Of a DNA stretch of 64,000 nt, positions 1-64,000 are shown piece by piece. The number at the start of each line of letters is the position of its first letter. Positions within the stretch are counted from its first letter, which is position 1. The notes under the pieces were generated by a model that did no database searches, had not been told where the DNA came from, and was given only the letters and a program-made list of their open reading frames with translations. The stretch is from Burkholderia seminalis DSM 23518 (GTDB taxonomy: Bacteria; Pseudomonadota; Gammaproteobacteria; Burkholderiales; Burkholderiaceae). The stretch spans positions 405,655 through 469,654 of the forward strand of contig NZ_CADFDK010000004.1 in the NCBI RefSeq assembly GCF_902832885.1, given 5' to 3'. The position numbers were made by a program, and so were the translations under genes.

Positions 1-471
1 CAGCGGCTTCGCGGTCAGCACCTGGTCGATGACGAATTCGACCGATTCGCGCGACAGATAGGCGGCAGCCAAGGTTGCGCGTTGCTCGTCGGAGACAAGC
101 ATCGGCGACGGCGGCGACGGTGCAACGAGCACGAGGCCTTCGAGCCCTCGCGGCCGCCGTGATGCGATGAGTTGCGCAACCTTGCCGCCCATCGAGTGAC
201 CGACGAGAACATAGCGCGGCAATCCCAGCGATTCGATGACGCCCTCGGCATCGGCAGCAAGATCGGCGATACGGTAGCCGTCTGCGGGTGCTTCGGATTC
301 GCCCCAGCCTCGATGATCGGTGGCAATGATGCGATACCGGTCGGACAACTGGTTTGCCACCCGGTCCCAGGTTCGCGACGAGCCGCCGTAGTAATGCAGG
401 AACACGAGCGCCAAATCCCCGCTGCCGCACTGTTTGATGTGAATCCGCGTGCCGTTCGTGTCGACTTCCAT
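1..471 (-). CDS. Alpha/beta hydrolase, C-terminus beyond window
   Basis: The frame opens at an ATG (469-471) and stays open for 157 codons to the window edge, so the C-terminus is missing. The protein has the alpha/beta-hydrolase fold order: an early strand with LVFLHYYGG supplying the oxyanion hole, then DHRGWGES, then the nucleophile elbow GHSMGG with the catalytic Ser, and then LVLVAPSPP. The acid and His of the triad would lie beyond the edge. It is divergent from the LysR gene at 585 and probably its target. The substrate cannot be told; esterase, haloperoxidase-like and carbon-carbon hydrolase are all possible. Confidence 0.85.
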   Translation of the reverse strand, partial: MEVDTNGTRIHIKQCGSGDLALVFLHYYGGSSRTWDRVANQLSDRYRIIATDHRGWGESEAPADGYRIADLAADAEGVIESLGLPRYVLVGHSMGGKVAQLIASRRPRGLEGLVLVAPSPPSPMLVSDEQRATLAAAYLSRESVEFVIDQVLTAKPL

Positions 472-551
472 TGGGATGCCCCTTCTTTATGAGTTGTGTC
501 GAGGTTAGATCCCTGTCTTGTATTTGATAATTGCTGCATCAGTAGCGGCAG

Positions 552-570
552 TCGATAATGGTGTTATCGA
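552..570. promoter_or_regulatory. Perfect palindrome, candidate LysR operator
   Basis: Arms TCGATAA and TTATCGA flank the 5-base centre TGGTG. The site lies in the divergent hydrolase/LysR spacer, 14 bases before the LysR start codon. LysR-family regulators commonly bind such dyads and repress their own gene. Assignment to this regulator is inference. Confidence 0.45.
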
Positions 571-584
571 ATTGAGGAGGCGCA

Positions 585-1502
585 ATGGATCGACTGACGA
601 GTCTCGGGGTGTTCGTCGCCGCAGTGGAGGAAGGCAGCTTTGCTGCTGCGGCGCGGCGGTTCGGGCTATCGGCGGCGATGGCCGGCAAGCACGTGAGCGC
701 AATCGAGTCCGAACTGAATGCGCGGTTGCTCCAACGAACCACGCGCCGCCTGAGTTTGACCGATACTGGCCAGGCCTACTATGAGCGATGCAAGCAGATC
801 CTCGAAGCGTTCGACGATGCGAACCGGGAAGCGAGCGATTCGCAAGGTACGGCGCGCGGCGTTTTGCGCGTCGCGGCGCCCGTCACGTTCGGCGCGATGC
901 ATTTGGGCGACGTTCTTGCCCGTTATGTAGAGGACCATCCGCAAGTGAACGTGGACGTGCTTCTCGGAGACCGTTATGTCGACCTCATCGATGCGGGCGT
1001 TGACGTGGCGATCCGGATCGGGCGGCTGCGGGAGCCGGAACTCGTCACACGCCGGCTTGCGCCGTGTCGAATGGTCGTGTGCGCGTCACCCGCGTACCTC
1101 GAGCGGCATGGGATGCCACGCAAGCCTGGCGACTTGCTGCGGGCACCACGCCTCGCCTTCAGCGAGGCCGTGTCGGCCGGTGACTGGACCTTGTTCGATG
1201 CGAGAAACCGCGCGTATGTCATCGACGGACCTTGCCGGATCGCCGCCAACAACACGCAAATGCTTCTCGCCGCCGCACTCGCCGGCGCCGGCATCGCGTA
1301 CGGTCCAACCTTCGTATTCGGCGAGCACCTGCGTCGGGGCGAACTTGTGCCGTTGCTGCCGGCCTACCGTGCCACTGAGTTGGCGATCCAGGCCGTTTAT
1401 CCGAGCGCGCGACGCATACCGCTTAAAGTGCGCCGCTTTGTCGATTACCTCACGGAAGCGTTTGGTGATGACCCCCCTTGGGATCGAATGGCGAAGCTCT
1501 GA
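585..1502 (+). CDS. LysR-family transcriptional regulator
   Basis: This is 305 residues, the usual LysR length. The N-terminal winged helix-turn-helix covers about residues 1-60 (FVAAVEEGSFAAAARRFGLS, then LLQRTTRRLSLTDTG), followed by a linker helix and a periplasmic-binding-protein-like effector domain from about residue 90 (GVLRVAAPVTFG). It resembles the large DhcR/PtxR-like subgroup that often controls a divergent enzyme. The start has a strong AGGAGG 6 bases upstream. It probably regulates the divergent alpha/beta hydrolase; the inducer is unknown. Confidence 0.9.
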   Translation: MDRLTSLGVFVAAVEEGSFAAAARRFGLSAAMAGKHVSAIESELNARLLQRTTRRLSLTDTGQAYYERCKQILEAFDDANREASDSQGTARGVLRVAAPVTFGAMHLGDVLARYVEDHPQVNVDVLLGDRYVDLIDAGVDVAIRIGRLREPELVTRRLAPCRMVVCASPAYLERHGMPRKPGDLLRAPRLAFSEAVSAGDWTLFDARNRAYVIDGPCRIAANNTQMLLAAALAGAGIAYGPTFVFGEHLRRGELVPLLPAYRATELAIQAVYPSARRIPLKVRRFVDYLTEAFGDDPPWDRMAKL

Positions 1503-1655
1503 AAGAGCGGCGGATGGTCACGCGTTACCGGCGTGACTGTGTGCTCCCGGGAAGCCGTCCCTGTAGTTTCGTCTGCGCCGGGCTGTTCAGGGTCGGCCAC
1601 GGCCGACAGCCCCGAAGTAAAGTATGCGTCTCCGCTACGCCGGGACGACCGCGAC

Positions 1656-1898
1656 ATGCTTGCGATCTATCACGCGACGTTCGTTATACGGCGCTTGTCG
1701 GTCGCGTTCACGCACATTTTTGAGCGTGCGGAACTGTTGGACGCCGATCGGGCCACGATCGAGGAGATGCTCGCGCTGTATCGTGCCCGGCTCGACGCCG
1801 GCTTCTCTACGATCGAGCGCCATGGCGTTTTGTCCGACGTCGCGCGGGATTTGATCCACGAGGGGCAGGATTACGCGAAATCGCTGGCAGCTTGCTGA
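1656..1898 (+). CDS. Small hypothetical protein
   Basis: An 80-residue helical-looking protein beginning MLAIYHATFV and ending in AKSLAAC. The frame is open upstream to 1533, so a longer form is possible, but residues before the ATG at 1656 look unlike protein. Charged heptad-like stretches (ERAELLDADRATIEEMLALY) suggest a small soluble helical protein. I do not recognise the family. It may be a genuine conserved small gene or a fragment. Confidence 0.4.
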   Translation: MLAIYHATFVIRRLSVAFTHIFERAELLDADRATIEEMLALYRARLDAGFSTIERHGVLSDVARDLIHEGQDYAKSLAAC

Positions 1899-2226
1899 CT
1901 GTTGCTTCGTCGGCCAATTCCGGGACTCGGAATTCCGGTGATTCTGATGCCGTTTAAGGGAATCGGCCGGGAAAGGCGTTTGTGCTCTGCGAGCGTAAAC
2001 GCCTAATTCGGTGTATTGATCGATCGCTTCAAAAGAACCAGCAGCCTGCGGATTCGCCGGGGCTCTTCGCTATTGCAACGGATTGGACGACTGGGCAAGC
2101 CGTCAGACCCGGTTCGGCCGCTCGTCCGAGCCATGAAGCCCTCTCCCGAACGGCTGTTCCAACCTGAAACTCGCCAGATGTTCAGCGCGCACATCTTGCC
2201 GAAAGCGCTCCGAGCGGGCATCAGGG
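1899..2226. other. Intergenic spacer between two 3' ends
   Basis: This 328-base spacer lies between the small hypothetical gene and the 3' end of the aroQ-like gene. It holds the hairpin at 1975-2003 and no other feature I can support. Confidence 0.6.
1975..2003. terminator. Hairpin, possible terminator between convergent genes
   Basis: GGCGTTT pairs with AAACGCC; inside, GCTC pairs with GAGC across two G-U wobbles and a TGC loop. The stem is about 13 pairs but has only a short T tract (TTT on the minus strand). It sits between two 3' ends, which fits a bidirectional terminator, although the T tract is weak. Confidence 0.35.
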
Positions 2227-2673
2227 TCAACTTTGATTGCTCCAAAGATCGTCCACCGCACGGATCGACAGCAAGTAGCCGTTCGCGCCAGCCCCGCAGA
2301 TGACGGCGGTAGCGGCCACCGAGATTGTCGAATGACGGTATTCCTCGGAGCGCCGGTGAATGTTCGTGATATGCACTTCCACCACCGGCCGGCGAACCAG
2401 CTTGACGGCATCGAGCACCGGAATGCGCCCGAACGAGAAACCGGCCGGGTTGATGATGAGCGCGGCGTCCTGCAGGAAGGTTTCCTGAATCCAGTCGATC
2501 AACTGACTCTCGCTGTTGGTCTGGCGGAACACGCAATCGAACTTGAGATCCGCGGCCAGCGCGAGGCAGTTCCGTTCGATGTCCTTGAGCGTCGTATGGC
2601 CGTAGAGGTGCGGCTCGCGCGCGCCGAGCATGTTCAGGTTGGAGCCGTTGAGGATGTAGAGTTTGCGAGTCAT
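2227..2673 (-). CDS. AroQ-like type II 3-dehydroquinate dehydratase, paralogue with altered active site
   Basis: 148 residues, the normal length for type II dehydroquinase, which converts 3-dehydroquinate to 3-dehydroshikimate as a dodecamer. Visible active-site residues match standard numbering: Asn12 (GSNLN), Arg19 and Tyr24 on the lid loop (GAREPHLYG), Asn75 (INPAG) and His101 (VEVHITN). The residue expected to be His81 is Phe (AGFSFGR instead of AYTHTS), so substrate binding may differ. It lies 4 bases downstream of an MHS transporter gene and shares its operon, opposite an IclR regulator. A role in quinate/shikimate or related acid catabolism is more likely than aromatic biosynthesis. 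Confidence 0.85.
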   Translation of the reverse strand: MTRKLYILNGSNLNMLGAREPHLYGHTTLKDIERNCLALAADLKFDCVFRQTNSESQLIDWIQETFLQDAALIINPAGFSFGRIPVLDAVKLVRRPVVEVHITNIHRRSEEYRHSTISVAATAVICGAGANGYLLSIRAVDDLWSNQS

Positions 2674-2677
2674 GGCG

Positions 2678-4021
2678 TCAGTGGGTAGCGCTACGTTCGA
2701 GGGCCGTGTCTTTGGTTTCCCGCGACGTCGCGATCATGAGGAAGGAAAGCAGGTTCAGCGAGCCGCAGACCGCGACGATGGCCCACGGCGAACCATGAAA
2801 GGCGTTGAGCAGCGCCACGGCGACGATCGGCATCGGCCCGCCGGTGAGCAGGTTGGCGCCCGAGTAGGACAGCGCGGAGCCGGTATAGCGCGCTTCCGTC
2901 GGGAAGGATTCGGCGAACCACACCGGCTGGATGCCGCTCTGGAACTGCGTGAAGCCGAGGAAGGCGCCCATCACGGCCATCGTCGTCGCGACCGAGTGCT
3001 GATTGAGGATCGGGAAGTAGATCAGGCAGCAGACCAGCGTGCAGAACGAGCCGATCAGCAGCGCGCCTTTACGTCCGATCCTGTCGCTCAGGTAGCCGCC
3101 CGCCAGCGCGCCCGCGATGGCGCAGACGTTCGCCACCATCAGCAGCATGAAGCCAGTCTGCTTGGGCACGCCGAGGTTCTTCGTGAGATAGCTGAGCGAG
3201 AAGACCACGATCAGGTAGAAGAGCGCCGCCGGACCGCAGAAGAACAGCGTCAGACGCAGCGCGGTGCGCCAGTGAAACCTGAAGACGATGCCGAGCGGAT
3301 TGGCGGCGCGTGCGCCTTCGCCCTTTTTCCTGAGCGCCTCGAATGCCGGCGTCTCGCTGACCTTCATGCGGATATAGATGCCCAGCAGCACGAGCACGAA
3401 GCTCGCGAGGAACGGAATTCTCCATCCGTACGATTCGAAGTCCTGGGCCGAAAGCAGGCCGGACAGCGCGAAGAGGGCGAAGTTGGCGAGGATCTGGCTG
3501 AGCGGCGAGCAGATGCCGAGCAGGCCCGAGTACAGCCCGCGCTTTTTCGCGGATGCGTGTTCGACCGCCATCAGTTGCGCGCCCGTCGATTCGCCGCCGA
3601 GCGCGAACCCCTGAATGATGCGCAGCGAAACCAGCAAGGTTGGCGCAAGAATGCCGACTTGCTGATACGTGGGCAGCAGGCCCATCAGGAACGACGACGC
3701 GCCCATCACCGAAACCGTGACCAGCATCAGGTTGCGCCGCCCCCAGCGGTCGCCGAGCATGCCGCAGATCACCGCGCCGAGCGGACGGGCGGCGAGTCCC
3801 GCCCAGAAGCTCGCCAGCGATGCGAGCAGCGACGCGGTCGGATCGAGCGACGGGAAGAACAGCTTCGGAAAGATCGTGGCCGCGACCACACCGTACAACG
3901 CGAAGTCGAACCATTCCAGCGCCGTGCCGACGGTGGCGCCCGCCACCGCGCGACGGGCCATCAAGTGAGCCTGTGGGGACCCTTCGCCTGCGGCGATGTT
4001 CGGGTCAGCGATATCTGACAT
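2678..4021 (-). CDS. MFS transporter, metabolite:H+ symporter (MHS, ShiA-like) family
   Basis: 447 residues with about 12 membrane segments. The N-terminus shows the MHS hallmark GTALEWFDFALYG, followed by PLGAVICGMLGDRWGRRN, the major-facilitator loop 2-3 motif. Family members import organic acids such as shikimate, alpha-ketoglutarate or dicarboxylates with protons across the inner membrane. It is the first gene of a two-gene unit with the AroQ-like enzyme and is divergent from the IclR gene. A shikimate/quinate-type substrate is therefore plausible but unproven. Confidence 0.88.
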   Translation of the reverse strand: MSDIADPNIAAGEGSPQAHLMARRAVAGATVGTALEWFDFALYGVVAATIFPKLFFPSLDPTASLLASLASFWAGLAARPLGAVICGMLGDRWGRRNLMLVTVSVMGASSFLMGLLPTYQQVGILAPTLLVSLRIIQGFALGGESTGAQLMAVEHASAKKRGLYSGLLGICSPLSQILANFALFALSGLLSAQDFESYGWRIPFLASFVLVLLGIYIRMKVSETPAFEALRKKGEGARAANPLGIVFRFHWRTALRLTLFFCGPAALFYLIVVFSLSYLTKNLGVPKQTGFMLLMVANVCAIAGALAGGYLSDRIGRKGALLIGSFCTLVCCLIYFPILNQHSVATTMAVMGAFLGFTQFQSGIQPVWFAESFPTEARYTGSALSYSGANLLTGGPMPIVAVALLNAFHGSPWAIVAVCGSLNLLSFLMIATSRETKDTALERSATH

Positions 4022-4103
4022 GGTGTCTCCTGGATTATCGGTATGGTGTAACCGCGTTTCTCGCGACCAACAGGTGCTATTGTTTGCGCTGCGGAAGCGG
4101 TGC

Positions 4104-4118
4104 GTTCCGCACCGGAAC
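4104..4118. promoter_or_regulatory. Palindrome in divergent promoter, candidate IclR operator
   Basis: GTTCC-GCACC-GGAAC is a perfect 15-base palindrome between the MFS and IclR starts. It overlaps a second dyad, GGTGCG-TTC-CGCACC (4099-4113). IclR proteins usually bind such short dyads in divergent spacers. Confidence 0.4.
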
Positions 4119-4149
4119 TACATTTCATATCGCGGAATGTCGACGAACG

Positions 4150-4935
4150 ATGTCGCTCAAGAACGGCCTGAGAGTGCTCGATTTCCTCGCGTCGCAAGGC
4201 GAGGGCGCGGGGCTTGTCGAGATCGCGGATGCGCTGGGAATGCCGCGCAGTTCGTGCCATCGCGTTCTCGCGGAACTGGTCGACAGTGGTTACGTGCGGC
4301 AATTGGCCGATCACAGCCGCTACATCCTGACCATGCGCATGACGTCGAACGGCCTGGAGTTCCTGAGCCTGACCGGCATCGCGGATATTGCCCAGCCGAT
4401 CATCGAACGCGTCGCCGCGCGCACCGGCGAACTGGCGCGCCTGTCGCTGGTGGACGGTGAGACGATCATCTGGGTGGGAAAAGCGGATGGCCAGCGTACC
4501 GGTTTTCGTTACGATCCCGACATGGGGCAGGCGGCACGGCTCTCATGTACATCGACCGGACACGCATGGCTCATGACGATGTCCGACGAACAGGCGGCTG
4601 CGCTCGTCCTGAAGCAGGGCTTTGGTGAGCCGAACGAGTTCGGCCCCAACGCGCCGACCACGCTCAAGGCGCTGCTCGGTTTCCTGCACGCCGCGCGCGT
4701 GCGCGGCTACGCGATGATCGATGAGGTCTTTGCGCCGGGAATGGCGGCGGTCGCGACACCCGTGGTCAGCGGCTCGCGTTGCGTCGGCGTCATCAGCCTG
4801 GCCGGTCCGCGCAAGCGGCTGACGGCGGAAAAGATTCACGTGTATTCGGAATTGCTGCGCGAGGCCGCCAATGAACTCGCCCAGTTGAGCAACATGGCCG
4901 GCTTTCCAGGCCGGCCCCCTCTGGGCAAGGGGTGA
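4150..4935 (+). CDS. IclR-family transcriptional regulator
   Basis: 261 residues. An N-terminal winged HTH (residues ~1-65: GLRVLDFLASQ, LVEIADALGMPRSSCHRVLAELVDSGYV) precedes an IclR ligand-binding GAF-like domain (TGELARLSLVDGETIIWVGKA; CTSTGHAWL; GYAMIDEVFAPGMAAVATPV). I chose the ATG at 4150 because it begins directly at the HTH; the frame is open upstream but not protein-like. It faces the MFS/AroQ unit and probably controls it in response to an aromatic or alicyclic acid. Confidence 0.9.
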   Translation: MSLKNGLRVLDFLASQGEGAGLVEIADALGMPRSSCHRVLAELVDSGYVRQLADHSRYILTMRMTSNGLEFLSLTGIADIAQPIIERVAARTGELARLSLVDGETIIWVGKADGQRTGFRYDPDMGQAARLSCTSTGHAWLMTMSDEQAAALVLKQGFGEPNEFGPNAPTTLKALLGFLHAARVRGYAMIDEVFAPGMAAVATPVVSGSRCVGVISLAGPRKRLTAEKIHVYSELLREAANELAQLSNMAGFPGRPPLGKG

Positions 4936-4947
4936 TCCGGAGCGTGC

Positions 4948-4964
4948 CCGGCGCTCTGCGCCGG
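4948..4964 (+). terminator. Weak hairpin after the IclR gene
   Basis: CCGGCGC and GCGCCGG flank a TCT loop just after the IclR stop codon. There is no T tract, so an intrinsic terminator is uncertain. The spacer on to 5135 holds nothing else I can support. Confidence 0.25.
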
Positions 4965-5135
4965 CCCACACCATGCGCTTCGAATCGGCTTCTCCGATAC
5001 ATCGGCGTGGATGGCCGGCGCGCGCTGTTCGCAAGCAGCGAATGCCCGACTTCGCGACCGGCTGAAGCGGGGCGATCGCGGCCGATACTCATCTGCCGCC
5101 GTTGCGCCGGGTGACGCACGCCTGACTCCGCCCCC

Positions 5136-6051
5136 TCAAAAAATCGACCTTCCCGTATAAGTCGTCAGCCACTCCAGCGCCAGCGTCCCTGCCAGCGAGT
5201 TCCCGTTCGCATCCAGCCCCGGCGCCCACACGCACACGGCCATTTCACCCGGCAGCACCGCGACGATCCCCCCCGCCGACACCACTCTTCGCCGGCAACC
5301 CGACCCGATACACGAAATCGCCGGCCGCGTCGTAAGTGCCGCAGGTCAGCATCAACGCCGACAGCCGTTTCGCGGAACTCGGATCGACGATCCGCTCGCC
5401 CGTCACCGGCGCGACGCCGCCGTTCGCAAGGAACAGCGCGGCGCTGGCAAGCTCGACGCAGTTCATCGTGATCGCGCACTGGCGGCAATACGCGTCGATC
5501 ACCGTATCGGGCGGCATCTGCATGTTGCCGAAGCTCGCCATGAAATGCGCCATCGCGCGGTTGCGCTCCGCGTGCTGCAACTCCGACAGCGCGACGCGCG
5601 AATCGTAGTTGATGTCGTTCGCGCCGATCGTCCGCCGCACGAATTCGACCAGCGCCGTTTCGGCCTTGACGAAGCGGCGGCACAGCACGTCGGTGACGAC
5701 CAGCGCCCCCGCGTTGATGAACGGATTGCGCGGCTTGCCGCGCTCGCTTTCGAGCTGCACCAGCGAATTGAACGCGTTGCCGGACGGCTCGCGGCCGACC
5801 CGTTCCCACAGTTCGTCGCCGAGCAACTGGAACGCGAGCGTGCACGCGAACAGCTTCGAAATGCTCTGGATCGAGAAACGCTCGTGCGCGTCGCCGACCG
5901 TGTAAACGTTTCCGTCGAGTGTCACGACAGCCATCCCGAACTTGTCGGCAGGCACTTTCGCGAGTTCGGGAATGTAGTCGGCAACCCGTCCCTGGCCAAT
6001 CCAGGGGGCGAGTTCGGTATGGATGCGTTCGAGGATCGGCTGGTAATTCAT
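5136..6051 (-). pseudogene. glsA: Glutaminase with a one-base frameshift near the C-terminus
   Basis: Serine-dependent glutaminase (L-glutamine to glutamate and ammonia). The reading begins at ATG 6051 (MNYQPILERIH) and shows the family motifs SIQSISKLF with the catalytic Ser-x-x-Lys, NPFINAGA and [11 protein letters not shown]. In a run of seven C (5268-5274) the frame shifts; with six bases it would continue [19 protein letters not shown] and end at 5136 in TGRSIF, giving 304 residues, the usual length. As written, translation leaves the family sequence about 44 residues early and stops at 5245. This is either a sequencing error or a phase-variable or dead gene. It is divergent from the RstA-like regulator. 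Confidence 0.85.
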
Positions 6052-6270
6052 CAAGTCAGGCGGGTAGAGGCATGTCCCGGATTCCGGCGAGCCCGTATGG
6101 AACCGTCCCGGCGCCGATTCGTCAAGCGCAACCGACATCGCGCCCTTATTTTCAAGACCGCCAAACGGGCGAGCGGCGGTCGCAGTATCATGCGGTACGT
6201 TTCGGCCGATGGCCGGCGTCCGGCACCGGCCGGCGCCGCCGCGGCTTCCCTGATGATCCGACCGCTGCCC

Positions 6271-6981
6271 ATGTCTTTTCGTATCCTGCTCGTCGAAGAC
6301 GACACCCGCCTGTCCACGCTGATCGCCGGCTACCTGCGCAAGAACGACTACGAGGTCGACACTGTGCTGCATGGCGACGCCGCGGTGCCGGCGATCCTGT
6401 CCATTCGTCCCGATCTCGTCATCCTCGACGTGAACCTGCCGGGCAAGGACGGCTTCGAAATCTGCCGCGAGGCGCGCAAGCAATACGACGGCGTGATCAT
6501 CATGGTGACGGCGCGCGACGAGCCGTTCGACGAACTGCTCGGCCTCGAATTCGGCGCGGACGACTACGTGCACAAGCCCGTCGAGCCGCGCATCCTGCTT
6601 GCGCGGATCAAGGCCCAGTTGCGCCGCGCACCCGTGCGCGCGGTCGAAGGCACCGCGCCGCAGCCGGAGCGTTACGCGTTCGGCAAGTTCTCGATCGACC
6701 GTACCGACCGCACCGTCGTGCTGCCCGACGGCAGCACGCCCGACCTGACGTCGGCCGAGTTCGACCTGCTGTGGGCGCTGGTGTGCCATGCGGGCGAAGT
6801 CGTCAGCCGCGACGACCTGATGCTGCAGCTGCGCGGCGTCGAATTCGACGGCCTCGACCGCACGATCGACGGGCGCATCTCGAAGCTGCGCCGCAAGCTG
6901 CGCGACGACGCGAGCAACCCGCAGCGGATCAAGACGATCCGCAGCAAGGGTTATCAATTCAGCAAGCACGCGTGGGAATGA
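6271..6981 (+). CDS. rstA: OmpR-family response regulator, RstA-like
   Basis: 236 residues. The receiver domain (1-~120) has the acidic pocket VEDD, the phospho-acceptor Asp in VILDVNLPG, the Thr in MVTARDE and the Lys in YVHKPVEP. The OmpR winged-helix domain follows (LTSAEFDLLWALVCHAGEVVSRDDL ends in IRSKGYQF). The ATG at 6271 follows an alternative in-frame ATG at 6253. It is 64 bases upstream of its partner histidine kinase, and together they match the RstA/RstB order. The signal and regulon are unknown. Confidence 0.85.
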   Translation: MSFRILLVEDDTRLSTLIAGYLRKNDYEVDTVLHGDAAVPAILSIRPDLVILDVNLPGKDGFEICREARKQYDGVIIMVTARDEPFDELLGLEFGADDYVHKPVEPRILLARIKAQLRRAPVRAVEGTAPQPERYAFGKFSIDRTDRTVVLPDGSTPDLTSAEFDLLWALVCHAGEVVSRDDLMLQLRGVEFDGLDRTIDGRISKLRRKLRDDASNPQRIKTIRSKGYQFSKHAWE

Positions 6982-7045
6982 CGCCGCCAGCGCGCGACGC
7001 CGTCACGTTCCGCGCGGGCATTGCGCCCGCAGGCCGGGAGCCGCG

Positions 7046-8176
7046 ATGATCCGACGAACCCGTTCGCACCCCGATGCACCGCCGCTGCCGACGCTGCGCT
7101 ACGTCAAATGGCGCTGGCTGCATTTCCGCCGCGCGTGGACCGACACGCGCGCCGACCGCATTCCGAGCTGGTCGCGCCTCTACGTGCGCACCTATCTGCA
7201 TCTGCTCGGCCTCGTCCTGCTGACCGCGCTCGTGCCGGCGCTCGCGCTGTGCGTCGAATTGTCGCCGCAGGTCGTGTGGCATGCGTTCGACGCGCTGCCC
7301 GGCGACATCTATATCGTGCTCGCGTTCGTGTTCGCGGCGCCCGCCCTGGCGGCGTACCGGTGGATGCGGCCGGTGTGGTCGGATCTCGTGATGGTGCGCG
7401 AACGCGCGATCGACTTCACGGGCGGGCGGTTCAACACGCGCGCGCGCGAATCGCACAGCGTGATCATCGGCCCGCTCGCCCGCACGCTGAATGCGCTCGC
7501 GATGCGCATGGAGCGCCTGATCGCCGCGCAGCGCGATCTGACGAACGGCATTTCGCACGAGCTGCGCACGCCGCTCGCGCGCGTGCGTTTCGCGCTCGAA
7601 ATGCTGCGCGAACCGGCTTCGGCGGCGGAATACCAGGGCGCGCTCGAGAGCATCGCGCAGGACGTGACCGAGCTCGAGGAATTGATCGACATGAGCCTGA
7701 CGTTCGCGCGGCTCGAATACAGTTCGCTGCAGTCGAACCTCGAGATGACCGCGCCGGTCGCGTGGTTCGAACACCAGATCCACGACGCGCAACTGCTGTA
7801 TCCGGAGCGCGCGATCGAGGCGCGCATCGCGATCGCGTCGGATCTGCGCGTGAAGATGGACCGGCGGCTGATGTCGTACGCGATGCGCAACCTGCTGCGC
7901 AACGCGAGCAAGTACGCGAAATCGCATATCGTCGTCGGCCTCTCGCTCGTGCACGGCAACATCGGGATCTTCGTCGAGGACGACGGCCCCGGCGTGCCGG
8001 AGAGCGAGCGCGAACGGATCTTCGACGCGTTCGTGCGCCTCGATCGCCGCACGGGCGGCTACGGGCTCGGCCTGTCGATCACGCGGCAGGTGCTCCACGC
8101 ACACAACGGCCGGATCGCGGTCGTCGATCCGGTCGAGCTCGGCGGCGCGCGCTTCGAGATCAGCTGGCCGGTCTAG
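7046..8176 (+). CDS. rstB: Sensor histidine kinase, RstB-like
   Basis: 376 residues. Two membrane segments (about LHLLGLVLLTALVPALALCV and IYIVLAFVFAAPALAAY) enclose a very short periplasmic loop, followed by a HAMP-like linker, the H-box ISHELRTPLARVRFALEML, the N box (NLLRNASKYA), and the G boxes EDDGPGVPE and GGYGLGLSIT. GGGAG-type RBS (GGGAG) precedes the ATG. It autophosphorylates and passes phosphate to the RstA-like regulator just upstream. The short periplasmic part suggests sensing in or near the membrane. Confidence 0.85.
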   Translation: MIRRTRSHPDAPPLPTLRYVKWRWLHFRRAWTDTRADRIPSWSRLYVRTYLHLLGLVLLTALVPALALCVELSPQVVWHAFDALPGDIYIVLAFVFAAPALAAYRWMRPVWSDLVMVRERAIDFTGGRFNTRARESHSVIIGPLARTLNALAMRMERLIAAQRDLTNGISHELRTPLARVRFALEMLREPASAAEYQGALESIAQDVTELEELIDMSLTFARLEYSSLQSNLEMTAPVAWFEHQIHDAQLLYPERAIEARIAIASDLRVKMDRRLMSYAMRNLLRNASKYAKSHIVVGLSLVHGNIGIFVEDDGPGVPESERERIFDAFVRLDRRTGGYGLGLSITRQVLHAHNGRIAVVDPVELGGARFEISWPV

Positions 8177-8194
8177 CGATACGCCGCCGCGCGC

Positions 8195-10603
8195 TCAGTA
8201 TGTGCGGCCGAGCTGCAGGTAGAAGTTGCGGCGGCCGCCGGGGGCGAGCGCCACGCCGATATAGACGGGCCCGAACGCGGTCGACAGGCTCGTGAAGAAC
8301 GTATAGCTCTGCTTGAGCGCACCACCGCCGATCTGCTGGCCGCTCGACCAGACGTTGCCGACTTCCGCGCTGGCGCCGACCGACAGCGCCTTGATCGGCG
8401 ACGCGTTGAACGTCATCAACTGGTTCATGTAGGTGATCTGACCGTACGCGAGCTCGTTGCCGTTCAGCTGGTCGGCCGCATACGCGGACAGGTGCTGGAA
8501 GCCGCCGAGCGTGAAGTTGAACGCGTTGATCAGGTTGGTGCCGCCGATGCTCTTGCCGCCCTCGATCGTCGCGCTGACGCTGTGCCGCCCGAACTGCTGC
8601 GCGATCATCGCCTTGCCGTAGATCTCGGTGTACGGCGCGTTGTTGATCCCGTCGTCGAATGCCGATGCCGAGCGGCCGTTGCGCGACACCAGCGAGCGTT
8701 CGACGCGCAGTTCGCCGAAGTAGCCCTTGCGGGGGAACATCGGATCGTCGAGCTGATCGATGACGAACCGCGCGCGCGCGGTCAGCGCCTGGGACGTGAA
8801 GCTCGGCCACAGCAGGTTCTGGCCGCTGCCGTCGTCGAACGGCAGGTTGTAGGTCGGCGAGCCGTGCCCGGTCACGTAACCGATGCCGATCCGGAAATCG
8901 CCGAGCCGCGCGATCGGCAGGCCGAAATCGATCCCGGCGCGCGCCGTCTGCATCAGGTACTGCGTGATCTTCACGTCGCCGGTGTCGTCGTACAGGTTCG
9001 CGTAGCGGCGCTGATACTCCGCGTACGGCGACAGGTAGACGCCGTACGCCATCGACAGCGGCTGGCGGAATTCGACGCGCGCCGACTGCAGGTCGCTGCC
9101 GATCGTCGTATCGGCGCGGAATTCCAGCCCCGATTCGGTGAGCCACGGCCGCCGGTAGCCGACGTGCAGGCGGAAGCCGCCCTCGTCGGTCGAACTGCTC
9201 GACATGCCGAGCCCGAACAGCAGGAAATTCGGCCCCCAGTACTTCTCGCGCGCGTTGATCTCGAGCACGTTGTCGTCGCCGTGGCTCACGATCTGCTGCG
9301 TGACGCTCTCGAAATTGCCGCCCGTCGTGAGGCCGAGCAGGTCCTGGCTGACGGTCTGCGGATCGTAGGTGTCGCCGGGCTTCACGTGCAGCGCGTTGCT
9401 GACGACCCGCTTCGGCACGCCGCCGCTGGTCTGGATGTCGATGCGCGTGATCCGGATCGGCGGCGGCAGCGGCTGTGCGTGCGCGGACCGGTAGGCGGCG
9501 TACTGCTCCGGCGTGAGCGCGAAACGCCGCAGTTTCGGCAGCGCGGCGGTCGCGGCGGCGGCGCCGGCGGCGATCGCCTGCTTCGCGTTCTGGAAATCGG
9601 TAAACGCGAGCCCGCCGAGATCGGGCGTGAGCAGCACGTCGTGCGTGTCGAGCTGCTTGCGCTGCGCGGTCACGTTCTGGCGGATCAGGATGCCCACCAT
9701 CTGCTGCATCACGTCGGCGGGCGACGCAAGCGCGTCGAGCGGGCGCAGTTGCGAGCCGATGTCGACGGCGATCACGACGTTCGCACCCATCTGCCGCGCG
9801 GTGTCGACGGGCAGGTTGCTGACGAGCCCGCCGTCCACGAGCGCGCGCCCGTTGATCTCGGCCGGTGCGAACAGACCCGGCATCGCCATGCTCGCGCGGA
9901 TCGCGAGCGGCAGCGAGCCGTGGTCGAGCACGACCATCTGGCCCGTCTGCAGGTCGGTGGCGACCGCGCGGTACGGGATCGGCAGGCGGTCGAACGGCTG
10001 GTTGGTCGGCACGGCGGCCGTCCAGTTCGCGAGCAGCGCCTGCAGCCGGTTGCCCTGCACGAGGCCGACCGGCGCCTTCACGCCTTTCTTGCCGAAGCCG
10101 AGCGTCAGCCCGTTGATGTACAGCCGTTCGTCTTCCCGGCTGGTTTGCGGCAGGTCCGCGCGGTCCGTCACGTCGAACGCGATGTCCGCGAGGTTGACCT
10201 CCGACAGCCGCTTCTGCATCTCGCCGGCCGCCATCCCGCTCGCATACAGGCCGCCGACCACGGCGCCCATGCTGGTGCCCGCGATGCAGTCGATCGGGAT
10301 CCGGTTGTCTTCCAGCACCTTGAGCACGCCGAGGTGCGCGTAGCCGCGCGCGCCGCCGCCGGACAGCACGAGGCCGACCGACGGGCGGCCGTCCGGGCCG
10401 CCGTCGGCCGTGCAGGCGTTCGCGGGCGTGGCGGGCGCGGCGGGCAGCGCCGCCGGTGCGCCCGCGGCAGCGGTAACGGTCGGGGCGGCGGCGGGTTCGG
10501 TGGCCGGCAGCGGCTGCGCGGCGACCGTGCAGCACCAGAAGGCGACGAGCGTCGTGCAGAGCGGGCGCACCCGCGCCCAGCGGGAGGAAACGGTCGCTGT
10601 CAT
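8195..10603 (-). CDS. PlpD-type patatin phospholipase fused to an outer-membrane barrel (type Vd autotransporter)
   Basis: 802 residues. After an N-terminal signal region and an Ala/Pro-rich linker, residues ~75-310 form a patatin lipase: oxyanion loop SGGGARGYAHLG, nucleophile Ser111 in GTSMGA and the dyad Asp257 in VDGGLVSN. A POTRA-like segment follows (~400-470: IRITRIDIQTSGGVPKRVV). A BamA/Omp85-like barrel extends to the C-terminal strand ending YLQLGRTY, an aromatic-terminated assembly signal. PlpD of Pseudomonas is the reference for this secreted phospholipase A1 architecture. It ends convergently, 18 bases from the RstB stop. Confidence 0.88.
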   Translation of the reverse strand: MTATVSSRWARVRPLCTTLVAFWCCTVAAQPLPATEPAAAPTVTAAAGAPAALPAAPATPANACTADGGPDGRPSVGLVLSGGGARGYAHLGVLKVLEDNRIPIDCIAGTSMGAVVGGLYASGMAAGEMQKRLSEVNLADIAFDVTDRADLPQTSREDERLYINGLTLGFGKKGVKAPVGLVQGNRLQALLANWTAAVPTNQPFDRLPIPYRAVATDLQTGQMVVLDHGSLPLAIRASMAMPGLFAPAEINGRALVDGGLVSNLPVDTARQMGANVVIAVDIGSQLRPLDALASPADVMQQMVGILIRQNVTAQRKQLDTHDVLLTPDLGGLAFTDFQNAKQAIAAGAAAATAALPKLRRFALTPEQYAAYRSAHAQPLPPPIRITRIDIQTSGGVPKRVVSNALHVKPGDTYDPQTVSQDLLGLTTGGNFESVTQQIVSHGDDNVLEINAREKYWGPNFLLFGLGMSSSSTDEGGFRLHVGYRRPWLTESGLEFRADTTIGSDLQSARVEFRQPLSMAYGVYLSPYAEYQRRYANLYDDTGDVKITQYLMQTARAGIDFGLPIARLGDFRIGIGYVTGHGSPTYNLPFDDGSGQNLLWPSFTSQALTARARFVIDQLDDPMFPRKGYFGELRVERSLVSRNGRSASAFDDGINNAPYTEIYGKAMIAQQFGRHSVSATIEGGKSIGGTNLINAFNFTLGGFQHLSAYAADQLNGNELAYGQITYMNQLMTFNASPIKALSVGASAEVGNVWSSGQQIGGGALKQSYTFFTSLSTAFGPVYIGVALAPGGRRNFYLQLGRTY

Positions 10604-10873
10604 GGTGGAAATACCTGGCGTGATCGGGCGTCTGAGGCCTGCCGGGAGCAGGCAAGACCGAGAGATTACCGTGTTTTACAGGCGCAACGCGAGCGGCCGT
10701 TTCGGAGTCCGATGCCCGCGAAGTGTCATTTTCGGCAAATTCGCCGCGAAAAAATCATCGGAATTGCCTAAAGTATCGGAACGATTTGCCGCTAAGCTCG
10801 TGATGGGGCGGCACGCACGCGCCGCGACAATGCGGCGCGGCTGTCCCGGCCCGTTCGCTCACAAAGGTTTGAT
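10604..10873. promoter_or_regulatory. Divergent spacer for patatin and MreB-like genes
   Basis: 270 bases separate the starts of the two divergent genes, so both promoters must lie here. I could not pick a convincing -35/-10 pair. Confidence 0.4.
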
Positions 10874-11908
10874 ATGTCGACACCGCTGTTCGGAAAGTTG
10901 TTTGCGCAACCCGTTGCGATCGACCCTGGAACGGCGAGTACGCGGATTTATACGCACGAGCGCGGCGTGGTGCTGAACCAGCCGTCGGTCGTCTGCTTCC
11001 GCAAGGGCGGCGCGACCGACGCGCGGCCGACGCTTGAGGCCGTCGGCGAACTCGCGAAGGCGCTGCTCGGCCGCGAACCGGGGCATCTCGAAGCCGTGCG
11101 GCCGATGCGCCATGGCGTGATCGCCGACGCGCACGCGGCCGAACAGATGATCCGCAGCTTCATCGACATGTCGCGCACCCGGTCGCGCTTCGGCCGCCGT
11201 GTCGAGGTCACGCTGTGCGTGCCGTCCGACGCGACGGCCGTCGAGCGCCGCGCGATCCGCGAAGCCGCGTTCGCGGCCGGCGTATCGGACGTCGAACTGA
11301 TCGAGGAGTCGCTCGCGGCCGGGCTCGGCGCCGGCCTGCCGGTCACCGAGCCGGTCGGCTCGATGGTCATCGACATCGGCGGCGGGACGACCGAAGTCGC
11401 GGTGATCGCGCTCGGCGGCATCGTCTACCGCGAGGCGATCCGCGTGGGCGGCAGCCAGTTCGACGCGGCGATCGTCAATCATGTCCGTAACCTGTATGGC
11501 GTGCTGCTCGGCGAGCAGACGGCCGAGCACGTGAAGAAGACGATCGGCTCGGCCACCAGCGCGGTGCCGCGCACGTCGACGCGCGCGGTCGGGCGCGGCA
11601 TCGGCGACGGCTTGCCGCGCTCGGTCGAACTGTCCAACCATGACGTCGCGGACGCGCTGGCCGCGCCGCTCAAGCAGGTGATCGGCGCGGTGAAGTCGGT
11701 GCTGGAAAACGCGCCGGCCGAACTCGTGACCGACATTGCCCATCGCGGCGTGGTGCTGACGGGCGGCGGCGCGTTGCTCGCCGACCTCGAACGCCTGCTG
11801 TACGACGAGACGGGGCTGGTCGCGCGGATTGCCGACGAACCGGCCACCTGCGCGGTGCGCGGCGCCGGCGAGGCGATGGGGCGGCTGTCGATGTGTCCGG
11901 TCGATTGA
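10874..11908 (+). CDS. MreB/FtsA-type actin-like protein, MreB paralogue
   Basis: 344 residues, MreB length. The actin-fold signatures are present: phosphate-1 IDPGTASTRIY (DLGTANT in standard MreB), CVPSDATAVERRAI, ESLAAGLGAGLPV, phosphate-2 IDIGGGTTEVAVIALGGIV, and the adenosine loop VLTGGGALLADL. MreB forms membrane-attached filaments that direct cell-wall elongation. There is no mreC/mreD next to it and several standard residues differ, so this is a divergent second copy rather than the rod-shape operon gene. Confidence 0.85.
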   Translation: MSTPLFGKLFAQPVAIDPGTASTRIYTHERGVVLNQPSVVCFRKGGATDARPTLEAVGELAKALLGREPGHLEAVRPMRHGVIADAHAAEQMIRSFIDMSRTRSRFGRRVEVTLCVPSDATAVERRAIREAAFAAGVSDVELIEESLAAGLGAGLPVTEPVGSMVIDIGGGTTEVAVIALGGIVYREAIRVGGSQFDAAIVNHVRNLYGVLLGEQTAEHVKKTIGSATSAVPRTSTRAVGRGIGDGLPRSVELSNHDVADALAAPLKQVIGAVKSVLENAPAELVTDIAHRGVVLTGGGALLADLERLLYDETGLVARIADEPATCAVRGAGEAMGRLSMCPVD

Positions 11909-12138
11909 GCCGGGCCAGGGGCGCCCGGTCATCGTTGCGCGGTGCGGACCGTCACATTCTTTCGATCTCCCTGTTGCCGGCGCGTATCGCCGGTCATCGT
12001 GTCGACCGGCCGCTGATCGTCCGGCATCGGTTCGCCGTGCGGCCATGCGCGAGCGTGTCGTGCCGGCGCGTTGCGCCCATCCAGGGCCGGGCCGTCCGAA
12101 ACGGCCGATACACCTGACGACCCGAGAGACCGACCACC

Positions 12139-12798
12139 TTGAAATATCGAACCAGACGGAGCCTTGCGGCCCGAGCGGGCCGCCTGCTGGCCGTGTTTGC
12201 GTGCCTCTGGGGCGCGGCGGCCATTGCGATCGTCGCGTACGGGATGCGCATGCCGGGCGAACCGGCCGATGTCGCCGTGATCTTCGGCAACGCACTCGAC
12301 GAGACGGGCGCGCCGAAGCCCGTGCTCGCGGCCCGGCTCGATGTCGGCGTGCGCTGTTACCGCGCGGGGCAGTGCCCGGCGTTCCTGGTCAGCGGCGCGA
12401 TCGACGGTCCCGGGCTGAACGAGGCGACGGCCATGCGCGACTATCTCGTCGCGCGCGGCGTGCCGGCCGACCGGATCGCCGTCGACGACCAGGGCGACAA
12501 CACGCTCGCGACCGCGCAACACACGCTCGCTTACATGCAGGCGCACCACGTGTCGCGCGTGCTGATCGTCAGCCAGTACTATCACCTCGCGCGGGCGAGG
12601 CTCGCGTTCGAGCGCGTCGGCATCGCGCGCGCGAACATCTCCGCCGCGTATCCGCATCGCTTCCAGTGGCGCGATGTCTATTCGAGCTGGCGCGAGGTGC
12701 CGGCTTACGCGATGTATGCGGTGCGGCTGTGGGCGAATCCCGACGCGCAGCCGCGGTCGTTCCGGCCGATGCTTTATCTGATGAGCCTGTTTTCGTAA
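12139..12798 (+). CDS. DUF218 (YdcF/SanA-like) membrane-anchored protein
   Basis: 219 residues from a TTG codon at 12139. No in-frame ATG precedes the membrane segment (ARAGRLLAVFACLWGAAAIA). The DUF218 domain follows: VAVIFGNALDETGAPKPVLAARL, FLVSGAIDGPGLNEATAMRDYLV, DNTLATAQHTLAYM and VSQYYHLARARLAFERVG. SanA of E. coli, of this family, affects envelope permeability. The protein probably sits in the inner membrane with its domain in the periplasm. Its enzymatic role is unknown. Confidence 0.85.
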   Translation: MKYRTRRSLAARAGRLLAVFACLWGAAAIAIVAYGMRMPGEPADVAVIFGNALDETGAPKPVLAARLDVGVRCYRAGQCPAFLVSGAIDGPGLNEATAMRDYLVARGVPADRIAVDDQGDNTLATAQHTLAYMQAHHVSRVLIVSQYYHLARARLAFERVGIARANISAAYPHRFQWRDVYSSWREVPAYAMYAVRLWANPDAQPRSFRPMLYLMSLFS

Positions 12799-12907
12799 CG
12801 CGCGCGCCGCGGGGCGAACGCTTCGGGTGCACGCGGTTCCGTTTTTTCTTCCGGTTTTCCTGTCCTTTTCTCTCCCCCCGGCACGGGATGTATTCGCCGC
12901 GTGGCAA

Positions 12908-12927
12908 GCGATAACGATTCGCATTGC
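12908..12927. promoter_or_regulatory. Fur-box-like sequence
   Basis: GCGATAACGATTCGCATTGC resembles the GATAATGATTCGCATT type of Fur site and matches about 12 of 19 positions of the E. coli consensus by eye. It lies about 600 bases before the autotransporter start. Confidence 0.35.
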
Positions 12928-12971
12928 AGTTTGAACGCAGGGGCGAAAATCGAAGCAATTTGGCCGGTTGC

Positions 12972-13019
12972 CTGAAAATCAGGGGTTTATTTGATTGTTA
13001 AGTAAGCGCTGATTTTCAG
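12972..13019. repeat. Inverted repeat of an 11-base motif
   Basis: CTGAAAATCAG (12972-12982) and its exact complement CTGATTTTCAG (13009-13019) are separated by 26 AT-rich bases. The spacing is too wide for a classic terminator, so paired protein binding is more likely. Confidence 0.45.
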
Positions 13020-13373
13020 TTCTACAATTTCGATAATTAAAATACTGCGCTGCGGAATTCATATACCTTGAATCGAAGTTGCGCATCAGCGTTTTCACTG
13101 ATGCGGTGATTCCGTTATTTTTGCGAAAAATCAAATCGGAAAGACGAAAAACATGCGTAACGTCGTCGCCGGACATCTTGCGGTGGGTAAAAAATACAGG
13201 CTCGCTATCCCTTGATCTGATGAGTAAACATCGACTGGAAAACGGTTTGAGTTTGATATAGCCTTGTCTGACAAAAGCAGGGTAGTAATCAAATAAACCA
13301 GAAAGTCGCTGCAGAAAAACAGGGGCCGCCATCATGTCATTCGACTAGTCTTGCGTCTGCAATCCCGAATCCG

Positions 13374-13392
13374 GGCTGATTGAAAATCAGCC
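13374..13392. repeat. Hairpin reusing the AATCAG motif
   Basis: GGCTGATT and AATCAGCC flank a GAA loop, 134 bases before the autotransporter start. It shares the AAAATCAG core with the dyad at 12972-13019. Confidence 0.4.
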
Positions 13393-13526
13393 ATGAATAA
13401 ACTGGCGTCACATCGCGACCGCCGGGGCGGACGCTTTTGTCCGTGATTTTCTGCTGCGCGCCGTCCGGTGCGGCCGAAATACCGCAATACCCATATCAAA
13501 AACCAAAGCTAAAAACGAGGGAAAGC

Positions 13527-16500
13527 ATGAACCTTGCGCGTTCGAAAAAAGCCGGTGAGCCGTTTCCGAGACTGCTGTTGCCCACGGGCGTTTTCCTGGC
13601 ATTGTCCGGCGCGGGTATCGTGCCTGCCCATGCGGTTTGCAGCACGGCGGGCACGACGGTGACCTGCTCCGGCGTCGCGAATCCGCTGGCGCCCAGTTAT
13701 GCGAACAGCGCGAACAACCTGCACGCGACGGTCAACCCGGGCGCGAGCGTGGGCGTGCTGCTCGGCGTCGGCGGTACCGCGTTGTCGCTGACGGGCAACA
13801 ACAACACGCTGACCAACAACGGCACGATCGACCCGTCCGCGCTCGGTTCGGGGCTTGGCGTGCTGTCGAGCGGCGCGGTGGTCGGCAATGCGTCCGCGAG
13901 CAACACGACCGTCACCAACAACGGCACGATGAACGGCACGACCGGCGTGGCGATCAGCGGCGTGACGGGCATGGCGCTGTCGGTCCAGAACGGCACGGGC
14001 GGGACGTCGACCATCACGAACACCGGCACGATCGGGTCCAATCCGCTGGTCGGCGCGACCCTCTCCGGCGCGGATGCGCCCGTGGTCGCCGCGTACGGCG
14101 GCGGCACGGTCAACATGTCGAACAGCGGCACGATCAACGGCCGCGTGTCGCTCGGCACGAACGGTACTCCCGGGCAGGGCAACACGTTCACCAACTCGGG
14201 CACGATCAACGGCGGCGTGTCGATGGGCGCGAACAGCAACAATACGTTCAATGCCGTGACGGGCTCGTCGGTCAACACGGCGGGCGGCACCGGCGGCGCG
14301 TTCAACATCACCGTCGGCCCGGTCACGATCGGCGTCGCGGCGACGGGTGTCGTCGATGGCGGCGCGGGCGGCAACAACACGCTCAACCTGCAGCAGGGCA
14401 CCAGCGCGAACGGCACGATCGCGGCCAACAACTACATCAACTTCAATCACCTGAACGTCCAGAACGGCGACTGGACGATCAACGGCGCGTCGACCGCGCA
14501 GGACGCGACGCTGGCGGGCGGCGTCGCGATCATCAACAACAATGGATCGCTCGGCACCGGTAACGTCACGGCCACCGGCGGCGCGCTGCAGGCAGGTGCG
14601 GCGGGGCTCGACGTCTCCAACAACGTGACGCTCGGTGCGGGCGGGCTGACGGTGCAGGGCGCGACCGGGCTCGCGCTGTCGGGCACGGTGTCGGGTGCCG
14701 GCGCGCTGACGAAGAACGATGGCGGCACGCTGACGCTGTCGGGCGCGAACACCTATGCGGGCGGCACGAACCTGAACGCCGGCGGCCTGGTGCTCGGCAA
14801 CAACGCGGCGCTCGGCACGGGCGCGCTGAACGTCAACGCATCGGCGTCGCTCGACACGAGCGCGAACGTGACGCTCGGCAATACGGTGAATCTCGCCAAC
14901 GGTGCGGCGCTGACGGTCGGCGGCAGCAACGATCTCGGGCTGGCCGGCGCGATCAACGGAAACGGCAGCCTCGTGAAGAACGGCGCGGCGACCACGACGC
15001 TGACCGGCGTGAACACGTACACGGGCGACACGACCATCAACGGCGGCACGCTTGCGCTGAGCGGCGCCGGCAGCCTGGCGTCGACCGGGACGGTCAACCT
15101 GACCGGGGCGGGCGCGGCGCTCGACGTGAGCGGCGCCTCGGGCGCGCGGACGATCGGCGCGCTGGCGGGGGCGGCCGGGACGAGCGTGAACCTCGGCGGC
15201 AATTCGCTGACGCTCAACGGCAGCATCAATGCAACCTATGCCGGCACGATCGGCGGTGCGGGCAGCGTGACGCTGTCGGGTACGGGCACGCAATCGCTGA
15301 CGGGCACGAACGTGTACACGGGCGGCACCAACCTGAACGGCGGCAACGTTGTCGTCGGCAGCAATACGGCGCTCGGCAGCGGTGCGGTGAACGTGAACGG
15401 CTCGTCGTCGCTCGATGCGACCGCCAGCGTATCGCTGGCGAACGGCGTCAACATCGCGACGGGCACCACGCTGACGCTCGGCGGCAGCACGTCGCTCGGT
15501 CTGGGCGGCACGATTTCGGGCGGCGGCGGTCTCGCGAAGAACGGTGCGGCGACCACGACGCTTTCCGGCGCGAACACCTACACGGGCGGCACGACGCTGA
15601 ACGCCGGCGGCCTGGTGCTCGGCAACAACACGGCGCTCGGCACGGGCGCGCTGAGCGTCGGCGGCGCGGCGACGCTCGACACGAATGCGAACCTGTCGGT
15701 GGCCAACGCGATCGATCTCGGCACGGGGGCGACGCTGACGCTCGGCGGCAGCAATGCGCTCGGGCTGAGCGGCGCGATTTCCGGCACGGGGGCGCTCGTG
15801 AAGGACGGTGCGGCGACGACGACCCTGACCGGCGCGAATACCTATACGGGCGGCACGACGATCAACGCCGGCACGCTGGCGATCGGCGCGGGCGGCAGCC
15901 TGTCGTCGACGGGCGCGGTGAACCTGGTCAATCCGGGCGCCACGCTCGACATCAGCGCGGGCGGTGCACAGTCGATCGGCGCACTGTCGGGCGGCGTCGG
16001 CACGAGCGTGAGTCTCGGCAGCAGTGCGCTGACGCTGGGCGGCACCGCCAGCGGCACGTTCGGCGGCGTGATCGGCGGCACCGGCAGTCTGACGCTGTCG
16101 GGCACCGGCACGCAGACGCTGAACGGCGCGAATGCATACTCCGGCGGCACGAACCTGAACAGCGGCAGCCTCGTCCTCGGCAACAACGGGGCGCTCGGCT
16201 CCGGCACGCTGAATGTCGGCGGTGCGGCGACGCTCGACACGAACGCGAGCCTGTCGGTCGGCAACGCAGTCAACCTCGGCGCGGGCGCGGCACTCACGCT
16301 GGGCGGCAGCAACACCCTCACGCTGGGCGGCGCGATTTCCGGTGCGGGCGGCCTCGTGAAGAACGGCGCGGCGACCACGACGCTGACCGGCGCGAACACG
16401 TACACGGGCGGCACGACGATCAATGCCGGCACGCTGGCGGTCGGTGCGGGCGGCAGTCTCGCATCGACCGGCGCGATGAACCTCGCGAATGCCGGCGCGA

Positions 16501-19500
16501 CGCTGGACTTGAGCGCCGCGACGGGCGGGCAGACGCTCGGCGCGCTGTCGGGTGTCACGGGAACGAACCTCAATCTCGGCGGCAACGCGCTGACGCTGGG
16601 CGGCACCGCGAGCGGCACGTTCAGCGGCGCGATCGGCGGCACCGGCAGCCTGACGCTCGCCGGCACCGGTACGCAGACGCTGAACGGCGCGAGCACCTAT
16701 TCGGGCGGCACGAACCTCGACAGCGGCGGCCTGGTGCTCGGCAACAACACGGCGCTCGGCACGGGCGCGCTGAGCGTCGGCGGCGCGGCGACGCTCGACA
16801 CGAATGCGAACCTGTCGGTGGCCAACACGATCGATCTCGGCACGAGTGCGACGCTGACGCTTGGCGGCAGCAATGCGCTCGGGCTGAGCGGCACGATTTC
16901 CGGCACGGGTGCGCTCGTGAAGGACGGTGCGGCGACGACGACCCTGACCGGCGCGAACACCTATACGGGCGGCACGACGATCAACGCCGGTACGCTGGTG
17001 ATCGGCGCGGGCGGCAGCCTCGCGTCGGCCGGCGCGATGAATCTCGCGGGTGCCGGCGCGACGCTCGATCTGAGCGCCGCGACGGGCGCGCAAACGCTCG
17101 GCGCACTGTCGGGCGTCGCGGGGACCCACCTCAACCTCGGCGGTAACGCGCTGATGCTGGGCGGCACCGCCAGCGGCACGTTCGGCGGCGTGATCGGCGG
17201 CACGGGCGGCGTGACGCTGTCCGGCACCGGCACGCAGACGTTGACGGGCGCAAACACCTACACGGGCGGCACGACCATCAACGGCGGCAGCACACTCGCA
17301 CTCGGGGCGGGCGGCAGCCTGGCGTCGACCGGCACGGTGAATCTGGCCAGCGCGGGCGCGACGTTCAACCTGGGCGGCGCGACGGGCGCGCAGACGATCG
17401 GCGCATTGACCGGTGCGGCCGGCACGAACGTGAACCTGGGCGGCAACGGGTTGACGCTGAGCGGGGCGGGCAACCACACGTTCGGCGGCGCGATCGGCGG
17501 CACCGGCGGCCTGACGCTGGCCGGCGCGGGCACGCAAACGCTGACGGGTGCGAATACCTACACGGGCGGCACGACGATCGGCGGCGGCAGCACGCTCGCA
17601 CTCGGCGCGGGCGGCAGCCTCGCGGCGACGGGGGGCGTGAATCTTGCAGCCCCGGGTGCGACGTTCGATGTGAGCGGTGCGACGGGCGCGCAGACGATCG
17701 GCGCGCTGACCGGCGCGGCCGGCACGAACGTGAGCCTCGGCGGAAATGCGCTGACGCTGAACGGCAGCGGCAACAACACGTTCGGCGGTGCGATCGGCGG
17801 CACCGGCAGCGTGACCTTCGCCGGCTCCGGCACGCAAACGCTGACGGGGGCGAACACGTACACGGGCGGCACGACGATCGACGGCGGCAGCACGCTCGCA
17901 CTCGGCGCGGGCGGCAGCCTCGCGGCGGGCAGCACGGTGAATCTCGCGGGCACGGGGGCCGCGTTCGACGTGAGCGGCGCGACGGGCGCACAAACGCTCG
18001 GGGCGCTGACCGGCACGACCGGCACGAACGTGAATCTCGGCGGGAATGCGCTGACGCTGAACGGCAGCGGCAACAGCACGTTCGGCGGTGCGATCGGCGG
18101 CACGGGCGGCGTGACGCTCGCGGGCACCGGCACACAGACGCTGACGGGCGCGAACACGTACACGGGCGGCACGACCATCAACGGCGGCAGCACACTCGCA
18201 CTCGGCGCAGGCGGCAGTCTCGCGGCAACGGGTGCCGTGAACCTCGCGGGCACGGGTGCGACGTTCAATCTGAGCGGCGCATCGGGCGCGCAGATGGTTG
18301 GTCCGCTCACCGGTGTGGCCGGCACCATCGTGAGTCTCGGCGCGAATGCGCTGACGCTGAACGGCAGCGGCAACAACACGTTTGGCGGCACGATCGGCGG
18401 GACGGGCGGCGTGACGTTCGCCGGTACCGGTACGCAGACGCTGACGGGGGCGAACACGTATACGGGCGGCACGACGATCAACGGCGGCAGCACGCTGGCG
18501 CTGGGGGCGGGCGGCAGTCTCGCATCGGGCAGTGCGGTGAATCTCGCGGGCACGGGGGCCACGTTCGACGTGAGCGGCGCGACGGGCGCACAAACGCTCG
18601 GGGCGCTGACCGGTACGACCGGCACGAACGTGACGCTCGGCGCGAATGCGCTGACGCTGAACGGCAGCGGCAACAACACGTTTGGCGGCACGATCGGCGG
18701 CACGGGCGGCGTGACGCTGGCCGGGACGGGCACGCAGACGCTGACGGGCGCGAACACGTACACCGGTGGCACGACGATCGACGGCGGCAGCACGCTCGCG
18801 CTGGGGGCGGGCGGCAGTCTCGCATCGACCGGCGCGGTCAACCTCGCCGGCACGGGCGCGACGTTCAACCTGAGCGGCGCATCGGGCGCGCAGACGATCG
18901 GCTCGCTGGCCGGTGCAACTGGCACGAACGTGAACCTCGGCGCGAACGCGCTGACGCTGAACGGCAGCGGCAACAGCACGTTCGGCGGCGCGATCGGCGG
19001 CACGGGCAGCGTGACGCTGGCCGGGACGGGCACGCAGACGCTGACGGGCGCGAACACGTACACCGGTGGCACGACGATCAACGGCGGCAGCACGCTGGCG
19101 CTCGGCACGGGCGGCAGCCTCGCATCGACCGGCTCGGTGAATCTGGCAGGCACCGGCGCGACGTTCAACCTGAGCGGCGCGTCGGGCGCGCAGACGATCG
19201 GCACGTTGACCGGCGCGGCCGGCACGAACGTGAGCCTCGGCGCGAACGCGCTGACGTTGAACGGCAGCGGCAACGGCACGTTCGGCGGCACGATCGGCGG
19301 CACGGGCGGCCTGACGCTCGCGGGCACCGGCACACAGACGTTGACGGGCGCGAACACCTACACGGGTGGCACGACGATCAACGGCGGCAGCACGTTGGCG
19401 CTGGGTGCGGGCGGCAGTCTCGCATCGGGCAGCACGGTGAATCTCGCGGGCGCAGGTGCAACGTTCAACCTGAGCGGCGCGTCGGGCGCGCAGACGATTG

Positions 19501-22124
19501 GCGCGCTGACCGGCGCGGCCGGCACGAACGTGACGCTCGGCGCGAATGCGCTGACGCTGAACGGCGGCGGCAACAACACGTTCGGCGGTGCGATCGGCGG
19601 CACGGGCGGCGTGACCTTCGCCGGCACCGGCACACAGACGCTGACGGGCGCCAACACCTACACGGGCGGCACGACGATCAACGGCGGCAGCACGCTGGCG
19701 CTCGGCGCGGGCGGCAGTCTCGCATCGACCGGTGCGGTGAATCTCGCCGGCGCGGGTGCGACGTTCGACGCGAGCGGCGCGACAGGCGCGCAGACGATCG
19801 GCAGGCTGACCGGCGCGGCCGGCACGAACGTGACGCTCGGCACGAATGCGCTGACACTGAACGGCGGCGCGAGCGGCACGTTCGGCGGGACCATCGGCGG
19901 CGCAGGCGGCGTGACGGTGGCCGGTGCGGGCACGCAAACGCTGACGGGCGCGAACACGTACACCGGTGGCACGACGATCAACGCAGGCAGCACACTCGCA
20001 CTCGGTGCGGGCGGCAGCCTCGCATCGACGGGCGCGGTGAATCTCGCCGGCGCGGGTGCGACGTTCGACGCGAGCGGCGCATCGGGCGCGCAGACGGTCG
20101 GCGCGCTGTCGGGCGCGGCCGGCACGAACGTGAACCTCGGCAGCAACGCGCTGACGTTGAACGGCAGCGGCAACAGCACGTTCGGCGGCACGATCGGCGG
20201 CTCGGGCGGCGTGACGGTGGCGAGCGGCACGCAGGTGCTGACCGGCGGCAACACGTACACGGGCGGCACCACGATCGCGGCCGGCGGCACGCTGCAGCTC
20301 GGCAACGGCGGCACGTCGGGCAGCGTGGCCGGCAACGTCGTCGACAACGGGGCGCTGGTCGTCAATCAATCCGGCAACGTGACGATCGCGAGCGTGCTGT
20401 CCGGCACCGGTTCGCTGACGCAGGCCGGCAGCGGGCAACTGACGCTGACGGGCACGAACACGCTGAGCGGCCCGACCACGGTCAGCGCGGGCACGCTTGC
20501 CGTCAACGGTTCGCTCGGCCAGTCGAACGTCACCGTGCAGAGCGGCGCGACGCTGACGGGCACCGGCACGGTCGGCGGCCTCGTGGTGCAGGGCGGCGCG
20601 ACGGCGGCCGCCTCGCAGCCGGGCGCGGCGCTGAACGTGGGCGGCAACGTCACGTTCCAGCCGGGTTCGACGTTCCAGGTCGCGGCGGCGCCGCAACAAA
20701 GCGGCAGTCTCGCGGCGGGCGGCACGGCGACGCTGAACGGCGGCACCGTGCAGGTGATCGCGAACCAGAGCGGCTACCAGCCGAGCACGACCTACACGAT
20801 CCTCACGGCGGCGTCGGGCGTGCAGGGCACCTTCAGCCAGGTGAGCGCGAACTACGCGTTCCTGATGCCGACGCTCAGTTACGATCCGGGCCACGTGTAC
20901 CTGCGGCTCGTCGAGAACGGCACGTCGCTGCCCGACGTCGCGACGACGCCGAACCAGCGTTCGGTCGCGGCCGCGCTCGGCGGGCTCGGGGCCGGCAACC
21001 CGCTGTACGACGCGGTGCTGACGACCGACGCGCCCACCGCGCGGCGCGCGTACGGGCTGCTCGACGGCGAACTGCAGGCGAGCCTGAAGAGCATGCTGCT
21101 GCTCGACAGCCGTTATGTGCGTGACGCGGTGACCGATCGTGTCCGCCAGGGCCTCGCGCCCGGGGCGGGGCCGCTTGCCGCGCTGTCGTCGGGCGGCGCC
21201 GCGCTGTGCGGCGACAACACGGCCGGCGCGGTCGACCCGATGCTGCCGCCGGAACGCCGGATCGGTTCGCGCGAGGGCTGCTACGGCGGCACGCCTTATC
21301 AGCCGGTCGTCTGGGGGCAGGCATTCGGCGGCCGCAGCCGGCTCACCGGCGACGGCAACGCGTCGACGATCAACCGCAGCATGACGGGCTTCATCGCCGG
21401 CGCCGACATGGCACTCAACGACAAGTGGCGTGCGGGCCTGGCGGCAGGCGTCACGCACAGCTCGCTCGACAACGACCAGAGCTCGTCGGCGGCCGTGAAC
21501 AGCTACTACCTGTCGCTGTATGGCGGCGCGCAGTACGGCGCGCTCGGCGTGCGCGGCGGCGCGTCGTACACGTGGTACCGGATCAACAGCGACCGTTATC
21601 CCGGCTTCGCGGGTTTCTCGGATCACGACTCGGCCGGTTACAACGCGAATTCGGCGCAGGTGTTCGGCGAAGTCGGCTACGCGCTGCCGGTCGGGCCCGT
21701 CGCGATCGAACCGTTCGCGGGCCTCGCGTATGTGAACCTGCATACCGACGGCTATACGGAAACCGGGGGCGCGTCCGCATTGCGCGCCGGCGGCGAGACG
21801 ACCCACGTCGGCTTCTCGACGCTCGGCCTGCGCGCGGCGTCGCAACTCGGCGCGATCGGGAGCGGCACGTTCACCGCGCGCGGGACGGTCGGCTGGCGCC
21901 ACGCGTTCGGCAACGTGCGGCCGTCGTCGGCGTTCACGTTCGCGAACGGCGGCACGTCGTTCCAGGTGTCGGGCGTGCCGATCGCGCGCGACAGCGCGGT
22001 GCTCGAAGCCGGCATCGACGCGAACATCACGAAGCGCCTGACGCTCGGCCTCACGTACAGCGGCCAGTATGGCAGCGGCGTGCGCGACAACGCGATCCTC
22101 GGCAACATCCTGTGGAAGTTCTGA
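13527..22124 (+). CDS. Giant autotransporter adhesin with PATR repeats (type Va)
   Basis: 2865 residues. The ATG at 13527 has GAGGGAAAG just upstream and opens a long signal peptide (LLLPTGVFLALSGAGI ending in AHA-V). The passenger is Gly/Thr/Ala/Asn-rich and built from passenger-associated repeats of the type TGANTYTGGTTI and LTLSGTGTQTL. Such repeats form a right-handed beta-helix exposed on the cell surface. From ~17,280 to 20,280 the repeats are exactly 100 codons long. A linker with a Cys pair precedes the ~270-residue C-terminal barrel (VVWGQAFGG... ILWKF), which ends in Phe as the BAM signal requires. Such proteins usually mediate adhesion or biofilm formation. The 300-base repeats make length variation likely. 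Confidence 0.93.
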   Translation: MNLARSKKAGEPFPRLLLPTGVFLALSGAGIVPAHAVCSTAGTTVTCSGVANPLAPSYANSANNLHATVNPGASVGVLLGVGGTALSLTGNNNTLTNNGTIDPSALGSGLGVLSSGAVVGNASASNTTVTNNGTMNGTTGVAISGVTGMALSVQNGTGGTSTITNTGTIGSNPLVGATLSGADAPVVAAYGGGTVNMSNSGTINGRVSLGTNGTPGQGNTFTNSGTINGGVSMGANSNNTFNAVTGSSVNTAGGTGGAFNITVGPVTIGVAATGVVDGGAGGNNTLNLQQGTSANGTIAANNYINFNHLNVQNGDWTINGASTAQDATLAGGVAIINNNGSLGTGNVTATGGALQAGAAGLDVSNNVTLGAGGLTVQGATGLALSGTVSGAGALTKNDGGTLTLSGANTYAGGTNLNAGGLVLGNNAALGTGALNVNASASLDTSANVTLGNTVNLANGAALTVGGSNDLGLAGAINGNGSLVKNGAATTTLTGVNTYTGDTTINGGTLALSGAGSLASTGTVNLTGAGAALDVSGASGARTIGALAGAAGTSVNLGGNSLTLNGSINATYAGTIGGAGSVTLSGTGTQSLTGTNVYTGGTNLNGGNVVVGSNTALGSGAVNVNGSSSLDATASVSLANGVNIATGTTLTLGGSTSLGLGGTISGGGGLAKNGAATTTLSGANTYTGGTTLNAGGLVLGNNTALGTGALSVGGAATLDTNANLSVANAIDLGTGATLTLGGSNALGLSGAISGTGALVKDGAATTTLTGANTYTGGTTINAGTLAIGAGGSLSSTGAVNLVNPGATLDISAGGAQSIGALSGGVGTSVSLGSSALTLGGTASGTFGGVIGGTGSLTLSGTGTQTLNGANAYSGGTNLNSGSLVLGNNGALGSGTLNVGGAATLDTNASLSVGNAVNLGAGAALTLGGSNTLTLGGAISGAGGLVKNGAATTTLTGANTYTGGTTINAGTLAVGAGGSLASTGAMNLANAGATLDLSAATGGQTLGALSGVTGTNLNLGGNALTLGGTASGTFSGAIGGTGSLTLAGTGTQTLNGASTYSGGTNLDSGGLVLGNNTALGTGALSVGGAATLDTNANLSVANTIDLGTSATLTLGGSNALGLSGTISGTGALVKDGAATTTLTGANTYTGGTTINAGTLVIGAGGSLASAGAMNLAGAGATLDLSAATGAQTLGALSGVAGTHLNLGGNALMLGGTASGTFGGVIGGTGGVTLSGTGTQTLTGANTYTGGTTINGGSTLALGAGGSLASTGTVNLASAGATFNLGGATGAQTIGALTGAAGTNVNLGGNGLTLSGAGNHTFGGAIGGTGGLTLAGAGTQTLTGANTYTGGTTIGGGSTLALGAGGSLAATGGVNLAAPGATFDVSGATGAQTIGALTGAAGTNVSLGGNALTLNGSGNNTFGGAIGGTGSVTFAGSGTQTLTGANTYTGGTTIDGGSTLALGAGGSLAAGSTVNLAGTGAAFDVSGATGAQTLGALTGTTGTNVNLGGNALTLNGSGNSTFGGAIGGTGGVTLAGTGTQTLTGANTYTGGTTINGGSTLALGAGGSLAATGAVNLAGTGATFNLSGASGAQMVGPLTGVAGTIVSLGANALTLNGSGNNTFGGTIGGTGGVTFAGTGTQTLTGANTYTGGTTINGGSTLALGAGGSLASGSAVNLAGTGATFDVSGATGAQTLGALTGTTGTNVTLGANALTLNGSGNNTFGGTIGGTGGVTLAGTGTQTLTGANTYTGGTTIDGGSTLALGAGGSLASTGAVNLAGTGATFNLSGASGAQTIGSLAGATGTNVNLGANALTLNGSGNSTFGGAIGGTGSVTLAGTGTQTLTGANTYTGGTTINGGSTLALGTGGSLASTGSVNLAGTGATFNLSGASGAQTIGTLTGAAGTNVSLGANALTLNGSGNGTFGGTIGGTGGLTLAGTGTQTLTGANTYTGGTTINGGSTLALGAGGSLASGSTVNLAGAGATFNLSGASGAQTIGALTGAAGTNVTLGANALTLNGGGNNTFGGAIGGTGGVTFAGTGTQTLTGANTYTGGTTINGGSTLALGAGGSLASTGAVNLAGAGATFDASGATGAQTIGRLTGAAGTNVTLGTNALTLNGGASGTFGGTIGGAGGVTVAGAGTQTLTGANTYTGGTTINAGSTLALGAGGSLASTGAVNLAGAGATFDASGASGAQTVGALSGAAGTNVNLGSNALTLNGSGNSTFGGTIGGSGGVTVASGTQVLTGGNTYTGGTTIAAGGTLQLGNGGTSGSVAGNVVDNGALVVNQSGNVTIASVLSGTGSLTQAGSGQLTLTGTNTLSGPTTVSAGTLAVNGSLGQSNVTVQSGATLTGTGTVGGLVVQGGATAAASQPGAALNVGGNVTFQPGSTFQVAAAPQQSGSLAAGGTATLNGGTVQVIANQSGYQPSTTYTILTAASGVQGTFSQVSANYAFLMPTLSYDPGHVYLRLVENGTSLPDVATTPNQRSVAAALGGLGAGNPLYDAVLTTDAPTARRAYGLLDGELQASLKSMLLLDSRYVRDAVTDRVRQGLAPGAGPLAALSSGGAALCGDNTAGAVDPMLPPERRIGSREGCYGGTPYQPVVWGQAFGGRSRLTGDGNASTINRSMTGFIAGADMALNDKWRAGLAAGVTHSSLDNDQSSSAAVNSYYLSLYGGAQYGALGVRGGASYTWYRINSDRYPGFAGFSDHDSAGYNANSAQVFGEVGYALPVGPVAIEPFAGLAYVNLHTDGYTETGGASALRAGGETTHVGFSTLGLRAASQLGAIGSGTFTARGTVGWRHAFGNVRPSSAFTFANGGTSFQVSGVPIARDSAVLEAGIDANITKRLTLGLTYSGQYGSGVRDNAILGNILWKF
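17281..20280 (+). repeat. Ten in-phase 300-base tandem repeats in the passenger
   Basis: The sequence ACGGGCGGCACGACGATC recurs at the same place every 300 bases from about 17,262 to 19,962. No frame-breaking or length change is seen between units, so each encodes 100 residues with the TYTGGTTINGGSTLALGAGG core. Units differ by scattered substitutions. Earlier parts of the passenger (14.7-17.3 kb) carry related but less regular units with a larger period near 560 bases. Confidence 0.85.
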
Positions 22125-22278
22125 CCGGCAACTGACGTGCCCGCACGCGGCGCCCGCGACGACGGCAACGTCGCGGGCGCCGCGGCCGTTTCGTCGCTGC
22201 GCACGTGCCCCGTTCTGGCCTATCCTGTGCGAAACACGCGACGCGCGCCGCGCGTTGCGCCTCGACACAGGAGCATCG

Positions 22279-24501
22279 ATGCCGAATCACGCCGAAGCCA
22301 CGACGACGCAGGCGCCGCAAGTCGCGCCCGTCGCCCCGACCGCCGCGTCGGGCCCCGCCTTCATCGCGCCCGAAGCCGATCCGCAGGCGCTCGCGCGCAA
22401 CAACCAGTACGTGCTGAAATCCGGCGACGCGTTCGTGGTGAGCGACGCGCTCGGCGACATCGGCGGGCATGACGACGGCCTGTTCGTCGACGACATGCGC
22501 GTGCTGTCGACGTGGCGCCTGACGTTCGGCGGCCGCGCGCCGTCGCTGCTGTCGGGCGCGACGAGCGCCGACAACGCGTCGTTCACCGCGCACCTGACGA
22601 ACCGCCCGCTGCCGCCGCTCGGCGGCCACGAGACGCCCGAGGGCGTGATCCATATCGAGCGGATGCGCGTGCTCGCGGGCGACGTGCTTTACGAAGCGCT
22701 GACGCTGACGAACTACGGCGCGAGCGAGGCCGAGGTGCCGCTGTCGCTGTCGTTCGCGGCCGATTTCAAGGACATGTTCGAGGTGCGGGGCACGCAGCGC
22801 CCGAAGCGCGGCACGGTCGTTGCTCCGCGCGTCGATGCCGGCGCGGTGCGGCTGCGCTACGACGGCCTCGACCGCGTCGAGCGCAACGTGACCGTGCATT
22901 TCTCGCCGGCGCCCGACGCGCTGTCGGTCGATCGTGCCGACTACACGCTGACGATCGCCGCGCAGGCCTGCGTGTCGATCTACCTGACCGTCGATGCGAC
23001 GCTCGGCCCGGCGCACGGCGAAGGGCCCGGGTGCGGCCGCGTCGCGCTGCGCACCGCGCTCGTCGGCGTGCATCGCGAGATGCGTGCGCGGCGCGAGTCG
23101 ATGGCGCGCGTGAACACCGGCAATCCGCTGTTCGACGCCTGGCTCGATCGTTCGCTCGCGGATCTCGGGCTGCTGACGACGCAGCTCGATACGGGGCCCT
23201 ACCCGTATGCGGGCATTCCGTGGTTCTCGACGCCGTTCGGCCGCGACGCGGTGATCACGTCGTTGCAGATGCTGTGGCTGCAGCCGTCGCTCGCGCGCGG
23301 CGTGCTGCGTTTTCTTGCCGAGCACCAGGCGCGTGAAACCTCCGCCTTCCGCGACGCGGAGCCCGGCAAGATCATGCACGAGTTCCGCCGCAGCGAGATG
23401 GCCGCGACGGGCGAAGTGCCGTTCGCGCTGTACTACGGCGGTGTCGACACGACGCCGCTGTTCATCGTGCTGGCCGGCGCCTATGTCGAACGCACCGGCG
23501 ACGATGCGCTGATCGACGAGCTGTGGCCCGCGCTCGAGCGCGCCGCGCAATGGGTGATCGACAAGTGCGACCGCAATCCCTACGGACTGCTCGATTACCA
23601 GCGCACGTCGGAGCGCGGCCTCGCGAACCAGGGCTGGAAGGACAGCCACGATTCGGTGTTCCATGCGGACGGCCGTTTTCCCGACGGGCCGATCGCGCTC
23701 GTCGAAGTGCAGGCCTATGCGTGCGCGGCGCTCGATGCGATGTCGGCGTGCTCGCACCGGCGCGGCCACGCGGCCGACGCGACGCGCTACGCGTTGCGCG
23801 CGAAGGCGCTGCGCGACCAGGTCGACGCGTTGTTCTGGATGCCCGAGGGCCATTTCTACGGGATCGCGCTCGACGGCCATGGCGACCTGTGCCGCGTGTT
23901 CGCGTCGAACGCGGGGCACCTGCTCGCGTTCGGGCTGCCCGATGCCGAGCGCGGCGCGGCGGTGGCCGGCGTGCTCGGCTCGACGCTGTTCCAGACGGGG
24001 TGGGGCATCCGCACGCTCGCGGCCGGGCAGCCGCGTTTCAACCCGATGGCCTATCACAACGGGTCGGTATGGCCGCACGACAATGCGCTCATCGCGCGCG
24101 GCCTGGCGCGCTACGGCGACAAGACGGCCGCGGTGAACCTGTTGCGCGCGCTGTTCGAGGCGGCGGTGAGCTTCGAGATGCGCTTGCCGGAGCTGTTCTG
24201 CGGGTTCCCGCGCCGGCGCGGCGAACCGCCGACCGCGTATCCGGTGGCCTGCCTGCCGCAGGCCTGGGCGGCCGGTGCGCCATTCATGATGCTGCAGGCA
24301 TGCCTCGGTGTGAGCATCGACGCGACGCGCCACGAGGTGCGCGTCGAGCGTCCGGCGCTGCCGGAGGGCGTCGACTGGCTGCGGATCGACGCACTGCGCG
24401 TCGGCGACGAAACCGTGTCGTTGACGTTCCGCCGTGTCGACGGCCAGGTCGTCGCGGCGGCGGAGCAGCCGGGGCGGGTGAAGGTGGTCGCGGTGCTGTA
24501 G
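22279..24501 (+). CDS. Amylo-alpha-1,6-glucosidase / glycogen-debranching-type protein
   Basis: 740 residues. The N-terminal half is a beta-rich glycogen-debranching N-domain (residues ~35-270: YVLKSGDAFVVSDALGDIGG, GLFVDDMRVLSTWRL). The C-terminal half is an (alpha/alpha)6 glucosidase barrel with GIPWFSTPFGRDAVITSLQ, NQGWKDSHDSVFHADG and NPMAYHNGSVWPHDNALIARGL. The ATG at 22279 follows an ACAGGAG sequence. The family hydrolyses alpha-1,6 or related glucosidic bonds, but the exact substrate is not defined for most bacterial members. It stands alone with a small downstream gene, not in a glg operon. Confidence 0.85.
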   Translation: MPNHAEATTTQAPQVAPVAPTAASGPAFIAPEADPQALARNNQYVLKSGDAFVVSDALGDIGGHDDGLFVDDMRVLSTWRLTFGGRAPSLLSGATSADNASFTAHLTNRPLPPLGGHETPEGVIHIERMRVLAGDVLYEALTLTNYGASEAEVPLSLSFAADFKDMFEVRGTQRPKRGTVVAPRVDAGAVRLRYDGLDRVERNVTVHFSPAPDALSVDRADYTLTIAAQACVSIYLTVDATLGPAHGEGPGCGRVALRTALVGVHREMRARRESMARVNTGNPLFDAWLDRSLADLGLLTTQLDTGPYPYAGIPWFSTPFGRDAVITSLQMLWLQPSLARGVLRFLAEHQARETSAFRDAEPGKIMHEFRRSEMAATGEVPFALYYGGVDTTPLFIVLAGAYVERTGDDALIDELWPALERAAQWVIDKCDRNPYGLLDYQRTSERGLANQGWKDSHDSVFHADGRFPDGPIALVEVQAYACAALDAMSACSHRRGHAADATRYALRAKALRDQVDALFWMPEGHFYGIALDGHGDLCRVFASNAGHLLAFGLPDAERGAAVAGVLGSTLFQTGWGIRTLAAGQPRFNPMAYHNGSVWPHDNALIARGLARYGDKTAAVNLLRALFEAAVSFEMRLPELFCGFPRRRGEPPTAYPVACLPQAWAAGAPFMMLQACLGVSIDATRHEVRVERPALPEGVDWLRIDALRVGDETVSLTFRRVDGQVVAAAEQPGRVKVVAVL

Positions 24502-24597
24502 CGCCGTGCTGCACGAACGTTGCGCGATGTCGCGCCACGTTCGTGCGCAGCGGCATAGAATCGTGACATGACCCTTGAACGATGGAGGAGGTAGACG

Positions 24598-24849
24598 ATG
24601 ACGACCGACAACCGGCCCGACGACGGCGAGCACAAGCTCGAAAACCTGGAGGCGGCGGTCGACCACCTGCACAAGTCGATCGAATCGCAGAGCATCGCGG
24701 TCGGCGCGGCGAAGGGCATCCTGTTCAGCCTGATCGAAACGCTCGGCGCGCTGATCGGCGATCCCGACCTGCCCGAGCATGCGCGTTCGGGTTACGAAGC
24801 GTTGCGCGACAAGGCCAGCGAATTGCGCGGCGGGCTCGACCGGCATTGA
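24598..24849 (+). CDS. Small conserved hypothetical protein
   Basis: 83 residues with a clear GGAGG ribosome site 9 bases before the ATG. It is acidic and helical (HKLENLEAAVDHLHKSIESQ, then GILFSLIETLGALIG, then EALRDKASELRGGL) with no membrane segment or signal. I do not recognise a family. The good RBS and codon use argue that it is a real gene. Confidence 0.6.
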   Translation: MTTDNRPDDGEHKLENLEAAVDHLHKSIESQSIAVGAAKGILFSLIETLGALIGDPDLPEHARSGYEALRDKASELRGGLDRH

Positions 24850-24916
24850 TCCACGGCGTGCGCCGACGCGAGCCGCACGGGCCGCGCCGGCGCTGCCCGA
24901 TTCTGCGGATGAAGCA

Positions 24917-24995
24917 CAAAACCCCGTGCGCTCAATGAGTTAGGCGCCCGGTGCGCAGGATATCCACAAGCTTGCCAACACAATCTGTGGAGAAC
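24917..24995 (+). repeat. Dispersed ~78-bp repeat, copy 1
   Basis: The element starts CAAA, has a variable middle ending in GCGCAGGATATCCACAAG, and closes CTTGCCAACACAATCTGTGG. TCCACA and TGTGGA form inverted ends around a 17-base centre. Nine copies occur between 24.9 and 29.6 kb, all in non-coding DNA and all in the same orientation. Confidence 0.85.
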
Positions 24996-25100
24996 CGGCC
25001 GGCCTTCGGCCGCACGTGTGCTGCGCTCCCGATGTGTGCCCGGGAGGCCGTTCGAATGATGGTGCGGTGCCACACCATTGACCGGTCAAGGTCCTGATAT

Positions 25101-25180
25101 CGAATCCCCTTGTGTATCAAGATGTTACGCGCCGGATCCGGCGGATATCCACAGGTTTGCCAACAAATTCTGTGGACAAC
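25101..25180 (+). repeat. Dispersed ~78-bp repeat, copy 2
   Basis: The most diverged copy: GGATATCCACAGGTTTGCC, then AACAAATTCTGTGGACAA. The core inverted ends are intact. Confidence 0.8.
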
Positions 25181-25278
25181 TTGCCATCGATTGCGTCGCA
25201 TGGGTTGAGTATCGGGCCCGAATGCGGCATGCGCGCGAGGCGCGTGCACAAAGGCTGCCCGATGTGTGGGTCGGAACG

Positions 25279-25357
25279 CAAATTCGTGCGCGATCAAGGG
25301 CTTAGGTCCCGGGTGCCCAGGATATCCACATCCTTGCCAACACTTTCTGTGGACAAG
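25279..25357 (+). repeat. Dispersed ~78-bp repeat, copy 3
   Basis: Contains CGATCAAGGGCTTAGG, GGATATCCACATCCTTGCC and TTTCTGTGGACAAG. It ends about 10 bases beyond the penR-like stop codon. Confidence 0.85.
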
Positions 25358-25367
25358 GGCGGTTGCG

Positions 25368-26258
25368 TTACGCGTCCGGTGTCGTGTCGGCCGCCTCGGC
25401 CACGATCCAGTCGCGAAAGAGCGTCATTGCGGGCGTCAGCGGTTTCGATTTCAGCGACGTGAGCCAGTAACCGCCCGCGCACACGTCGATGTCGAGCGGT
25501 CGCGCGAGCAGGCCGAGCTGCAGTTCGCGTGCAAACATGCAGGCCGGCGCGAGTGCGATGCCCGCACCCTGCATCGCGGCCTCGACCATCAGCCGCGATG
25601 AATCGAACACGGGCCCGTTGACCGTCCACGGCTCGAGCTGCGCGGCGTCGAACCAGCCGTGCCATTCGTCGGTGCGGTACGAGCGCAGCAGCGTTTCGTT
25701 CGCGAGATCGGCCGGCCGCGCGAGGCGCCGCGCGATCTCCGGCGCGCACAACGCGGTGAGCGGTGCATCGAGCAGCCGTTCGTTGCGCGTCGCCGGCCAG
25801 TTGCCTTCGCCGAAGCGGATCGCGAAATCGAGTCCCTCGGCGGCGAGATCGACGACGTTGTTGTTGGTGCGCAGCCGCAGTTCGACGAACGGATGCGTGT
25901 CGCCGAACTGCTTCAGTCGCGGCATTAGCCAGCCTAGGGCAAAGGTGCCGACGACGCCGAGTGTCAGTACCTCGCGGAAGCGCCCGCCGTCGAACTGCTT
26001 GAGCACCGTCTCGATGCGGCTGAACGCATCGCTCAGCACGGGCAGCAGCGCCCGCCCTTCGTCGGTGAGCCCGAGGCCCCGCGGCAGCCGCGTGAACAGC
26101 GTGCAGCCGAGCCGCTCCTCGAGCGAGCGCACCTGCTGGCTGACCGCGGCCTGGGTCACGCTCAGCTCGAGGCCGGCGCGCGTGAAGTTCAGGTGGCGCG
26201 CCGACGATTCGAACGCGCGCAACGCATTGAGCGGAAGATGAGGGCGGAGCTTCGTCAT
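25368..26258 (-). CDS. penR: LysR-family beta-lactamase regulator, AmpR/PenR-like
   Basis: 296 residues. The N-terminal HTH (LPLNALRAFESSARHLNFTR, then QAAVSQQVRSLEERLGCTLF) matches the AmpR/GcvA subgroup. The effector domain continues with RFGEGNWPAT and AMQGAGIALAPACMF. In AmpR-type regulators, cell-wall muropeptides switch the protein between repressor and activator. It faces the class A beta-lactamase across a 125-base spacer, the classic Burkholderia penR-penA arrangement. Confidence 0.88.
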   Translation of the reverse strand: MTKLRPHLPLNALRAFESSARHLNFTRAGLELSVTQAAVSQQVRSLEERLGCTLFTRLPRGLGLTDEGRALLPVLSDAFSRIETVLKQFDGGRFREVLTLGVVGTFALGWLMPRLKQFGDTHPFVELRLRTNNNVVDLAAEGLDFAIRFGEGNWPATRNERLLDAPLTALCAPEIARRLARPADLANETLLRSYRTDEWHGWFDAAQLEPWTVNGPVFDSSRLMVEAAMQGAGIALAPACMFARELQLGLLARPLDIDVCAGGYWLTSLKSKPLTPAMTLFRDWIVAEAADTTPDA

Positions 26259-26293
26259 AAGAATTTCTTTTGTCAGCGCTCAATTATCGTTGC

Positions 26294-26322
26294 TTGTCGG
26301 CTAACCGTAAAGTCTCGATAGT
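26294..26322 (+). promoter_or_regulatory. Candidate penA promoter
   Basis: TTGTCG and GATAGT are separated by 17 bases, about 60 bases before the penA start, in the spacer shared with the regulator gene. PenR is expected to bind here; I could not fix its box. Confidence 0.4.
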
Positions 26323-26383
26323 GCTGTCTCGGCGCCGCCGTTTCAACCTCGATTCGCCGCCATTCCACTCCGAGACAACCGAC

Positions 26384-27298
26384 ATGACCTACTCATCGAA
26401 ACGTCGAACCCTGTTGCTGGCCGCCGCGACGGCGCCGCTCGTCCTCACCGTCACCGCGTGCGCGTCGCGGCAGGCCGCGAAGGCGGACGCGGCCGATCCG
26501 GCAGCGGTGGCCGAGGCGGCGGCTGCGCTGGCCGATCTCGAGCGCGACGCGGGCGGCCGTCTCGGCGTGTGCGCGATCGACACCGCGAGCGGCCGGGTCA
26601 TCGCGCATCGCCCGGACGAGCGCTTCCCGTTCTGCAGCACGTTCAAGGCGATGCTGAGCGCGGCGGTGCTCGCGCAGAGCGTCGATCGCCCGGGTTGGCT
26701 GCAGCAGCGCGTGACGTACACGAAGGCCGATCTCGTCAACTATTCGCCGGTGTCCGGGAAGCATGTCGGTTCGGGCATGACGGTTGCCGCGCTGTGCGAG
26801 GCCGCGATCCAGTACAGCGACAACTCGGCCGCGAACCTGCTGATGAAGCTGATCGGCGGCCCGTCCGCCGTGACCGCGTTCGCGCGCTCGATCGGCGACG
26901 ACACGTTCCGGCTCGATCGATGGGAGACCGAACTGAATACCGCGCTGCCGGGCGACCCGCGCGACACGACGACGCCCGCCGCGATGGCGGCGAGCATGCG
27001 CGTGCTCACGCTCGGCGACGCGCTGCCGGCCGCGCAGCGTGCGCAGCTCGTCGCGTGGCTGCGCGGCAACAAGGTTGGCGACAAGCGGATCCGCGCAGGC
27101 GTGCCGGCAGGGTGGACGGTCGGCGACAAGACGGGCACCGGCGACTACGGGACGACGAACGATGCCGGCGTCATCTGGCCGGCGTCGGGCGCGCCCATCG
27201 TGCTGGTCGTGTACTACACGCAGGCGCAAGCCGATGCGCGGGCGAAGGACGGCGTGATCGCGTCGGTCGCGCAAATCGTGGCGCGGACGTTCGGTTGA
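26384..27298 (+). CDS. penA: Class A beta-lactamase, Pen family
   Basis: 304 residues. All class A motifs are visible: nucleophile Ser85 in CSTFK (Ambler 70-73), SDN at 145-147 (130-132), Glu181 in ETELN (166) and KTG at 249-251 (234-236). The start region [10 protein letters not shown] looks like a twin-arginine signal, and VTAC at residues 23-26 is a lipobox. A Tat-exported lipoprotein is therefore likely, as reported for Burkholderia PenA. It hydrolyses penicillins and many cephalosporins in the periplasm. Expression is probably induced through the divergent PenR. Confidence 0.95.
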
Positions 27299-27366
27299 GT
27301 CGGGCGGCGCGGCGAGCGTGAACGCGATCCGCATGCACGCCGTGCCGCAGTCGTGACCCGCGCGAC

Positions 27367-27444
27367 CAAACGTTGTGCGATCAACGACTTAGGTCGCGCA
27401 TGCTCAGGATATCCACATGCTTGCCAACAAAAACTGTGGACAAG
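27367..27444 (+). repeat. Dispersed ~78-bp repeat, copy 4
   Basis: Contains CGATCAACGACTTAGG, GGATATCCACATGCTTGCC and AAACTGTGGACAAG, 69 bases after the penA stop. Confidence 0.85.
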
Positions 27445-27505
27445 CCCGCGTGCGGCCGCGTTCGGCGCGGCGTGCGCGGCCGTGCCCTGTTTGAGGCGGC
27501 GCGGA

Positions 27506-27583
27506 CAAAGTCTTTCGGATCAAGCGCTTGGCTGCGGTATGCGCAGGCTGTCCACACGCTTGCCAACACAATCTGTGGACAAG
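27506..27583 (+). repeat. Dispersed ~78-bp repeat, copy 5
   Basis: Contains CGGATCAAGCGCTTGGC, GGCTGTCCACACGCTTGCC and CAATCTGTGGACAAG. It lies within a ~95-base stretch (27489-27583) repeated at 27661-27755. Confidence 0.85.
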
Positions 27584-27677
27584 CGCGCCGGTCGGCGCCG
27601 GTGGCGACGCGTCACGCCGCGCGAGGGCACGCAACCGGCGATATGCCGGCTGCGTGCCGCGTTTGAGGCGGCGCGGA

Positions 27678-27755
27678 CAAAGTCTTTCGGATCAAGCGCT
27701 TGGCTGCGGTATGCGCAGGCTATCCACATGCTTGCCAACACAATCTGTGGACAAG
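27678..27755 (+). repeat. Dispersed ~78-bp repeat, copy 6
   Basis: Differs from copy 5 at two positions (CTATCCACATG versus CTGTCCACACG). It begins exactly 172 bases later, showing a recent local duplication. Confidence 0.85.
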
Positions 27756-27778
27756 CTCGCGCGCTGTCGCCGCGATAG

Positions 27779-27979
27779 TCAGCGCTGCCGATCGTCGACC
27801 GCGGGCCAGCGCGCGAACGCGAATACCCACAACATGATGAAGTTCAGGACCGGGACGAACATCGTCAGGATCCACCAGCCCGAATGTCCGGTGCGCCGGA
27901 CGATGCGGACGTACGGATAGACGACGATGGCGACGAGCACGAGCGAGACGAGCAACTGCCACGCGGTGAAGTGTTCCAT
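27779..27979 (-). CDS. Small two-helix membrane protein (PLDc_N-like)
   Basis: 66 residues from the ATG at 27979 (MEHFTAWQ). Two membrane segments are visible (LLVSLVLVAIVVYPYV and WWILTMFVPVLNFIMLWVF). GWWILTMFVPVLNFIML is typical of short PLDc_N/DUF805-like membrane proteins. It stands between repeat copies 6 and 7. Function unknown. Confidence 0.65.
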   Translation of the reverse strand: MEHFTAWQLLVSLVLVAIVVYPYVRIVRRTGHSGWWILTMFVPVLNFIMLWVFAFARWPAVDDRQR

Positions 27980-28136
27980 GGTCTTCCTCGGAGTGATGGT
28001 GATGCGTCGTGGTGCGGCTCGCATGATCTTGATGCGTGACCTGCGCGGGCGTCAAGGCGCGGGTTGAGCGTAGCCGTCGTGCCGGATCGTTCGTGCACGC
28101 TTGCGCCACGCGTTGCCGCAACGGTGACCCCGCGCA

Positions 28137-28215
28137 CGAACCTCAGGCCGATCAACGGGTTAGCGCATGCGTGCTCAGGATATCCACAAGCTTGCCAACA
28201 CAATCTGTGGGTAAG
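28137..28215 (+). repeat. Dispersed ~78-bp repeat, copy 7
   Basis: Contains CGATCAACGGGTTAGC, GGATATCCACAAGCTTGCC and CAATCTGTGGGTAAG. Confidence 0.85.
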
Positions 28216-28346
28216 TGGCCGGCACGGCAGCCGGCCGGCGTGCATGCGGCGGTCGTTGCGTGCATCGTCGTGGCGTCGTGATGCGAACTGGGGCGAAGTG
28301 GCGAGCGCGACGGCCATCGCCCGGCCCTCGTCTGCATCACGCGTGC

Positions 28347-28424
28347 CAAAGTCCATCGGATCAAGGGTTTAGCGTCGCGGTGCGCAGGATATCCACAAGC
28401 TTGCCAACATTTTCTGTGGAGAAG
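28347..28424 (+). repeat. Dispersed ~78-bp repeat, copy 8
   Basis: Contains CGGATCAAGGGTTTAGC, GGATATCCACAAGCTTGCC and TTTTCTGTGGAGAAG, just beyond the stop of the ABM gene. Confidence 0.85.
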
Positions 28425-28491
28425 TCCGCGTTCGCGATCGGCCGGTGCGATACCGGCGGATGCCACGCGTTGCCACGTGACGCACGCGCAC

Positions 28492-28860
28492 TTACGCGGT
28501 GCAGATACCGGCGACACCGACTTTCTGGAACAGGTGCGGGCTGGCGACGGCGGACGACGGATAGGCCGACAGCTTGGCGACGAACGCCGGATGCGTGAAG
28601 GCCGCGCGAAACGTAGCGGTCGATGCCCAGATCGCGTAGTTCAGGTAGGTCGGACTGTCGCCGAGTGCGCGATGCAACTGGGTCGAGATGAACCCCGGCT
28701 GCTGCTTCATGAATGCCGCGTCGTCCTTCCAGGCGGCGAGAAAGTCCGCTTCGTCGGCGGGTGCCAGGGTGAACACGTTGACGAGAACGACCGGCTCCGC
28801 GTCGATCGCGATCTGTTGCTGGATCGGAAAGGCCGGATCCATCGGCTTGAAGTGGGGCAT
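28492..28860 (-). CDS. Antibiotic biosynthesis monooxygenase (ABM) family protein
   Basis: 122 residues with the ferredoxin-like ABM pattern: VVLVNVFTLAPADEADFLAA, QQPGFISTQLHRAL and YLNYAIWASTATFRAAF. Members are cofactor-free oxygenases or small-molecule degrading enzymes acting on quinone-like compounds. It is 33 bases downstream of the MarR gene and probably in its operon, which suggests induction by a reactive or aromatic compound. Confidence 0.8.
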   Translation of the reverse strand: MPHFKPMDPAFPIQQQIAIDAEPVVLVNVFTLAPADEADFLAAWKDDAAFMKQQPGFISTQLHRALGDSPTYLNYAIWASTATFRAAFTHPAFVAKLSAYPSSAVASPHLFQKVGVAGICTA

Positions 28861-28893
28861 GGGAATTCCTGGTGAGGTGGCGGGCTGGCGGGG

Positions 28894-29340
28894 TTACGCG
28901 TGGCCGTCCTGGCCGTGCGCCCGGGACATCGCCGACAGCACGCGAATGGCGGCATCGAGGTCGGCCGCACTGAAGTCGCCGGCGATGTCGCGGACATGCT
29001 GCTGCCACTGCTCGGCCACGGCCCGATAGGCCGCTTCGCCGCGCGGCGTCAGCGCATACAGAGGGGAGCGCTTGTGCGCCGGGTTCGGCAATGACAGGAC
29101 GAGCCCTTCTTCGGTCAGCACGTTGACCTGTTTCAGCACGGCTTGCCGCGTGATGCCCATTGCATCGGCAATCTGCGGGATGGTCGGCGCGTCCGGCGCC
29201 ATCGAGATCGCGCCCAGCACCTGCCAGCGCGCACTGGTCAGGCCGTGCGGGCCGGAAAAGGTGTTGCCCCATTCGATCAGCAGCCCGTTCAAGCGGAATA
29301 CGGACAGCGCGACGGTGGTCAATTTCTCGGATTTCGTCAT
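28894..29340 (-). CDS. MarR-family transcriptional regulator
   Basis: 148 residues, typical MarR size. The winged HTH is clear (TIPQIADAMGITRQAVLKQV, NVLTEEGLVLSLPNPAHKRS, YALTPRGEAAYRAV) between dimerisation helices. Its own promoter is covered by an inverted repeat (29360-29397), so autorepression is very likely. The downstream ABM gene would be co-regulated. Confidence 0.88.
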   Translation of the reverse strand: MTKSEKLTTVALSVFRLNGLLIEWGNTFSGPHGLTSARWQVLGAISMAPDAPTIPQIADAMGITRQAVLKQVNVLTEEGLVLSLPNPAHKRSPLYALTPRGEAAYRAVAEQWQQHVRDIAGDFSAADLDAAIRVLSAMSRAHGQDGHA

Positions 29341-29359
29341 ATCCCGCTCGCATCATGAA

Positions 29360-29397
29360 TTGACAACCACTTTACAAAATAGACAACTGGTTGTCAA
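29360..29397. promoter_or_regulatory. MarR operator, inverted repeats
   Basis: TTGACAACCA (29360-29369) and TGGTTGTCAA (29388-29397) are exact complements. A tighter dyad, GACAAC-TG-GTTGTC, lies at 29382-29395. The site starts 19 bases before the MarR start codon and overlaps its promoter. Confidence 0.65.
29369..29397 (-). promoter_or_regulatory. Sigma-70 promoter of the MarR-ABM unit
   Basis: On the minus strand TTGACA (29392-29397) and TAAAGT (29369-29374) are spaced 17 bases apart, an excellent sigma-70 match placed directly before the marR start and inside the operator. Confidence 0.65.
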
Positions 29398-29484
29398 ATT
29401 GGATGCGCGGATCAAACGAATCGTCCATGACGATCGACGGGCGCGCGGCTGCCCCGGGCTGGCGCATTTGCCGCGCATGCCCGA

Positions 29485-29562
29485 CAAATCCTTTCCGATC
29501 AAGGGCTTGGTGTCGTTAATGGAAGGTTGTCCACAAGCTTGCCAACATAATCTGTGGACAAG
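29485..29562 (+). repeat. Dispersed ~78-bp repeat, copy 9
   Basis: Contains CCGATCAAGGGCTTGG, GGTTGTCCACAAGCTTGCC and TAATCTGTGGACAAG, 19 bases beyond the qseC-like stop. Confidence 0.8.
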
Positions 29563-29580
29563 CTTCCGGTCACGTGCGCA

Positions 29581-30957
29581 TCAGACCGGTGCGGGAAACC
29601 GCACCGTGACGGTCAGCCCGCGCCCGCCCTGCGTGGTGCCGAGCGCGACCGTCGCGCGATGCTGTTCGGCGATTCGCTTGACGATCGACAGCCCGAGCCC
29701 GCTGCCCGACGACGTGACGGCCTGCGCGCCTTCGCCGCGATAGAAGCGTTCCCACACGTCCGTGCGTTCGGCTTCCGGAATACCGGGGCCGTCGTCGGCG
29801 ACTTCGAGCACGGGCGTCGTGCCGTCGACGCGCGCGGACACGTCGACGCGCGCGCCTGCGCCCGCATAGCGGATCGCGTTGTCGACGAGGTTGTTGAGCA
29901 GCACGCGCAGCGTGTCGGCATTGCCCGCGGCCATCACGGGCGCGGCGACGATCGCGCCGAGATCGATCCGGTGCGCGTCGGCGACGCGCGCGCGGTCCGA
30001 CACCACCGACCGGCACAGCGCGGCGAGATCGACGGGCTCCGACGTCGAGGCGGCCGCCTGCGCATCGGGTTCGAGGCGCGCGAGCGTCAGCAGCTGCTCG
30101 GCGAGGTGGCCGAGGCGCGTCGTGCCCGCCTGGATCTGCGCGAGAATGTGCTCGCGCTCCTCGGCGGTCGCCGCGCGCCGCAGCAACTGCGACTGGATCG
30201 ACAGCCCCATGATCGGCGTGCGCAACTCGTGCGCGGCATCGGCGATGAAATGCCGCTGCAGCGTGAACGACCGGTCGAGCCGCGCAAGCAGGTCGTTGAT
30301 CGCTTCGGCGAGCGGGCGGACCTCGTTCGGCATCGACGCGACGTCGACCGGCTCGAGGTTGTTCGCATTCCTGCGTTTCAGGCCCGATGCGATCGTGCGC
30401 AGCGGCCGCAACCCGGCGCCGATGCCGAACCACAGGCCGATCGCGAGCAGCGGCAGCATCGAGAACACCGGCCACAGCAGATGCACGGCGATCCCGGCGA
30501 TCGCTTCCCAGCGGGCATGCCGCGCCTGCGCGAGCCGGATCGTCGTGCCGCCGCGTTCGGTCACGTAGGTGCGCCACGACTGGCCGCCGACGTCGACGCT
30601 CGCGATACCCTTCTGCGCGGGTGCCGGCAACTTCGAATCGCGGTCGGTCGAATACACCAGCGTGCCGTTGCGCCACACCTGCAGCAGGACCGCATCGGGG
30701 TCGCTCGCCTCGAAACCGTGCTTGCCGTTTGCACGGTCGCTGAACGACAGCTCGCCGTTCGGGCCGACGACGATTTGCTTCGACATGCTGCGCATCTGGT
30801 CGTCGAGCAGGTCGTCGAGCTCGCGCAACGCACCCCAGTAGGTGCCCGCGCTCGCGACCAGGCCGATCACGCACGCGGCCGGCAGCAGCCACGTCAGCAG
30901 GCGTCGCCGCAGCGACGCGTTGCGCCAGCGTGCGATCGTGCGTTGCACGTGCGTCAT
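29581..30957 (-). CDS. qseC: Sensor histidine kinase, QseC-like
   Basis: 458 residues. Membrane segment 1 (LLTWLLPAACVIGLVASAG), a ~110-residue periplasmic sensor, membrane segment 2 (VFSMLPLLAIGLWFGIGAG), a HAMP linker, the H-box DAAHELRTPIMGLSIQ, the N box LNNLVDNAIRYA, and the G boxes ADDGPGIPE and GSGLGLSIV. The start overlaps the qseB stop by 4 bases. The adjacent ygiW-type gene supports the QseBC assignment because that grouping occurs in E. coli. Confidence 0.85.
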   Translation of the reverse strand: MTHVQRTIARWRNASLRRRLLTWLLPAACVIGLVASAGTYWGALRELDDLLDDQMRSMSKQIVVGPNGELSFSDRANGKHGFEASDPDAVLLQVWRNGTLVYSTDRDSKLPAPAQKGIASVDVGGQSWRTYVTERGGTTIRLAQARHARWEAIAGIAVHLLWPVFSMLPLLAIGLWFGIGAGLRPLRTIASGLKRRNANNLEPVDVASMPNEVRPLAEAINDLLARLDRSFTLQRHFIADAAHELRTPIMGLSIQSQLLRRAATAEEREHILAQIQAGTTRLGHLAEQLLTLARLEPDAQAAASTSEPVDLAALCRSVVSDRARVADAHRIDLGAIVAAPVMAAGNADTLRVLLNNLVDNAIRYAGAGARVDVSARVDGTTPVLEVADDGPGIPEAERTDVWERFYRGEGAQAVTSSGSGLGLSIVKRIAEQHRATVALGTTQGGRGLTVTVRFPAPV

Positions 30958-31616
30958 GTGCCGTCACCGATCCGGTAGCCGACGCCGCGCACCGTGCGGA
31001 TCATGTCGTGGCCGAGCTTCTTGCGCAGGTTGTGGATATGCACCTGTACCGCGTTGCTCTCGATTTCCTCGCCCCAGCTGTACAGCCGCTCCTCGAACTG
31101 CTCGCGCGAAATCACCGCGCCCGGTTCGCGCATCAGCTCGTGCAGCAGCACGAACTCCTTCGGCGACAGCGGCACTTCCTCATCGTCCAGCCAGACGAGG
31201 TGCTTGACGGGATCGAGCCGCAGCGGGCCGATCGCGAGTGTCGTCTGCGCGCGGCCCGCGTGGCGGCGGTTGACCGCGCGGATGCGGGCGAGCAGTTCGT
31301 CGAGTTCGAACGGCTTGACGAGATAGTCGTCCGCGCCGCTGTCGAGGCCCGCGATGCGGTCGGGCACGCCGTCGCGCGCGGTGATGATGATCGCGGGCAG
31401 GTTTTCGTCGCGGCGGCGCAGCGCGGCGAGCACCGACAGGCCGTCGCGGTTCGGCAGCCCGAGATCGAGCAGCAGCAGGCCGTAGCCGGTCGAACGCAGC
31501 GCGAGCGACGCGGCATCGCCGTCCTTCACCCAGTCAACCGCGAAGCCTTCCTGTTTGAGGCCCTGTTCGAGCCCGCTGCCGATCAGCGGATCGTCCTCGA
31601 CGAGCAGTACGCGCAT
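30954..31616 (-). CDS. qseB: Response regulator, QseB-like (OmpR/PmrA subgroup)
   Basis: 220 residues. Receiver pocket VEDD, phosphorylated Asp in LLLLDLGLPN, Thr in IIITARDG and Lys in YLVKPFEL. The winged-helix effector ends VRGVGYRIGDGT. It is transcribed first, with the kinase overlapping its stop. CTTAA-type direct repeats in the upstream spacer fit a PmrA/QseB-type binding site. Confidence 0.87.
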   Translation of the reverse strand: MRVLLVEDDPLIGSGLEQGLKQEGFAVDWVKDGDAASLALRSTGYGLLLLDLGLPNRDGLSVLAALRRRDENLPAIIITARDGVPDRIAGLDSGADDYLVKPFELDELLARIRAVNRRHAGRAQTTLAIGPLRLDPVKHLVWLDDEEVPLSPKEFVLLHELMREPGAVISREQFEERLYSWGEEIESNAVQVHIHNLRKKLGHDMIRTVRGVGYRIGDGT

Positions 31617-31678
31617 GGATTCGTGTCTCTTCAGCAGGGCGCGGCAACGCCCGGGATTCCCATGATAAGCGCGCGCGT

Positions 31679-31694
31679 CTTAGGTCAAGCTTAA
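31679..31694. promoter_or_regulatory. CTTAA-type direct repeat, candidate QseB site near qseB
   Basis: CTTAG (31679) and CTTAA (31690) start 11 bases apart, one helical turn, the arrangement used by PmrA/QseB-type regulators. Confidence 0.4.
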
Positions 31695-31758
31695 ATGCGG
31701 AGGGCGCCGCCGCCATTTCGTACCTGTCCAATGCGGCACCGTGTCGCCTCGGCGCGCC

Positions 31759-31775
31759 CTTCAGGTTTGCTTAAT
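31759..31775. promoter_or_regulatory. CTTAA-type direct repeat, candidate QseB site near ygiW
   Basis: CTTCA (31759) and CTTAA (31770) also start 11 bases apart; another CTTAC follows at 31776. It is 73 bases before the ygiW-like start codon. Confidence 0.4.
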
Positions 31776-31847
31776 CTTACGATCCGTAATCTGGTGCCGT
31801 CGCGTTCAACGGAGCGCGGCGTCACATTCAAGCAGAGGACCGACATC

Positions 31848-32201
31848 ATGAAACACCTGGCCAGAATCCTGGCGGTTGCACTCGCCACGCTGCCCGCCGC
31901 CGTCTATGCGCAATACACGGGGCCATCCGCGCTGACCACGACGACCGTGAAGGAATTGCTCGCCAACGGCAAGGACGATCAGCACGTGCAGTTGCAAGGG
32001 CGCATCGTCAAGCACGTCGGCGGCGAGGACTACGAGTTCGCCGACGCCACCGGCACGATCCGCGTCGAGATCGACCACAAGCTGTGGGCGGCCGGCCAGC
32101 CGGTCAGCGACAAGAACGAAGTGAAGGTGACCGGCGAATTCGAGCGCAAATGGTCGGGCAGCGTGAAGGTCGACGCCGATCACGTCGAAGTGCTGCGCTG
32201 A
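31848..32201 (+). CDS. ygiW: YgiW/YdeI-type OB-fold stress protein (BOF family)
   Basis: 117 residues with a cleavable signal (MKHLARILAVALATLPAAVYA). The BOF domain has the family pattern VKELLANGKDDQHVQLQGRI, YEFADATGTIRVEID and NEVKVTGEFERKWSGSVKVD. These periplasmic OB-fold proteins are linked to stress tolerance. It is divergent from qseBC, as its E. coli namesake neighbours that system, and candidate QseB sites lie between them. Confidence 0.85.
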   Translation: MKHLARILAVALATLPAAVYAQYTGPSALTTTTVKELLANGKDDQHVQLQGRIVKHVGGEDYEFADATGTIRVEIDHKLWAAGQPVSDKNEVKVTGEFERKWSGSVKVDADHVEVLR

Positions 32202-32256
32202 CCGGTGCGCGCGGGGCCGGTGATACCATGAGCGACCGGTTCCCGTTCCCATCACG

Positions 32257-33117
32257 ATGGCTGCCAATTTCGACGAACTCGCGTCCCGGATCCGGGCGCA
32301 ATTTTCCGAGCTGAGCCCGCAATTCCAGGCGGGCGCCGCCTTCCTGCTCGACCATCCCGACGAAGTCGCCACGTCGTCGATGCGCAAGGTCGCGCAGCGC
32401 GCGCAGGTGCAGCCTGCGTCGCTCGTGCGGCTCGCGCAGCAATTCGGTTTTCCCGGCTGGAACGAGTTGCGCGATCTGTGCGTCGCGCGCGTGCGCGCGC
32501 GGCCCGAGCCGCTCACGCAGCGCGCGCGCTCGCTGGTGCGGCCCGACGCGAGGGCGTCGCTCGCGCATGACCTGCTCGCCGCGCAGCAGCACAACCTGTC
32601 GGCCACCGCCGCGCAGAACGAGCACGCGCTCGCGGACGCGGCCAGGCTGATCCGCAAGGCATCGCATGTTCACGTGGCGGGGTTCCGCTCGTGTTATCCG
32701 GTCGCGTTCGGGTTCGTGTACGGCTACCGGCTGTTCCGCCCGACCGTGTCGCTGCTCAACGGCGTCGCCGGTTCGCTCGAAATGGAGCTGCGGACGATCG
32801 CGAAGCAGAGCGTGACCGTGGTCGTCAGCTTCGCGCCGTACTCGGCGGAAGCAACACGCGTCGCGCAGGCCGCGAAGGAGCAGGGCAGCAAGGTCGTCGC
32901 GATCACCGACAGCGCGGTGGCGCCGATCGCGCTGCACGCGGACGCGCAACTGATCTTCACGCACGACAGCCCGTCGTTCTTCCCGTCGCTGGTGGCCGCG
33001 CATGCGATGGCCGAGGCGCTGGTCGCGCAGTTGCTCGCGCTCGAAGGCAGCGATGCGATCGCGGCGCTCGAGCGTACCGAAGCGGCGCTGCACGCGAAGG
33101 GCGCCTACGTGGTCTGA
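32257..33117 (+). CDS. MurR/RpiR-family transcriptional regulator
   Basis: 286 residues. An N-terminal HTH_6 (residues ~1-75: AAFLLDHPDEVATSSMRKVA, VQPASLVRLAQQFGFPGWNE) joins a SIS sugar-phosphate binding domain (~125-255: HVHVAGFRSCYPVAFGF, VVVSFAPYSAEATRVAQAA, VVAITDSAVAPIA). Such proteins sense phosphosugars or related ligands. No sugar operon is adjacent, so the target is unclear. Confidence 0.85.
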   Translation: MAANFDELASRIRAQFSELSPQFQAGAAFLLDHPDEVATSSMRKVAQRAQVQPASLVRLAQQFGFPGWNELRDLCVARVRARPEPLTQRARSLVRPDARASLAHDLLAAQQHNLSATAAQNEHALADAARLIRKASHVHVAGFRSCYPVAFGFVYGYRLFRPTVSLLNGVAGSLEMELRTIAKQSVTVVVSFAPYSAEATRVAQAAKEQGSKVVAITDSAVAPIALHADAQLIFTHDSPSFFPSLVAAHAMAEALVAQLLALEGSDAIAALERTEAALHAKGAYVV

Positions 33118-33176
33118 CGCGCGCGGTGCGTGCGGCTCCAGCCAATTCCCGTTCACGATTCAACCCGACGCAACCG

Positions 33177-33602
33177 ATGACGTTCACCTACGAAGTGACC
33201 GACGCGGGCGACGCGGACGTACGCAAGCAGATCGTCGCGCCGCTCGTCCGGTTCAACGAAAGCCAGGCCGGCCCGGCCGAGTTCCGGCCGCTGGCCGTGG
33301 TCGTGACCGACGCCGCCGGCGCGGTGGTCGGCGGCCTGTGGGGCGGCACGGCGTTCGGCTGGCTGCACGTCGACCTGCTCGTGGTGCCCGAGGCCGCGCG
33401 CGGCCAGGGCGCCGGCACGCGCATCATGGATCTGGCCGAAGCGGAGGCGCTCGCGCGCGGCTGCCACAGCGCGTGGCTCGACACGTTCGATTTCCAGGCG
33501 CGACCGTTCTACGAAAAGCGCGGCTATGTCCGCTTCGGCGAGCTGCCGGACTATCCGGTCGGGCACACGCGCATTTTCCTGACGAAGCGGCTCGCGGGCT
33601 GA
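33177..33602 (+). CDS. GNAT-family N-acetyltransferase
   Basis: 141 residues, 59 bases after the RpiR gene. The acetyl-CoA loop is visible (LLVVPEAARGQGAGTRIMDLAEAEA split over residues ~75-100) with the GNAT motif B sequence AWLDTFDFQARPFYEKRGY. The substrate is unknown. Confidence 0.85.
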   Translation: MTFTYEVTDAGDADVRKQIVAPLVRFNESQAGPAEFRPLAVVVTDAAGAVVGGLWGGTAFGWLHVDLLVVPEAARGQGAGTRIMDLAEAEALARGCHSAWLDTFDFQARPFYEKRGYVRFGELPDYPVGHTRIFLTKRLAG

Positions 33603-33786
33603 GCGGCGCTGCGTCGGCAGGTTGACGATGTCGCCGGCCGTCGCCTACGATACCGGGCAGCGATGCAGGTCGCTTCCGGGTCCGCGGAAAGGGTTGAACC
33701 CACCTGTGTCGCATCCACTCGAGGTTTCCCCATCCTTTGTGCTGGCGGTATTGCGGACCTTCGGCCATCCATGCACGAGGATCCGC

Positions 33787-35454
33787 ATGAACACGCTGCC
33801 TCCCAACGCCCATCCCGATCATCTGAAAAAGCAGGCCAAGGCATTGTTGCGCCTGTACCGGCAAGGCGACGCCGGTGCCGTCGCGCGCTTTGTCCGGTCG
33901 CTCCCCGCCGCCGCGAACCGCACGCACGACGAAACACGCGCGCTCGGGCTCCGCCTGCACGACGCGCAGTCCTGCATCGCGCGCGAGTACGGCTTCGCGT
34001 CGTGGGCCGATCTCGGCGCGTTCGTCGAAATGCGCGCGCTCGCGCGGCAACCGCGGTCGGCGCTGATCCGGCGCTGGCTCCACCTCGCCTACGGCGGTGA
34101 GGTGACCGGCGGCGTCGATGCGCCCCGGCCGCGTGTCGCCGCGCAATTGTTGCTCGACCATCCCGATCTCGTGTCGGCCGATCCGGCCATCGCATGCGCG
34201 GCGGGCGATCTCGACGCGGTGAAGGCGGCGCTGGCCGCCGATCCCGGCTGGATCGCGCGCGCCGGCGGTGCGTTCAAGCTGCCGCCGCTGGTCGCCGTCA
34301 CGCATTCGCGGCTCGGGCGGATTCCGGCGTTCGCCATCGGGCTGCGCGACTGCGCGCGTCATCTGCTCGATGCAGGCGCGGATCCGAACCAGCGGATCGG
34401 CAACCGGTTTCCGCCGGCTTCGCTTGCCGAGCCCGACGAGTCGGCGCCACTGTCGGCGCTGTACGGCGCCGCGGGCGTCAATCGCGATCCGGCGCTCACG
34501 GCGATGTTGCTGGAAGCCGGCGCCGACCCGAACGACGGCGAATCGCTGTATCACTCGCTGGAGAATCCGGCCTGCACGCGCGTGCTGCTCGAGCACGGCG
34601 CGCAAGTGGGCGGCACGAATGCGTTGCGGCGCGCGTTCGACATGCGCGACGCGGCGGCGCTCGAACTGCTGCTCGCGCATGGCGGCGACGCGAACGAGCC
34701 GCCCGGCGCGGGCCTCGCGCGGACCTGGGGCGCGCCGTTGCTGCGCGCGATCGGCGTGCGCTGCTCGGCGCGCCATGTCGCCGCGCTGCTGGCGGCCGGC
34801 GCCGATCCGCGCGCGTGCACGCCGGCGGGCGTCAGTGCGTACCGGCTGGCGATGCAGGCCGGCTTGACCGACGTCGCGGCGCTGCTGCGCGCAGCCGGCG
34901 CGGAAGAGGCGCTCGGCCCGGACGACGCATTCGTGGCGGCCTGTGCGCGTGCCGACGCCGACACCGCGCGGCGTATCCGGGCGCGCCATCCGGAACTGCC
35001 CGGCGCGCTGACCGAGGCCCGGCTGCGACAACTGCCGGATGCCGCCGCATGGGGGGCGCGCGACGCGGTGAAGGTCATGGTCGAGCTGGGCTGGCCGATT
35101 GCCGTGCGCGGTGGCGACTGGGACGCGAGCGCGCTCAATCACGCGGTGTTCCGCGGCGATGCCGATCTGCTGGCGTTCCTGCTCGCGCACGGCGCAAGCT
35201 GGCGCGAGCCGCACGGATTCGGGAGCGACGCGCTCGGCACGTTGTCCTGGGCGTCCGTCAACGAACCGGAGGGCGTCGACGTACCCGACTGGGAAGCGTG
35301 CGCACGCGTGCTGATCGCACATGGCGTGCCGCAGGCGGTGCGCGATCCGTCGCATCCGGACGCCGTGCTGATCGACGGCCGCACGATGCAGTTCTCCGAG
35401 GGCGTCGCCGACGTGTTGCTCGGCATCGACGGCGGGCCGGCTGCATCGACGTAA
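33787..35454 (+). CDS. Ankyrin-repeat protein
   Basis: 555 residues. An N-terminal helical segment (HPDHLKKQAKALLRLYRQGD) typical of Burkholderia ankyrin proteins is followed by several repeats with the ankyrin ending LLEAGADPN / LLDAGADPN / LLAHGGDAN / LLAHGAS. No signal or membrane segment is seen, so it is probably a cytoplasmic protein-binding scaffold. A good terminator follows. Confidence 0.85.
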   Translation: MNTLPPNAHPDHLKKQAKALLRLYRQGDAGAVARFVRSLPAAANRTHDETRALGLRLHDAQSCIAREYGFASWADLGAFVEMRALARQPRSALIRRWLHLAYGGEVTGGVDAPRPRVAAQLLLDHPDLVSADPAIACAAGDLDAVKAALAADPGWIARAGGAFKLPPLVAVTHSRLGRIPAFAIGLRDCARHLLDAGADPNQRIGNRFPPASLAEPDESAPLSALYGAAGVNRDPALTAMLLEAGADPNDGESLYHSLENPACTRVLLEHGAQVGGTNALRRAFDMRDAAALELLLAHGGDANEPPGAGLARTWGAPLLRAIGVRCSARHVAALLAAGADPRACTPAGVSAYRLAMQAGLTDVAALLRAAGAEEALGPDDAFVAACARADADTARRIRARHPELPGALTEARLRQLPDAAAWGARDAVKVMVELGWPIAVRGGDWDASALNHAVFRGDADLLAFLLAHGASWREPHGFGSDALGTLSWASVNEPEGVDVPDWEACARVLIAHGVPQAVRDPSHPDAVLIDGRTMQFSEGVADVLLGIDGGPAAST

Positions 35455-35466
35455 GCGCCGGCTGCC

Positions 35467-35493
35467 GGCGCGCGTCCCGCGCGTCGGTTTTTT
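35467..35493 (+). terminator. Rho-independent terminator after the ankyrin gene
   Basis: The stem GGCGCGCG / CGCGCGTC has a TCC loop and one G-U pair. It is followed by GG and six T, 13 bases past the stop codon. Confidence 0.75.
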
Positions 35494-35583
35494 CCGGTCG
35501 CGCGACGACATTTCGGCCATCGCTGAAACGTCGCGCGCACGACCGGCGTAAGCTCACCCGTCATGACCATCCGGGAGTCCACG

Positions 35584-36406
35584 ATGACCCGTTCCGACCT
35601 GCAAGCGCGCCACGCCGAAGTTTTCCGTTCGCTGCACACGCGCCCCGGCGCGTTCATCATCCCGAACCCGTGGGACGCCGGCACCGCGCGCCTGCTGGCG
35701 ATGGCCGGTTTCGAGGCGCTCGCCACGACGAGCGCCGGCTACGCGTTTTCGAAAGGGCAGCCCGACAACGCGATCGACCGCGACGCGATGCTCGACCACA
35801 TTGCCGATCTCGTCGCCGCGGGTGGCCTGCCGGTGAGCGCCGATCTCGAGAACGGCTTCGGCGATGCACCCGACACGGTGGCCGAAACGATCCGGCTGGC
35901 GGCCGAGGCCGGCGCGGTCGGCGGCTCGATCGAGGACGCGACGGGCCGCGCCGACGCGCCGATCTACCCGCGCGGCGCGCGCGCTGCCGTTTCCGTTCAC
36001 CTTGACCGCGCGCTGCGAAAACTACCTGCACGACCGCCGCGATCTCGACGACACGATTGCCCGGCTCGTCGCCTATCGTGACGCGGGCGCCGACGTGCTG
36101 TATGCGCCGGGCATCACCGACGCCGACGAAATCGCGGCCGTGACGCGGGCGGTCGGCGCGCCGGTGAACGTCGTGATGGGGCTGCAGGGCGGCTTGCTGA
36201 GCCTGGACGAACTCGCGGCGCTCGGCGTGAAGCGCGTCAGCGTCGGCGGCGCGCTGGCGCGGGCCGCGCTCGGCGCGTTCCTGCGCGCCGCGACCGAGAT
36301 GGCGCGCGACGGCACGTTTACGTTCGCACAGGCGGCCGTGCCGGGGCGCGACATCAACCGCTGGTTTGCGGCACCCGATAATTCGCCGGTTTTGTTCGGA
36401 GAATGA
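35584..36406 (+). pseudogene. Isocitrate lyase/PEP mutase-family protein, frameshifted by a deletion
   Basis: The N-terminal part reads correctly from ATG 35584, which has GGGAG 6 bases upstream: GAFIIPNPWDAGTARLLAMA, then PVSADLENGFGDAP and GSIEDATGRADAPIYPR. At 35970-35982 the frame moves by one and the family sequence resumes as ALPFPFTLTARCENYL, DAGADVLYAPGITD and VNVVMGLQGG to the stop at 36406. About 13 residues normally found between IYPR and the FTLTAR strand are missing, so a small out-of-frame deletion in GC repeats is likely. The intact family cleaves C-C or P-C bonds of 2-methylisocitrate-like or phosphonate substrates. Confidence 0.82.
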
Positions 36407-36741
36407 TGGCCAATTAAACATGGGATCGTTTCCAGCGGAAACGTCGATTGACAATAATCAACCTATTTCGCGTCTTAATTAACCGTCGATGACGGCGCGA
36501 AAACCATCGTTTATTCTCCGCATTTCCCCCGGTTGCCCCGATCCGCCGTGCAGGCCGCGCCGGATCGGGCGATCGGCGGCCCGCCGCGCGTGTCGATGGC
36601 GCGTATCGTTGCATTTTCTCGATCAATGTATTTTCGTGTGCGGCAGTTGCCGGCCGTTTTTTTGATTGATAATCTGCGGCACATTCAAATGACCGGTTGG
36701 CGGGCCGCCGGGAATATCAATATATAAAATCCGAGAGAGCG
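36407..36741. other. AT-richer spacer before the DUF2158 gene
   Basis: 335 bases with no gene supported. It contains a perfect hairpin, CGTTTCC-AGC-GGAAACG (36427-36443), without a T tract, and a TTGACA at 36448 with no clear -10. Confidence 0.45.
36427..36443. terminator. Short perfect hairpin, terminator or operator
   Basis: CGTTTCC and GGAAACG flank an AGC loop, 21 bases after the PEP-mutase-family stop. The missing T tract leaves the role open. Confidence 0.35.
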
Positions 36742-37008
36742 ATGACGATCCGAGAAAATCAGCGCGTCAGGTTTCGCGTCGGCGATGTCGTGACGCTGAA
36801 AACGGGCGGGCCGCGCATGACCGTCACCTATGCGGGGCCGGTCGTGTTCGACGACGGCGACTGGCTGATCTGCCAGTGGTTCGACGAAAACGGCGAATTC
36901 CGGCAGGAAATGTTCCATCACGACACGGTGCTGCCCGAGCCGCGCGCGATTTCGGCCGGGCGCGTCCGGATGCGCATGCAGTCGCACCGCGACCGGTCGG
37001 CCGCCTGA
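36742..37008 (+). CDS. DUF2158 (YodC-like) small protein
   Basis: 88 residues with the DUF2158 pattern: FRVGDVVTLKTGGPRMTV, then DDGDWLICQWFDENGEFRQE and FHHDTVLP. The GAGAGAG before the ATG at 36742 is a good ribosome site. These small beta-rich proteins have no established function. Confidence 0.8.
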   Translation: MTIRENQRVRFRVGDVVTLKTGGPRMTVTYAGPVVFDDGDWLICQWFDENGEFRQEMFHHDTVLPEPRAISAGRVRMRMQSHRDRSAA

Positions 37009-37109
37009 CCGTTGCCTTGCGTTGCGAGGCCGCGGCGCGCGGCGCCCGTGCCGCGACATTTCACGTGAACCCGAAACATGCGGCGGTGCACGCCATCGAT
37101 ACTGAGCGC

Positions 37110-38279
37110 ATGAACCCGACCGATCCCATTGCAGCGGTGACGCACCGCGATCCCTAACCCTACTATGCGACGCTCGTCGACGGGCCGCCGCTCGCGTTCG
37201 ACGCCGCGCTCGGCCTGTGGGTCGCGAGCCGCGCGTCGACCGTGACGGCCGTGCTCGGCCATCCGGCCTGCCGCGTACGCCCGCTGGACATGCCGGTGCC
37301 GCCCGCGTTGCGCGGCACGACGGCCGGCGCGCTGTTCGGCGAGCTGGTGCGCATGAACGACGGCGCGTCGCGGCACGACGTGCCGAAGCAGGCGCTGCGC
37401 GCGGCGTTCGCGCCGATCGACACGGAGGCGCTGCGCGCTCGCGCGGCGCAGCTTGCCGCGCGACGGTTGCCGGCGCCGGGCGACGCCGACGCGCTGAATA
37501 CGTGGTGCATGACCGTGCCCGTGTGTGCGGTTGCCGATCTGCTCGGCTTCGACGAAGCGCAGCTGGACGATATCGCGGCGCGGGTCGTCGACTTCGTCGC
37601 CGCGCTGTCGCCGTTGTCGGATGCCGCGGCGCTGGCGCGCGCAAGCGAAGGCGCGCGGCAATTGCTCGACCGGATGACCGAGCGCGTCGCGCAGACGCGT
37701 GCGCACGACGGCACGCTCGTCGCCGCCGTGCAGCAGGCAGCGCGCGCGTCGGGCTGGCAGGCAAGCGGCGCGCTGGTGGCGAATCTCGTCGGGTTGTTGT
37801 CGCAGACCTGTGAAGCGACGGCCGCGTGGCTCGGCAACACGCTGGTGGCATGGCACGGGGAAGCCCACGCCGCGCGCGCCGTGCCGGACGACACGGCGCT
37901 CGACGCCTTCGTCGCCGAAGTCGGGCGCTTCGATTCACCGGTGCAGAACACGCGCCGCTTCGTCGCGGCGCGCACGACGATCGACGGCGCGACCGTCGAA
38001 GCCGGCGACGCGATCCTCGTCGTGCTCGCCGCGGCGAACCGCGACCCGGCCGTGCATCGCGAACCGCACCGGCTGATGCCCGGCCGCGCGGCGGGGCCGA
38101 ATTTCGGCTTCGGCACGGGGCCGCACGCGTGCCCGGGCGAGCGGATCGCGCGGGCGGTGACGGCGGGGGCGTTCGGGGCGTGCTTGCGCGCAGGCGGCTG
38201 GCCGCCGCACGAGGGACTGCACTGGACTTACCGCGCGTCGACCAACGTCAGGATGCCGAAGTTCGACGCGGCACGGTGA
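37110..38279 (+). pseudogene. Cytochrome P450 with an in-frame stop at codon 16
   Basis: A bacterial P450 of 389 codons. The ATG at 37110 opens NPTDPIAAVTHRDP, and codon 16 is TAA (37155-37157) where the family has Tyr before PYYATLVDGPP. The frame then runs unbroken to 38279. The ExxR is in EVGRFDSPVQNTRR and the heme-binding Cys in FGTGPHACPG. The I-helix acid-Thr pair (AGxDT) is not recognisable (GLLSQTCEAT), so normal oxygen activation is doubtful. A shortened protein might start at GTG 37242. The substrate is unknown. Confidence 0.8.
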
Positions 38280-38294
38280 AAGGGAAAAAGGGAC

Positions 38295-38621
38295 TTAACG
38301 GCAGCCTTGCTTCTCGGCCCATTGCTCCTGGGCCGCGACGCGGCGCTGCACGCGTTCGACGAGGCCGGACGAGAACGTCCGCATGCTGACGCCGCGGCGC
38401 TTCGCGAGGATCGTCTGCGCGACGTCGGTACGCGGGTTCGGCTGGCACGCCCAGTACAGCGTCATCAGCCAGCCGATGCCGGTCCATGCGAACAGCGCGT
38501 TGAACATCGCGATCGTCAGCTTGTCGTGCCGGCCGCGCCGGTCGGCAATGACGGCCGGCAGAAAATAGATCGCGATCGCGGCGACTGAACCGGCCACTTG
38601 AATCAGGACTGCATCATGCAT
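38295..38621 (-). CDS. Superinfection-immunity-family membrane protein
   Basis: 108 residues. The N-terminal half has two membrane segments (AGSVAAIAIYFLPAVIA and FNALFAWTGIGWLMTLYWA) with the family signature IYFLPAVIADRRGRH...GIGWLMTLYW. The cytoplasmic tail is basic. The family is named after a phage T4 immunity protein, but chromosomal members are mostly uncharacterised. The ATG at 38621 is chosen over a more upstream one because it starts just before the first membrane segment. Confidence 0.8.
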   Translation of the reverse strand: MHDAVLIQVAGSVAAIAIYFLPAVIADRRGRHDKLTIAMFNALFAWTGIGWLMTLYWACQPNPRTDVAQTILAKRRGVSMRTFSSGLVERVQRRVAAQEQWAEKQGCR

Positions 38622-38711
38622 GGTGCTGCTCCGTCCGAACTGCAATGTGGCTGATTGTCGCGCTTTTTTCGTTCGTGTGCTGGCAATTGATTGTTGCGTT
38701 TTTAATGACGA

Positions 38712-39131
38712 TCAGTCGGCTTCGGCGCCGATCGGCTGCACTTCGTTGCTCAACGCGAAACCTTCGTCGCGCCAGCCCGTCACGCCGCCGATCATCAGCT
38801 TGACCGGCCGGCCGAGGCGCGCCAGCTGGATCGCCGCGCGTGCGGCGCCGTTGCAGTGCGGGCCCGCGCAGTAGACGACGAACAGCGTACCGGCCGGATA
38901 GCCGGCGAGCTTGCTCTCGATGATCTTGCGGCGCGGCAGGTTGCGTGCGCCAGGCACGTGGCCGGCGGCGAACTGGTCGGGGCCGCGCACGTCGAGCAGC
39001 ACGAAGTCGGGTGCCCCGGACGCGAGCGCGTCGTGCACGTCCCAGCAATCGGTCTCGAATCGCAGCGACGCCTCGAAATGGGCGAGGGCGGCGGGGCTGT
39101 CGGCGGCGGGCACGTCGGTGACGTAGGACAT
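38712..39131 (-). CDS. Rhodanese-domain protein
   Basis: 139 residues forming one rhodanese domain: FVLLDVRGPDQFAAGHVPGA, then the catalytic Cys in VVYCAGPHCNGAARA and the end GGVTGWRDEGFAL. Single-domain rhodaneses carry sulfur as a cysteine persulfide. It is divergent from the FtrA-like regulator, which probably controls it. Confidence 0.88.
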   Translation of the reverse strand: MSYVTDVPAADSPAALAHFEASLRFETDCWDVHDALASGAPDFVLLDVRGPDQFAAGHVPGARNLPRRKIIESKLAGYPAGTLFVVYCAGPHCNGAARAAIQLARLGRPVKLMIGGVTGWRDEGFALSNEVQPIGAEAD

Positions 39132-39245
39132 GGGCAGGTTCTCCGGGTGGAAGGGGCGCGGAGCGCGCCGGGATGAGAGGCAGTATCGCGGTTCGGCCCG
39201 CTTTGCGGCAGTGGCGCAATCGACAAGTTCCGGTAACATTGCGCC

Positions 39246-40208
39246 ATGCATGATCATCTCGTCGTCGCGCTCGCCTACGATCGCCTCTGCACATTCGAAT
39301 TCGGCTGCGTGGTTGAACTGTTCGCGCTCGAGCGCCCGGAACTCGGCGTCGACTGGTATCGCTTCGCGGTATGCGCCAGCGAGCCGGGGCCGGTGCGCGC
39401 GGCGGGCGGCATCACGGTCGCCGCGCCGTACCGGCTCGCGATGCTCGATCGCGCGGACACCATCGTGATTCCCGGCTGGCGCGATCCGGACGAACGGCCG
39501 CCCGAGCCGTTGCTGAAGAAGCTGCGGGCCGCGCATCGGCGCGGCGCGCGGCTCTGCTCGATCTGTTCGGGCGTGTTCGTGCTCGCGGCGGCCGGCGTGC
39601 TCGACGGGCTCACGGTGACCACCCACTGGCGTTACGCGGAACGCCTGCAGGCGCGCTATCCGGCGCTGCGCGTGAATCCCGATGCGCTGTACGTCGACGA
39701 AGGGCAGATCGTCACGTCGGCCGGTTCGGCGGCGGGGCTCGACATGCTGCTGCATCTGGTGCGGCGCGACCACGGCGGCGCGATCGCGAACCGGGTCGCG
39801 CAGCGCCTCGTGCTGCCGCCGCACCGCGATGGCGGGCAGGCGCAATTCGTGCCGCGCCCGGTCGCGCCGGGCGGCACCGACCGGCTCGCGAAGCTGATCG
39901 ACTGGATGCGCGCCCATGCGGCCGAGCCGCACACGCTGGCATCGCTCGCCGCGCAGGCCGCGATGAGCACGCGCACGCTGCAGCGCCAGTTCGCGGATGC
40001 GACGGGGATGTCGCCGCTCACTTGGCTGATCCGCGAGCGCGTGAACGTCGCGAAGGACATGCTCGAGGCGCAGCCCGCGCTGCCGCTCGCGCAGGTCGCG
40101 GCGCGCGCGGGGTTCGGCTCGGAGGAATCGTTGCGCCGGCATTTCCGGCGCGTCGCGGCGACCAGCCCGGCCGCATACCGGCGCGGCATGGATCGCGGCG
40201 GCACGTAG
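39246..40208 (+). CDS. ftrA: GlxA/FtrA-type AraC-family regulator
   Basis: 320 residues. The N-terminal DJ-1/PfpI-like domain (residues ~1-185: FEFGCVVELFALERPELGVD, IVIPGWRDPDE, LCSICSGVFVLAAAGVLDG) is followed by a double HTH AraC domain (HTLASLAAQAAMSTRTLQRQ, VAARAGFGSEESLRRHFRRV). It is divergent from the rhodanese gene, a pairing seen with FtrA regulators. The ligand is unknown. Confidence 0.85.
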   Translation: MHDHLVVALAYDRLCTFEFGCVVELFALERPELGVDWYRFAVCASEPGPVRAAGGITVAAPYRLAMLDRADTIVIPGWRDPDERPPEPLLKKLRAAHRRGARLCSICSGVFVLAAAGVLDGLTVTTHWRYAERLQARYPALRVNPDALYVDEGQIVTSAGSAAGLDMLLHLVRRDHGGAIANRVAQRLVLPPHRDGGQAQFVPRPVAPGGTDRLAKLIDWMRAHAAEPHTLASLAAQAAMSTRTLQRQFADATGMSPLTWLIRERVNVAKDMLEAQPALPLAQVAARAGFGSEESLRRHFRRVAATSPAAYRRGMDRGGT

Positions 40209-40293
40209 CGCACGCGGCATCAGGCCGGTTGTGCGCGACGAGACGAAGAACAACCCGCGTGGCGACGACCATGCATGGCGAAAAAGGATTCCG

Positions 40294-41364
40294 ATGACGA
40301 CACTGCCTTCCCGTTTGCCGTTGATCCAGGCCCCGATGGTCGGTTCGCTGAGCCCGCTCGCGATCGCCGTGTGCGAAGCCGGCGGGCTCGGTTCGCTCGC
40401 GTGCGCGGCGCTCGGCCCGCAGCAGTTGCGCGACGAGATCGCGGCGATCCGCGCCCGCACGCCCGCGCCGTTCAACGTGAACTTCTTCTGCCACACGCCG
40501 CCCGCGCCCGACGCCGAAGTCGACGCGCGCTGGCGCGCGGCGCTCGCCGGCTACTACGCGGAAGCCGGAGTCGATCCGGCCGGCGTGAAGGGCGGCCCGG
40601 GCCGCGCGCCGTTCGACGATGCGACGTGCGCGGTCGTCGAGGAATGGCGGCCGGCCGTCGTGAGCTTCCATTTCGGGTTGCCGGACGACACGCTGCTCGA
40701 ACGCGTGCGGCGTACGGGCGCGCGAGTCGTTTCTTCCGCGACGACCGTCGAGGAGGCGCGCTGGCTCGATGCGCGCGGCGTCGACGCGATCGTCGCGCAG
40801 GGCGCGGAGGCCGGCGGCCACCGCGGGATGTTCCTGACCGACGACATCCATGCGCAACCGGGCCTGTTCGCGTTGCTGCCGCAGATCGTCGACGCGGTGC
40901 GCGCGCCGGTGATCGCGGCCGGTGCGATCGCCGACGGGCGCGGCATCGCGGCCGCGTTCGCGCTCGGCGCGCGTGCGGTGCAGATCGGTACCGCCTACCT
41001 GCTGACGCCGCAGGCCGGCCGGTCGGCGCAGCATCGCGCGGCGGTACGCGCGGCACGCGACGACGGCACGCGCATGACCAACCTGTATACCGGCCGCCCC
41101 GCGCGCGGGCTGCTGACGCGCTTCATGCGCGAACAGGGGCCGATGAGTGCCCTTGCGCCCGCGTTCCCGCTCGCGACGACCGCGGTCGATCCGCTGCGTA
41201 GCGCGTTCGAGCGGCAGGGCCGCGACGATTTCTCGCTGCTGTGGTCGGGCGAGGCCGCGGCGCTCGCGCGCGAGGCGGATGCCGGCACATTGACGCGACG
41301 CCTGTGGGACGACGCGCTGGCCTGCGCGGCAGGGCTGCGCGACGCGTTCCCGAAGGTCGTCTGA
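40294..41364 (+). CDS. Nitronate monooxygenase (2-nitropropane dioxygenase family)
   Basis: 356 residues, an FMN-binding TIM barrel. Motifs: LPLIQAPMVGSLSPLAIAV, FNVNFFCH, the catalytic His in IVAQGAEAGGHRGMF, and phosphate-binding APVIAAGAIADGRG and GARAVQIGTAYL. The family oxidises alkyl nitronates such as propionate-3-nitronate, protecting against nitro-toxins. It starts 86 bases after the ftrA-like gene, in the same direction. Confidence 0.88.
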   Translation: MTTLPSRLPLIQAPMVGSLSPLAIAVCEAGGLGSLACAALGPQQLRDEIAAIRARTPAPFNVNFFCHTPPAPDAEVDARWRAALAGYYAEAGVDPAGVKGGPGRAPFDDATCAVVEEWRPAVVSFHFGLPDDTLLERVRRTGARVVSSATTVEEARWLDARGVDAIVAQGAEAGGHRGMFLTDDIHAQPGLFALLPQIVDAVRAPVIAAGAIADGRGIAAAFALGARAVQIGTAYLLTPQAGRSAQHRAAVRAARDDGTRMTNLYTGRPARGLLTRFMREQGPMSALAPAFPLATTAVDPLRSAFERQGRDDFSLLWSGEAAALAREADAGTLTRRLWDDALACAAGLRDAFPKVV

Positions 41365-41443
41365 ACGGCCAGGAGGGGGCGCCGGCGGGGGAGCATCGGC
41401 GTATGATCTGGGTTTTCGTCAGCCCGATCCAGGCACCCCCATC

Positions 41444-42898
41444 ATGACTTCCGTCGACACGACCCCCGTCCTCGACCATGACAAGCTCGTTACCTTCGTC
41501 GAGCGCAAGTGGAACGATGAAATCCTCCATGCCCTGACCGACTACATCGCGATTCCCGCGAAGAGTCCCGCATTCGACCCCGACTGGGCGAAGCGCGGCT
41601 ATCTCGAGCGCGTCGTCACGGACGCCGCGCAGTGGGCCGAACGGCAGCCCGTGAAGGGCCTGACGCTCGAAATCGTGCGCTTGCCGGGCCGCACGCCGGT
41701 GATCTTCTTCGAGACGCCCGCCACGCGCTCGGGCAGCACCGATACGATCCTGCTGTACGGCCACCTCGACAAGCAGCCCGAATTCGACGGCTGGCGCGCG
41801 GACCTCGGCCCGTGGACGCCGAAGCTCGAGAACGGCAAGCTGTACGGCCGCGGCGGCGCGGACGACGGTTACGCGATCTACGCGAGCCTCGCGGCGCTCG
41901 GCGCGCTCGACGAGCAGGGCATCGAGCGGCCGCGCTGCGTCGGCCTGATCGAGACCTGCGAGGAGTCGGGCAGCTACGACCTGCTGCCGTACGTCGATGC
42001 ATTGCGCGACCGGCTCGGCCAGGTGTCGCTCGTCGTCTGTCTCGATTCGGGCGCCGGCAACTACGACCAGATGTGGCTCACCACGTCGCTGCGCGGCCTC
42101 GTGTCGGGCGACCTGCAGGTCGAGGTGCTGGAAGAAGGCATCCACTCGGGTGTCTACGGCGGCATCGCGCCGTCGAGCTTCCGCGTGATGCGCCAGCTGT
42201 TCGAGCGCCTGGAAGATGCGAAGAACGGCAACCTGCTGCCGGGCGTGTTCCATTGCGAGATTCCGTCGAGCCGCGTGCGCGAGGCCGAAGCGGCCGCCGC
42301 GATTCTCGGCGACACCGTATGGAAGGGGCTGCCGTGGGCGTGCGGCGCGGACGGCAAGCCGGTGCTGCCGACCACGACCGATCCGCGCGAGGCGCTGCTG
42401 AATTCGACATGGCGTCCGTCGCTGTCGGTCACGGGTGCGGCCGGCATGCCGGCGCTCGCCGATGCCGGCAACGTGCTGCGTCCGCGCACCGCGTTCAAGC
42501 TGTCGCTGCGCCTGCCGCCGCTCGTCGATGCCGCCCAGGCCGTGCAGCAGCTGAAGGAGCTGCTCGAACTCGATCCGCCGTACAACGCGAAGGTCACGTT
42601 CAAGCCGGACGCGGGCGCCGCGACGGGCTGGAGCGCGCCCGATCTCGCGCCGTGGCTCGCGTCGTCGCTCGACGCCGCGTCGCGCCGCCACTTCGGCGCC
42701 GACTGCGCGTACATGGGCCTCGGCGGCACGATCCCGCTGATGAACGTGCTGCAGGAAGGCTTCCCGTCCGCGCAGTTCATGGTGTGCGGCGTGCTCGGGC
42801 CGAAGTCGAACGCGCACGGCCCGAACGAGTTCCTGCATGTGCCGTACGCGAAGAAGCTGACCGCGGCCGTGGCCGACGTGATCGCGACCGCGCGCTGA
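41444..42898 (+). CDS. M20-family metallopeptidase (dipeptidase-like)
   Basis: 484 residues. Zinc-site motifs: LLYGHLDKQPE, GRGGADDGYAIYA, IETCEESGS and the C-terminal GPKSNAHGPNEFLH. An inserted dimerisation domain is seen around residues 215-380. M20 enzymes of this CNDP-like group hydrolyse dipeptides and related amides in the cytoplasm. The downstream dehydrogenase gene, 55 bases away, may be co-transcribed. Confidence 0.88.
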   Translation: MTSVDTTPVLDHDKLVTFVERKWNDEILHALTDYIAIPAKSPAFDPDWAKRGYLERVVTDAAQWAERQPVKGLTLEIVRLPGRTPVIFFETPATRSGSTDTILLYGHLDKQPEFDGWRADLGPWTPKLENGKLYGRGGADDGYAIYASLAALGALDEQGIERPRCVGLIETCEESGSYDLLPYVDALRDRLGQVSLVVCLDSGAGNYDQMWLTTSLRGLVSGDLQVEVLEEGIHSGVYGGIAPSSFRVMRQLFERLEDAKNGNLLPGVFHCEIPSSRVREAEAAAAILGDTVWKGLPWACGADGKPVLPTTTDPREALLNSTWRPSLSVTGAAGMPALADAGNVLRPRTAFKLSLRLPPLVDAAQAVQQLKELLELDPPYNAKVTFKPDAGAATGWSAPDLAPWLASSLDAASRRHFGADCAYMGLGGTIPLMNVLQEGFPSAQFMVCGVLGPKSNAHGPNEFLHVPYAKKLTAAVADVIATAR

Positions 42899-42953
42899 GC
42901 GTCGCAGCGTCCGAAGCATCGATTTCCCGATCCGACTTGATGGAGTGTTGCCG

Positions 42954-44063
42954 ATGACCGTCCTGCCGACGCCCGCTACCGAACCGCTGCGCATGCGCGC
43001 CGAACCGCTGCACGCATTCGTCGCGGCACTCTGGGAGCGGGCCGGCAGCAGTGCGCGCGAGGCAGCGCTCGTCGCCGATCACCTGGTCGGCGCGAATCTC
43101 GCGGGCCACGACTCGCACGGGATCGGGATGATCCCGAATTACGTCGCGTCGTGGCGGGAAGGGCAGTTGCAACTGAACGGGCACGCGTCGATCGTGCGCG
43201 ACGGCGGCGCGGTGCTGACGATCGACGGCGGCCGCGGTTTCGGCCAGGTGATCGCGTTCGAGGCGATGGTCGAGGGAATCGAGCGTGCGCGGCGCATGGG
43301 GATCTGTGCGATCGGGCTGCGCGACGTCCATCACCTCGGCCGCATCGGGCACTGGGCCGAGCAGTGCGCGCGCTCGGGGCTCGTGTCGTTCCATTTCGTC
43401 AACGTGCCGGGCGACCTGCTGGTCGCGCCGTTGCACGGCACCGATCCGCGCTTCGGCACGAACCCGTTCTGCGCCGCGTATCCGCGGGCGGGCAAACCGC
43501 CGCTGCTGCTCGATTTCGCGACGAGCGCGATCGCGTACGGCAAGACGCGCGTCGCGTACAACCAGGGCAAGCATGTGCCGGCCGGGTCGCTGATCGACCA
43601 TCGCGGCCAGCCGACCGACGATCCGGCCGTGATGCACGAGCAGCCGTTCGGCGCGCTGCTGCCGTTCGGGCTGCACAAGGGGTATGCGCTCGCGGCGATG
43701 TGCGAGATCTTCGGCGGCGCGCTGGTCGGCGGGCATACGACGTACGGCGATACGCTGCAGAAGACGAGCGCGATCGTCAACGGGATGCTGTCGGTGCTGA
43801 TCGACCCGAACGCGTTCGACGCGGCCGACGCCGGGCGCGAGGCCGATGCGTTCGTCGCGTGGGCGAAGGCATCGCCGCAGGCCGGCGATGCGCCGGTGCG
43901 GATGCCCGGCGAGCCGGAGGATGCCAGCCGTGCCGCACGCGGGGCCGCCGGCATCCCGGTCGACCGCGCGACGTGGCGGCAGATCCGCGAGAGTGCGACG
44001 GCCGTCGGTTTCGACGACGCCGAGCTCGATGCGTGGACGCGGCGCTGCGAGGCCTGCGCATGA
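42954..44063 (+). CDS. Ldh-family (malate/L-lactate type) NAD(P)-dependent oxidoreductase
   Basis: 369 residues of the YlbC/YiaK/YbiC family, which is unrelated to classical lactate dehydrogenase. Motifs: NLAGHDSHGIGMIPNYV, DVHHLGRIGHWAEQCA with the catalytic His, FGTNPFCAAYPR and LPFGLHKGYALA. GGAG lies 8 bases before the ATG at 42954. The family reduces 2-oxoacids such as oxaloacetate or 2,3-diketogulonate; the substrate here is unknown. Its stop overlaps the start of the TfoX gene (ATGA). Confidence 0.88.
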   Translation: MTVLPTPATEPLRMRAEPLHAFVAALWERAGSSAREAALVADHLVGANLAGHDSHGIGMIPNYVASWREGQLQLNGHASIVRDGGAVLTIDGGRGFGQVIAFEAMVEGIERARRMGICAIGLRDVHHLGRIGHWAEQCARSGLVSFHFVNVPGDLLVAPLHGTDPRFGTNPFCAAYPRAGKPPLLLDFATSAIAYGKTRVAYNQGKHVPAGSLIDHRGQPTDDPAVMHEQPFGALLPFGLHKGYALAAMCEIFGGALVGGHTTYGDTLQKTSAIVNGMLSVLIDPNAFDAADAGREADAFVAWAKASPQAGDAPVRMPGEPEDASRAARGAAGIPVDRATWRQIRESATAVGFDDAELDAWTRRCEACA

Positions 44064-44695
44064 GCTGGCAAGCGGAGAAGGCGCACGGCGAGGAGATCGC
44101 GTATCAGCTCGCGCCGCTCGGCACGGTCGCGGTCGCCCGGTTCTTCAGCGGCGCGGCGTTGCGGCTCGACGGCGTGATGTTCGGCTTCATGTCGCGCGGG
44201 TCGCTGTTCCTGCGTGTCGACGACGTGAACCGTCCGGCGTTCGTCGCGGCGGGCATGGGGCCGTTCTCGTATACCAGGCCCACGCGTACGGTCGCGCTCG
44301 AGGGCTACTACGAAACGCCGGCCGACGTGCTCGAGGATGCGGGTGCGCTGTTCGACTGGTGCCGCGGCGCGTATCGTGCGGCGTTGCTGGCCGGGCCGCC
44401 GAAGCGCAAGGCGAGGGCCGTGCCGAAGCCGGCGTCGAAGGCGGGTGCCGGGACGGCAGCGAAATCGGCATCGAAATCGGCATCGAAAGCCGCGCCGAAA
44501 GCCGCGCCGAAAGCGGCACTGAAATCCGCGCCCAAGCCTGCGCCGAACCCGGCGCGGAAGACGGCATCCACGGTGGCGGCGAAACCCGCGCCGAAATCCA
44601 CGGCCGAACCGCTCTCCGTGCCGAAAGCCGCGCGCGTATCGAAACCTGCGCCGAAACCGGCATCGAAACCGCCGGCGAAGCGCAAGGAGACGTAA
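44060..44695 (+). CDS. TfoX N-domain protein with a histone-H1-like basic tail
   Basis: 211 residues. The TfoX/Sxy N-terminal domain covers about residues 1-105 (VAVARFFSGAALRLDGVMFG, then FSYTRPTRTVALEGYYETP and LFDWCRGAYRAALL). The remaining ~100 residues are almost only Lys, Pro, Ala and Ser in PKPASK / KAAPKAAPK units, like histone H1 or AlgP-type tails that bind DNA. The start overlaps the dehydrogenase stop. A nucleoid-binding or competence-related role is inference. Confidence 0.8.
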   Translation: MSWQAEKAHGEEIAYQLAPLGTVAVARFFSGAALRLDGVMFGFMSRGSLFLRVDDVNRPAFVAAGMGPFSYTRPTRTVALEGYYETPADVLEDAGALFDWCRGAYRAALLAGPPKRKARAVPKPASKAGAGTAAKSASKSASKAAPKAAPKAALKSAPKPAPNPARKTASTVAAKPAPKSTAEPLSVPKAARVSKPAPKPASKPPAKRKET

Positions 44696-44993
44696 TACCG
44701 GCCGCGCGAAGCGACAGCCGCGCGATGTTCGCTTTCCTTTCTTCAGGCGTACCCATCACCGGGCGACCGGTGCGTCGTACGGCCGCAGGCCCGCACGATC
44801 GGACGTACGAACGCGTCAAGCCTGACGCGCCGCACATCCTGCATGCTTCACAACGGCAGTCCCGGCGTTTATGATCGGCGCGGGTTGCGCCGCCGGGCGC
44901 GGCCCGCGCCGGCCTTGCCGCCGGCTCCGCGAACGGCGCATCGTACGTCGCGCGGAACGTATCCCCACTCATCATTCCAGACGGAGACAGTCG
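44696..44993. other. Spacer before the NnrU gene
   Basis: 298 bases without a gene I can support. Both ends are GC-rich and I saw no hairpin with a T tract. Confidence 0.5.
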
Positions 44994-45572
44994 ATGCTCG
45001 TCCTGATTCTCGGTTTAGCGATCTTCCTCGGTGTGCACTCGATCCGGATCGTCGCCGGCGGCTGGCGCTCCACGACGATCGAGCGGATCGGCGAGAAGGG
45101 CTGGAAGGGCGGTTATTCGATCGCGTCGGTCGTCGGCTTCGTGCTGATCGTCTGGGGGTACGGGATCGCCCGCTCGGGCGCGACGCTGCTGTGGGTGTCG
45201 CCGGTCGGCGTGCGCCACCTGACGGGCATGCTGACCGCGGTCGCGTTCGTGCTGATCGCCGCGTCGTACGTGCCGCGCAACCGGATCAAGACGCTCGTCG
45301 GACACCCGATGCTGGCCGGCGTGATGGTCTGGGCCGTGGCGCACCTGCTCGTGAACGGCACCGTGCATGCGGTCGTGCTGTTCGGTGCGTTCTTCGTGTG
45401 GTCGATCGTCGATTTCGTCGTGTCGCGTGCGCGCGATCGCCGCGATGGCGTCCGCTACCCGGCCGGCGCGCTGTCGGGCGACATCGTCGCCGTGCTGGGC
45501 GGGATCGTCGTCTGGGCCGTGTTCGCGCGGTTCCTGCACGGCCCGCTGATCGGCGTGCGGCCGTTCGGCTGA
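44994..45572 (+). CDS. NnrU-family integral membrane protein
   Basis: 192 residues with about five to six membrane segments. Family features: FLGVHSIRIVAGGWRS at the start, GLLF-like GKGWKGGYSIASVVGFVLIVW (written here as GEKGWKGGYSIASV), GHPMLAGVMVWAVAHLLVNG and SIVDFVVSRARDR. NnrU was named next to nitrite/NO reduction genes, but none are nearby. It is probably a heme-related or respiratory membrane protein of unknown role. Confidence 0.85.
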   Translation: MLVLILGLAIFLGVHSIRIVAGGWRSTTIERIGEKGWKGGYSIASVVGFVLIVWGYGIARSGATLLWVSPVGVRHLTGMLTAVAFVLIAASYVPRNRIKTLVGHPMLAGVMVWAVAHLLVNGTVHAVVLFGAFFVWSIVDFVVSRARDRRDGVRYPAGALSGDIVAVLGGIVVWAVFARFLHGPLIGVRPFG

Positions 45573-45592
45573 ACGCGCACGCCGGCCGCCGG

Positions 45593-45850
45593 TCAACGCA
45601 TCCTCGCCAGGAACGAGTTCATCACCGACATGAACGATTCGAACAGCACGGTTTTCATCGCGACGGCCGCACCCGTGAAGCCCGCCATGTTGAACAGCGA
45701 CACTTGCGGCGATTTCTGGTTGGCCTTGTCGGTCCACGGCATGCACAGGATCAGGATCGACACCGAGCCGACGTAGCACACCATCACGCGCACGATCACG
45801 CCGCCAAGCGCGATCATCGTGATATGCCGTTGCTTGAGGCTTTGCCTCAA
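45593..45850 (-). pseudogene. Amino-acid permease remnant
   Basis: 85 residues. The first 19 (MRQSLKQRHITMIALGGVI) are the start of an APC-family amino-acid permease. They are joined directly to an internal segment (VCYVGSVSILILCMPWTDKA, then NMAGFTGAAVAM and SFMSVMNSFL) that normally lies about 250 residues later. The protein then ends. An internal deletion and a 3' truncation of a GabP/AnsP-type permease explain this best. Confidence 0.75.
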
Positions 45851-45903
45851 CGCGTTGTCCGCCTCTCCTGCCTCTCGTTATCGTTGGGCGGGAAGCGCGT
45901 GCG

Positions 45904-46641
45904 TCAGATCGGCTTGACGAACAATCCGATGGTCAGCACGACGCCGATGCAGACGATCCCGATCCGCAGGATGCGTTCGTTCACGCGATGCAGCGCCCAC
46001 GTGCCGAGCAGCCCGCCGACGATCGCGCCGCCGCCGAGCGCGAGTGCCGATCCCCAGTGCAGGTGCGGCGACGTCACGAACAGCACGACGGCCGATGCGT
46101 TCATCACGCCCGCGAGTGCGTTCTTCGTCGACATCGCGTGACGCGGCGACAGACCGGCCATCGTCAACACGGCCATCATCAGGAAGCCGAGTCCGCCGCC
46201 GAAGTAGCCGCCGTAGATCGCGATCATGAATTGCGAGATCGCGGCAGGGACGGTGCCGAGGTGCGCCGCGCCTTCGCGCGGCTTGCGGAAGAAGCTGCCC
46301 CACGCGAACACGATGGTCGCGAACAGCACGAGCCACGGTACAAGGCGCGAGAAGATCGACGAAGGCGTCTTCAGCAGCAGCAGCCCGCCGAGTGCGCCGC
46401 CGACCACGCTGATCGCGAACAGCGCGCGAAACGACAGCTTGCCCGCGCCGCGCACCATTTTTCGGCTGGCCCAGCCGGTCGTGACCTGCGCGGGAAACAG
46501 CGCGACCGTCGACGTGATGTTCGCCGCGAGCGGCGACATGCCCGACACGATCAGCGCGGGCAGCGTGACGAACGAGCCGCCGCCGGCGAGGGTGTTCTGC
46601 AGGCCGGCCCAGAGGCCGGCGAGGATGACGAGAGCGAGCAT
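45904..46641 (-). CDS. TauE/SafE-family sulfite/organosulfonate exporter-like protein
   Basis: 245 residues with about eight membrane segments. The family start is clear (GLWAGLQNTLAGGGSFVTLPAL), with the repeated half GGYFGGGLGFLMMAVLTMAG. TauE/SafE proteins move sulfite, sulfoacetate or other anions across the inner membrane. No sulfur-metabolism gene is adjacent. Confidence 0.87.
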   Translation of the reverse strand: MLALVILAGLWAGLQNTLAGGGSFVTLPALIVSGMSPLAANITSTVALFPAQVTTGWASRKMVRGAGKLSFRALFAISVVGGALGGLLLLKTPSSIFSRLVPWLVLFATIVFAWGSFFRKPREGAAHLGTVPAAISQFMIAIYGGYFGGGLGFLMMAVLTMAGLSPRHAMSTKNALAGVMNASAVVLFVTSPHLHWGSALALGGGAIVGGLLGTWALHRVNERILRIGIVCIGVVLTIGLFVKPI

Positions 46642-46895
46642 CGGAGCGCAACGAGGGAGGTGGCAGGCCCGCTTGCCGGATACGGGCAGGCGCGGTGGAC
46701 GCCCGATGGTAATGCAGGATCGCGTTCTTCGGTGCTTCGCCGCCTCGTGGCGCGAGCGCGGTCCGGGTGCGCAGGCGCAGCCGTGCGCGTGGCGTTCGAG
46801 CCGGGAACACGCCCGATTTAACGCTTCATTACGATAGGCTTAACGGAATGGTGCTAAATTCCCGTCGATATCTCGAAAATCAGAAGGGCGGACAG

Positions 46896-47330
46896 ATGCT
46901 GAAGAAACTGGGTGTGATGGCAGTGGTGGCCGGCGTGACGGCGATGGTGTCGTTGCCTGCCGTGGCAGGCGATACGAATAACGCACTGGGCGGTGCGCTG
47001 GGCGGCGTCGCGGGCGCGGCGGTCGGCAATGCGATCGGCGGCAGCACGGGCACGGTCATCGGCGGCGCGGTAGGCGGCGGCGCGGGCGGTGCGGTCACGT
47101 CGAACAAGCGCGAGCGCACGGGCGCGGTCGTCGGCGGCGCACTGGGCGGCGGTGCGGGCGCCGCAGCGGGCAATGCGATGGGCGGTACGGCGGGCGGTCT
47201 CGTCGGCGCAGCCGTGGGCGGCGGCGCGGGCGCGGCGCTGGGCGGCCACGTGTCGCGCAACAACGCCCGTTCCAACGACCACTACCACGGCAACAAGCAC
47301 AAGAAGAAGCGCAACAAGCACTACGACTGA
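46896..47330 (+). CDS. Secreted glycine-zipper protein
   Basis: 144 residues. A signal peptide (MLKKLGVMAVVAGVTAMVSLPAVA) is followed by several glycine-zipper helices such as ALGGALGGVAGAAVGNAIGG and AVVGGALGGGAGAAAGNAMGG. A basic, His-rich tail ends YHGNKHKKKRNKHYD. It is probably an envelope-associated protein; the zippers suggest oligomers in a membrane. AGAAGGGCGGAC precedes the ATG. Confidence 0.8.
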   Translation: MLKKLGVMAVVAGVTAMVSLPAVAGDTNNALGGALGGVAGAAVGNAIGGSTGTVIGGAVGGGAGGAVTSNKRERTGAVVGGALGGGAGAAAGNAMGGTAGGLVGAAVGGGAGAALGGHVSRNNARSNDHYHGNKHKKKRNKHYD

Positions 47331-47695
47331 GCGTCGGTTTCCCGGTGCGTGCCGATCGTGCCGGGTGATCGACCGCGTATGAGCGGCGAGGGCGGCGGTC
47401 CGGCCGACGTCCGTCTTTCCGCCTTCGATGCGCCGTGCGTCGAGCATCCGATGCTGGAGGAGGCGTCAAGCCGCGTCGACTGCGTCGCTTGATCGCCTGC
47501 GCCGACCAAGCGCCCCGGTTGCACGACCGGTACTGGCGTATCGACAAGCTGACGTTCAGGCATCGTGGCCGTCTTGGTCATCGGTCCGGCAACGGATGAC
47601 GTTGATGCAGTGATTGGCACAGGCAAGGCCCGGATAAGAAGTCGCAGAGAAGGCAAGAAAAATCTCCGTCGTAGCGTTGTTGACGACGAATATCT
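47331..47695. other. Spacer at the left edge of the peptide-export cluster
   Basis: 365 bases between the glycine-zipper gene and the tolC-like stop. No gene, integrase fragment or clear terminator is seen. Composition changes from GC-rich to moderately AT-richer toward the right. Confidence 0.5.
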
Positions 47696-49168
47696 TCATG
47701 GCGCTTCAGCGTGCGGCGTCCAACGCTCGCCGTCGAGCGTCCCAATCGAAAATGCCAGCACTAGCCTCGACACACGCCAATCGGCCTGAGATTGCACGAC
47801 CTGACGTCGCGCCGTTGCGAGGGTAGTTTGGGCGTTCAGAACATCGAGCAGGGGACCGACGCCGGCACTGTAGCGTTTGCTCGCCACGTCGTACGCTTCC
47901 TGCGCGCTTTCCTGCGTCGAAGAGGCGACCTGTAGATTGGCCGTCTTCGTTATCACGTCCTGATAGTTGCGCCATACTGCCGACGCGACTTCCAGTTCGG
48001 CTTTGTGCAGGCTTGCGCGGTCGATATCAACTTGAGCTTCCGATGCCTGACGGTGATACTGCTGACCAAACCCTGAAAAGATCGGGATGCTGATCTGAAT
48101 TCCCACATATTTGCTGTACGTGCGCGTGTCGCGTGGAAATGCGCCTAATGACTTGTCGTTGCTCAACGAGCCGGACAAGGAAATCGTGGGCAGTTCCTCC
48201 CTGTGTGCAAGTTTCGCGTTCGCGTCGTCAGCTTCGATCAGGGCTTGCGCCTCGCGTACCTTCGGGTTGACAGCTTTTGCGAGCGCCAGCAGATCAGCAA
48301 TCGAAGACGTGAAATTCACGTCCGGTTGAGCGCCCGCGCTCACATCGACTTCAATGGAGGTTTCGACGGGAATTCCCATGCGTAGACACAAGGTGCCCTG
48401 CGCTGCCTTGAGCGCACCTGTCGCGTTCACGCGTGTGTAAATTGCTTCCTGCCACGCGGCCTTTGCCTGCAATTCATCGTTCAGTGTACCGGCGCCTGCA
48501 AGGTGTTTATGCCGGGCAATCTGAAAGCTTCGTTCGGCATTCGCCTCGGCGTTGCCCGCAGCATCAAGTGTGCTTTGTGCAGTCCAGACTGAGTAAAACG
48601 CCGCTGCGGCCTGTTCGAACACAGATTGCAGTGCTTCGGTATGGCTCGCCTTGGAAAGCTCAAGAAGACCGTTATAGTAGGCCAGATTCGCGTCACGCCT
48701 TCCGAAATCGAAGAGCACCCACGAGAGCCGCAACTCGTCATAACGATCCGATGCGCGGCCCATCGCATCAGGCAGTGTCGGACCAGATAGGGTTTCGGTT
48801 TCAACTGTACGCGAACGTGTGCCACTGGCGTCTAGCGTCGGCAACCACGCAGATTTTGCGACACCCACCTGAGCCGCGTTCAAGACCATGTTCGCCCAGC
48901 TCTCGCGCACGGTCGGATCGCTGCACAGAGCGCGGCTGACTGCGTCATACAGGGAAACAGGCGAATGAAGGCTCGCGTCGCTACAGGCGCCTGTAGCGCG
49001 TGCCATCCGGTTCAAATAGGGCGACACGTCTTCCAGTCCTCTTCGCGTCGAAAAAGGATCGAGTTGCGCATGCGTCAGCGGAACGACGAGCATGGCGACC
49101 GCGAGGCAGGCAACAACGAGCGCACAACGGTATGAAAGCGTCTGAAGCGCGACATTCTTCTTTCTCAT
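47696..49168 (-). CDS. TolC-family outer-membrane efflux protein of the peptide exporter
   Basis: 490 residues with a signal peptide (CALVVACLAVAMLVVPLTHA). The two tandem TolC halves are recognisable: SLYDAVSRALCSDPTVRESW ... LSWVLFDFGRRDANLAYYNG, then LLALAKAVNPKVREAQALIE ... ISIPIFSGFGQQYHRQASEA and YSAGVGPLLDVLNAQTTLATAR. It would form the outer-membrane duct. It is the last gene of a six-gene minus-strand unit and its ATG overlaps the ABC gene stop by 4 bases. Confidence 0.9.
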   Translation of the reverse strand: MRKKNVALQTLSYRCALVVACLAVAMLVVPLTHAQLDPFSTRRGLEDVSPYLNRMARATGACSDASLHSPVSLYDAVSRALCSDPTVRESWANMVLNAAQVGVAKSAWLPTLDASGTRSRTVETETLSGPTLPDAMGRASDRYDELRLSWVLFDFGRRDANLAYYNGLLELSKASHTEALQSVFEQAAAAFYSVWTAQSTLDAAGNAEANAERSFQIARHKHLAGAGTLNDELQAKAAWQEAIYTRVNATGALKAAQGTLCLRMGIPVETSIEVDVSAGAQPDVNFTSSIADLLALAKAVNPKVREAQALIEADDANAKLAHREELPTISLSGSLSNDKSLGAFPRDTRTYSKYVGIQISIPIFSGFGQQYHRQASEAQVDIDRASLHKAELEVASAVWRNYQDVITKTANLQVASSTQESAQEAYDVASKRYSAGVGPLLDVLNAQTTLATARRQVVQSQADWRVSRLVLAFSIGTLDGERWTPHAEAP

Positions 49169-51258
49169 GCTGTTTCCCGAACCTGCCCAAGTTCGATGAC
49201 GCGATCAGCTGTTGCGATGGTTTCAGGACGGTGCGCGACAATGATCCGCGTGATGTTCAGCTTGCGCATCGCCGCGTTCACGGCGCGCTCGTTGTTCACG
49301 TCAAGATGGCTCGTCGCCTCATCGAGCAGGAGCAGTTTCGGACGGCGGTAAAGGGCGCGTGCGAGCATCACGCGTTGCCGCTGACCTGCGGACAGGGCAG
49401 ACCCCATGTCTCCGATATAGGTGTAGTAGCCCATGGGCATCGCACGAATATCAGCATTGACGGAAGCCATTTCCGCGCATTCCGTGATCCACGCGAAGTC
49501 GGGCGTTGGATCGAAGAAACTGATGTTCTCGGCAATCGATCCGGCGAACAGTCGATCCTCTTGCATCACGACGCCGATCAGGGAACGATAGTTCGCAAGC
49601 CCCATTTGCCGAATCGGTATTCCGCCCGCGATAATTTCCCCCGAATACGGTGCCAACAAGCCTGCGAGCAGTTTCAGCAACGTGGTTTTGCCTTGGCCAG
49701 ATGGCCCGACAATTGCAACAGCTTCGCCGGCCTCAACACGCAGATCGAGGTTGTCGATGATCTTCGGTCCGTTCTTCGAATAGCTGTATGACAATTTCTT
49801 GACTTCGAGCGTCGGCACAAATTCATCCACGTCCGGCGCTCGCATCACTTCATCCGGCTCCCGTTTCGTGAGCACGATATCCGCCAGTCGCGCCGCGTGA
49901 AGTTTGAGAATTCGCAGCTCGTAAACTTTGTCGATCAACGCAGTAAAGCGTGCGGTGAACTGCCCACGATAGGACAGGAAGGCGAACAGCATCCCGAGCG
50001 AGAGCGACCGGTCAATGACGGCAAGCGCGCCGAAGTAGGTTACGAGAATCGCTTCGAGCCCGAAGATGAAATGATTGCTTGTGGTGGCGATCAGTTGAAG
50101 CCGTCGCGTTCGCAGGTCGGCGTTCTTCTCGCTTACGATCACATTCAGCCAGCGGGCTAGCCGGTCCTCCGCCTTACCAAACAGGCGCACGCTCTGAATG
50201 CCTCGGACTGATTCCATGAGCAGACTTTTGCCTCGTGCGGCGAAAACAATCTGCTTCTGGTTCGACATGCGCAGTGCGCCATAAATACAGGCGCGCAAGA
50301 TCGCGTAGAGCACCACGGCAACCACACTGATAAGCGATAGCCGGGCGTTGTAGACGATCATGATAATGATGGTGCCGATCGACATGAGACCATCGAGCAC
50401 GGATTCAACGAAGCCGACCGTCAGCGCTTGCTGGATCGTGTTGACGCTATCGAAGCGGGAAACGATATCGCCGATGTGACGTTTGCCGAAATAGTCGAGC
50501 GGCAGATTCAGCAGATGTCTGAACACGTTCGCCAACCATTGCACATTCACGAGCGTGCTGAACGTCGTGACAGCCCACGATCGCATTGCCTCTGTCGCGA
50601 TATGGATCACCAGCACCAACCCGAAACCCAGCGCCAAAATCAGAAGTAGGTGTCGATCGCCGGTCGTAATGGCTTGGTCCGTGACCCACTCGGGATAGAA
50701 AGGTGCAACGATGGTGAAGACTTCAAGCGCAAGGGCGAGCAGGAAGATTCTGAGCAGCCCGCGCCCGACACCACTTGCACGACCCATCAGGGAACGCAGA
50801 CCGATTTCCTGCTTGTCCCGGCGAGGCTGAAAGGCCGGCGTCGGCAAGAGTTCCAATGCCATGCCGCTGAAATGCAGCGACAATTCCTTGAGCGGCATGC
50901 GCCGCGCGCCGAGCGCGGGGTCAACCAACATCACATGATCGCGGCCAACTCGTTCGAGGACGACAAAATGCCGAAAATCCCAATGCAGAATGCACGGCAG
51001 CCGCAGCAGGTGAAGCTCTTCCGGCTCCAGTCGAACCGCGCGCCCGGCAAGATCGAGGGATGCGCCGATCTTGACAAGATCGAGCAGCGTCAGCCCCTTG
51101 AGTGATGGCGAAAAGCGTCGCCGCAACGTTGGCAGATCGGTGTCGTAGCCATGAAACGTTGCGATCATGCTGATGCAGGCAAGTCCGCATTCCGTTGCTT
51201 CGGTTTGCAAATGCACGTCAACACTACGCCGAAATCCGAATTGAAGTTGGCGGTTCAT
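49165..51258 (-). CDS. C39-peptidase ABC exporter (leader-cleaving bacteriocin transporter)
   Basis: 697 residues. The N-terminal C39 protease has its full triad: Cys24 in TECGLACISM, His97 in WDFRHFVVLE and Asp113 in LVDPALG. The membrane domain spans about 160-440, and the ATPase carries Walker A GPSGQGKTTLL, signature LSAGQRQR and Walker B LLLLDEATSHLD. PCAT exporters cut substrates after a double-glycine leader and pump the rest out. The obvious substrate is the GG-leader protein at 53763-54224. The adaptor gene lies 34 bases upstream and the TolC gene overlaps downstream. Confidence 0.94.
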   Translation of the reverse strand: MNRQLQFGFRRSVDVHLQTEATECGLACISMIATFHGYDTDLPTLRRRFSPSLKGLTLLDLVKIGASLDLAGRAVRLEPEELHLLRLPCILHWDFRHFVVLERVGRDHVMLVDPALGARRMPLKELSLHFSGMALELLPTPAFQPRRDKQEIGLRSLMGRASGVGRGLLRIFLLALALEVFTIVAPFYPEWVTDQAITTGDRHLLLILALGFGLVLVIHIATEAMRSWAVTTFSTLVNVQWLANVFRHLLNLPLDYFGKRHIGDIVSRFDSVNTIQQALTVGFVESVLDGLMSIGTIIIMIVYNARLSLISVVAVVLYAILRACIYGALRMSNQKQIVFAARGKSLLMESVRGIQSVRLFGKAEDRLARWLNVIVSEKNADLRTRRLQLIATTSNHFIFGLEAILVTYFGALAVIDRSLSLGMLFAFLSYRGQFTARFTALIDKVYELRILKLHAARLADIVLTKREPDEVMRAPDVDEFVPTLEVKKLSYSYSKNGPKIIDNLDLRVEAGEAVAIVGPSGQGKTTLLKLLAGLLAPYSGEIIAGGIPIRQMGLANYRSLIGVVMQEDRLFAGSIAENISFFDPTPDFAWITECAEMASVNADIRAMPMGYYTYIGDMGSALSAGQRQRVMLARALYRRPKLLLLDEATSHLDVNNERAVNAAMRKLNITRIIVAHRPETIATADRVIELGQVRETA

Positions 51259-51292
51259 GGTTGCTCTGGTTAGGGTAAAGCGTGAACTGCGG

Positions 51293-52618
51293 TCAGGGTG
51301 AGCGGCGGGTTAGCGTGTACAGCGGTTCCAGTACCCATTCGTACAGCTTGCGCGTATCGAGCACTACGTCTGCGTCGACGCGCATCCCGTCCTGCAAGGG
51401 AATCGACTCGCCGTAGGCGTTGATGGTCTGTGAATCGAGCGCAACCGTAATCTGATACAGGTTCTCGGACCTGTCGGCATCACCTGTTTCGGTTGCGGTC
51501 TGCAATTGCGACGGGCTCAAGGCGGTGCGAGCGATCTGCGTGACCTTGCCCGCGTAGGCCCCAAATTTCTGATACGGGAACGCTTCGTATCGCAATTCGA
51601 CGGGCGCGCCGATCTTGACGAAACCGACTGCCTTGCTCGGCGCAAACAGTTTCACGTCGAGGCTCCCGCCTTGCGGCAGTAGCGACATCAAAGGTGTTGA
51701 TCCGTTGACCGACTGGCCGGGACGAGTGAGCAGAGCCGTTACGGTGCCTGCGATTTGCGCCGGTATCGTGATCTCTCGGTTGGATTCGTTGTCGGCGATT
51801 TCGCCGTCCACCTGTAGCATTTGCCGACGGATCGAGTCCAGTTGGTTTTGTTCATCAAGCGGTGCATTTCGAAGATCAGCCTTAACCTGCGCGAGTTCCA
51901 CTTGAGAGGCCGTACGTTGCTTTCGCAGGTCTTCGAGTTGCGCCTGACTCATCAGCATGCTTTGCTCATGCTGCTCGAATTCGGATTGGGACACCACATC
52001 GTCACGCCGCAATTGTTCGAACCGCGCACTGTCGATTTCTGCCAGCTTTGATCGCGCCTCAAGGGTCGTGATTTCCGTCTCCAGATGCCGAATACCCGCG
52101 CTCAGTTCGATGGCCTTCGCCTTGAGCATCGCAATGTTCTGTTCGACGATGCTTTGTATATGCCGCGAGTCGCCTTCCAGGCTGGAACGCCGCGCATTCA
52201 GTTCAACACCGATCTGCTGCCGCGAGTTGCCGCCAGCGATAGTGCGCTCTGTTGACACGACGACCAAAGGCCGGCCGACATTAACCACGTCTCCTTCGTT
52301 GACGAGCACGCGGATAACCGTGCCGACCGTTGGCGCGAATATCTCCGCCGCGCCGTTGTCGATCATGACCCGGCCTTGTACTTCCTCCTTTCGCGTGTAC
52401 TCGCCGAAGATCATGAACAACACGACGGCGGTCGCGATTGCGAAGAACACGATGCTGGTCGTGAGGCTGCGTGCCGAACCCGTCAGCACAACCTCACCGA
52501 GCCATTGATGCTGACGAAATTCGAGCGCAGCGGGGCGGAATAGCAATGCACGGTTACTTTGCCGTGGCTGTTTCTCTTCCGGCTGCTCTGCGTTGGGGAC
52601 GGTCGATGTCTCGCTCAT
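51293..52618 (-). CDS. HlyD/CvaA-type membrane fusion adaptor
   Basis: 441 residues. A single membrane anchor (TTSIVFFAIATAVVLFMIFG, ~residues 52-71) is followed by a barrel-sandwich half (IFAPTVGTVIRVLVNEGDVV), a long coiled coil (~130-290) and the second half (IPAQIAGTVTALLTRPGQSV). Adaptors of this type link the ABC exporter to TolC across the periplasm. It sits between the CPBP and ABC genes with short gaps. Confidence 0.92.
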   Translation of the reverse strand: MSETSTVPNAEQPEEKQPRQSNRALLFRPAALEFRQHQWLGEVVLTGSARSLTTSIVFFAIATAVVLFMIFGEYTRKEEVQGRVMIDNGAAEIFAPTVGTVIRVLVNEGDVVNVGRPLVVVSTERTIAGGNSRQQIGVELNARRSSLEGDSRHIQSIVEQNIAMLKAKAIELSAGIRHLETEITTLEARSKLAEIDSARFEQLRRDDVVSQSEFEQHEQSMLMSQAQLEDLRKQRTASQVELAQVKADLRNAPLDEQNQLDSIRRQMLQVDGEIADNESNREITIPAQIAGTVTALLTRPGQSVNGSTPLMSLLPQGGSLDVKLFAPSKAVGFVKIGAPVELRYEAFPYQKFGAYAGKVTQIARTALSPSQLQTATETGDADRSENLYQITVALDSQTINAYGESIPLQDGMRVDADVVLDTRKLYEWVLEPLYTLTRRSP

Positions 52619-52642
52619 GCTTATCTTGTTGTCAGCGGATGA

Positions 52643-53596
52643 TCACACGCGCTGAGCATCGATGGCGCTTGCGGCTTCTTTAGATACAAACCAGCCGTTC
52701 GTCTTCTTCAAAAACCAGTACATCAAAGCGAAAGGCAGGACACCTTTGAGCATGGCAAAGACAACCGCGTCAGCTATCAGGACTGGATTGTTTACGAATC
52801 CGGACGTTGAAATTTGCGCATGTTGCTGCGCGTGGGAGAACAGGATCGGCAGCATCATTGCGCAGATGTTCATCATCGTATGCGCCCCGATCGACAGTTC
52901 CAGTCGTCGATCGCGTAAACTCAATGCAGAAAACCCAAGCGAGCAAAAGAACAGTGTCGTTTTGATGGGCCAGTCGTAATGTGTGTGGTAGATCGCGAAG
53001 AGGGCGGCAACGATTGCGACGACGATGAGCGGGGAACGCACATATTGCCCGAGCGTTTGCGTCAACCACCCACGGAAAAACAATTCCTCGGCGAACGCGA
53101 GAACGAGAATGCCGAGCCACGCGCCAAGCATCCCTAAAATCCGACCAAAACTTAGAATGTCCTGCAGCGGTTGAAGATGCCCGAACGGAAGCGTCCATGC
53201 GCCAATTCGAATCGACGTATAGATGGACATGACTAAGGCTGCTATCACGAAGGCAGGAAGATAAAGGACCGCGCCGAACAGGCAACGCCGAAGTCGGAAA
53301 CGCAGATCGACGGAAATCAGGGAAAGGTACGGGCGTCGCAAGACGATCTTGCATGCAAGCCAGAAGCCTATGATGCCCGTGGTGCTGGCTGTATTGGTGT
53401 ACAGCGAGATAGCTGCCCGAGCGGCATCAAAATTCTTGAAATACAGCGTCCATCCTGAAAACATCAGGACTCCAAGCGTGCCGATGATACTGACGATCGC
53501 GCTAAGAAGGATCGTCGATGCTGTTGCTCGCCAATCAGTTCGGCCAAGCTTGGCAAGATCAATAAACGCACGCGCTATATTGTCTTCAGTTTTCAT
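52643..53596 (-). CDS. CPBP (CAAX/Abi) intramembrane protease family protein
   Basis: 317 residues with about eight membrane segments. The three CPBP motifs are intact: Glu170-Glu171 with FFRGW (AEELFFRGWL), His in AIYHTHYDWP (204/206) and HTMMN (239-243). The ATG at 53596 is preferred over a TTG at 53644 because MKTEDN starts a typical cytoplasmic tail. In bacteriocin loci CPBP/Abi proteins often give self-immunity; a maturation protease is the alternative. It lies directly before the adaptor gene. Confidence 0.85.
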   Translation of the reverse strand: MKTEDNIARAFIDLAKLGRTDWRATASTILLSAIVSIIGTLGVLMFSGWTLYFKNFDAARAAISLYTNTASTTGIIGFWLACKIVLRRPYLSLISVDLRFRLRRCLFGAVLYLPAFVIAALVMSIYTSIRIGAWTLPFGHLQPLQDILSFGRILGMLGAWLGILVLAFAEELFFRGWLTQTLGQYVRSPLIVVAIVAALFAIYHTHYDWPIKTTLFFCSLGFSALSLRDRRLELSIGAHTMMNICAMMLPILFSHAQQHAQISTSGFVNNPVLIADAVVFAMLKGVLPFALMYWFLKKTNGWFVSKEAASAIDAQRV

Positions 53597-53762
53597 GGAA
53601 TTATGATCGAGTGAAACAACGGTTGCTTGCTTTTGGCGACGCAATTTTCGGTGCGCTGTGTGGTGCTATACCGATGAAGATAAGGCGTCCAGTCGCGGGA
53701 CCAGTAGCGCGCCGTCATTCATCGATCAGGCTTGGTTCATAGCCTGTACACCAGAGCGTTGC

Positions 53763-54224
53763 TTAGTGGTTGTGACCGCCGCCGCCGATACCGAGCCCGT
53801 GAGCGGCAGCGCCAACCGCGTATCCTGCGGCGAAACCGATCGGAGAAGATTGGAAGGAGCCGAGGTTGGCAGTTTCAGCCTGACCTAACGACAGACCCTG
53901 TTGCGCGGCGTCATATCCGGCAACGGCCGCACCGCCCCACGTGGACATTGATTCGTCCTGCAAGCCCTTCGTGGCTTCCGCGAGTTGACCGTTGTTTTCA
54001 GCCTGCCCGATGGCATCGTTGGCATTGGAGTTGAAGCCTGCGTCGGCCAACGACGTCGCGTCGCTGCCTACTGCCGAATCGGCTGCGGAATCACCGTCGC
54101 CGTCACCATCCCCGTCGCCATCGCCATCGCCGTATCCGCCACCATCACCATCGCCGTCACCGCCGCCATCACCATCACCACCAGCCACGTAGCGCAGCAA
54201 ATCCAGATCGTCAATCGTTTGCAT
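53763..54224 (-). CDS. Double-glycine-leader secreted protein with an Asp-Gly repeat (candidate bacteriocin/effector)
   Basis: 153 residues. AGGAG lies 8 bases before the ATG at 54224, which decides the start over a GTG three codons earlier. The leader MQTIDDLDLLRYVAGG is acidic, has hydrophobic -4 (Val) and -7 (Leu) and ends in Gly-Gly, the C39 cleavage pattern. The predicted 137-residue product begins with a 29-residue run of Asp-Gly (residues 17-45, one Tyr), continues with a Ser/Ala/Asn-rich middle and ends with a Gly/Ala-rich hydrophobic stretch (GFAAGYAVGAAAHGLGIGGG) and HNH. There are no cysteines. I do not recognise the family; the Asp-Gly run may bind calcium. Confidence 0.8.
   Translation of the reverse strand: MQTIDDLDLLRYVAGGDGDGGGDGDGDGGGYGDGDGDGDGDGDGDSAADSAVGSDATSLADAGFNSNANDAIGQAENNGQLAEATKGLQDESMSTWGGAAVAGYDAAQQGLSLGQAETANLGSFQSSPIGFAAGYAVGAAAHGLGIGGGGHNH
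54090..54176 (-). repeat. Asp-Gly coding microsatellite-like repeat
   Basis: Codons GAT/GAC and GGT/GGC alternate, giving near-hexanucleotide periodicity. Such a tract could change length by slippage without breaking the frame. It encodes residues 17-45 of the GG-leader protein, immediately after the predicted cleavage site. Confidence 0.7.
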
Positions 54225-54334
54225 GTGATTCACTCCTGAAGTATGCGGGTTTGACGTCTACATCCACAATGGCACCCGCGCAGCCATTGATTCACAATCG
54301 GTTGTCGAAACAGCTGACGCGAAAAGGTTGTGCG

Positions 54335-57097
54335 TCAGGATTCCGAGCGTTGCAGCACTTGCGACGGCGGTTGCGTGTGCGCCTGCTCGATGAATGCGCC
54401 GCGCACTGGAAGGGGATTTGCGTCGTCTGCTATCGCCCACGTCAGGCAAGGAGCGACTTCCCAGGTTGAGGCCGGAATATCCGGCAGCGCCGCGATGAAC
54501 GACTCTTCGTCCGTCCATTGATGCAATGTCGATACAGGCAAGAAAGCTTGCGTCTGATTGCCATTTCGGCATATCAGTGCATCCCGATCCATGCGGAAGT
54601 GACCGCGACAGCGCGAGCGATCAACAGGACGGCCTCTGAATATCAGTGACAGGAACATGTGCGATGCACCGGCACCTTGGTCCGGCAGGGACTGTTGCAG
54701 ATCACGCAAATTCGCCATCTTGGGTGCCGGCACAAGCTGCGTTGTGAACGCTGCATCCATGTACCGAGTGACGGCCAGAGCGGAAAGTCGATCTACCACG
54801 CCCGAGAGCGAATCTTCCAGCTCATCCTGCTTTCGCGGATCGAGCAACCACGACACGAAGCGCGTCAGTGTCGTCGCGTCGTATGGAAGCGGAACGCCAT
54901 AGGCCGGCCACGACATGTCATCGGTCTGTCGTTTAACGGTATGACGGTAAAGCGTGTGCCCTTCACTGGGCGTCAGTTTGGCGTTGCGCAGCGCGTGCAG
55001 ATACTGGCCGTGTTCGTTGCAGTATTCAGGGGAGTTCGGCAGCCCACCGCCGAGCTTGCCGCCTGCCGTTGCGCGCACGAGTATTCCGAATTTCTCGTGA
55101 TCCAACTGATCGACTGCGACTTGCTCAAGCGGTCCGAACAGACTTACGCCAATGGCGGTATCGCGAAGCGAATCGACGGCCAGGTTCGCGCACGCCTTCG
55201 TCACCGCCACGATGACCGACAATTCCGGTGATAGGTCGCTTGAGTCGAACGTCCATTGACCGCCGCGCCCGATGCGCTGCAAAGTCGCGCGATTTCGCAG
55301 GCTCACGAAGACACCACCTTGCGGGAGAGCGCCGGTCAATTTGTATCCTAGCGGATCAGGCAGAGCGGTACGATTCGCAATTGCATCGACAGCACGCCGC
55401 GCAAGCTGTAATGCGGTCACGTCGACCGTCGACTGCCCGTCTTGTGCTGGTTCGCGCACGACTGGCGGCGTCACGGACACGCCGTACAGGCGATTGGCCG
55501 TCGTCGCAACCGTGAGCATCTGATTAACCGCGTCATATTCGACGGCGGTTGTCACGGCATCAGGAAGCTGAAACACACCAGCGAGCGCAAACGTTTGAGG
55601 ATCGATTGCACGTACGCGCCCGTTCGTGCTTCCGAACCAAATCCATGGGCCGATGCGGGCAGGAGACGAAAAAATCTTGGAGTGCGCGCCGATCTTCGCG
55701 ATGCCTTCGCCGGTCGCCAAATCGATCACGTACAGGTACTTGTCCGTAGAGCCGCAGTAGGCGCGAGCGCCGTCGATCAGCGGTGTTGTGTAGACGGCGT
55801 TGCCGGTCTGGATGCAGAACTTCAGTTCGCCGCTATCGAGGCTTACGCCGCGAATGCCGCCGTCGAACGATCCGAACACGACTTGCCGGCGATCGGGATC
55901 GAGTGCGGGCGCATGCTTGACCGCGCCGTTCGTCTGAAATTGCCAACGGAGTGCGCCGGTACGTGCGTCGAGCGCCAGCAGAGCACCGTCGTTCGTGCCG
56001 CAGAGCACAAGCGAATCATCAGCGGCATAGAGCGGGGAGCCGTGGACGTAGCAACGGACCGGGCATTCCCAGACCTTGTGACCGGTTTCAGCATCGATCG
56101 CGGCTATGCCGCCGCCTCGCGTTGGACTGGCGTATTCAACGCCGATAAAGACCAGATTCAGGTCGGATGCGTAGGCCGGTGAAGAGCCAATCCAATCGGG
56201 TTCGACGTATCGCCAGATTTCCCGGCCGCTTTGGGCGCACAACGCGTACAGGTTACCGTCGTAGCCGCCGAAGAAAACGCGTCCGGGCGTCACGTACGGC
56301 GTAGACCAAATCCCTTTTGAGCGCGCCGCCTCGATCTTGAAACTCCAGCGCGTTTCGCCGCTTGCGCCATCGATGCAGCGCATTTCGCCGCTGTCGGTTC
56401 CGAAATAGATCAAGCCGCCTTGCGCGCGCGGTGCGGATTTCGGTACGACATAGTGGTGATTCGCGGAGGTCGCTTTGCTGAGCCAGCGCACGAGGAACGA
56501 AAGCTGCGTCGAATGGCTCGTCGGAACCGACAGTTTCAGGCCGAAATCACCTAGAACGTATGCGGACTCTACTGTAACGCCATGTCGCTTTTGCCAGTCC
56601 TCACCCGTATTGGACTGGTAGTCGATCACGCTCCACACTTTCCAGATGGGGCGATCAATTTCCGCTAATACAACGCGTGATTGTTCAATGCTCGCGCCGC
56701 TGTTGAAAATATCATCCACGAGCAGAATAGGTGCATCCGAAACCTCGCCTTCGATCGCGTTCATCCGGCCATAACGCTTACGCTCTTTGTGAATGATGAA
56801 GCCGCCGAGATGGTGCCCTTTGCGTGCGCCGGCCATAAGAATCGCAGCCACGAGCGGGACGGCGGCCATTTCCATGCCGCCGACCTGAAACGGCAGTTGA
56901 TCCGCATAGCGATTCCAGAATAAATCCGCAAGCGTATCGAGTCCTTCCGAAGAAAGAAGGAGTGGTCGCAAATCGATCAGCCATTTAAGGGACTTTCCGC
57001 TTGACGATACAAGCTTGTATTTTGGTGCGCGAAATATGCATTTCGACTCAATTAAATTACGTAACGCCGCCCGCCTGTCCAGGTTGGAATCATTCAT
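54335..57097 (-). CDS. Phosphoribosyltransferase-propeller fusion of unknown function, possible AMMECR1-like C-terminus
   Basis: 920 residues, first gene of the export cluster. Residues ~1-210 resemble an orotate-type phosphoribosyltransferase: FQVGGMEMAAVPLVAAILMA, IIHKERKRYGR and the PRPP loop PILLVDDIFNSGAS (123-136). Residues ~225-545 are a PQQ/quinoprotein-like beta-propeller with repeats such as GEMRCIDGASGETRWSFK, GNLYALCAQSGREIWRY and GALLALDARTGALRWQF. Residues ~560-720 (GGVFVSLRNRATLQRIG) and possibly ~735-905 (RDALICRNGNQTQAFLP) recall AMMECR1-type domains, by eye only. It has no signal peptide, so is probably cytoplasmic. A role in substrate modification or regulation is inference. 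Confidence 0.75.
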   Translation of the reverse strand: MNDSNLDRRAALRNLIESKCIFRAPKYKLVSSSGKSLKWLIDLRPLLLSSEGLDTLADLFWNRYADQLPFQVGGMEMAAVPLVAAILMAGARKGHHLGGFIIHKERKRYGRMNAIEGEVSDAPILLVDDIFNSGASIEQSRVVLAEIDRPIWKVWSVIDYQSNTGEDWQKRHGVTVESAYVLGDFGLKLSVPTSHSTQLSFLVRWLSKATSANHHYVVPKSAPRAQGGLIYFGTDSGEMRCIDGASGETRWSFKIEAARSKGIWSTPYVTPGRVFFGGYDGNLYALCAQSGREIWRYVEPDWIGSSPAYASDLNLVFIGVEYASPTRGGGIAAIDAETGHKVWECPVRCYVHGSPLYAADDSLVLCGTNDGALLALDARTGALRWQFQTNGAVKHAPALDPDRRQVVFGSFDGGIRGVSLDSGELKFCIQTGNAVYTTPLIDGARAYCGSTDKYLYVIDLATGEGIAKIGAHSKIFSSPARIGPWIWFGSTNGRVRAIDPQTFALAGVFQLPDAVTTAVEYDAVNQMLTVATTANRLYGVSVTPPVVREPAQDGQSTVDVTALQLARRAVDAIANRTALPDPLGYKLTGALPQGGVFVSLRNRATLQRIGRGGQWTFDSSDLSPELSVIVAVTKACANLAVDSLRDTAIGVSLFGPLEQVAVDQLDHEKFGILVRATAGGKLGGGLPNSPEYCNEHGQYLHALRNAKLTPSEGHTLYRHTVKRQTDDMSWPAYGVPLPYDATTLTRFVSWLLDPRKQDELEDSLSGVVDRLSALAVTRYMDAAFTTQLVPAPKMANLRDLQQSLPDQGAGASHMFLSLIFRGRPVDRSRCRGHFRMDRDALICRNGNQTQAFLPVSTLHQWTDEESFIAALPDIPASTWEVAPCLTWAIADDANPLPVRGAFIEQAHTQPPSQVLQRSES

Positions 57098-57482
57098 GGT
57101 TTTTTTGTCGGTCGATTATTTCACGTGTCCCCGCCGCGATTCGCCTGTACAGGCGGATTACATCAATCCCCATCGCACTATGTGGGATCTTGCGATCGCC
57201 AAGAATTTCAGTTATATTAACGAAAGATTGCGGATGCATTCCGCATTTGACGCTCGGAATCACCTGCGTGGAGTTCGAATTCTGCATTTCTCATACGAAG
57301 CAAAGTGAAGGTATTTTTAGAATATTTTCACGAATGAATTCATTGTGAATTTTTTATTGGTGATATAGGTGAGATTATTTCGCGCGACAGAAGCTAAATA
57401 TTAAATTTAGAGATAGTAAAAAGCGCGGCCATCGAAATTAAATTCTCGTTGAAACCGATTTCAGTCGAGTGGGTGCTTTGGA

Positions 57483-57502
57483 GCGAACACGCCGGTGTTC
57501 GC
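57483..57502. promoter_or_regulatory. Perfect 20-base dyad
   Basis: GCGAACAC-GCCG-GTGTTCGC, 386 bases before the first gene of the export cluster. Neither side has a T tract, so an operator is more likely than a terminator. Confidence 0.35.
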
Positions 57503-58005
57503 AACCTGAGCGGCCTAAGAAGGCCCCTGACACGGTGTCTTTGTCTTATAAACGCGACAAAGTGCCGGATGCGTGATCGTCAACCTGGCATCAAATGAAA
57601 GGTCCGCGTGTCAGATTAATTTGACATAATTAACATGGCGCCGAAAAGTCTGTGGTAGCCATAGGGAATTCCAAGTTCTGTACGCGTGCACTCCTAGTCA
57701 GGTGTGTACCGCTGCATTGCAGGAGCGGGCGGTGGAGTAAGGAAACGCCGGCTTGATGCAGTCAACAGTCGCCCATACGCGACTTCAGCGCGCAGCAGCC
57801 GGTGCATCGGTCGGTGGTCGATCACGCTGTAGCGCCGAGGGCGTGTGGCGACCTCTTCAAGCTATTGTTTTATTGAGGAACATTCGCGGGCGTTCGCAGC
57901 CGGCGTGGGTCCTTGCAAGTTCCGATTTGAACGAAAAAAATTCCAAGTTGGATGCATCTCGACAGCCATGCCGGTTCATCCGACCGGGTTTCCGCCCGCT
58001 TGCTT

Positions 58006-58059
58006 CCGTGAAATTGCCGTGCTAATTTTTCATGAAATTTCTCGGCGTAATTTTCACGG
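58006..58059. promoter_or_regulatory. Clustered TGAAA half-sites, candidate operator of puuB
   Basis: CCGTGAAATT (58006) and AATTTTCACGG (58049) are near-exact complements. Between them lies the palindrome TTTCATGAAA (58028-58037). The group ends 8 bases before the puuB start. The adjacent XRE-cupin regulator is the likely binder. Confidence 0.45.
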
Positions 58060-58067
58060 GAGCGCGC

Positions 58068-59357
58068 ATGTTCGTGCAGTCCGACCGTCACGTCGCAAGC
58101 TACTACGCCGGCACCTACCCGGCGTCGATCCCGCATCGTCCCGCACTGGACGAACGCATCGATGCCGACGTGCTCGTCGTCGGCGCGGGCTTCAGCGGGC
58201 TGCATACGGCGTTGCGCCTGGCGCTGGCCGGCAAGCGCGTGGCCGTACTCGAAGCGAGCCGCGTCGCGTGGGCGGCGTCGGGGCGCAACGGCGGGCAGGC
58301 GCTGCTCGGCTGGTCGTGCGACATGCAGCCGCTCGAGGATTCGCTCGGCCGCGACGGCGCTCGCCTGCTGTGGGACAGCATGCGCTGGGCGGCGGCCGAG
58401 GTGCGCGAACTGCCGGCGCGGCACGGTTTCGACATCGACTACCGGCCGGGCAGCCTGTGGGCGGCCGTACGGCCGCGTCGCGTCGCGATGCTCGCGCAGG
58501 CGCGCGACGAGGCGGCCGAGCGCTGGGGCTACGACCGGCTGCGGGTGATCGGCCGTGACGAGCTGCCCGAATGGATCGGCGGCAAGCGTTATCTCGCCGC
58601 GCTCCACGATCCGGAGGCCGGCCACCTGAATCCGCTGAAGCTCGCGCTCGGCCTCGCACAGACGATCGAGCGCGCGGGCGGTCGTATCTTCGAGCAGAGC
58701 CGCGTGCTCGACTGCCGCGAGACGGCCGGCGGCCACGTCGCGCGCACGTTACGCGGCGAAGTGCGCGCCGACGTACTCGTGCTCGCGTGCAACGCCTACG
58801 TCGACCGCCTCGATCGGGAGCTTGCGCGCCGGCTGCTGCCGGTCGGCACCTACCAGGTCGCGACCGCGCCGCTCGCGCCCGACGTCGCGCGTGCGCTGCT
58901 GCCGCAGAACAGCTGCGTGATCGACAACCAGTTCGTGCCCGACTACTTCCGCCTGAGCCCCGACAACCGGTTGCTGTTCGGCGGCGGCTGTACGTATCTC
59001 GGCGGAATTCCGGCCGATATCGCGGCGGCGACGCGGCCGCACCTCGAACGCGTGTTCCCGCAACTGGCCGGCGTGCCGCTCGACTACGCATGGGGCGGCC
59101 ATATCGACATCAGCATGCGCCGCACGCCTGACATCGGCCGACACGGGCAGCGTTTCTGGCTGCAGGGCTTCTCGGGGCACGGCGTGCTGCCGACGCTGGC
59201 CGGCGCGCGCGCGGTGGCCGACGCCGTGCTCGGCGACGAACGCCTGCTCGCGCAGTACCAGCGCATCCGCAACCCGCGTTTTCCCGGCGGCGACCGGCTC
59301 GCCGCACCGCTGGAAGCGATCGGCAAGGCCTGGTACCGTTTGCGCGATACCGTCTGA
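58068..59357 (+). CDS. puuB: FAD-dependent gamma-glutamylputrescine oxidase-like oxidoreductase
   Basis: 429 residues of the DAO family. The FAD dinucleotide motif is ADVLVVGAGFSGLHTALRLA, followed by WAASGRNGGQALLG and the C-terminal FWLQGFSGHGVLPTLAGAR. GGGAG precedes the ATG at 58068; an upstream in-frame ATG at 58032 is less likely. In the Puu pathway this enzyme oxidises gamma-glutamylputrescine to the aldehyde. The assignment rests on its neighbours, a PuuA-like synthetase and an XRE-cupin regulator. Confidence 0.85.
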   Translation: MFVQSDRHVASYYAGTYPASIPHRPALDERIDADVLVVGAGFSGLHTALRLALAGKRVAVLEASRVAWAASGRNGGQALLGWSCDMQPLEDSLGRDGARLLWDSMRWAAAEVRELPARHGFDIDYRPGSLWAAVRPRRVAMLAQARDEAAERWGYDRLRVIGRDELPEWIGGKRYLAALHDPEAGHLNPLKLALGLAQTIERAGGRIFEQSRVLDCRETAGGHVARTLRGEVRADVLVLACNAYVDRLDRELARRLLPVGTYQVATAPLAPDVARALLPQNSCVIDNQFVPDYFRLSPDNRLLFGGGCTYLGGIPADIAAATRPHLERVFPQLAGVPLDYAWGGHIDISMRRTPDIGRHGQRFWLQGFSGHGVLPTLAGARAVADAVLGDERLLAQYQRIRNPRFPGGDRLAAPLEAIGKAWYRLRDTV

Positions 59358-59373
59358 CCCACCGGAACCCGTC

Positions 59374-59931
59374 ATGAACGAACAGGAAGAGATAGAAAGT
59401 CTGGCGATCCTGATCCGCGACCTGCGCAAGCACCGCAAGGTCACGCTCAACGATCTGGCTGAACGGATCGGCCGCTCGGTCGGCTTTCTGTCGCAGGTCG
59501 AGCGCGGGCTGTCGCGCCCGACGGTCGCGGATCTCACCGCGATCGGCGAGGCGCTCGGCGTGCCGACCACGTACTTCTACAGCCTGAGCAAGCCGCGCAG
59601 CGTGCCATGGGTCACGCGGCCCGACGAACGGCGCACCGTGTATTACGCGGCCGGCATCACCGACATTCTCGTGTCGCCGAACATGCGCTCGCGCTTCTCG
59701 ATCCTCGAGAGTCATCTCGCGCCGGGCGCGAGCAGCGGCGAGCGGCCGGTCGACGACAGCGACGAGCAGGGCGGTTTCGTGCTGGAAGGAGAGCTGACGA
59801 TCTGGATCGACGGCGACGACACGCCGGTCACGCTCGGCCCGAACGACGCATTCCAGTTGCCCGCGCACAAGCGCTTCCGTTACGCCAACCTGACCGACGT
59901 GCCGACGCGCGTGATCTGGGTATTCACCTGA
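59374..59931 (+). CDS. puuR: XRE-family regulator with cupin domain, PuuR-like
   Basis: 185 residues. An N-terminal helix-turn-helix (LIRDLRKHRKVTLNDLAERI, SVGFLSQVERGLSRPTVADL) is joined to a C-terminal cupin (SRFSILESHLAPGASSGERP, GGFVLEGELTIWIDGDDTP, LPAHKRFRYANL). PuuR represses putrescine-use genes and releases DNA on putrescine binding. It is 16 bases after puuB and so probably autoregulated with it. Confidence 0.85.
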   Translation: MNEQEEIESLAILIRDLRKHRKVTLNDLAERIGRSVGFLSQVERGLSRPTVADLTAIGEALGVPTTYFYSLSKPRSVPWVTRPDERRTVYYAAGITDILVSPNMRSRFSILESHLAPGASSGERPVDDSDEQGGFVLEGELTIWIDGDDTPVTLGPNDAFQLPAHKRFRYANLTDVPTRVIWVFT

Positions 59932-60084
59932 GTGGCCGGCGGGGCATGCGGTGTCACGGGCCGCCGCGCTACTCGGCCTGTTTGCAGTACTGATTGAAAT
60001 GCGGCATGCAGGGTCACGCGTGCCGCGCGAATCCGGTTCGCCGCGTTGCGGCGCCGCCATACCAGGACATGGAAAGGATGAGAC

Positions 60085-61431
60085 ATGGCTGACGTCGTTC
60101 CCGCGCTGGTCGATGAAGTCCGCGCGTTCCGGCAGGCGCACCCCGAGATCCGTTATGTCGACCTGATCTGCCTCGATTTGCCGGGACACTTCTACGGCAA
60201 GCGTTACCCGATCGATGCGCTCGAAAAGGTCGCGGCCGGTTCGCTGCTTAAGCTGCCGCAGAACTGCGTGCTGCTCGGCACGCAGGGCGGCCTCTACAAG
60301 ATCGGCGACTACTGCTTCAACGACGGCGATCCCGACGCGCCGCGCCGCTTGATTCCCGGCACGCTGAAGCCGGTGCGCTGGGAGCGGCAGCCGCTCGCGC
60401 AGATGCTGATCAGTTCCGACGGCACCGATGCGCCGATCGAGTTCGAGCCGCGCGAGGTGCTTGCGCGCGTGCTGCGGCGGTTCGCGGCGCGCGGCATCCG
60501 GCCTGTCGTCGCGTTCGAGCTCGAGTTCTACCTGTTCGCCGCGCAGCTGGCGGAAGGGATGCCGCAGTATCCGCGCGACCGGTTGAGCGACGACCGCGAC
60601 GATCAGCCGAACATGCATATCGAGCGCCTGTCGCGCTTTTCCGACGTGCTGCACGAGATGGTCGATGCCGCGCGCGAGCAGGGTGTCGACGCGACGGTGA
60701 TCACCGCCGAGCTCGGGCCCGGCCAGTTCGAGATCAATTTCGGCCACACCGACGACGCGCTGCGCGCGGCCGACTGGTCGGCGCTGTTCTGCCGCAGCAC
60801 GCGCGGCGTCGCGTTGCAGCACGGCTATCGCGCGAGCTTCATGGGCAAGCCGTACCTGCATGCGCCGGGCAGCGGGATGCACGTGCACGTGAGCCTGTAC
60901 GACGACGCGGGGCGCAACCTGCTCGCGGCGGACGGGCAGCGGCCGTTGCGGCATGCGGTGGCCGGCTGCCTCGCGCTGCTGCCGCACTGCATGCCCGTGT
61001 TCGCGCCGAATCACAACGCGTTCCGGCGCTACGGGTCGATGGTGAATGCGGCGAGCCGCGCAAGCTGGGGCTTCGAGGATCGCGATGCATGCATCCGGAT
61101 TCCGGAGTCGGATGCCCGCAACCTGCGGATCGAACACCGGCTCGCGAGCGCGGATGCGAATCCGTATCTGGTGCTCGCGGCGATCCTGTCAGGGATGGAA
61201 CACGGGCTCGACGCGCGGATCGATCCGATCGCGCCGCTCAACGAGGATCGCGGCAGCGGGATCGATTTCCCGAAGGAGATGCTGTCGGCCGTCGCCGCGA
61301 TGCAGGATCATCCGGCCGTACGCGAAGGGCTCGGCAGCGAGTTCGTGATGGTGTATTGCGAAAACAAGCGGCAGGAAGAGCTGGATTTTCGCAATGAAAT
61401 CGGCGCGCGGGAGTATCGGTGGTTTCTTTGA
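60085..61431 (+). CDS. puuA: Gamma-glutamylputrescine synthetase-like glutamine synthetase family protein
   Basis: 448 residues. Catalytic glutamine-synthetase motifs are present: VAFELEFYLF, ELGPGQFEINFGHTDD, GSGMHVHVSLYDDAGRN, the ATP-site VFAPNHNAFRRY and RIEHRLASADANPYL. PuuA ligates glutamate to putrescine with ATP. It lacks the conserved adenylylation loop of GlnA. It completes a PuuB-PuuR-PuuA unit. Confidence 0.87.
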   Translation: MADVVPALVDEVRAFRQAHPEIRYVDLICLDLPGHFYGKRYPIDALEKVAAGSLLKLPQNCVLLGTQGGLYKIGDYCFNDGDPDAPRRLIPGTLKPVRWERQPLAQMLISSDGTDAPIEFEPREVLARVLRRFAARGIRPVVAFELEFYLFAAQLAEGMPQYPRDRLSDDRDDQPNMHIERLSRFSDVLHEMVDAAREQGVDATVITAELGPGQFEINFGHTDDALRAADWSALFCRSTRGVALQHGYRASFMGKPYLHAPGSGMHVHVSLYDDAGRNLLAADGQRPLRHAVAGCLALLPHCMPVFAPNHNAFRRYGSMVNAASRASWGFEDRDACIRIPESDARNLRIEHRLASADANPYLVLAAILSGMEHGLDARIDPIAPLNEDRGSGIDFPKEMLSAVAAMQDHPAVREGLGSEFVMVYCENKRQEELDFRNEIGAREYRWFL

Positions 61432-61456
61432 CGGCCGTGCCGGCGGCTAGAGCCGG

Positions 61457-61984
61457 TCAGGGAAGCGCGCGCCAGTAGCGCACCTCCTCGATCGGCGTCC
61501 CGTCGATCTCGAACGTCTTGATGTCGTCTTCGGCGACGAAGCCTTCGCGTTCGTAGAATGCCCTGGCCCGAAGGTTCTTGATCAGTACCCACAGCGACAC
61601 CCAGGCATGGCCGGCATCATGCAGCGACCGGCACGCATGATCGACCAGCGCCGCGCCGATGCCTTGCCCGCAATGCGACGGATTCAGATAGATCGCTTCG
61701 ATTTCGCCCCACGCGCGATCCTTGTCGGTGTCGCGGGTCGGACCGTAGGCGATCCAGCCCGTCAACGCGTTTCCCGAGAGCGCAAGCGCGACGCACGGCC
61801 GTCCTGCGTCGAGTGCATAACGCCACCCGGCCGTGCGCTTTTCGATCGACAGGCCGGCGAGGAACGGAGCCGGCATGATGTCCGTGTAGGTCGCTTGCCA
61901 GGATGCGACGTGGATGCCGGCAATGGCGGGCGCATCGGCGGCGGTGGCGGCGCGGATGTCGATCGTCGTCGTGTTCGGTGCCAT
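61457..61984 (-). CDS. GNAT-family N-acetyltransferase
   Basis: 175 residues. Motifs: IDIRAATAADAPAIAGIHVA at the start, IEAIYLNPSHCGQGIGAALV with the acetyl-CoA loop, and VLIKNLRARAFYEREGFVAE. It is convergent with puuA, 25 bases from its stop. The substrate is unknown. Confidence 0.87.
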   Translation of the reverse strand: MAPNTTTIDIRAATAADAPAIAGIHVASWQATYTDIMPAPFLAGLSIEKRTAGWRYALDAGRPCVALALSGNALTGWIAYGPTRDTDKDRAWGEIEAIYLNPSHCGQGIGAALVDHACRSLHDAGHAWVSLWVLIKNLRARAFYEREGFVAEDDIKTFEIDGTPIEEVRYWRALP

Positions 61985-62034
61985 GCGTACCTCGCCTGAT
62001 CGTGTGCCGTGCGCAGCGTTGCCCTGCACGGAAT

Positions 62035-62613
62035 TCATTCCGCCGGATCCAGGCTGCTGTCGATGGCGAAACTGTAGCCGAGATCCACGTGTGACGCGTC
62101 GCTCGGCGTGTCGGTTTTCTTCAGCACGAACTCGAACGCGGGTTCGAACCAGCCGTTGCGCGGCACTTCGCCACCGAGGACTTCGACGTCGTACCAGCCG
62201 TTGTCGAGGTCGATCACGGGCCGGCCCGGTTCGCGATAACGCGCCAGCAGCGCGTTCACCGATTCGTCGTTGAAGCGTTCGAGAATGCGCCACGTGTAAA
62301 GCATCACCGAACGGTGTTCGACGCGTAGCACGTATCCGCCGCGCCGATGCTGCAGACGGCTTCCCGCCTTCAGCAGTTCGGGCGTGTCGTCGTCCAGCGT
62401 GAAGATGACCGTATACGGATGGTTCTCGATACCGGCCAGCGGAATGACGACGCCTTCGAGCACGGCGTTGTCGCCGCTGTCGCCGGTCGTGAACGCGAGC
62501 GCGACGTCGTCCGGCAGCCGATGTGTTTCCTTGTAGCGCTTCAGCAGCAGAAGATCGCCGACGAGGAAACAGTCGATCAGGTCGTTGAGGACTTCGGAGA
62601 ATTCATGCCGCAT
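62035..62613 (-). CDS. Hypothetical protein
   Basis: 192 residues, soluble and acidic, starting MRHEFSEVLNDLIDCFLVGD. It has beta-rich stretches (YTVIFTLDDDTPELLKAGSR, GWYDVEVLGGEVPRNGWFEP) and no membrane segment. I do not recognise the family with confidence; the layout recalls small immunity-like or DUF-type cytoplasmic proteins. Confidence 0.65.
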   Translation of the reverse strand: MRHEFSEVLNDLIDCFLVGDLLLLKRYKETHRLPDDVALAFTTGDSGDNAVLEGVVIPLAGIENHPYTVIFTLDDDTPELLKAGSRLQHRRGGYVLRVEHRSVMLYTWRILERFNDESVNALLARYREPGRPVIDLDNGWYDVEVLGGEVPRNGWFEPAFEFVLKKTDTPSDASHVDLGYSFAIDSSLDPAE

Positions 62614-62675
62614 CGTCGTGTCTTTCGAAGGCGGCGTGCCGCGACCTGCACGGCGGCACACCGCGTCCGAAGAGC

Positions 62676-63065
62676 TTACTCGCCGAGCTTCGACGTCACG
62701 CACCCCGTGCTCGAGCATTCGCGCTCACGCTCGCGCAGGAACGACAGCCGCGACTGCGTCATGTCGTTCGCGCACTGGATATCCACGAGGTAGCTGTTGT
62801 TGCGCGTTTCGCTGCACTGTGCATCGCGCTGCTTCAGCCACGCGAGCTGGCCGGCCTTCAGCGCGGCCTGCTGGTCGCCGCTCAGTTGCTTGCGCAGGCG
62901 ACCGTACTCGTCGTTGAGATCGCGATCGGATTGCGAGAACTGCGTGCTGGTGCAGTACACCTGGTCGAACGCGCTGCGCGGCTTCCCGCAGCCAGCCGCC
63001 TGTGCGGCGAACGGAACGGCGAGCGCGAGCAGCGCGCAGGATGCGAACAGCGTCTTCTTTTTCAT
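62676..63065 (-). CDS. LprI-like (DUF1311) periplasmic protein
   Basis: 129 residues with a signal peptide (KTLFASCALLALAVPFAAQA). The LprI/DUF1311 core is visible: Cys-rich SAFDQVYCTSTQFSQSDRDL, NDEYGRLRKQL, LAWLKQRDAQC and CANDMTQSRLSFLRERE. Family members in mycobacteria inhibit lysozyme; most proteobacterial members are untested. A lysozyme-inhibitor role here is inference. Confidence 0.82.
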   Translation of the reverse strand: MKKKTLFASCALLALAVPFAAQAAGCGKPRSAFDQVYCTSTQFSQSDRDLNDEYGRLRKQLSGDQQAALKAGQLAWLKQRDAQCSETRNNSYLVDIQCANDMTQSRLSFLRERERECSSTGCVTSKLGE

Positions 63066-63117
63066 CGTGATGCTCCTGACTGGGTGAAAACCGTTGGGCC
63101 CGATGGGCGTTCATCGT

Positions 63118-63882
63118 TTATTGCGGCGTCGTGCACGCGTCGATCCCGCCCGCGATCGCGGCGGACAGGCGCTGGATCGTCTCGCGACGCGCGAGCCGTG
63201 CCTCTTCGTCCGGATTGACGATCACGCCGGCTTCGACGAGCACGGCCGGAATCGGCGCGGTGCGCAGCACGACGAGATCGTCGAAGCGGTGGATGCCGAG
63301 TGACGGGTCGATCAGCGGGCGGTTTTCGCCGCGGATCGGCTGCGCGTGATACAGCGACGGCCGTTCGCCGGCCGCGACCAGGTGTTCGGCGATCGCCTTC
63401 GCGCAACGCAGGCTTTCCGCGTAGCGCGGATTGCGTTCCGACACGAACACCGAGAAGCCGCGGAATTCGCGCTGCCGGCCCGCGTCGATGAACTGCTGCT
63501 GCATCGAGTCGTGATGGATCGACACGAACAGGTTCGCATCCGGCGCCTGCGTCGAGCGTTGATCGAGCTTGATCTCGCGGCCGTCGGCCGACGTGCGCAG
63601 CACGCGGTCGCCGTGCGCGGCGAGCCTGTCGGCGACCGCGCCGGACAGGTCGAGGTTGTACAGGTATTCGACGCGGCCGCTCGCACCGGTGGAGCCGGGG
63701 TGCGCGGGCGTATGGCCGGTGTCGACGACGATGTAGCGCCCGGAGGCCGCCTCGGTGCCGGTGGTGCCTGCGGTGCCGGCCGCATGCAGCGCGGGCGGCG
63801 CGCCGAGCAGCGGGACGCACGCGAGCACGCGCGCGGCGGCGCGCACGAACGGGCGAAGGCGTCGATGGATTCGGTTCGTCAT
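63118..63882 (-). CDS. N-acetylmuramoyl-L-alanine amidase (Amidase_3)
   Basis: 254 residues from ATG 63882; ATGs at 63903 and 63927 are alternatives. A signal region (AARVLACVPLLGAPPALHAA) precedes the zinc amidase: His in IVVDTGHTPAHPG, Glu in RVEYLYNLDLS, His in FVSIHHDS and the catalytic Glu in PAVLVEAGVIVNPDEE. Such enzymes cut the amide between MurNAc and the stem peptide in the periplasm. It is the last gene in the window and reads leftward. Confidence 0.88.
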   Translation of the reverse strand: MTNRIHRRLRPFVRAAARVLACVPLLGAPPALHAAGTAGTTGTEAASGRYIVVDTGHTPAHPGSTGASGRVEYLYNLDLSGAVADRLAAHGDRVLRTSADGREIKLDQRSTQAPDANLFVSIHHDSMQQQFIDAGRQREFRGFSVFVSERNPRYAESLRCAKAIAEHLVAAGERPSLYHAQPIRGENRPLIDPSLGIHRFDDLVVLRTAPIPAVLVEAGVIVNPDEEARLARRETIQRLSAAIAGGIDACTTPQ

Positions 63883-64000
63883 TGTTGTTGTCGCGGAGGG
63901 CATACGGTGCGTCGCACGGTGCGGCACCGTCGGCCTGCTCGATGCAGTCGGAATGTCGCGCGATTATAGCGTTTGGCGGCGGTACCGCAATGACGGACGA

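Follow-up and report, generated by a model that had tools for sequence, protein, structure and literature searches.

A putative horizontally moved, microcin-like secreted-peptide operon in Burkholderia seminalis with a PRTase-propeller fusion that may act on the peptide precursor

The window analysed here, a stretch of 64,000 nucleotides from Burkholderia seminalis DSM 23518, carries six genes between positions 47,696 and 57,097, all on the minus strand. A preliminary description of this DNA had proposed one minus-strand unit comprising a phosphoribosyltransferase (PRTase)-propeller fusion, a protein with a double-glycine (GG) leader, a CPBP membrane protein, an HlyD adaptor, a C39-peptidase ABC exporter and TolC; the unit is present as described, and coordinates and families were confirmed. 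Successive genes are separated by 110, 166, 24, 34 and -4 nt, the TolC gene overlapping the exporter gene by 4 nt. Promoter and terminator scans gave counts at chance level (5 against a mean of 4.8, and 10 against a mean of 12.6, respectively). A described anti-phage role is without support, because five proteins of the operon gave no PADLOC match at E 0.01.

The export machinery consists of a TolC-family outer-membrane channel (47,696..49,168, 490 aa; PF02321, E 2e-54), an ABC exporter with peptidase, membrane and ATPase parts identified from profiles and motifs (49,165..51,258, 697 aa) and an HlyD-family adaptor recognised by family profile matches (51,293..52,618, 441 aa). The exporter's C39 peptidase domain (PF03412, E 2.5e-31) retains Q18, C24, H97 and D113 (in LVDPA), and its ATPase retains Walker A, LSAGQ, Walker B and the H-loop; together with the CPBP motifs given below, we take these to be the catalytic residues. 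The earlier claims of a complete exporter and of secretion with leader cleavage both hold up, given intact C39 and ATPase motifs, a double-glycine leader, HlyD and TolC, and the predicted export and leader cleavage have a firm basis. By sequence the exporter is akin to other Gram-negative peptide exporters: its plasmid relatives are 44-50% identical (30 matches listed of 992 records), and three of the six loci inspected have a small ORF with a GG/GA leader near the exporter.

The precursor (53,763..54,224, 153 aa) comprises a GG/GA-type double-glycine leader, MQTIDDLDLLRYVAGG, and a predicted core of 137 aa (12.7 kDa, calculated as 12,738 Da when unmodified; pI 4.05) that contains an Asp-Gly repeat, a glycine zipper (GFAAGYAVG) close to the C-terminus and a GGGGHNH tail. 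Leader, zipper and tail are the same in all three species that carry the gene, in which precursor length is 153, 150 and 156 aa; dN/dS values against the two orthologues are 0.131 and 0.064. An ATG start at 54,224, with AGGAG just upstream, is more likely than a GTG at 54,233.

Between the precursor and HlyD genes lies a CPBP/Rce1-like intramembrane protein (52,643..53,596, 317 aa; PF02517, E 3.6e-15) with intact EELFFR, FAIYH and HTMMN motifs, for which an ATG start at 53,596 (317 aa) is more likely than a TTG at 53,644. By analogy, its likely role is self-immunity; possibly it is a processing protease. Relatives occur with neither peptide nor exporter nearby in two Paraburkholderia-type genomes, and one plasmid record matches. 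Because the CPBP protein diverges more than the peptide between the window and Paraburkholderia solitsugae (53% against 85% identity), tight matching of peptide and immunity protein is disfavoured.

The remaining gene encodes a 920-aa fusion protein (54,335..57,097), whose parts were delimited from profile matches and orthologues as an orotate-PRTase-like part (residues about 1-200), a BamB/PQQ-type beta-propeller (about 205-545), an AMMECR1-like part (about 564-717) and a C-terminal remainder (about 720-920). The first part matches TIGR00336 with E 1.9e-15, yet at 57.1 bits it stays under the cut-off of 106.8; PF00156 is absent from the match list of the window's PRTase piece, and the P. solitsugae piece scores 12 bits against a cut-off of 26.3. 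A PRTase profile built from seven relatives matches 2p1z with E 6.3e-15. The fusion resembles orotate phosphoribosyltransferases (PyrE; 2p1z, 5hkl) in domain sequence, in a DD-containing PRPP-loop-like motif (LLVDDIFNSG at 125) and in retaining part of the flexible loop, and differs from them in carrying a propeller and an AMMECR1-like part as well, in its altered loop and in falling under the PyrE family cut-off. The loop differences, found at some positions, count against a modifying enzyme, as does the fact that regulatory roles are possible for PRTase domains. The AMMECR1-like part (PF01871, curated cut-off 25) scores 19.9 bits with the whole protein and 24.0, 26.1 and 24.8 bits when C-terminal pieces from the three orthologues are used. 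A search of solved structures with the C-terminal half gave no credible match (best E 0.31), and its two parts showed no similarity to each other (hhalign probability 0.1%, a weak result because only three close sequences entered it). Orthologues of the fusion are 94% and 75% identical, the latter across genera, with dN/dS of 0.183 and 0.126; the C-terminal part is under less constraint (0.240 and 0.165).

All six genes are under purifying selection (dN/dS 0.04-0.21), and gene set and order are identical across three species and two genera. They lie in a putative mobile unit (47,503-57,601, no strand assigned) delimited by GC contrast and by 94% identity with Burkholderia puraquae, where the 10.1-kb unit sits at a different genomic place. 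The third copy of the six-gene set, in P. solitsugae, lies near a ParA-like gene and includes a second CPBP gene. A drop in GC had been reported from inspection, and calculation bears this out: 56.7% in 47,503-57,601 against 68.3% in 1-47,502 and 57,996-64,000. Acquisition, which had been suggested on this basis, is further supported by the different placement in B. puraquae and by the presence of the full fusion in only two of 65 genomes of the genus. No clean empty site was found in the three relatives that align on both sides (L046, L047 and L050), which have 1.1-3.4 kb of other DNA at the spot.

Searches for the fusion gave four matches in the 65 genomes of the genus at E 1e-20 (two full length) and seven in 398 genomes of the family at E 1e-15 (two full length; two candidates per genome were scored). 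A PRTase-propeller profile at E 1e-40 recovered only the genome of origin among 300 genomes of the order and 398 of the phylum, weak absences given that four and three candidates per genome, respectively, were scored. The PRTase profile matched five of 299 family genomes and two of 11 genomes in the genus of G176, and the C-terminal half matched only its own genome among 249 searched. On plasmids, 30 records matched the fusion, none covering 80% of it, and the 20 matches listed correspond to the propeller part; neither the C-terminal half nor the PRTase domain of one distant relative (L016) had a plasmid match.

The exporter, leader and CPBP half of the cluster is of an already known kind, matching class II microcin clusters. 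The microcin S cluster (mcsS-mcsI-mcsA-mcsB) likewise combines a GG-type leader, an adjoining CAAX/CPBP-family protein, there shown to confer immunity, HlyD and a C39-ABC exporter; the passages describing it present four clustered genes, name no fusion enzyme and describe class IIa microcins, to which microcin S belongs, as unmodified (PMC3316575). The window adds TolC, the fusion and a larger, Asp-Gly-rich peptide. At 153 aa the precursor is longer than those verified for class II microcins, whose descriptive range is 75-120 aa (PMC9746304), and this counts against a microcin-like model. Contact-dependent Cdz bacteriocins of Caulobacter, with Cdz-like systems reported in Burkholderia cepacia, also share a type I exporter, small glycine-zipper proteins, and CaaX proteases and islands nearby, the neighbouring CaaX-protease gene being dispensable for killing in Caulobacter; unlike the window, however, they have toxins of about 5-10 kDa (likewise a descriptive range), below the predicted 12.7-kDa core, that are judged likely unmodified, and the relevant passages describe no PRTase-propeller-AMMECR1 protein (PMC5380434). 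Class IIb microcins such as E492 are secreted from clusters that do encode modifying proteins, MceC, MceI and MceJ adding a C-terminal glycosylated siderophore (PMC6071977); unlike the E492 type, none of the six proteins matches a Pfam glycosyltransferase family. Open-access literature searches returned nothing relevant on PRTases with RiPPs, bacteriocins or propellers, nothing on AMMECR1 domains with radical SAM, and only general bacteriocin papers for the two host species. The suggestion that the locus may be a new peptide system is borne out in part: the fusion is the new element and is explained by no microcin locus found, and the exporter, leader and CPBP half is not new, its parts being those of microcin S.

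Five distant relatives, 22-24% identical across the shared part and lacking the AMMECR1-like part, extend the picture. Three of them directly adjoin a small ORF rich in Gly, Asp, Glu and Ser, and the other two (also two of all eight loci) have RTX Gly-Asp-repeat proteins, in one case within a same-strand run that includes a type I exporter. Exactly one ORF satisfies a Gly/acid-rich criterion in six of the eight PRTase-propeller loci, each adjoining the PRTase-propeller gene, against none in 59 background stretches of 20 kb (1.18 Mb, three genomes only); it should be noted that this criterion was fixed after examples had been seen and that the loci represent about three independent cases. At two of the loci, L013 and L016, this ORF stops 2 nt before an in-frame ATG of the PRTase-propeller gene. 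The small proteins resemble the window peptide in composition and lack a clear double-glycine leader, and gene order differs, the small ORF following the fusion gene here and lying ahead of the PRTase-propeller gene at the distant loci. Giant RHS/Ig-like proteins are encoded on the opposite strand in two other distant loci. Whether the fusion occurs mostly without the exporter, a question raised at the outset, was checked: the exporter is present with all three full fusions found, and the co-occurrence does not extend to the PRTase-propeller core, which is also found without it. L014 is the sole distant locus of the five with a type I exporter close by, remote in sequence at 30% identity, and two of six genomes searched (G168 and G176) lacked an exporter match at E 1e-80.

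Taken together, we regard as on balance probable, by a modest measure, that this is a horizontally moved, microcin-like secreted-peptide operon in which the fusion acts on the precursor, using PRPP for its modification. Because its relatives often adjoin other Gly/acid-rich proteins, the fusion may be an undescribed peptide-modifying enzyme. Recurrent gene linkage suggests that it would handle the precursor before export, the propeller binding the Gly/acid-rich tract and the orotate-PRTase-like domain modifying that tract with PRPP; the AMMECR1-like half, which among the copies found occurs only in those linked to the exporter, may be a specialisation. From the anatomy of the exporter, its C39 domain would recognise the leader and cut after GG, and the peptide would then pass HlyD and TolC to the outside. 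Peptide modification, CPBP immunity and antibacterial activity are what we infer beyond this: the released acidic peptide would act on neighbouring bacteria, its C-terminal zipper entering the membrane and its Asp-Gly repeat serving solubility or calcium binding, while the CPBP protein, as in microcin S, would protect the producer.

It is rather unlikely, in our estimate, that the peptide is an ordinary unmodified class II or Cdz-like bacteriocin and the fusion a PRPP-sensing regulator or scaffold for expression or loading. The passages concerned give MccS and Cdz peptides as unmodified or probably unmodified (PMC3316575, PMC5380434), and structures of PyrR and the Pur operon repressor are among the weak matches of the PRTase profile; the fusion, however, matches no DNA- or RNA-binding family, and because the Gly/acid-rich proteins that adjoin its relatives differ from one another and lie in loci lacking this exporter, a substrate relation fits better than control of a single operon. 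We are similarly doubtful that the peptide is not antibacterial and has instead a calcium-binding, surface or biofilm role, with the PRTase-propeller family servicing Gly-Asp-repeat proteins generally. The Asp-Gly repeat would suit such a role, as would the RTX proteins at the two loci that have no small peptide, one with its type I exporter run, and the RHS/Ig-like giants; set against it are the glycine zipper, the orphan CPBP relatives and the CPBP-type gene adjoining the peptide gene, which is the immunity layout given for microcin S (PMC3316575). That the fusion is a passenger of unrelated function on the same island, a reading to which the 110-nt gap before the peptide gene lends itself, appears very improbable in view of a linkage retained across genera at 75% identity and of the pairs of PRTase-propeller genes and Gly-rich ORFs at distant loci.

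If, as we favour, the fusion modifies the peptide, PRPP would be the donor for a peptide modification, for which searches of the open-access literature gave no precedent, and a PRTase-propeller gene adjoining a Gly/acid-rich small ORF would be a simple marker for finding more such systems. A broader proposal, which we advance tentatively and consider less probable than not by a clear distance, is that PRTase-propeller proteins form an undescribed PRPP-using family that adds (phospho)ribosyl groups to secreted peptides rich in Gly, Asp, Glu and Ser and to repeat proteins secreted by the type I route; the window would then contain its microcin branch, which would yield a new class of modified peptide. 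If the fusion does not modify the peptide, the locus would still be an unusual microcin-like island of Burkholderia with a testable candidate immunity gene.

Six genes on the minus strand (47,696-57,097) encode, in order, a 920-residue fusion protein, a GG-leader peptide, a CAAX-like intramembrane (CPBP) protein, HlyD, a C39-ABC exporter and TolC, with successive intergenic gaps of 110, 166, 24, 34 and -4 nt, in a genome of 7.97 Mb (55 contigs). Compared with Burkholderia puraquae and Paraburkholderia solitsugae, every one of the six genes gives a dN/dS of 0.04-0.21 (0.131 and 0.064 for the peptide gene), and constraint is weaker in the fusion's C-terminal part (0.240 and 0.165). These low ratios indicate that the cluster is being maintained. 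Synonymous codons are mixed in the peptide's Asp-Gly tract, which argues against simple recent slippage.

The cluster lies in a mobile unit (47,503-57,601). This stretch is 94% identical over 10.1 kb to the B. puraquae locus L018, and no more similarity was reported between the window and the 19-kb L018 stretch beyond these limits. The right flank can be aligned in six relatives, beginning at 57,919-57,995; in three of the six the left flank is also aligned, up to 46,723-47,487, and 1.1-3.4 kb of other DNA sits between the two flanks. Within 4 kb of the unit, B. puraquae has genes for a transposase (rve) and an integrase of phage type; in P. solitsugae the unit shares an 86-kb contig with a ParA-like gene and a DUF932 gene. 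A 372-aa ORF without a Pfam match adjoins TolC in B. puraquae (L018:4434-5552), and only a short remnant of it is present at the left edge in the window (47503-47690). Immediately outside the unit is a Gly-rich, zipper-like ORF (46767-47330, plus strand), which seems not to belong to the island since its DNA is also present in another genome, G043 (locus L047). The window has a second GC dip, to ~0.62, at 12001-15000.

The export half of the cluster is of an already known kind. The exporter retains the catalytic residues Q18, C24, H97 and D113 as well as the ATPase motifs, and in our judgement export of the peptide with leader cleavage is a highly probable prediction. A tblastn search of 72,556 plasmid records (E 1e-100) matched the exporter in 992, every one below 60% identity. 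The 30 matches listed, at 44-50% identity, include Janthinobacterium, Burkholderia, Paraburkholderia, Methylobacterium, Acinetobacter and a 12,084-bp Moraxella plasmid (NC_011131), presumably the bacteriocin plasmid pLQ510. Six of these 30 loci were inspected, and three (L026, L029, L030) have a small ORF with a GG/GA leader near the exporter. The one on a Methylobacterium nodulans plasmid (L029:5429-5584 and 10524-11555) encodes a GA-leader peptide of 51 aa with a very high content of Lys, Ser and His, and it lies near both a gene of the FemA/FemB type and an exporter related to that of the window.

The microcin S cluster (PMC3316575) has the same export-half parts, and its CAAX-family protein was shown to give immunity. 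By analogy, we consider it reasonably likely that the CPBP protein confers immunity here. Among 239 family genomes, four have a relative of this protein at E 1e-40, namely the window's own genome, B. puraquae and two others that share one genus code, in one of which the gene is at the place of a Paraburkholderia sp. PREW-6R plasmid gene. No relatives of the peptide, exporter or fusion were found within ~9 kb of CPBP in those two genomes; the fusion was found in neither, in a search that had no positive control and shows little. Such isolated genes would fit orphan immunity genes, a reading counted against by the identities between the window and P. solitsugae (53% for CPBP, 85% for the peptide). 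A role as a processing protease is possible. The P. solitsugae cluster contains two tandem CPBP genes (L008:13572-15466), 53% and 52% identical to that of the window.

The fusion itself consists of an orotate-PRTase-like part with a PRPP-loop-like motif, a BamB/PQQ-type propeller, an AMMECR1-like part scoring at threshold, and a fourth part without a match in a profile search or in a solved-structure search of the C-terminal half. Some orotate PRTase lysines are kept in the flexible-loop region of the first part, with a histidine in some relatives. Full fusions were found in two of 65 genus genomes, with none additional in 398 family genomes (two candidates scored per genome). Five distant relatives (G027, G028, G168, G176 and G183; loci L013-L017) share the PRTase-propeller part at 22-24% identity to the window (24-26% in the search hits) and are 53-85% identical to one another, and all five are missing the AMMECR1-like part.

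In three of these five loci (L013, L015, L016) a small Gly/Asp/Glu/Ser-rich ORF is immediately upstream of the PRTase-propeller gene. Six of eight PRTase-propeller loci have exactly one Gly/acid-rich ORF (60-250 aa, with a 30-residue stretch holding at least 27 G/D/E/S, at least 8 G and at least 8 acidic residues), adjoining that gene, and none was found in 59 background stretches (1.18 Mb of G176, G168 and G000, six frames). It should be noted that this definition was fixed only after examples had been seen, and that the independent cases number about three, because L013 and L016 share 85% identity and the three loci with the full fusion are orthologous. Gene order also differs, the window peptide gene being 3' of the fusion and the small ORFs 5'. 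The two remaining loci, L014 and L017, contain RTX repeat proteins. Of the five distant loci, only L014 has a nearby exporter related to that of the window (30% identity), and the window exporter had no match at E 1e-80 in G168 and G176, two of six genomes searched. In L014:7817-17970 the PRTase-propeller gene and genes for glycosyltransferase-like, TolC, HlyD, ABC and RTX proteins form a run on one strand, a locus for type I secretion that shares its enzyme core with the window fusion. L013:8029-13288, L015:7792-12176 and L016:7532-12772 each combine the PRTase-propeller gene and the small ORF rich in Gly, Glu and Ser with genes for a protein resembling ATP-grasp enzymes (its profile matches are weak) and for a conserved, unassigned protein of ~380 aa. 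L013 and L016 also encode a Cupin_8/JmjC-like protein, which was confirmed against profiles in L016 alone. These are candidate undescribed modified-peptide loci.

Gene linkage indicates that the PRTase-propeller core travels with Gly/acid-rich proteins that are probably secreted. As the simplest mechanism, the core would bind these proteins and modify them with PRPP; alternatively, it may act by regulation or by chaperoning. We judge modification of the peptide by the fusion to be a tentative proposal, a little less likely than its converse, and an antibacterial action of the peptide to be only slightly favored. No description of the fusion, or of a PRTase in a peptide cluster, was found in the open-access papers searched, and the novelty of the cluster is the fusion beside a known export half.
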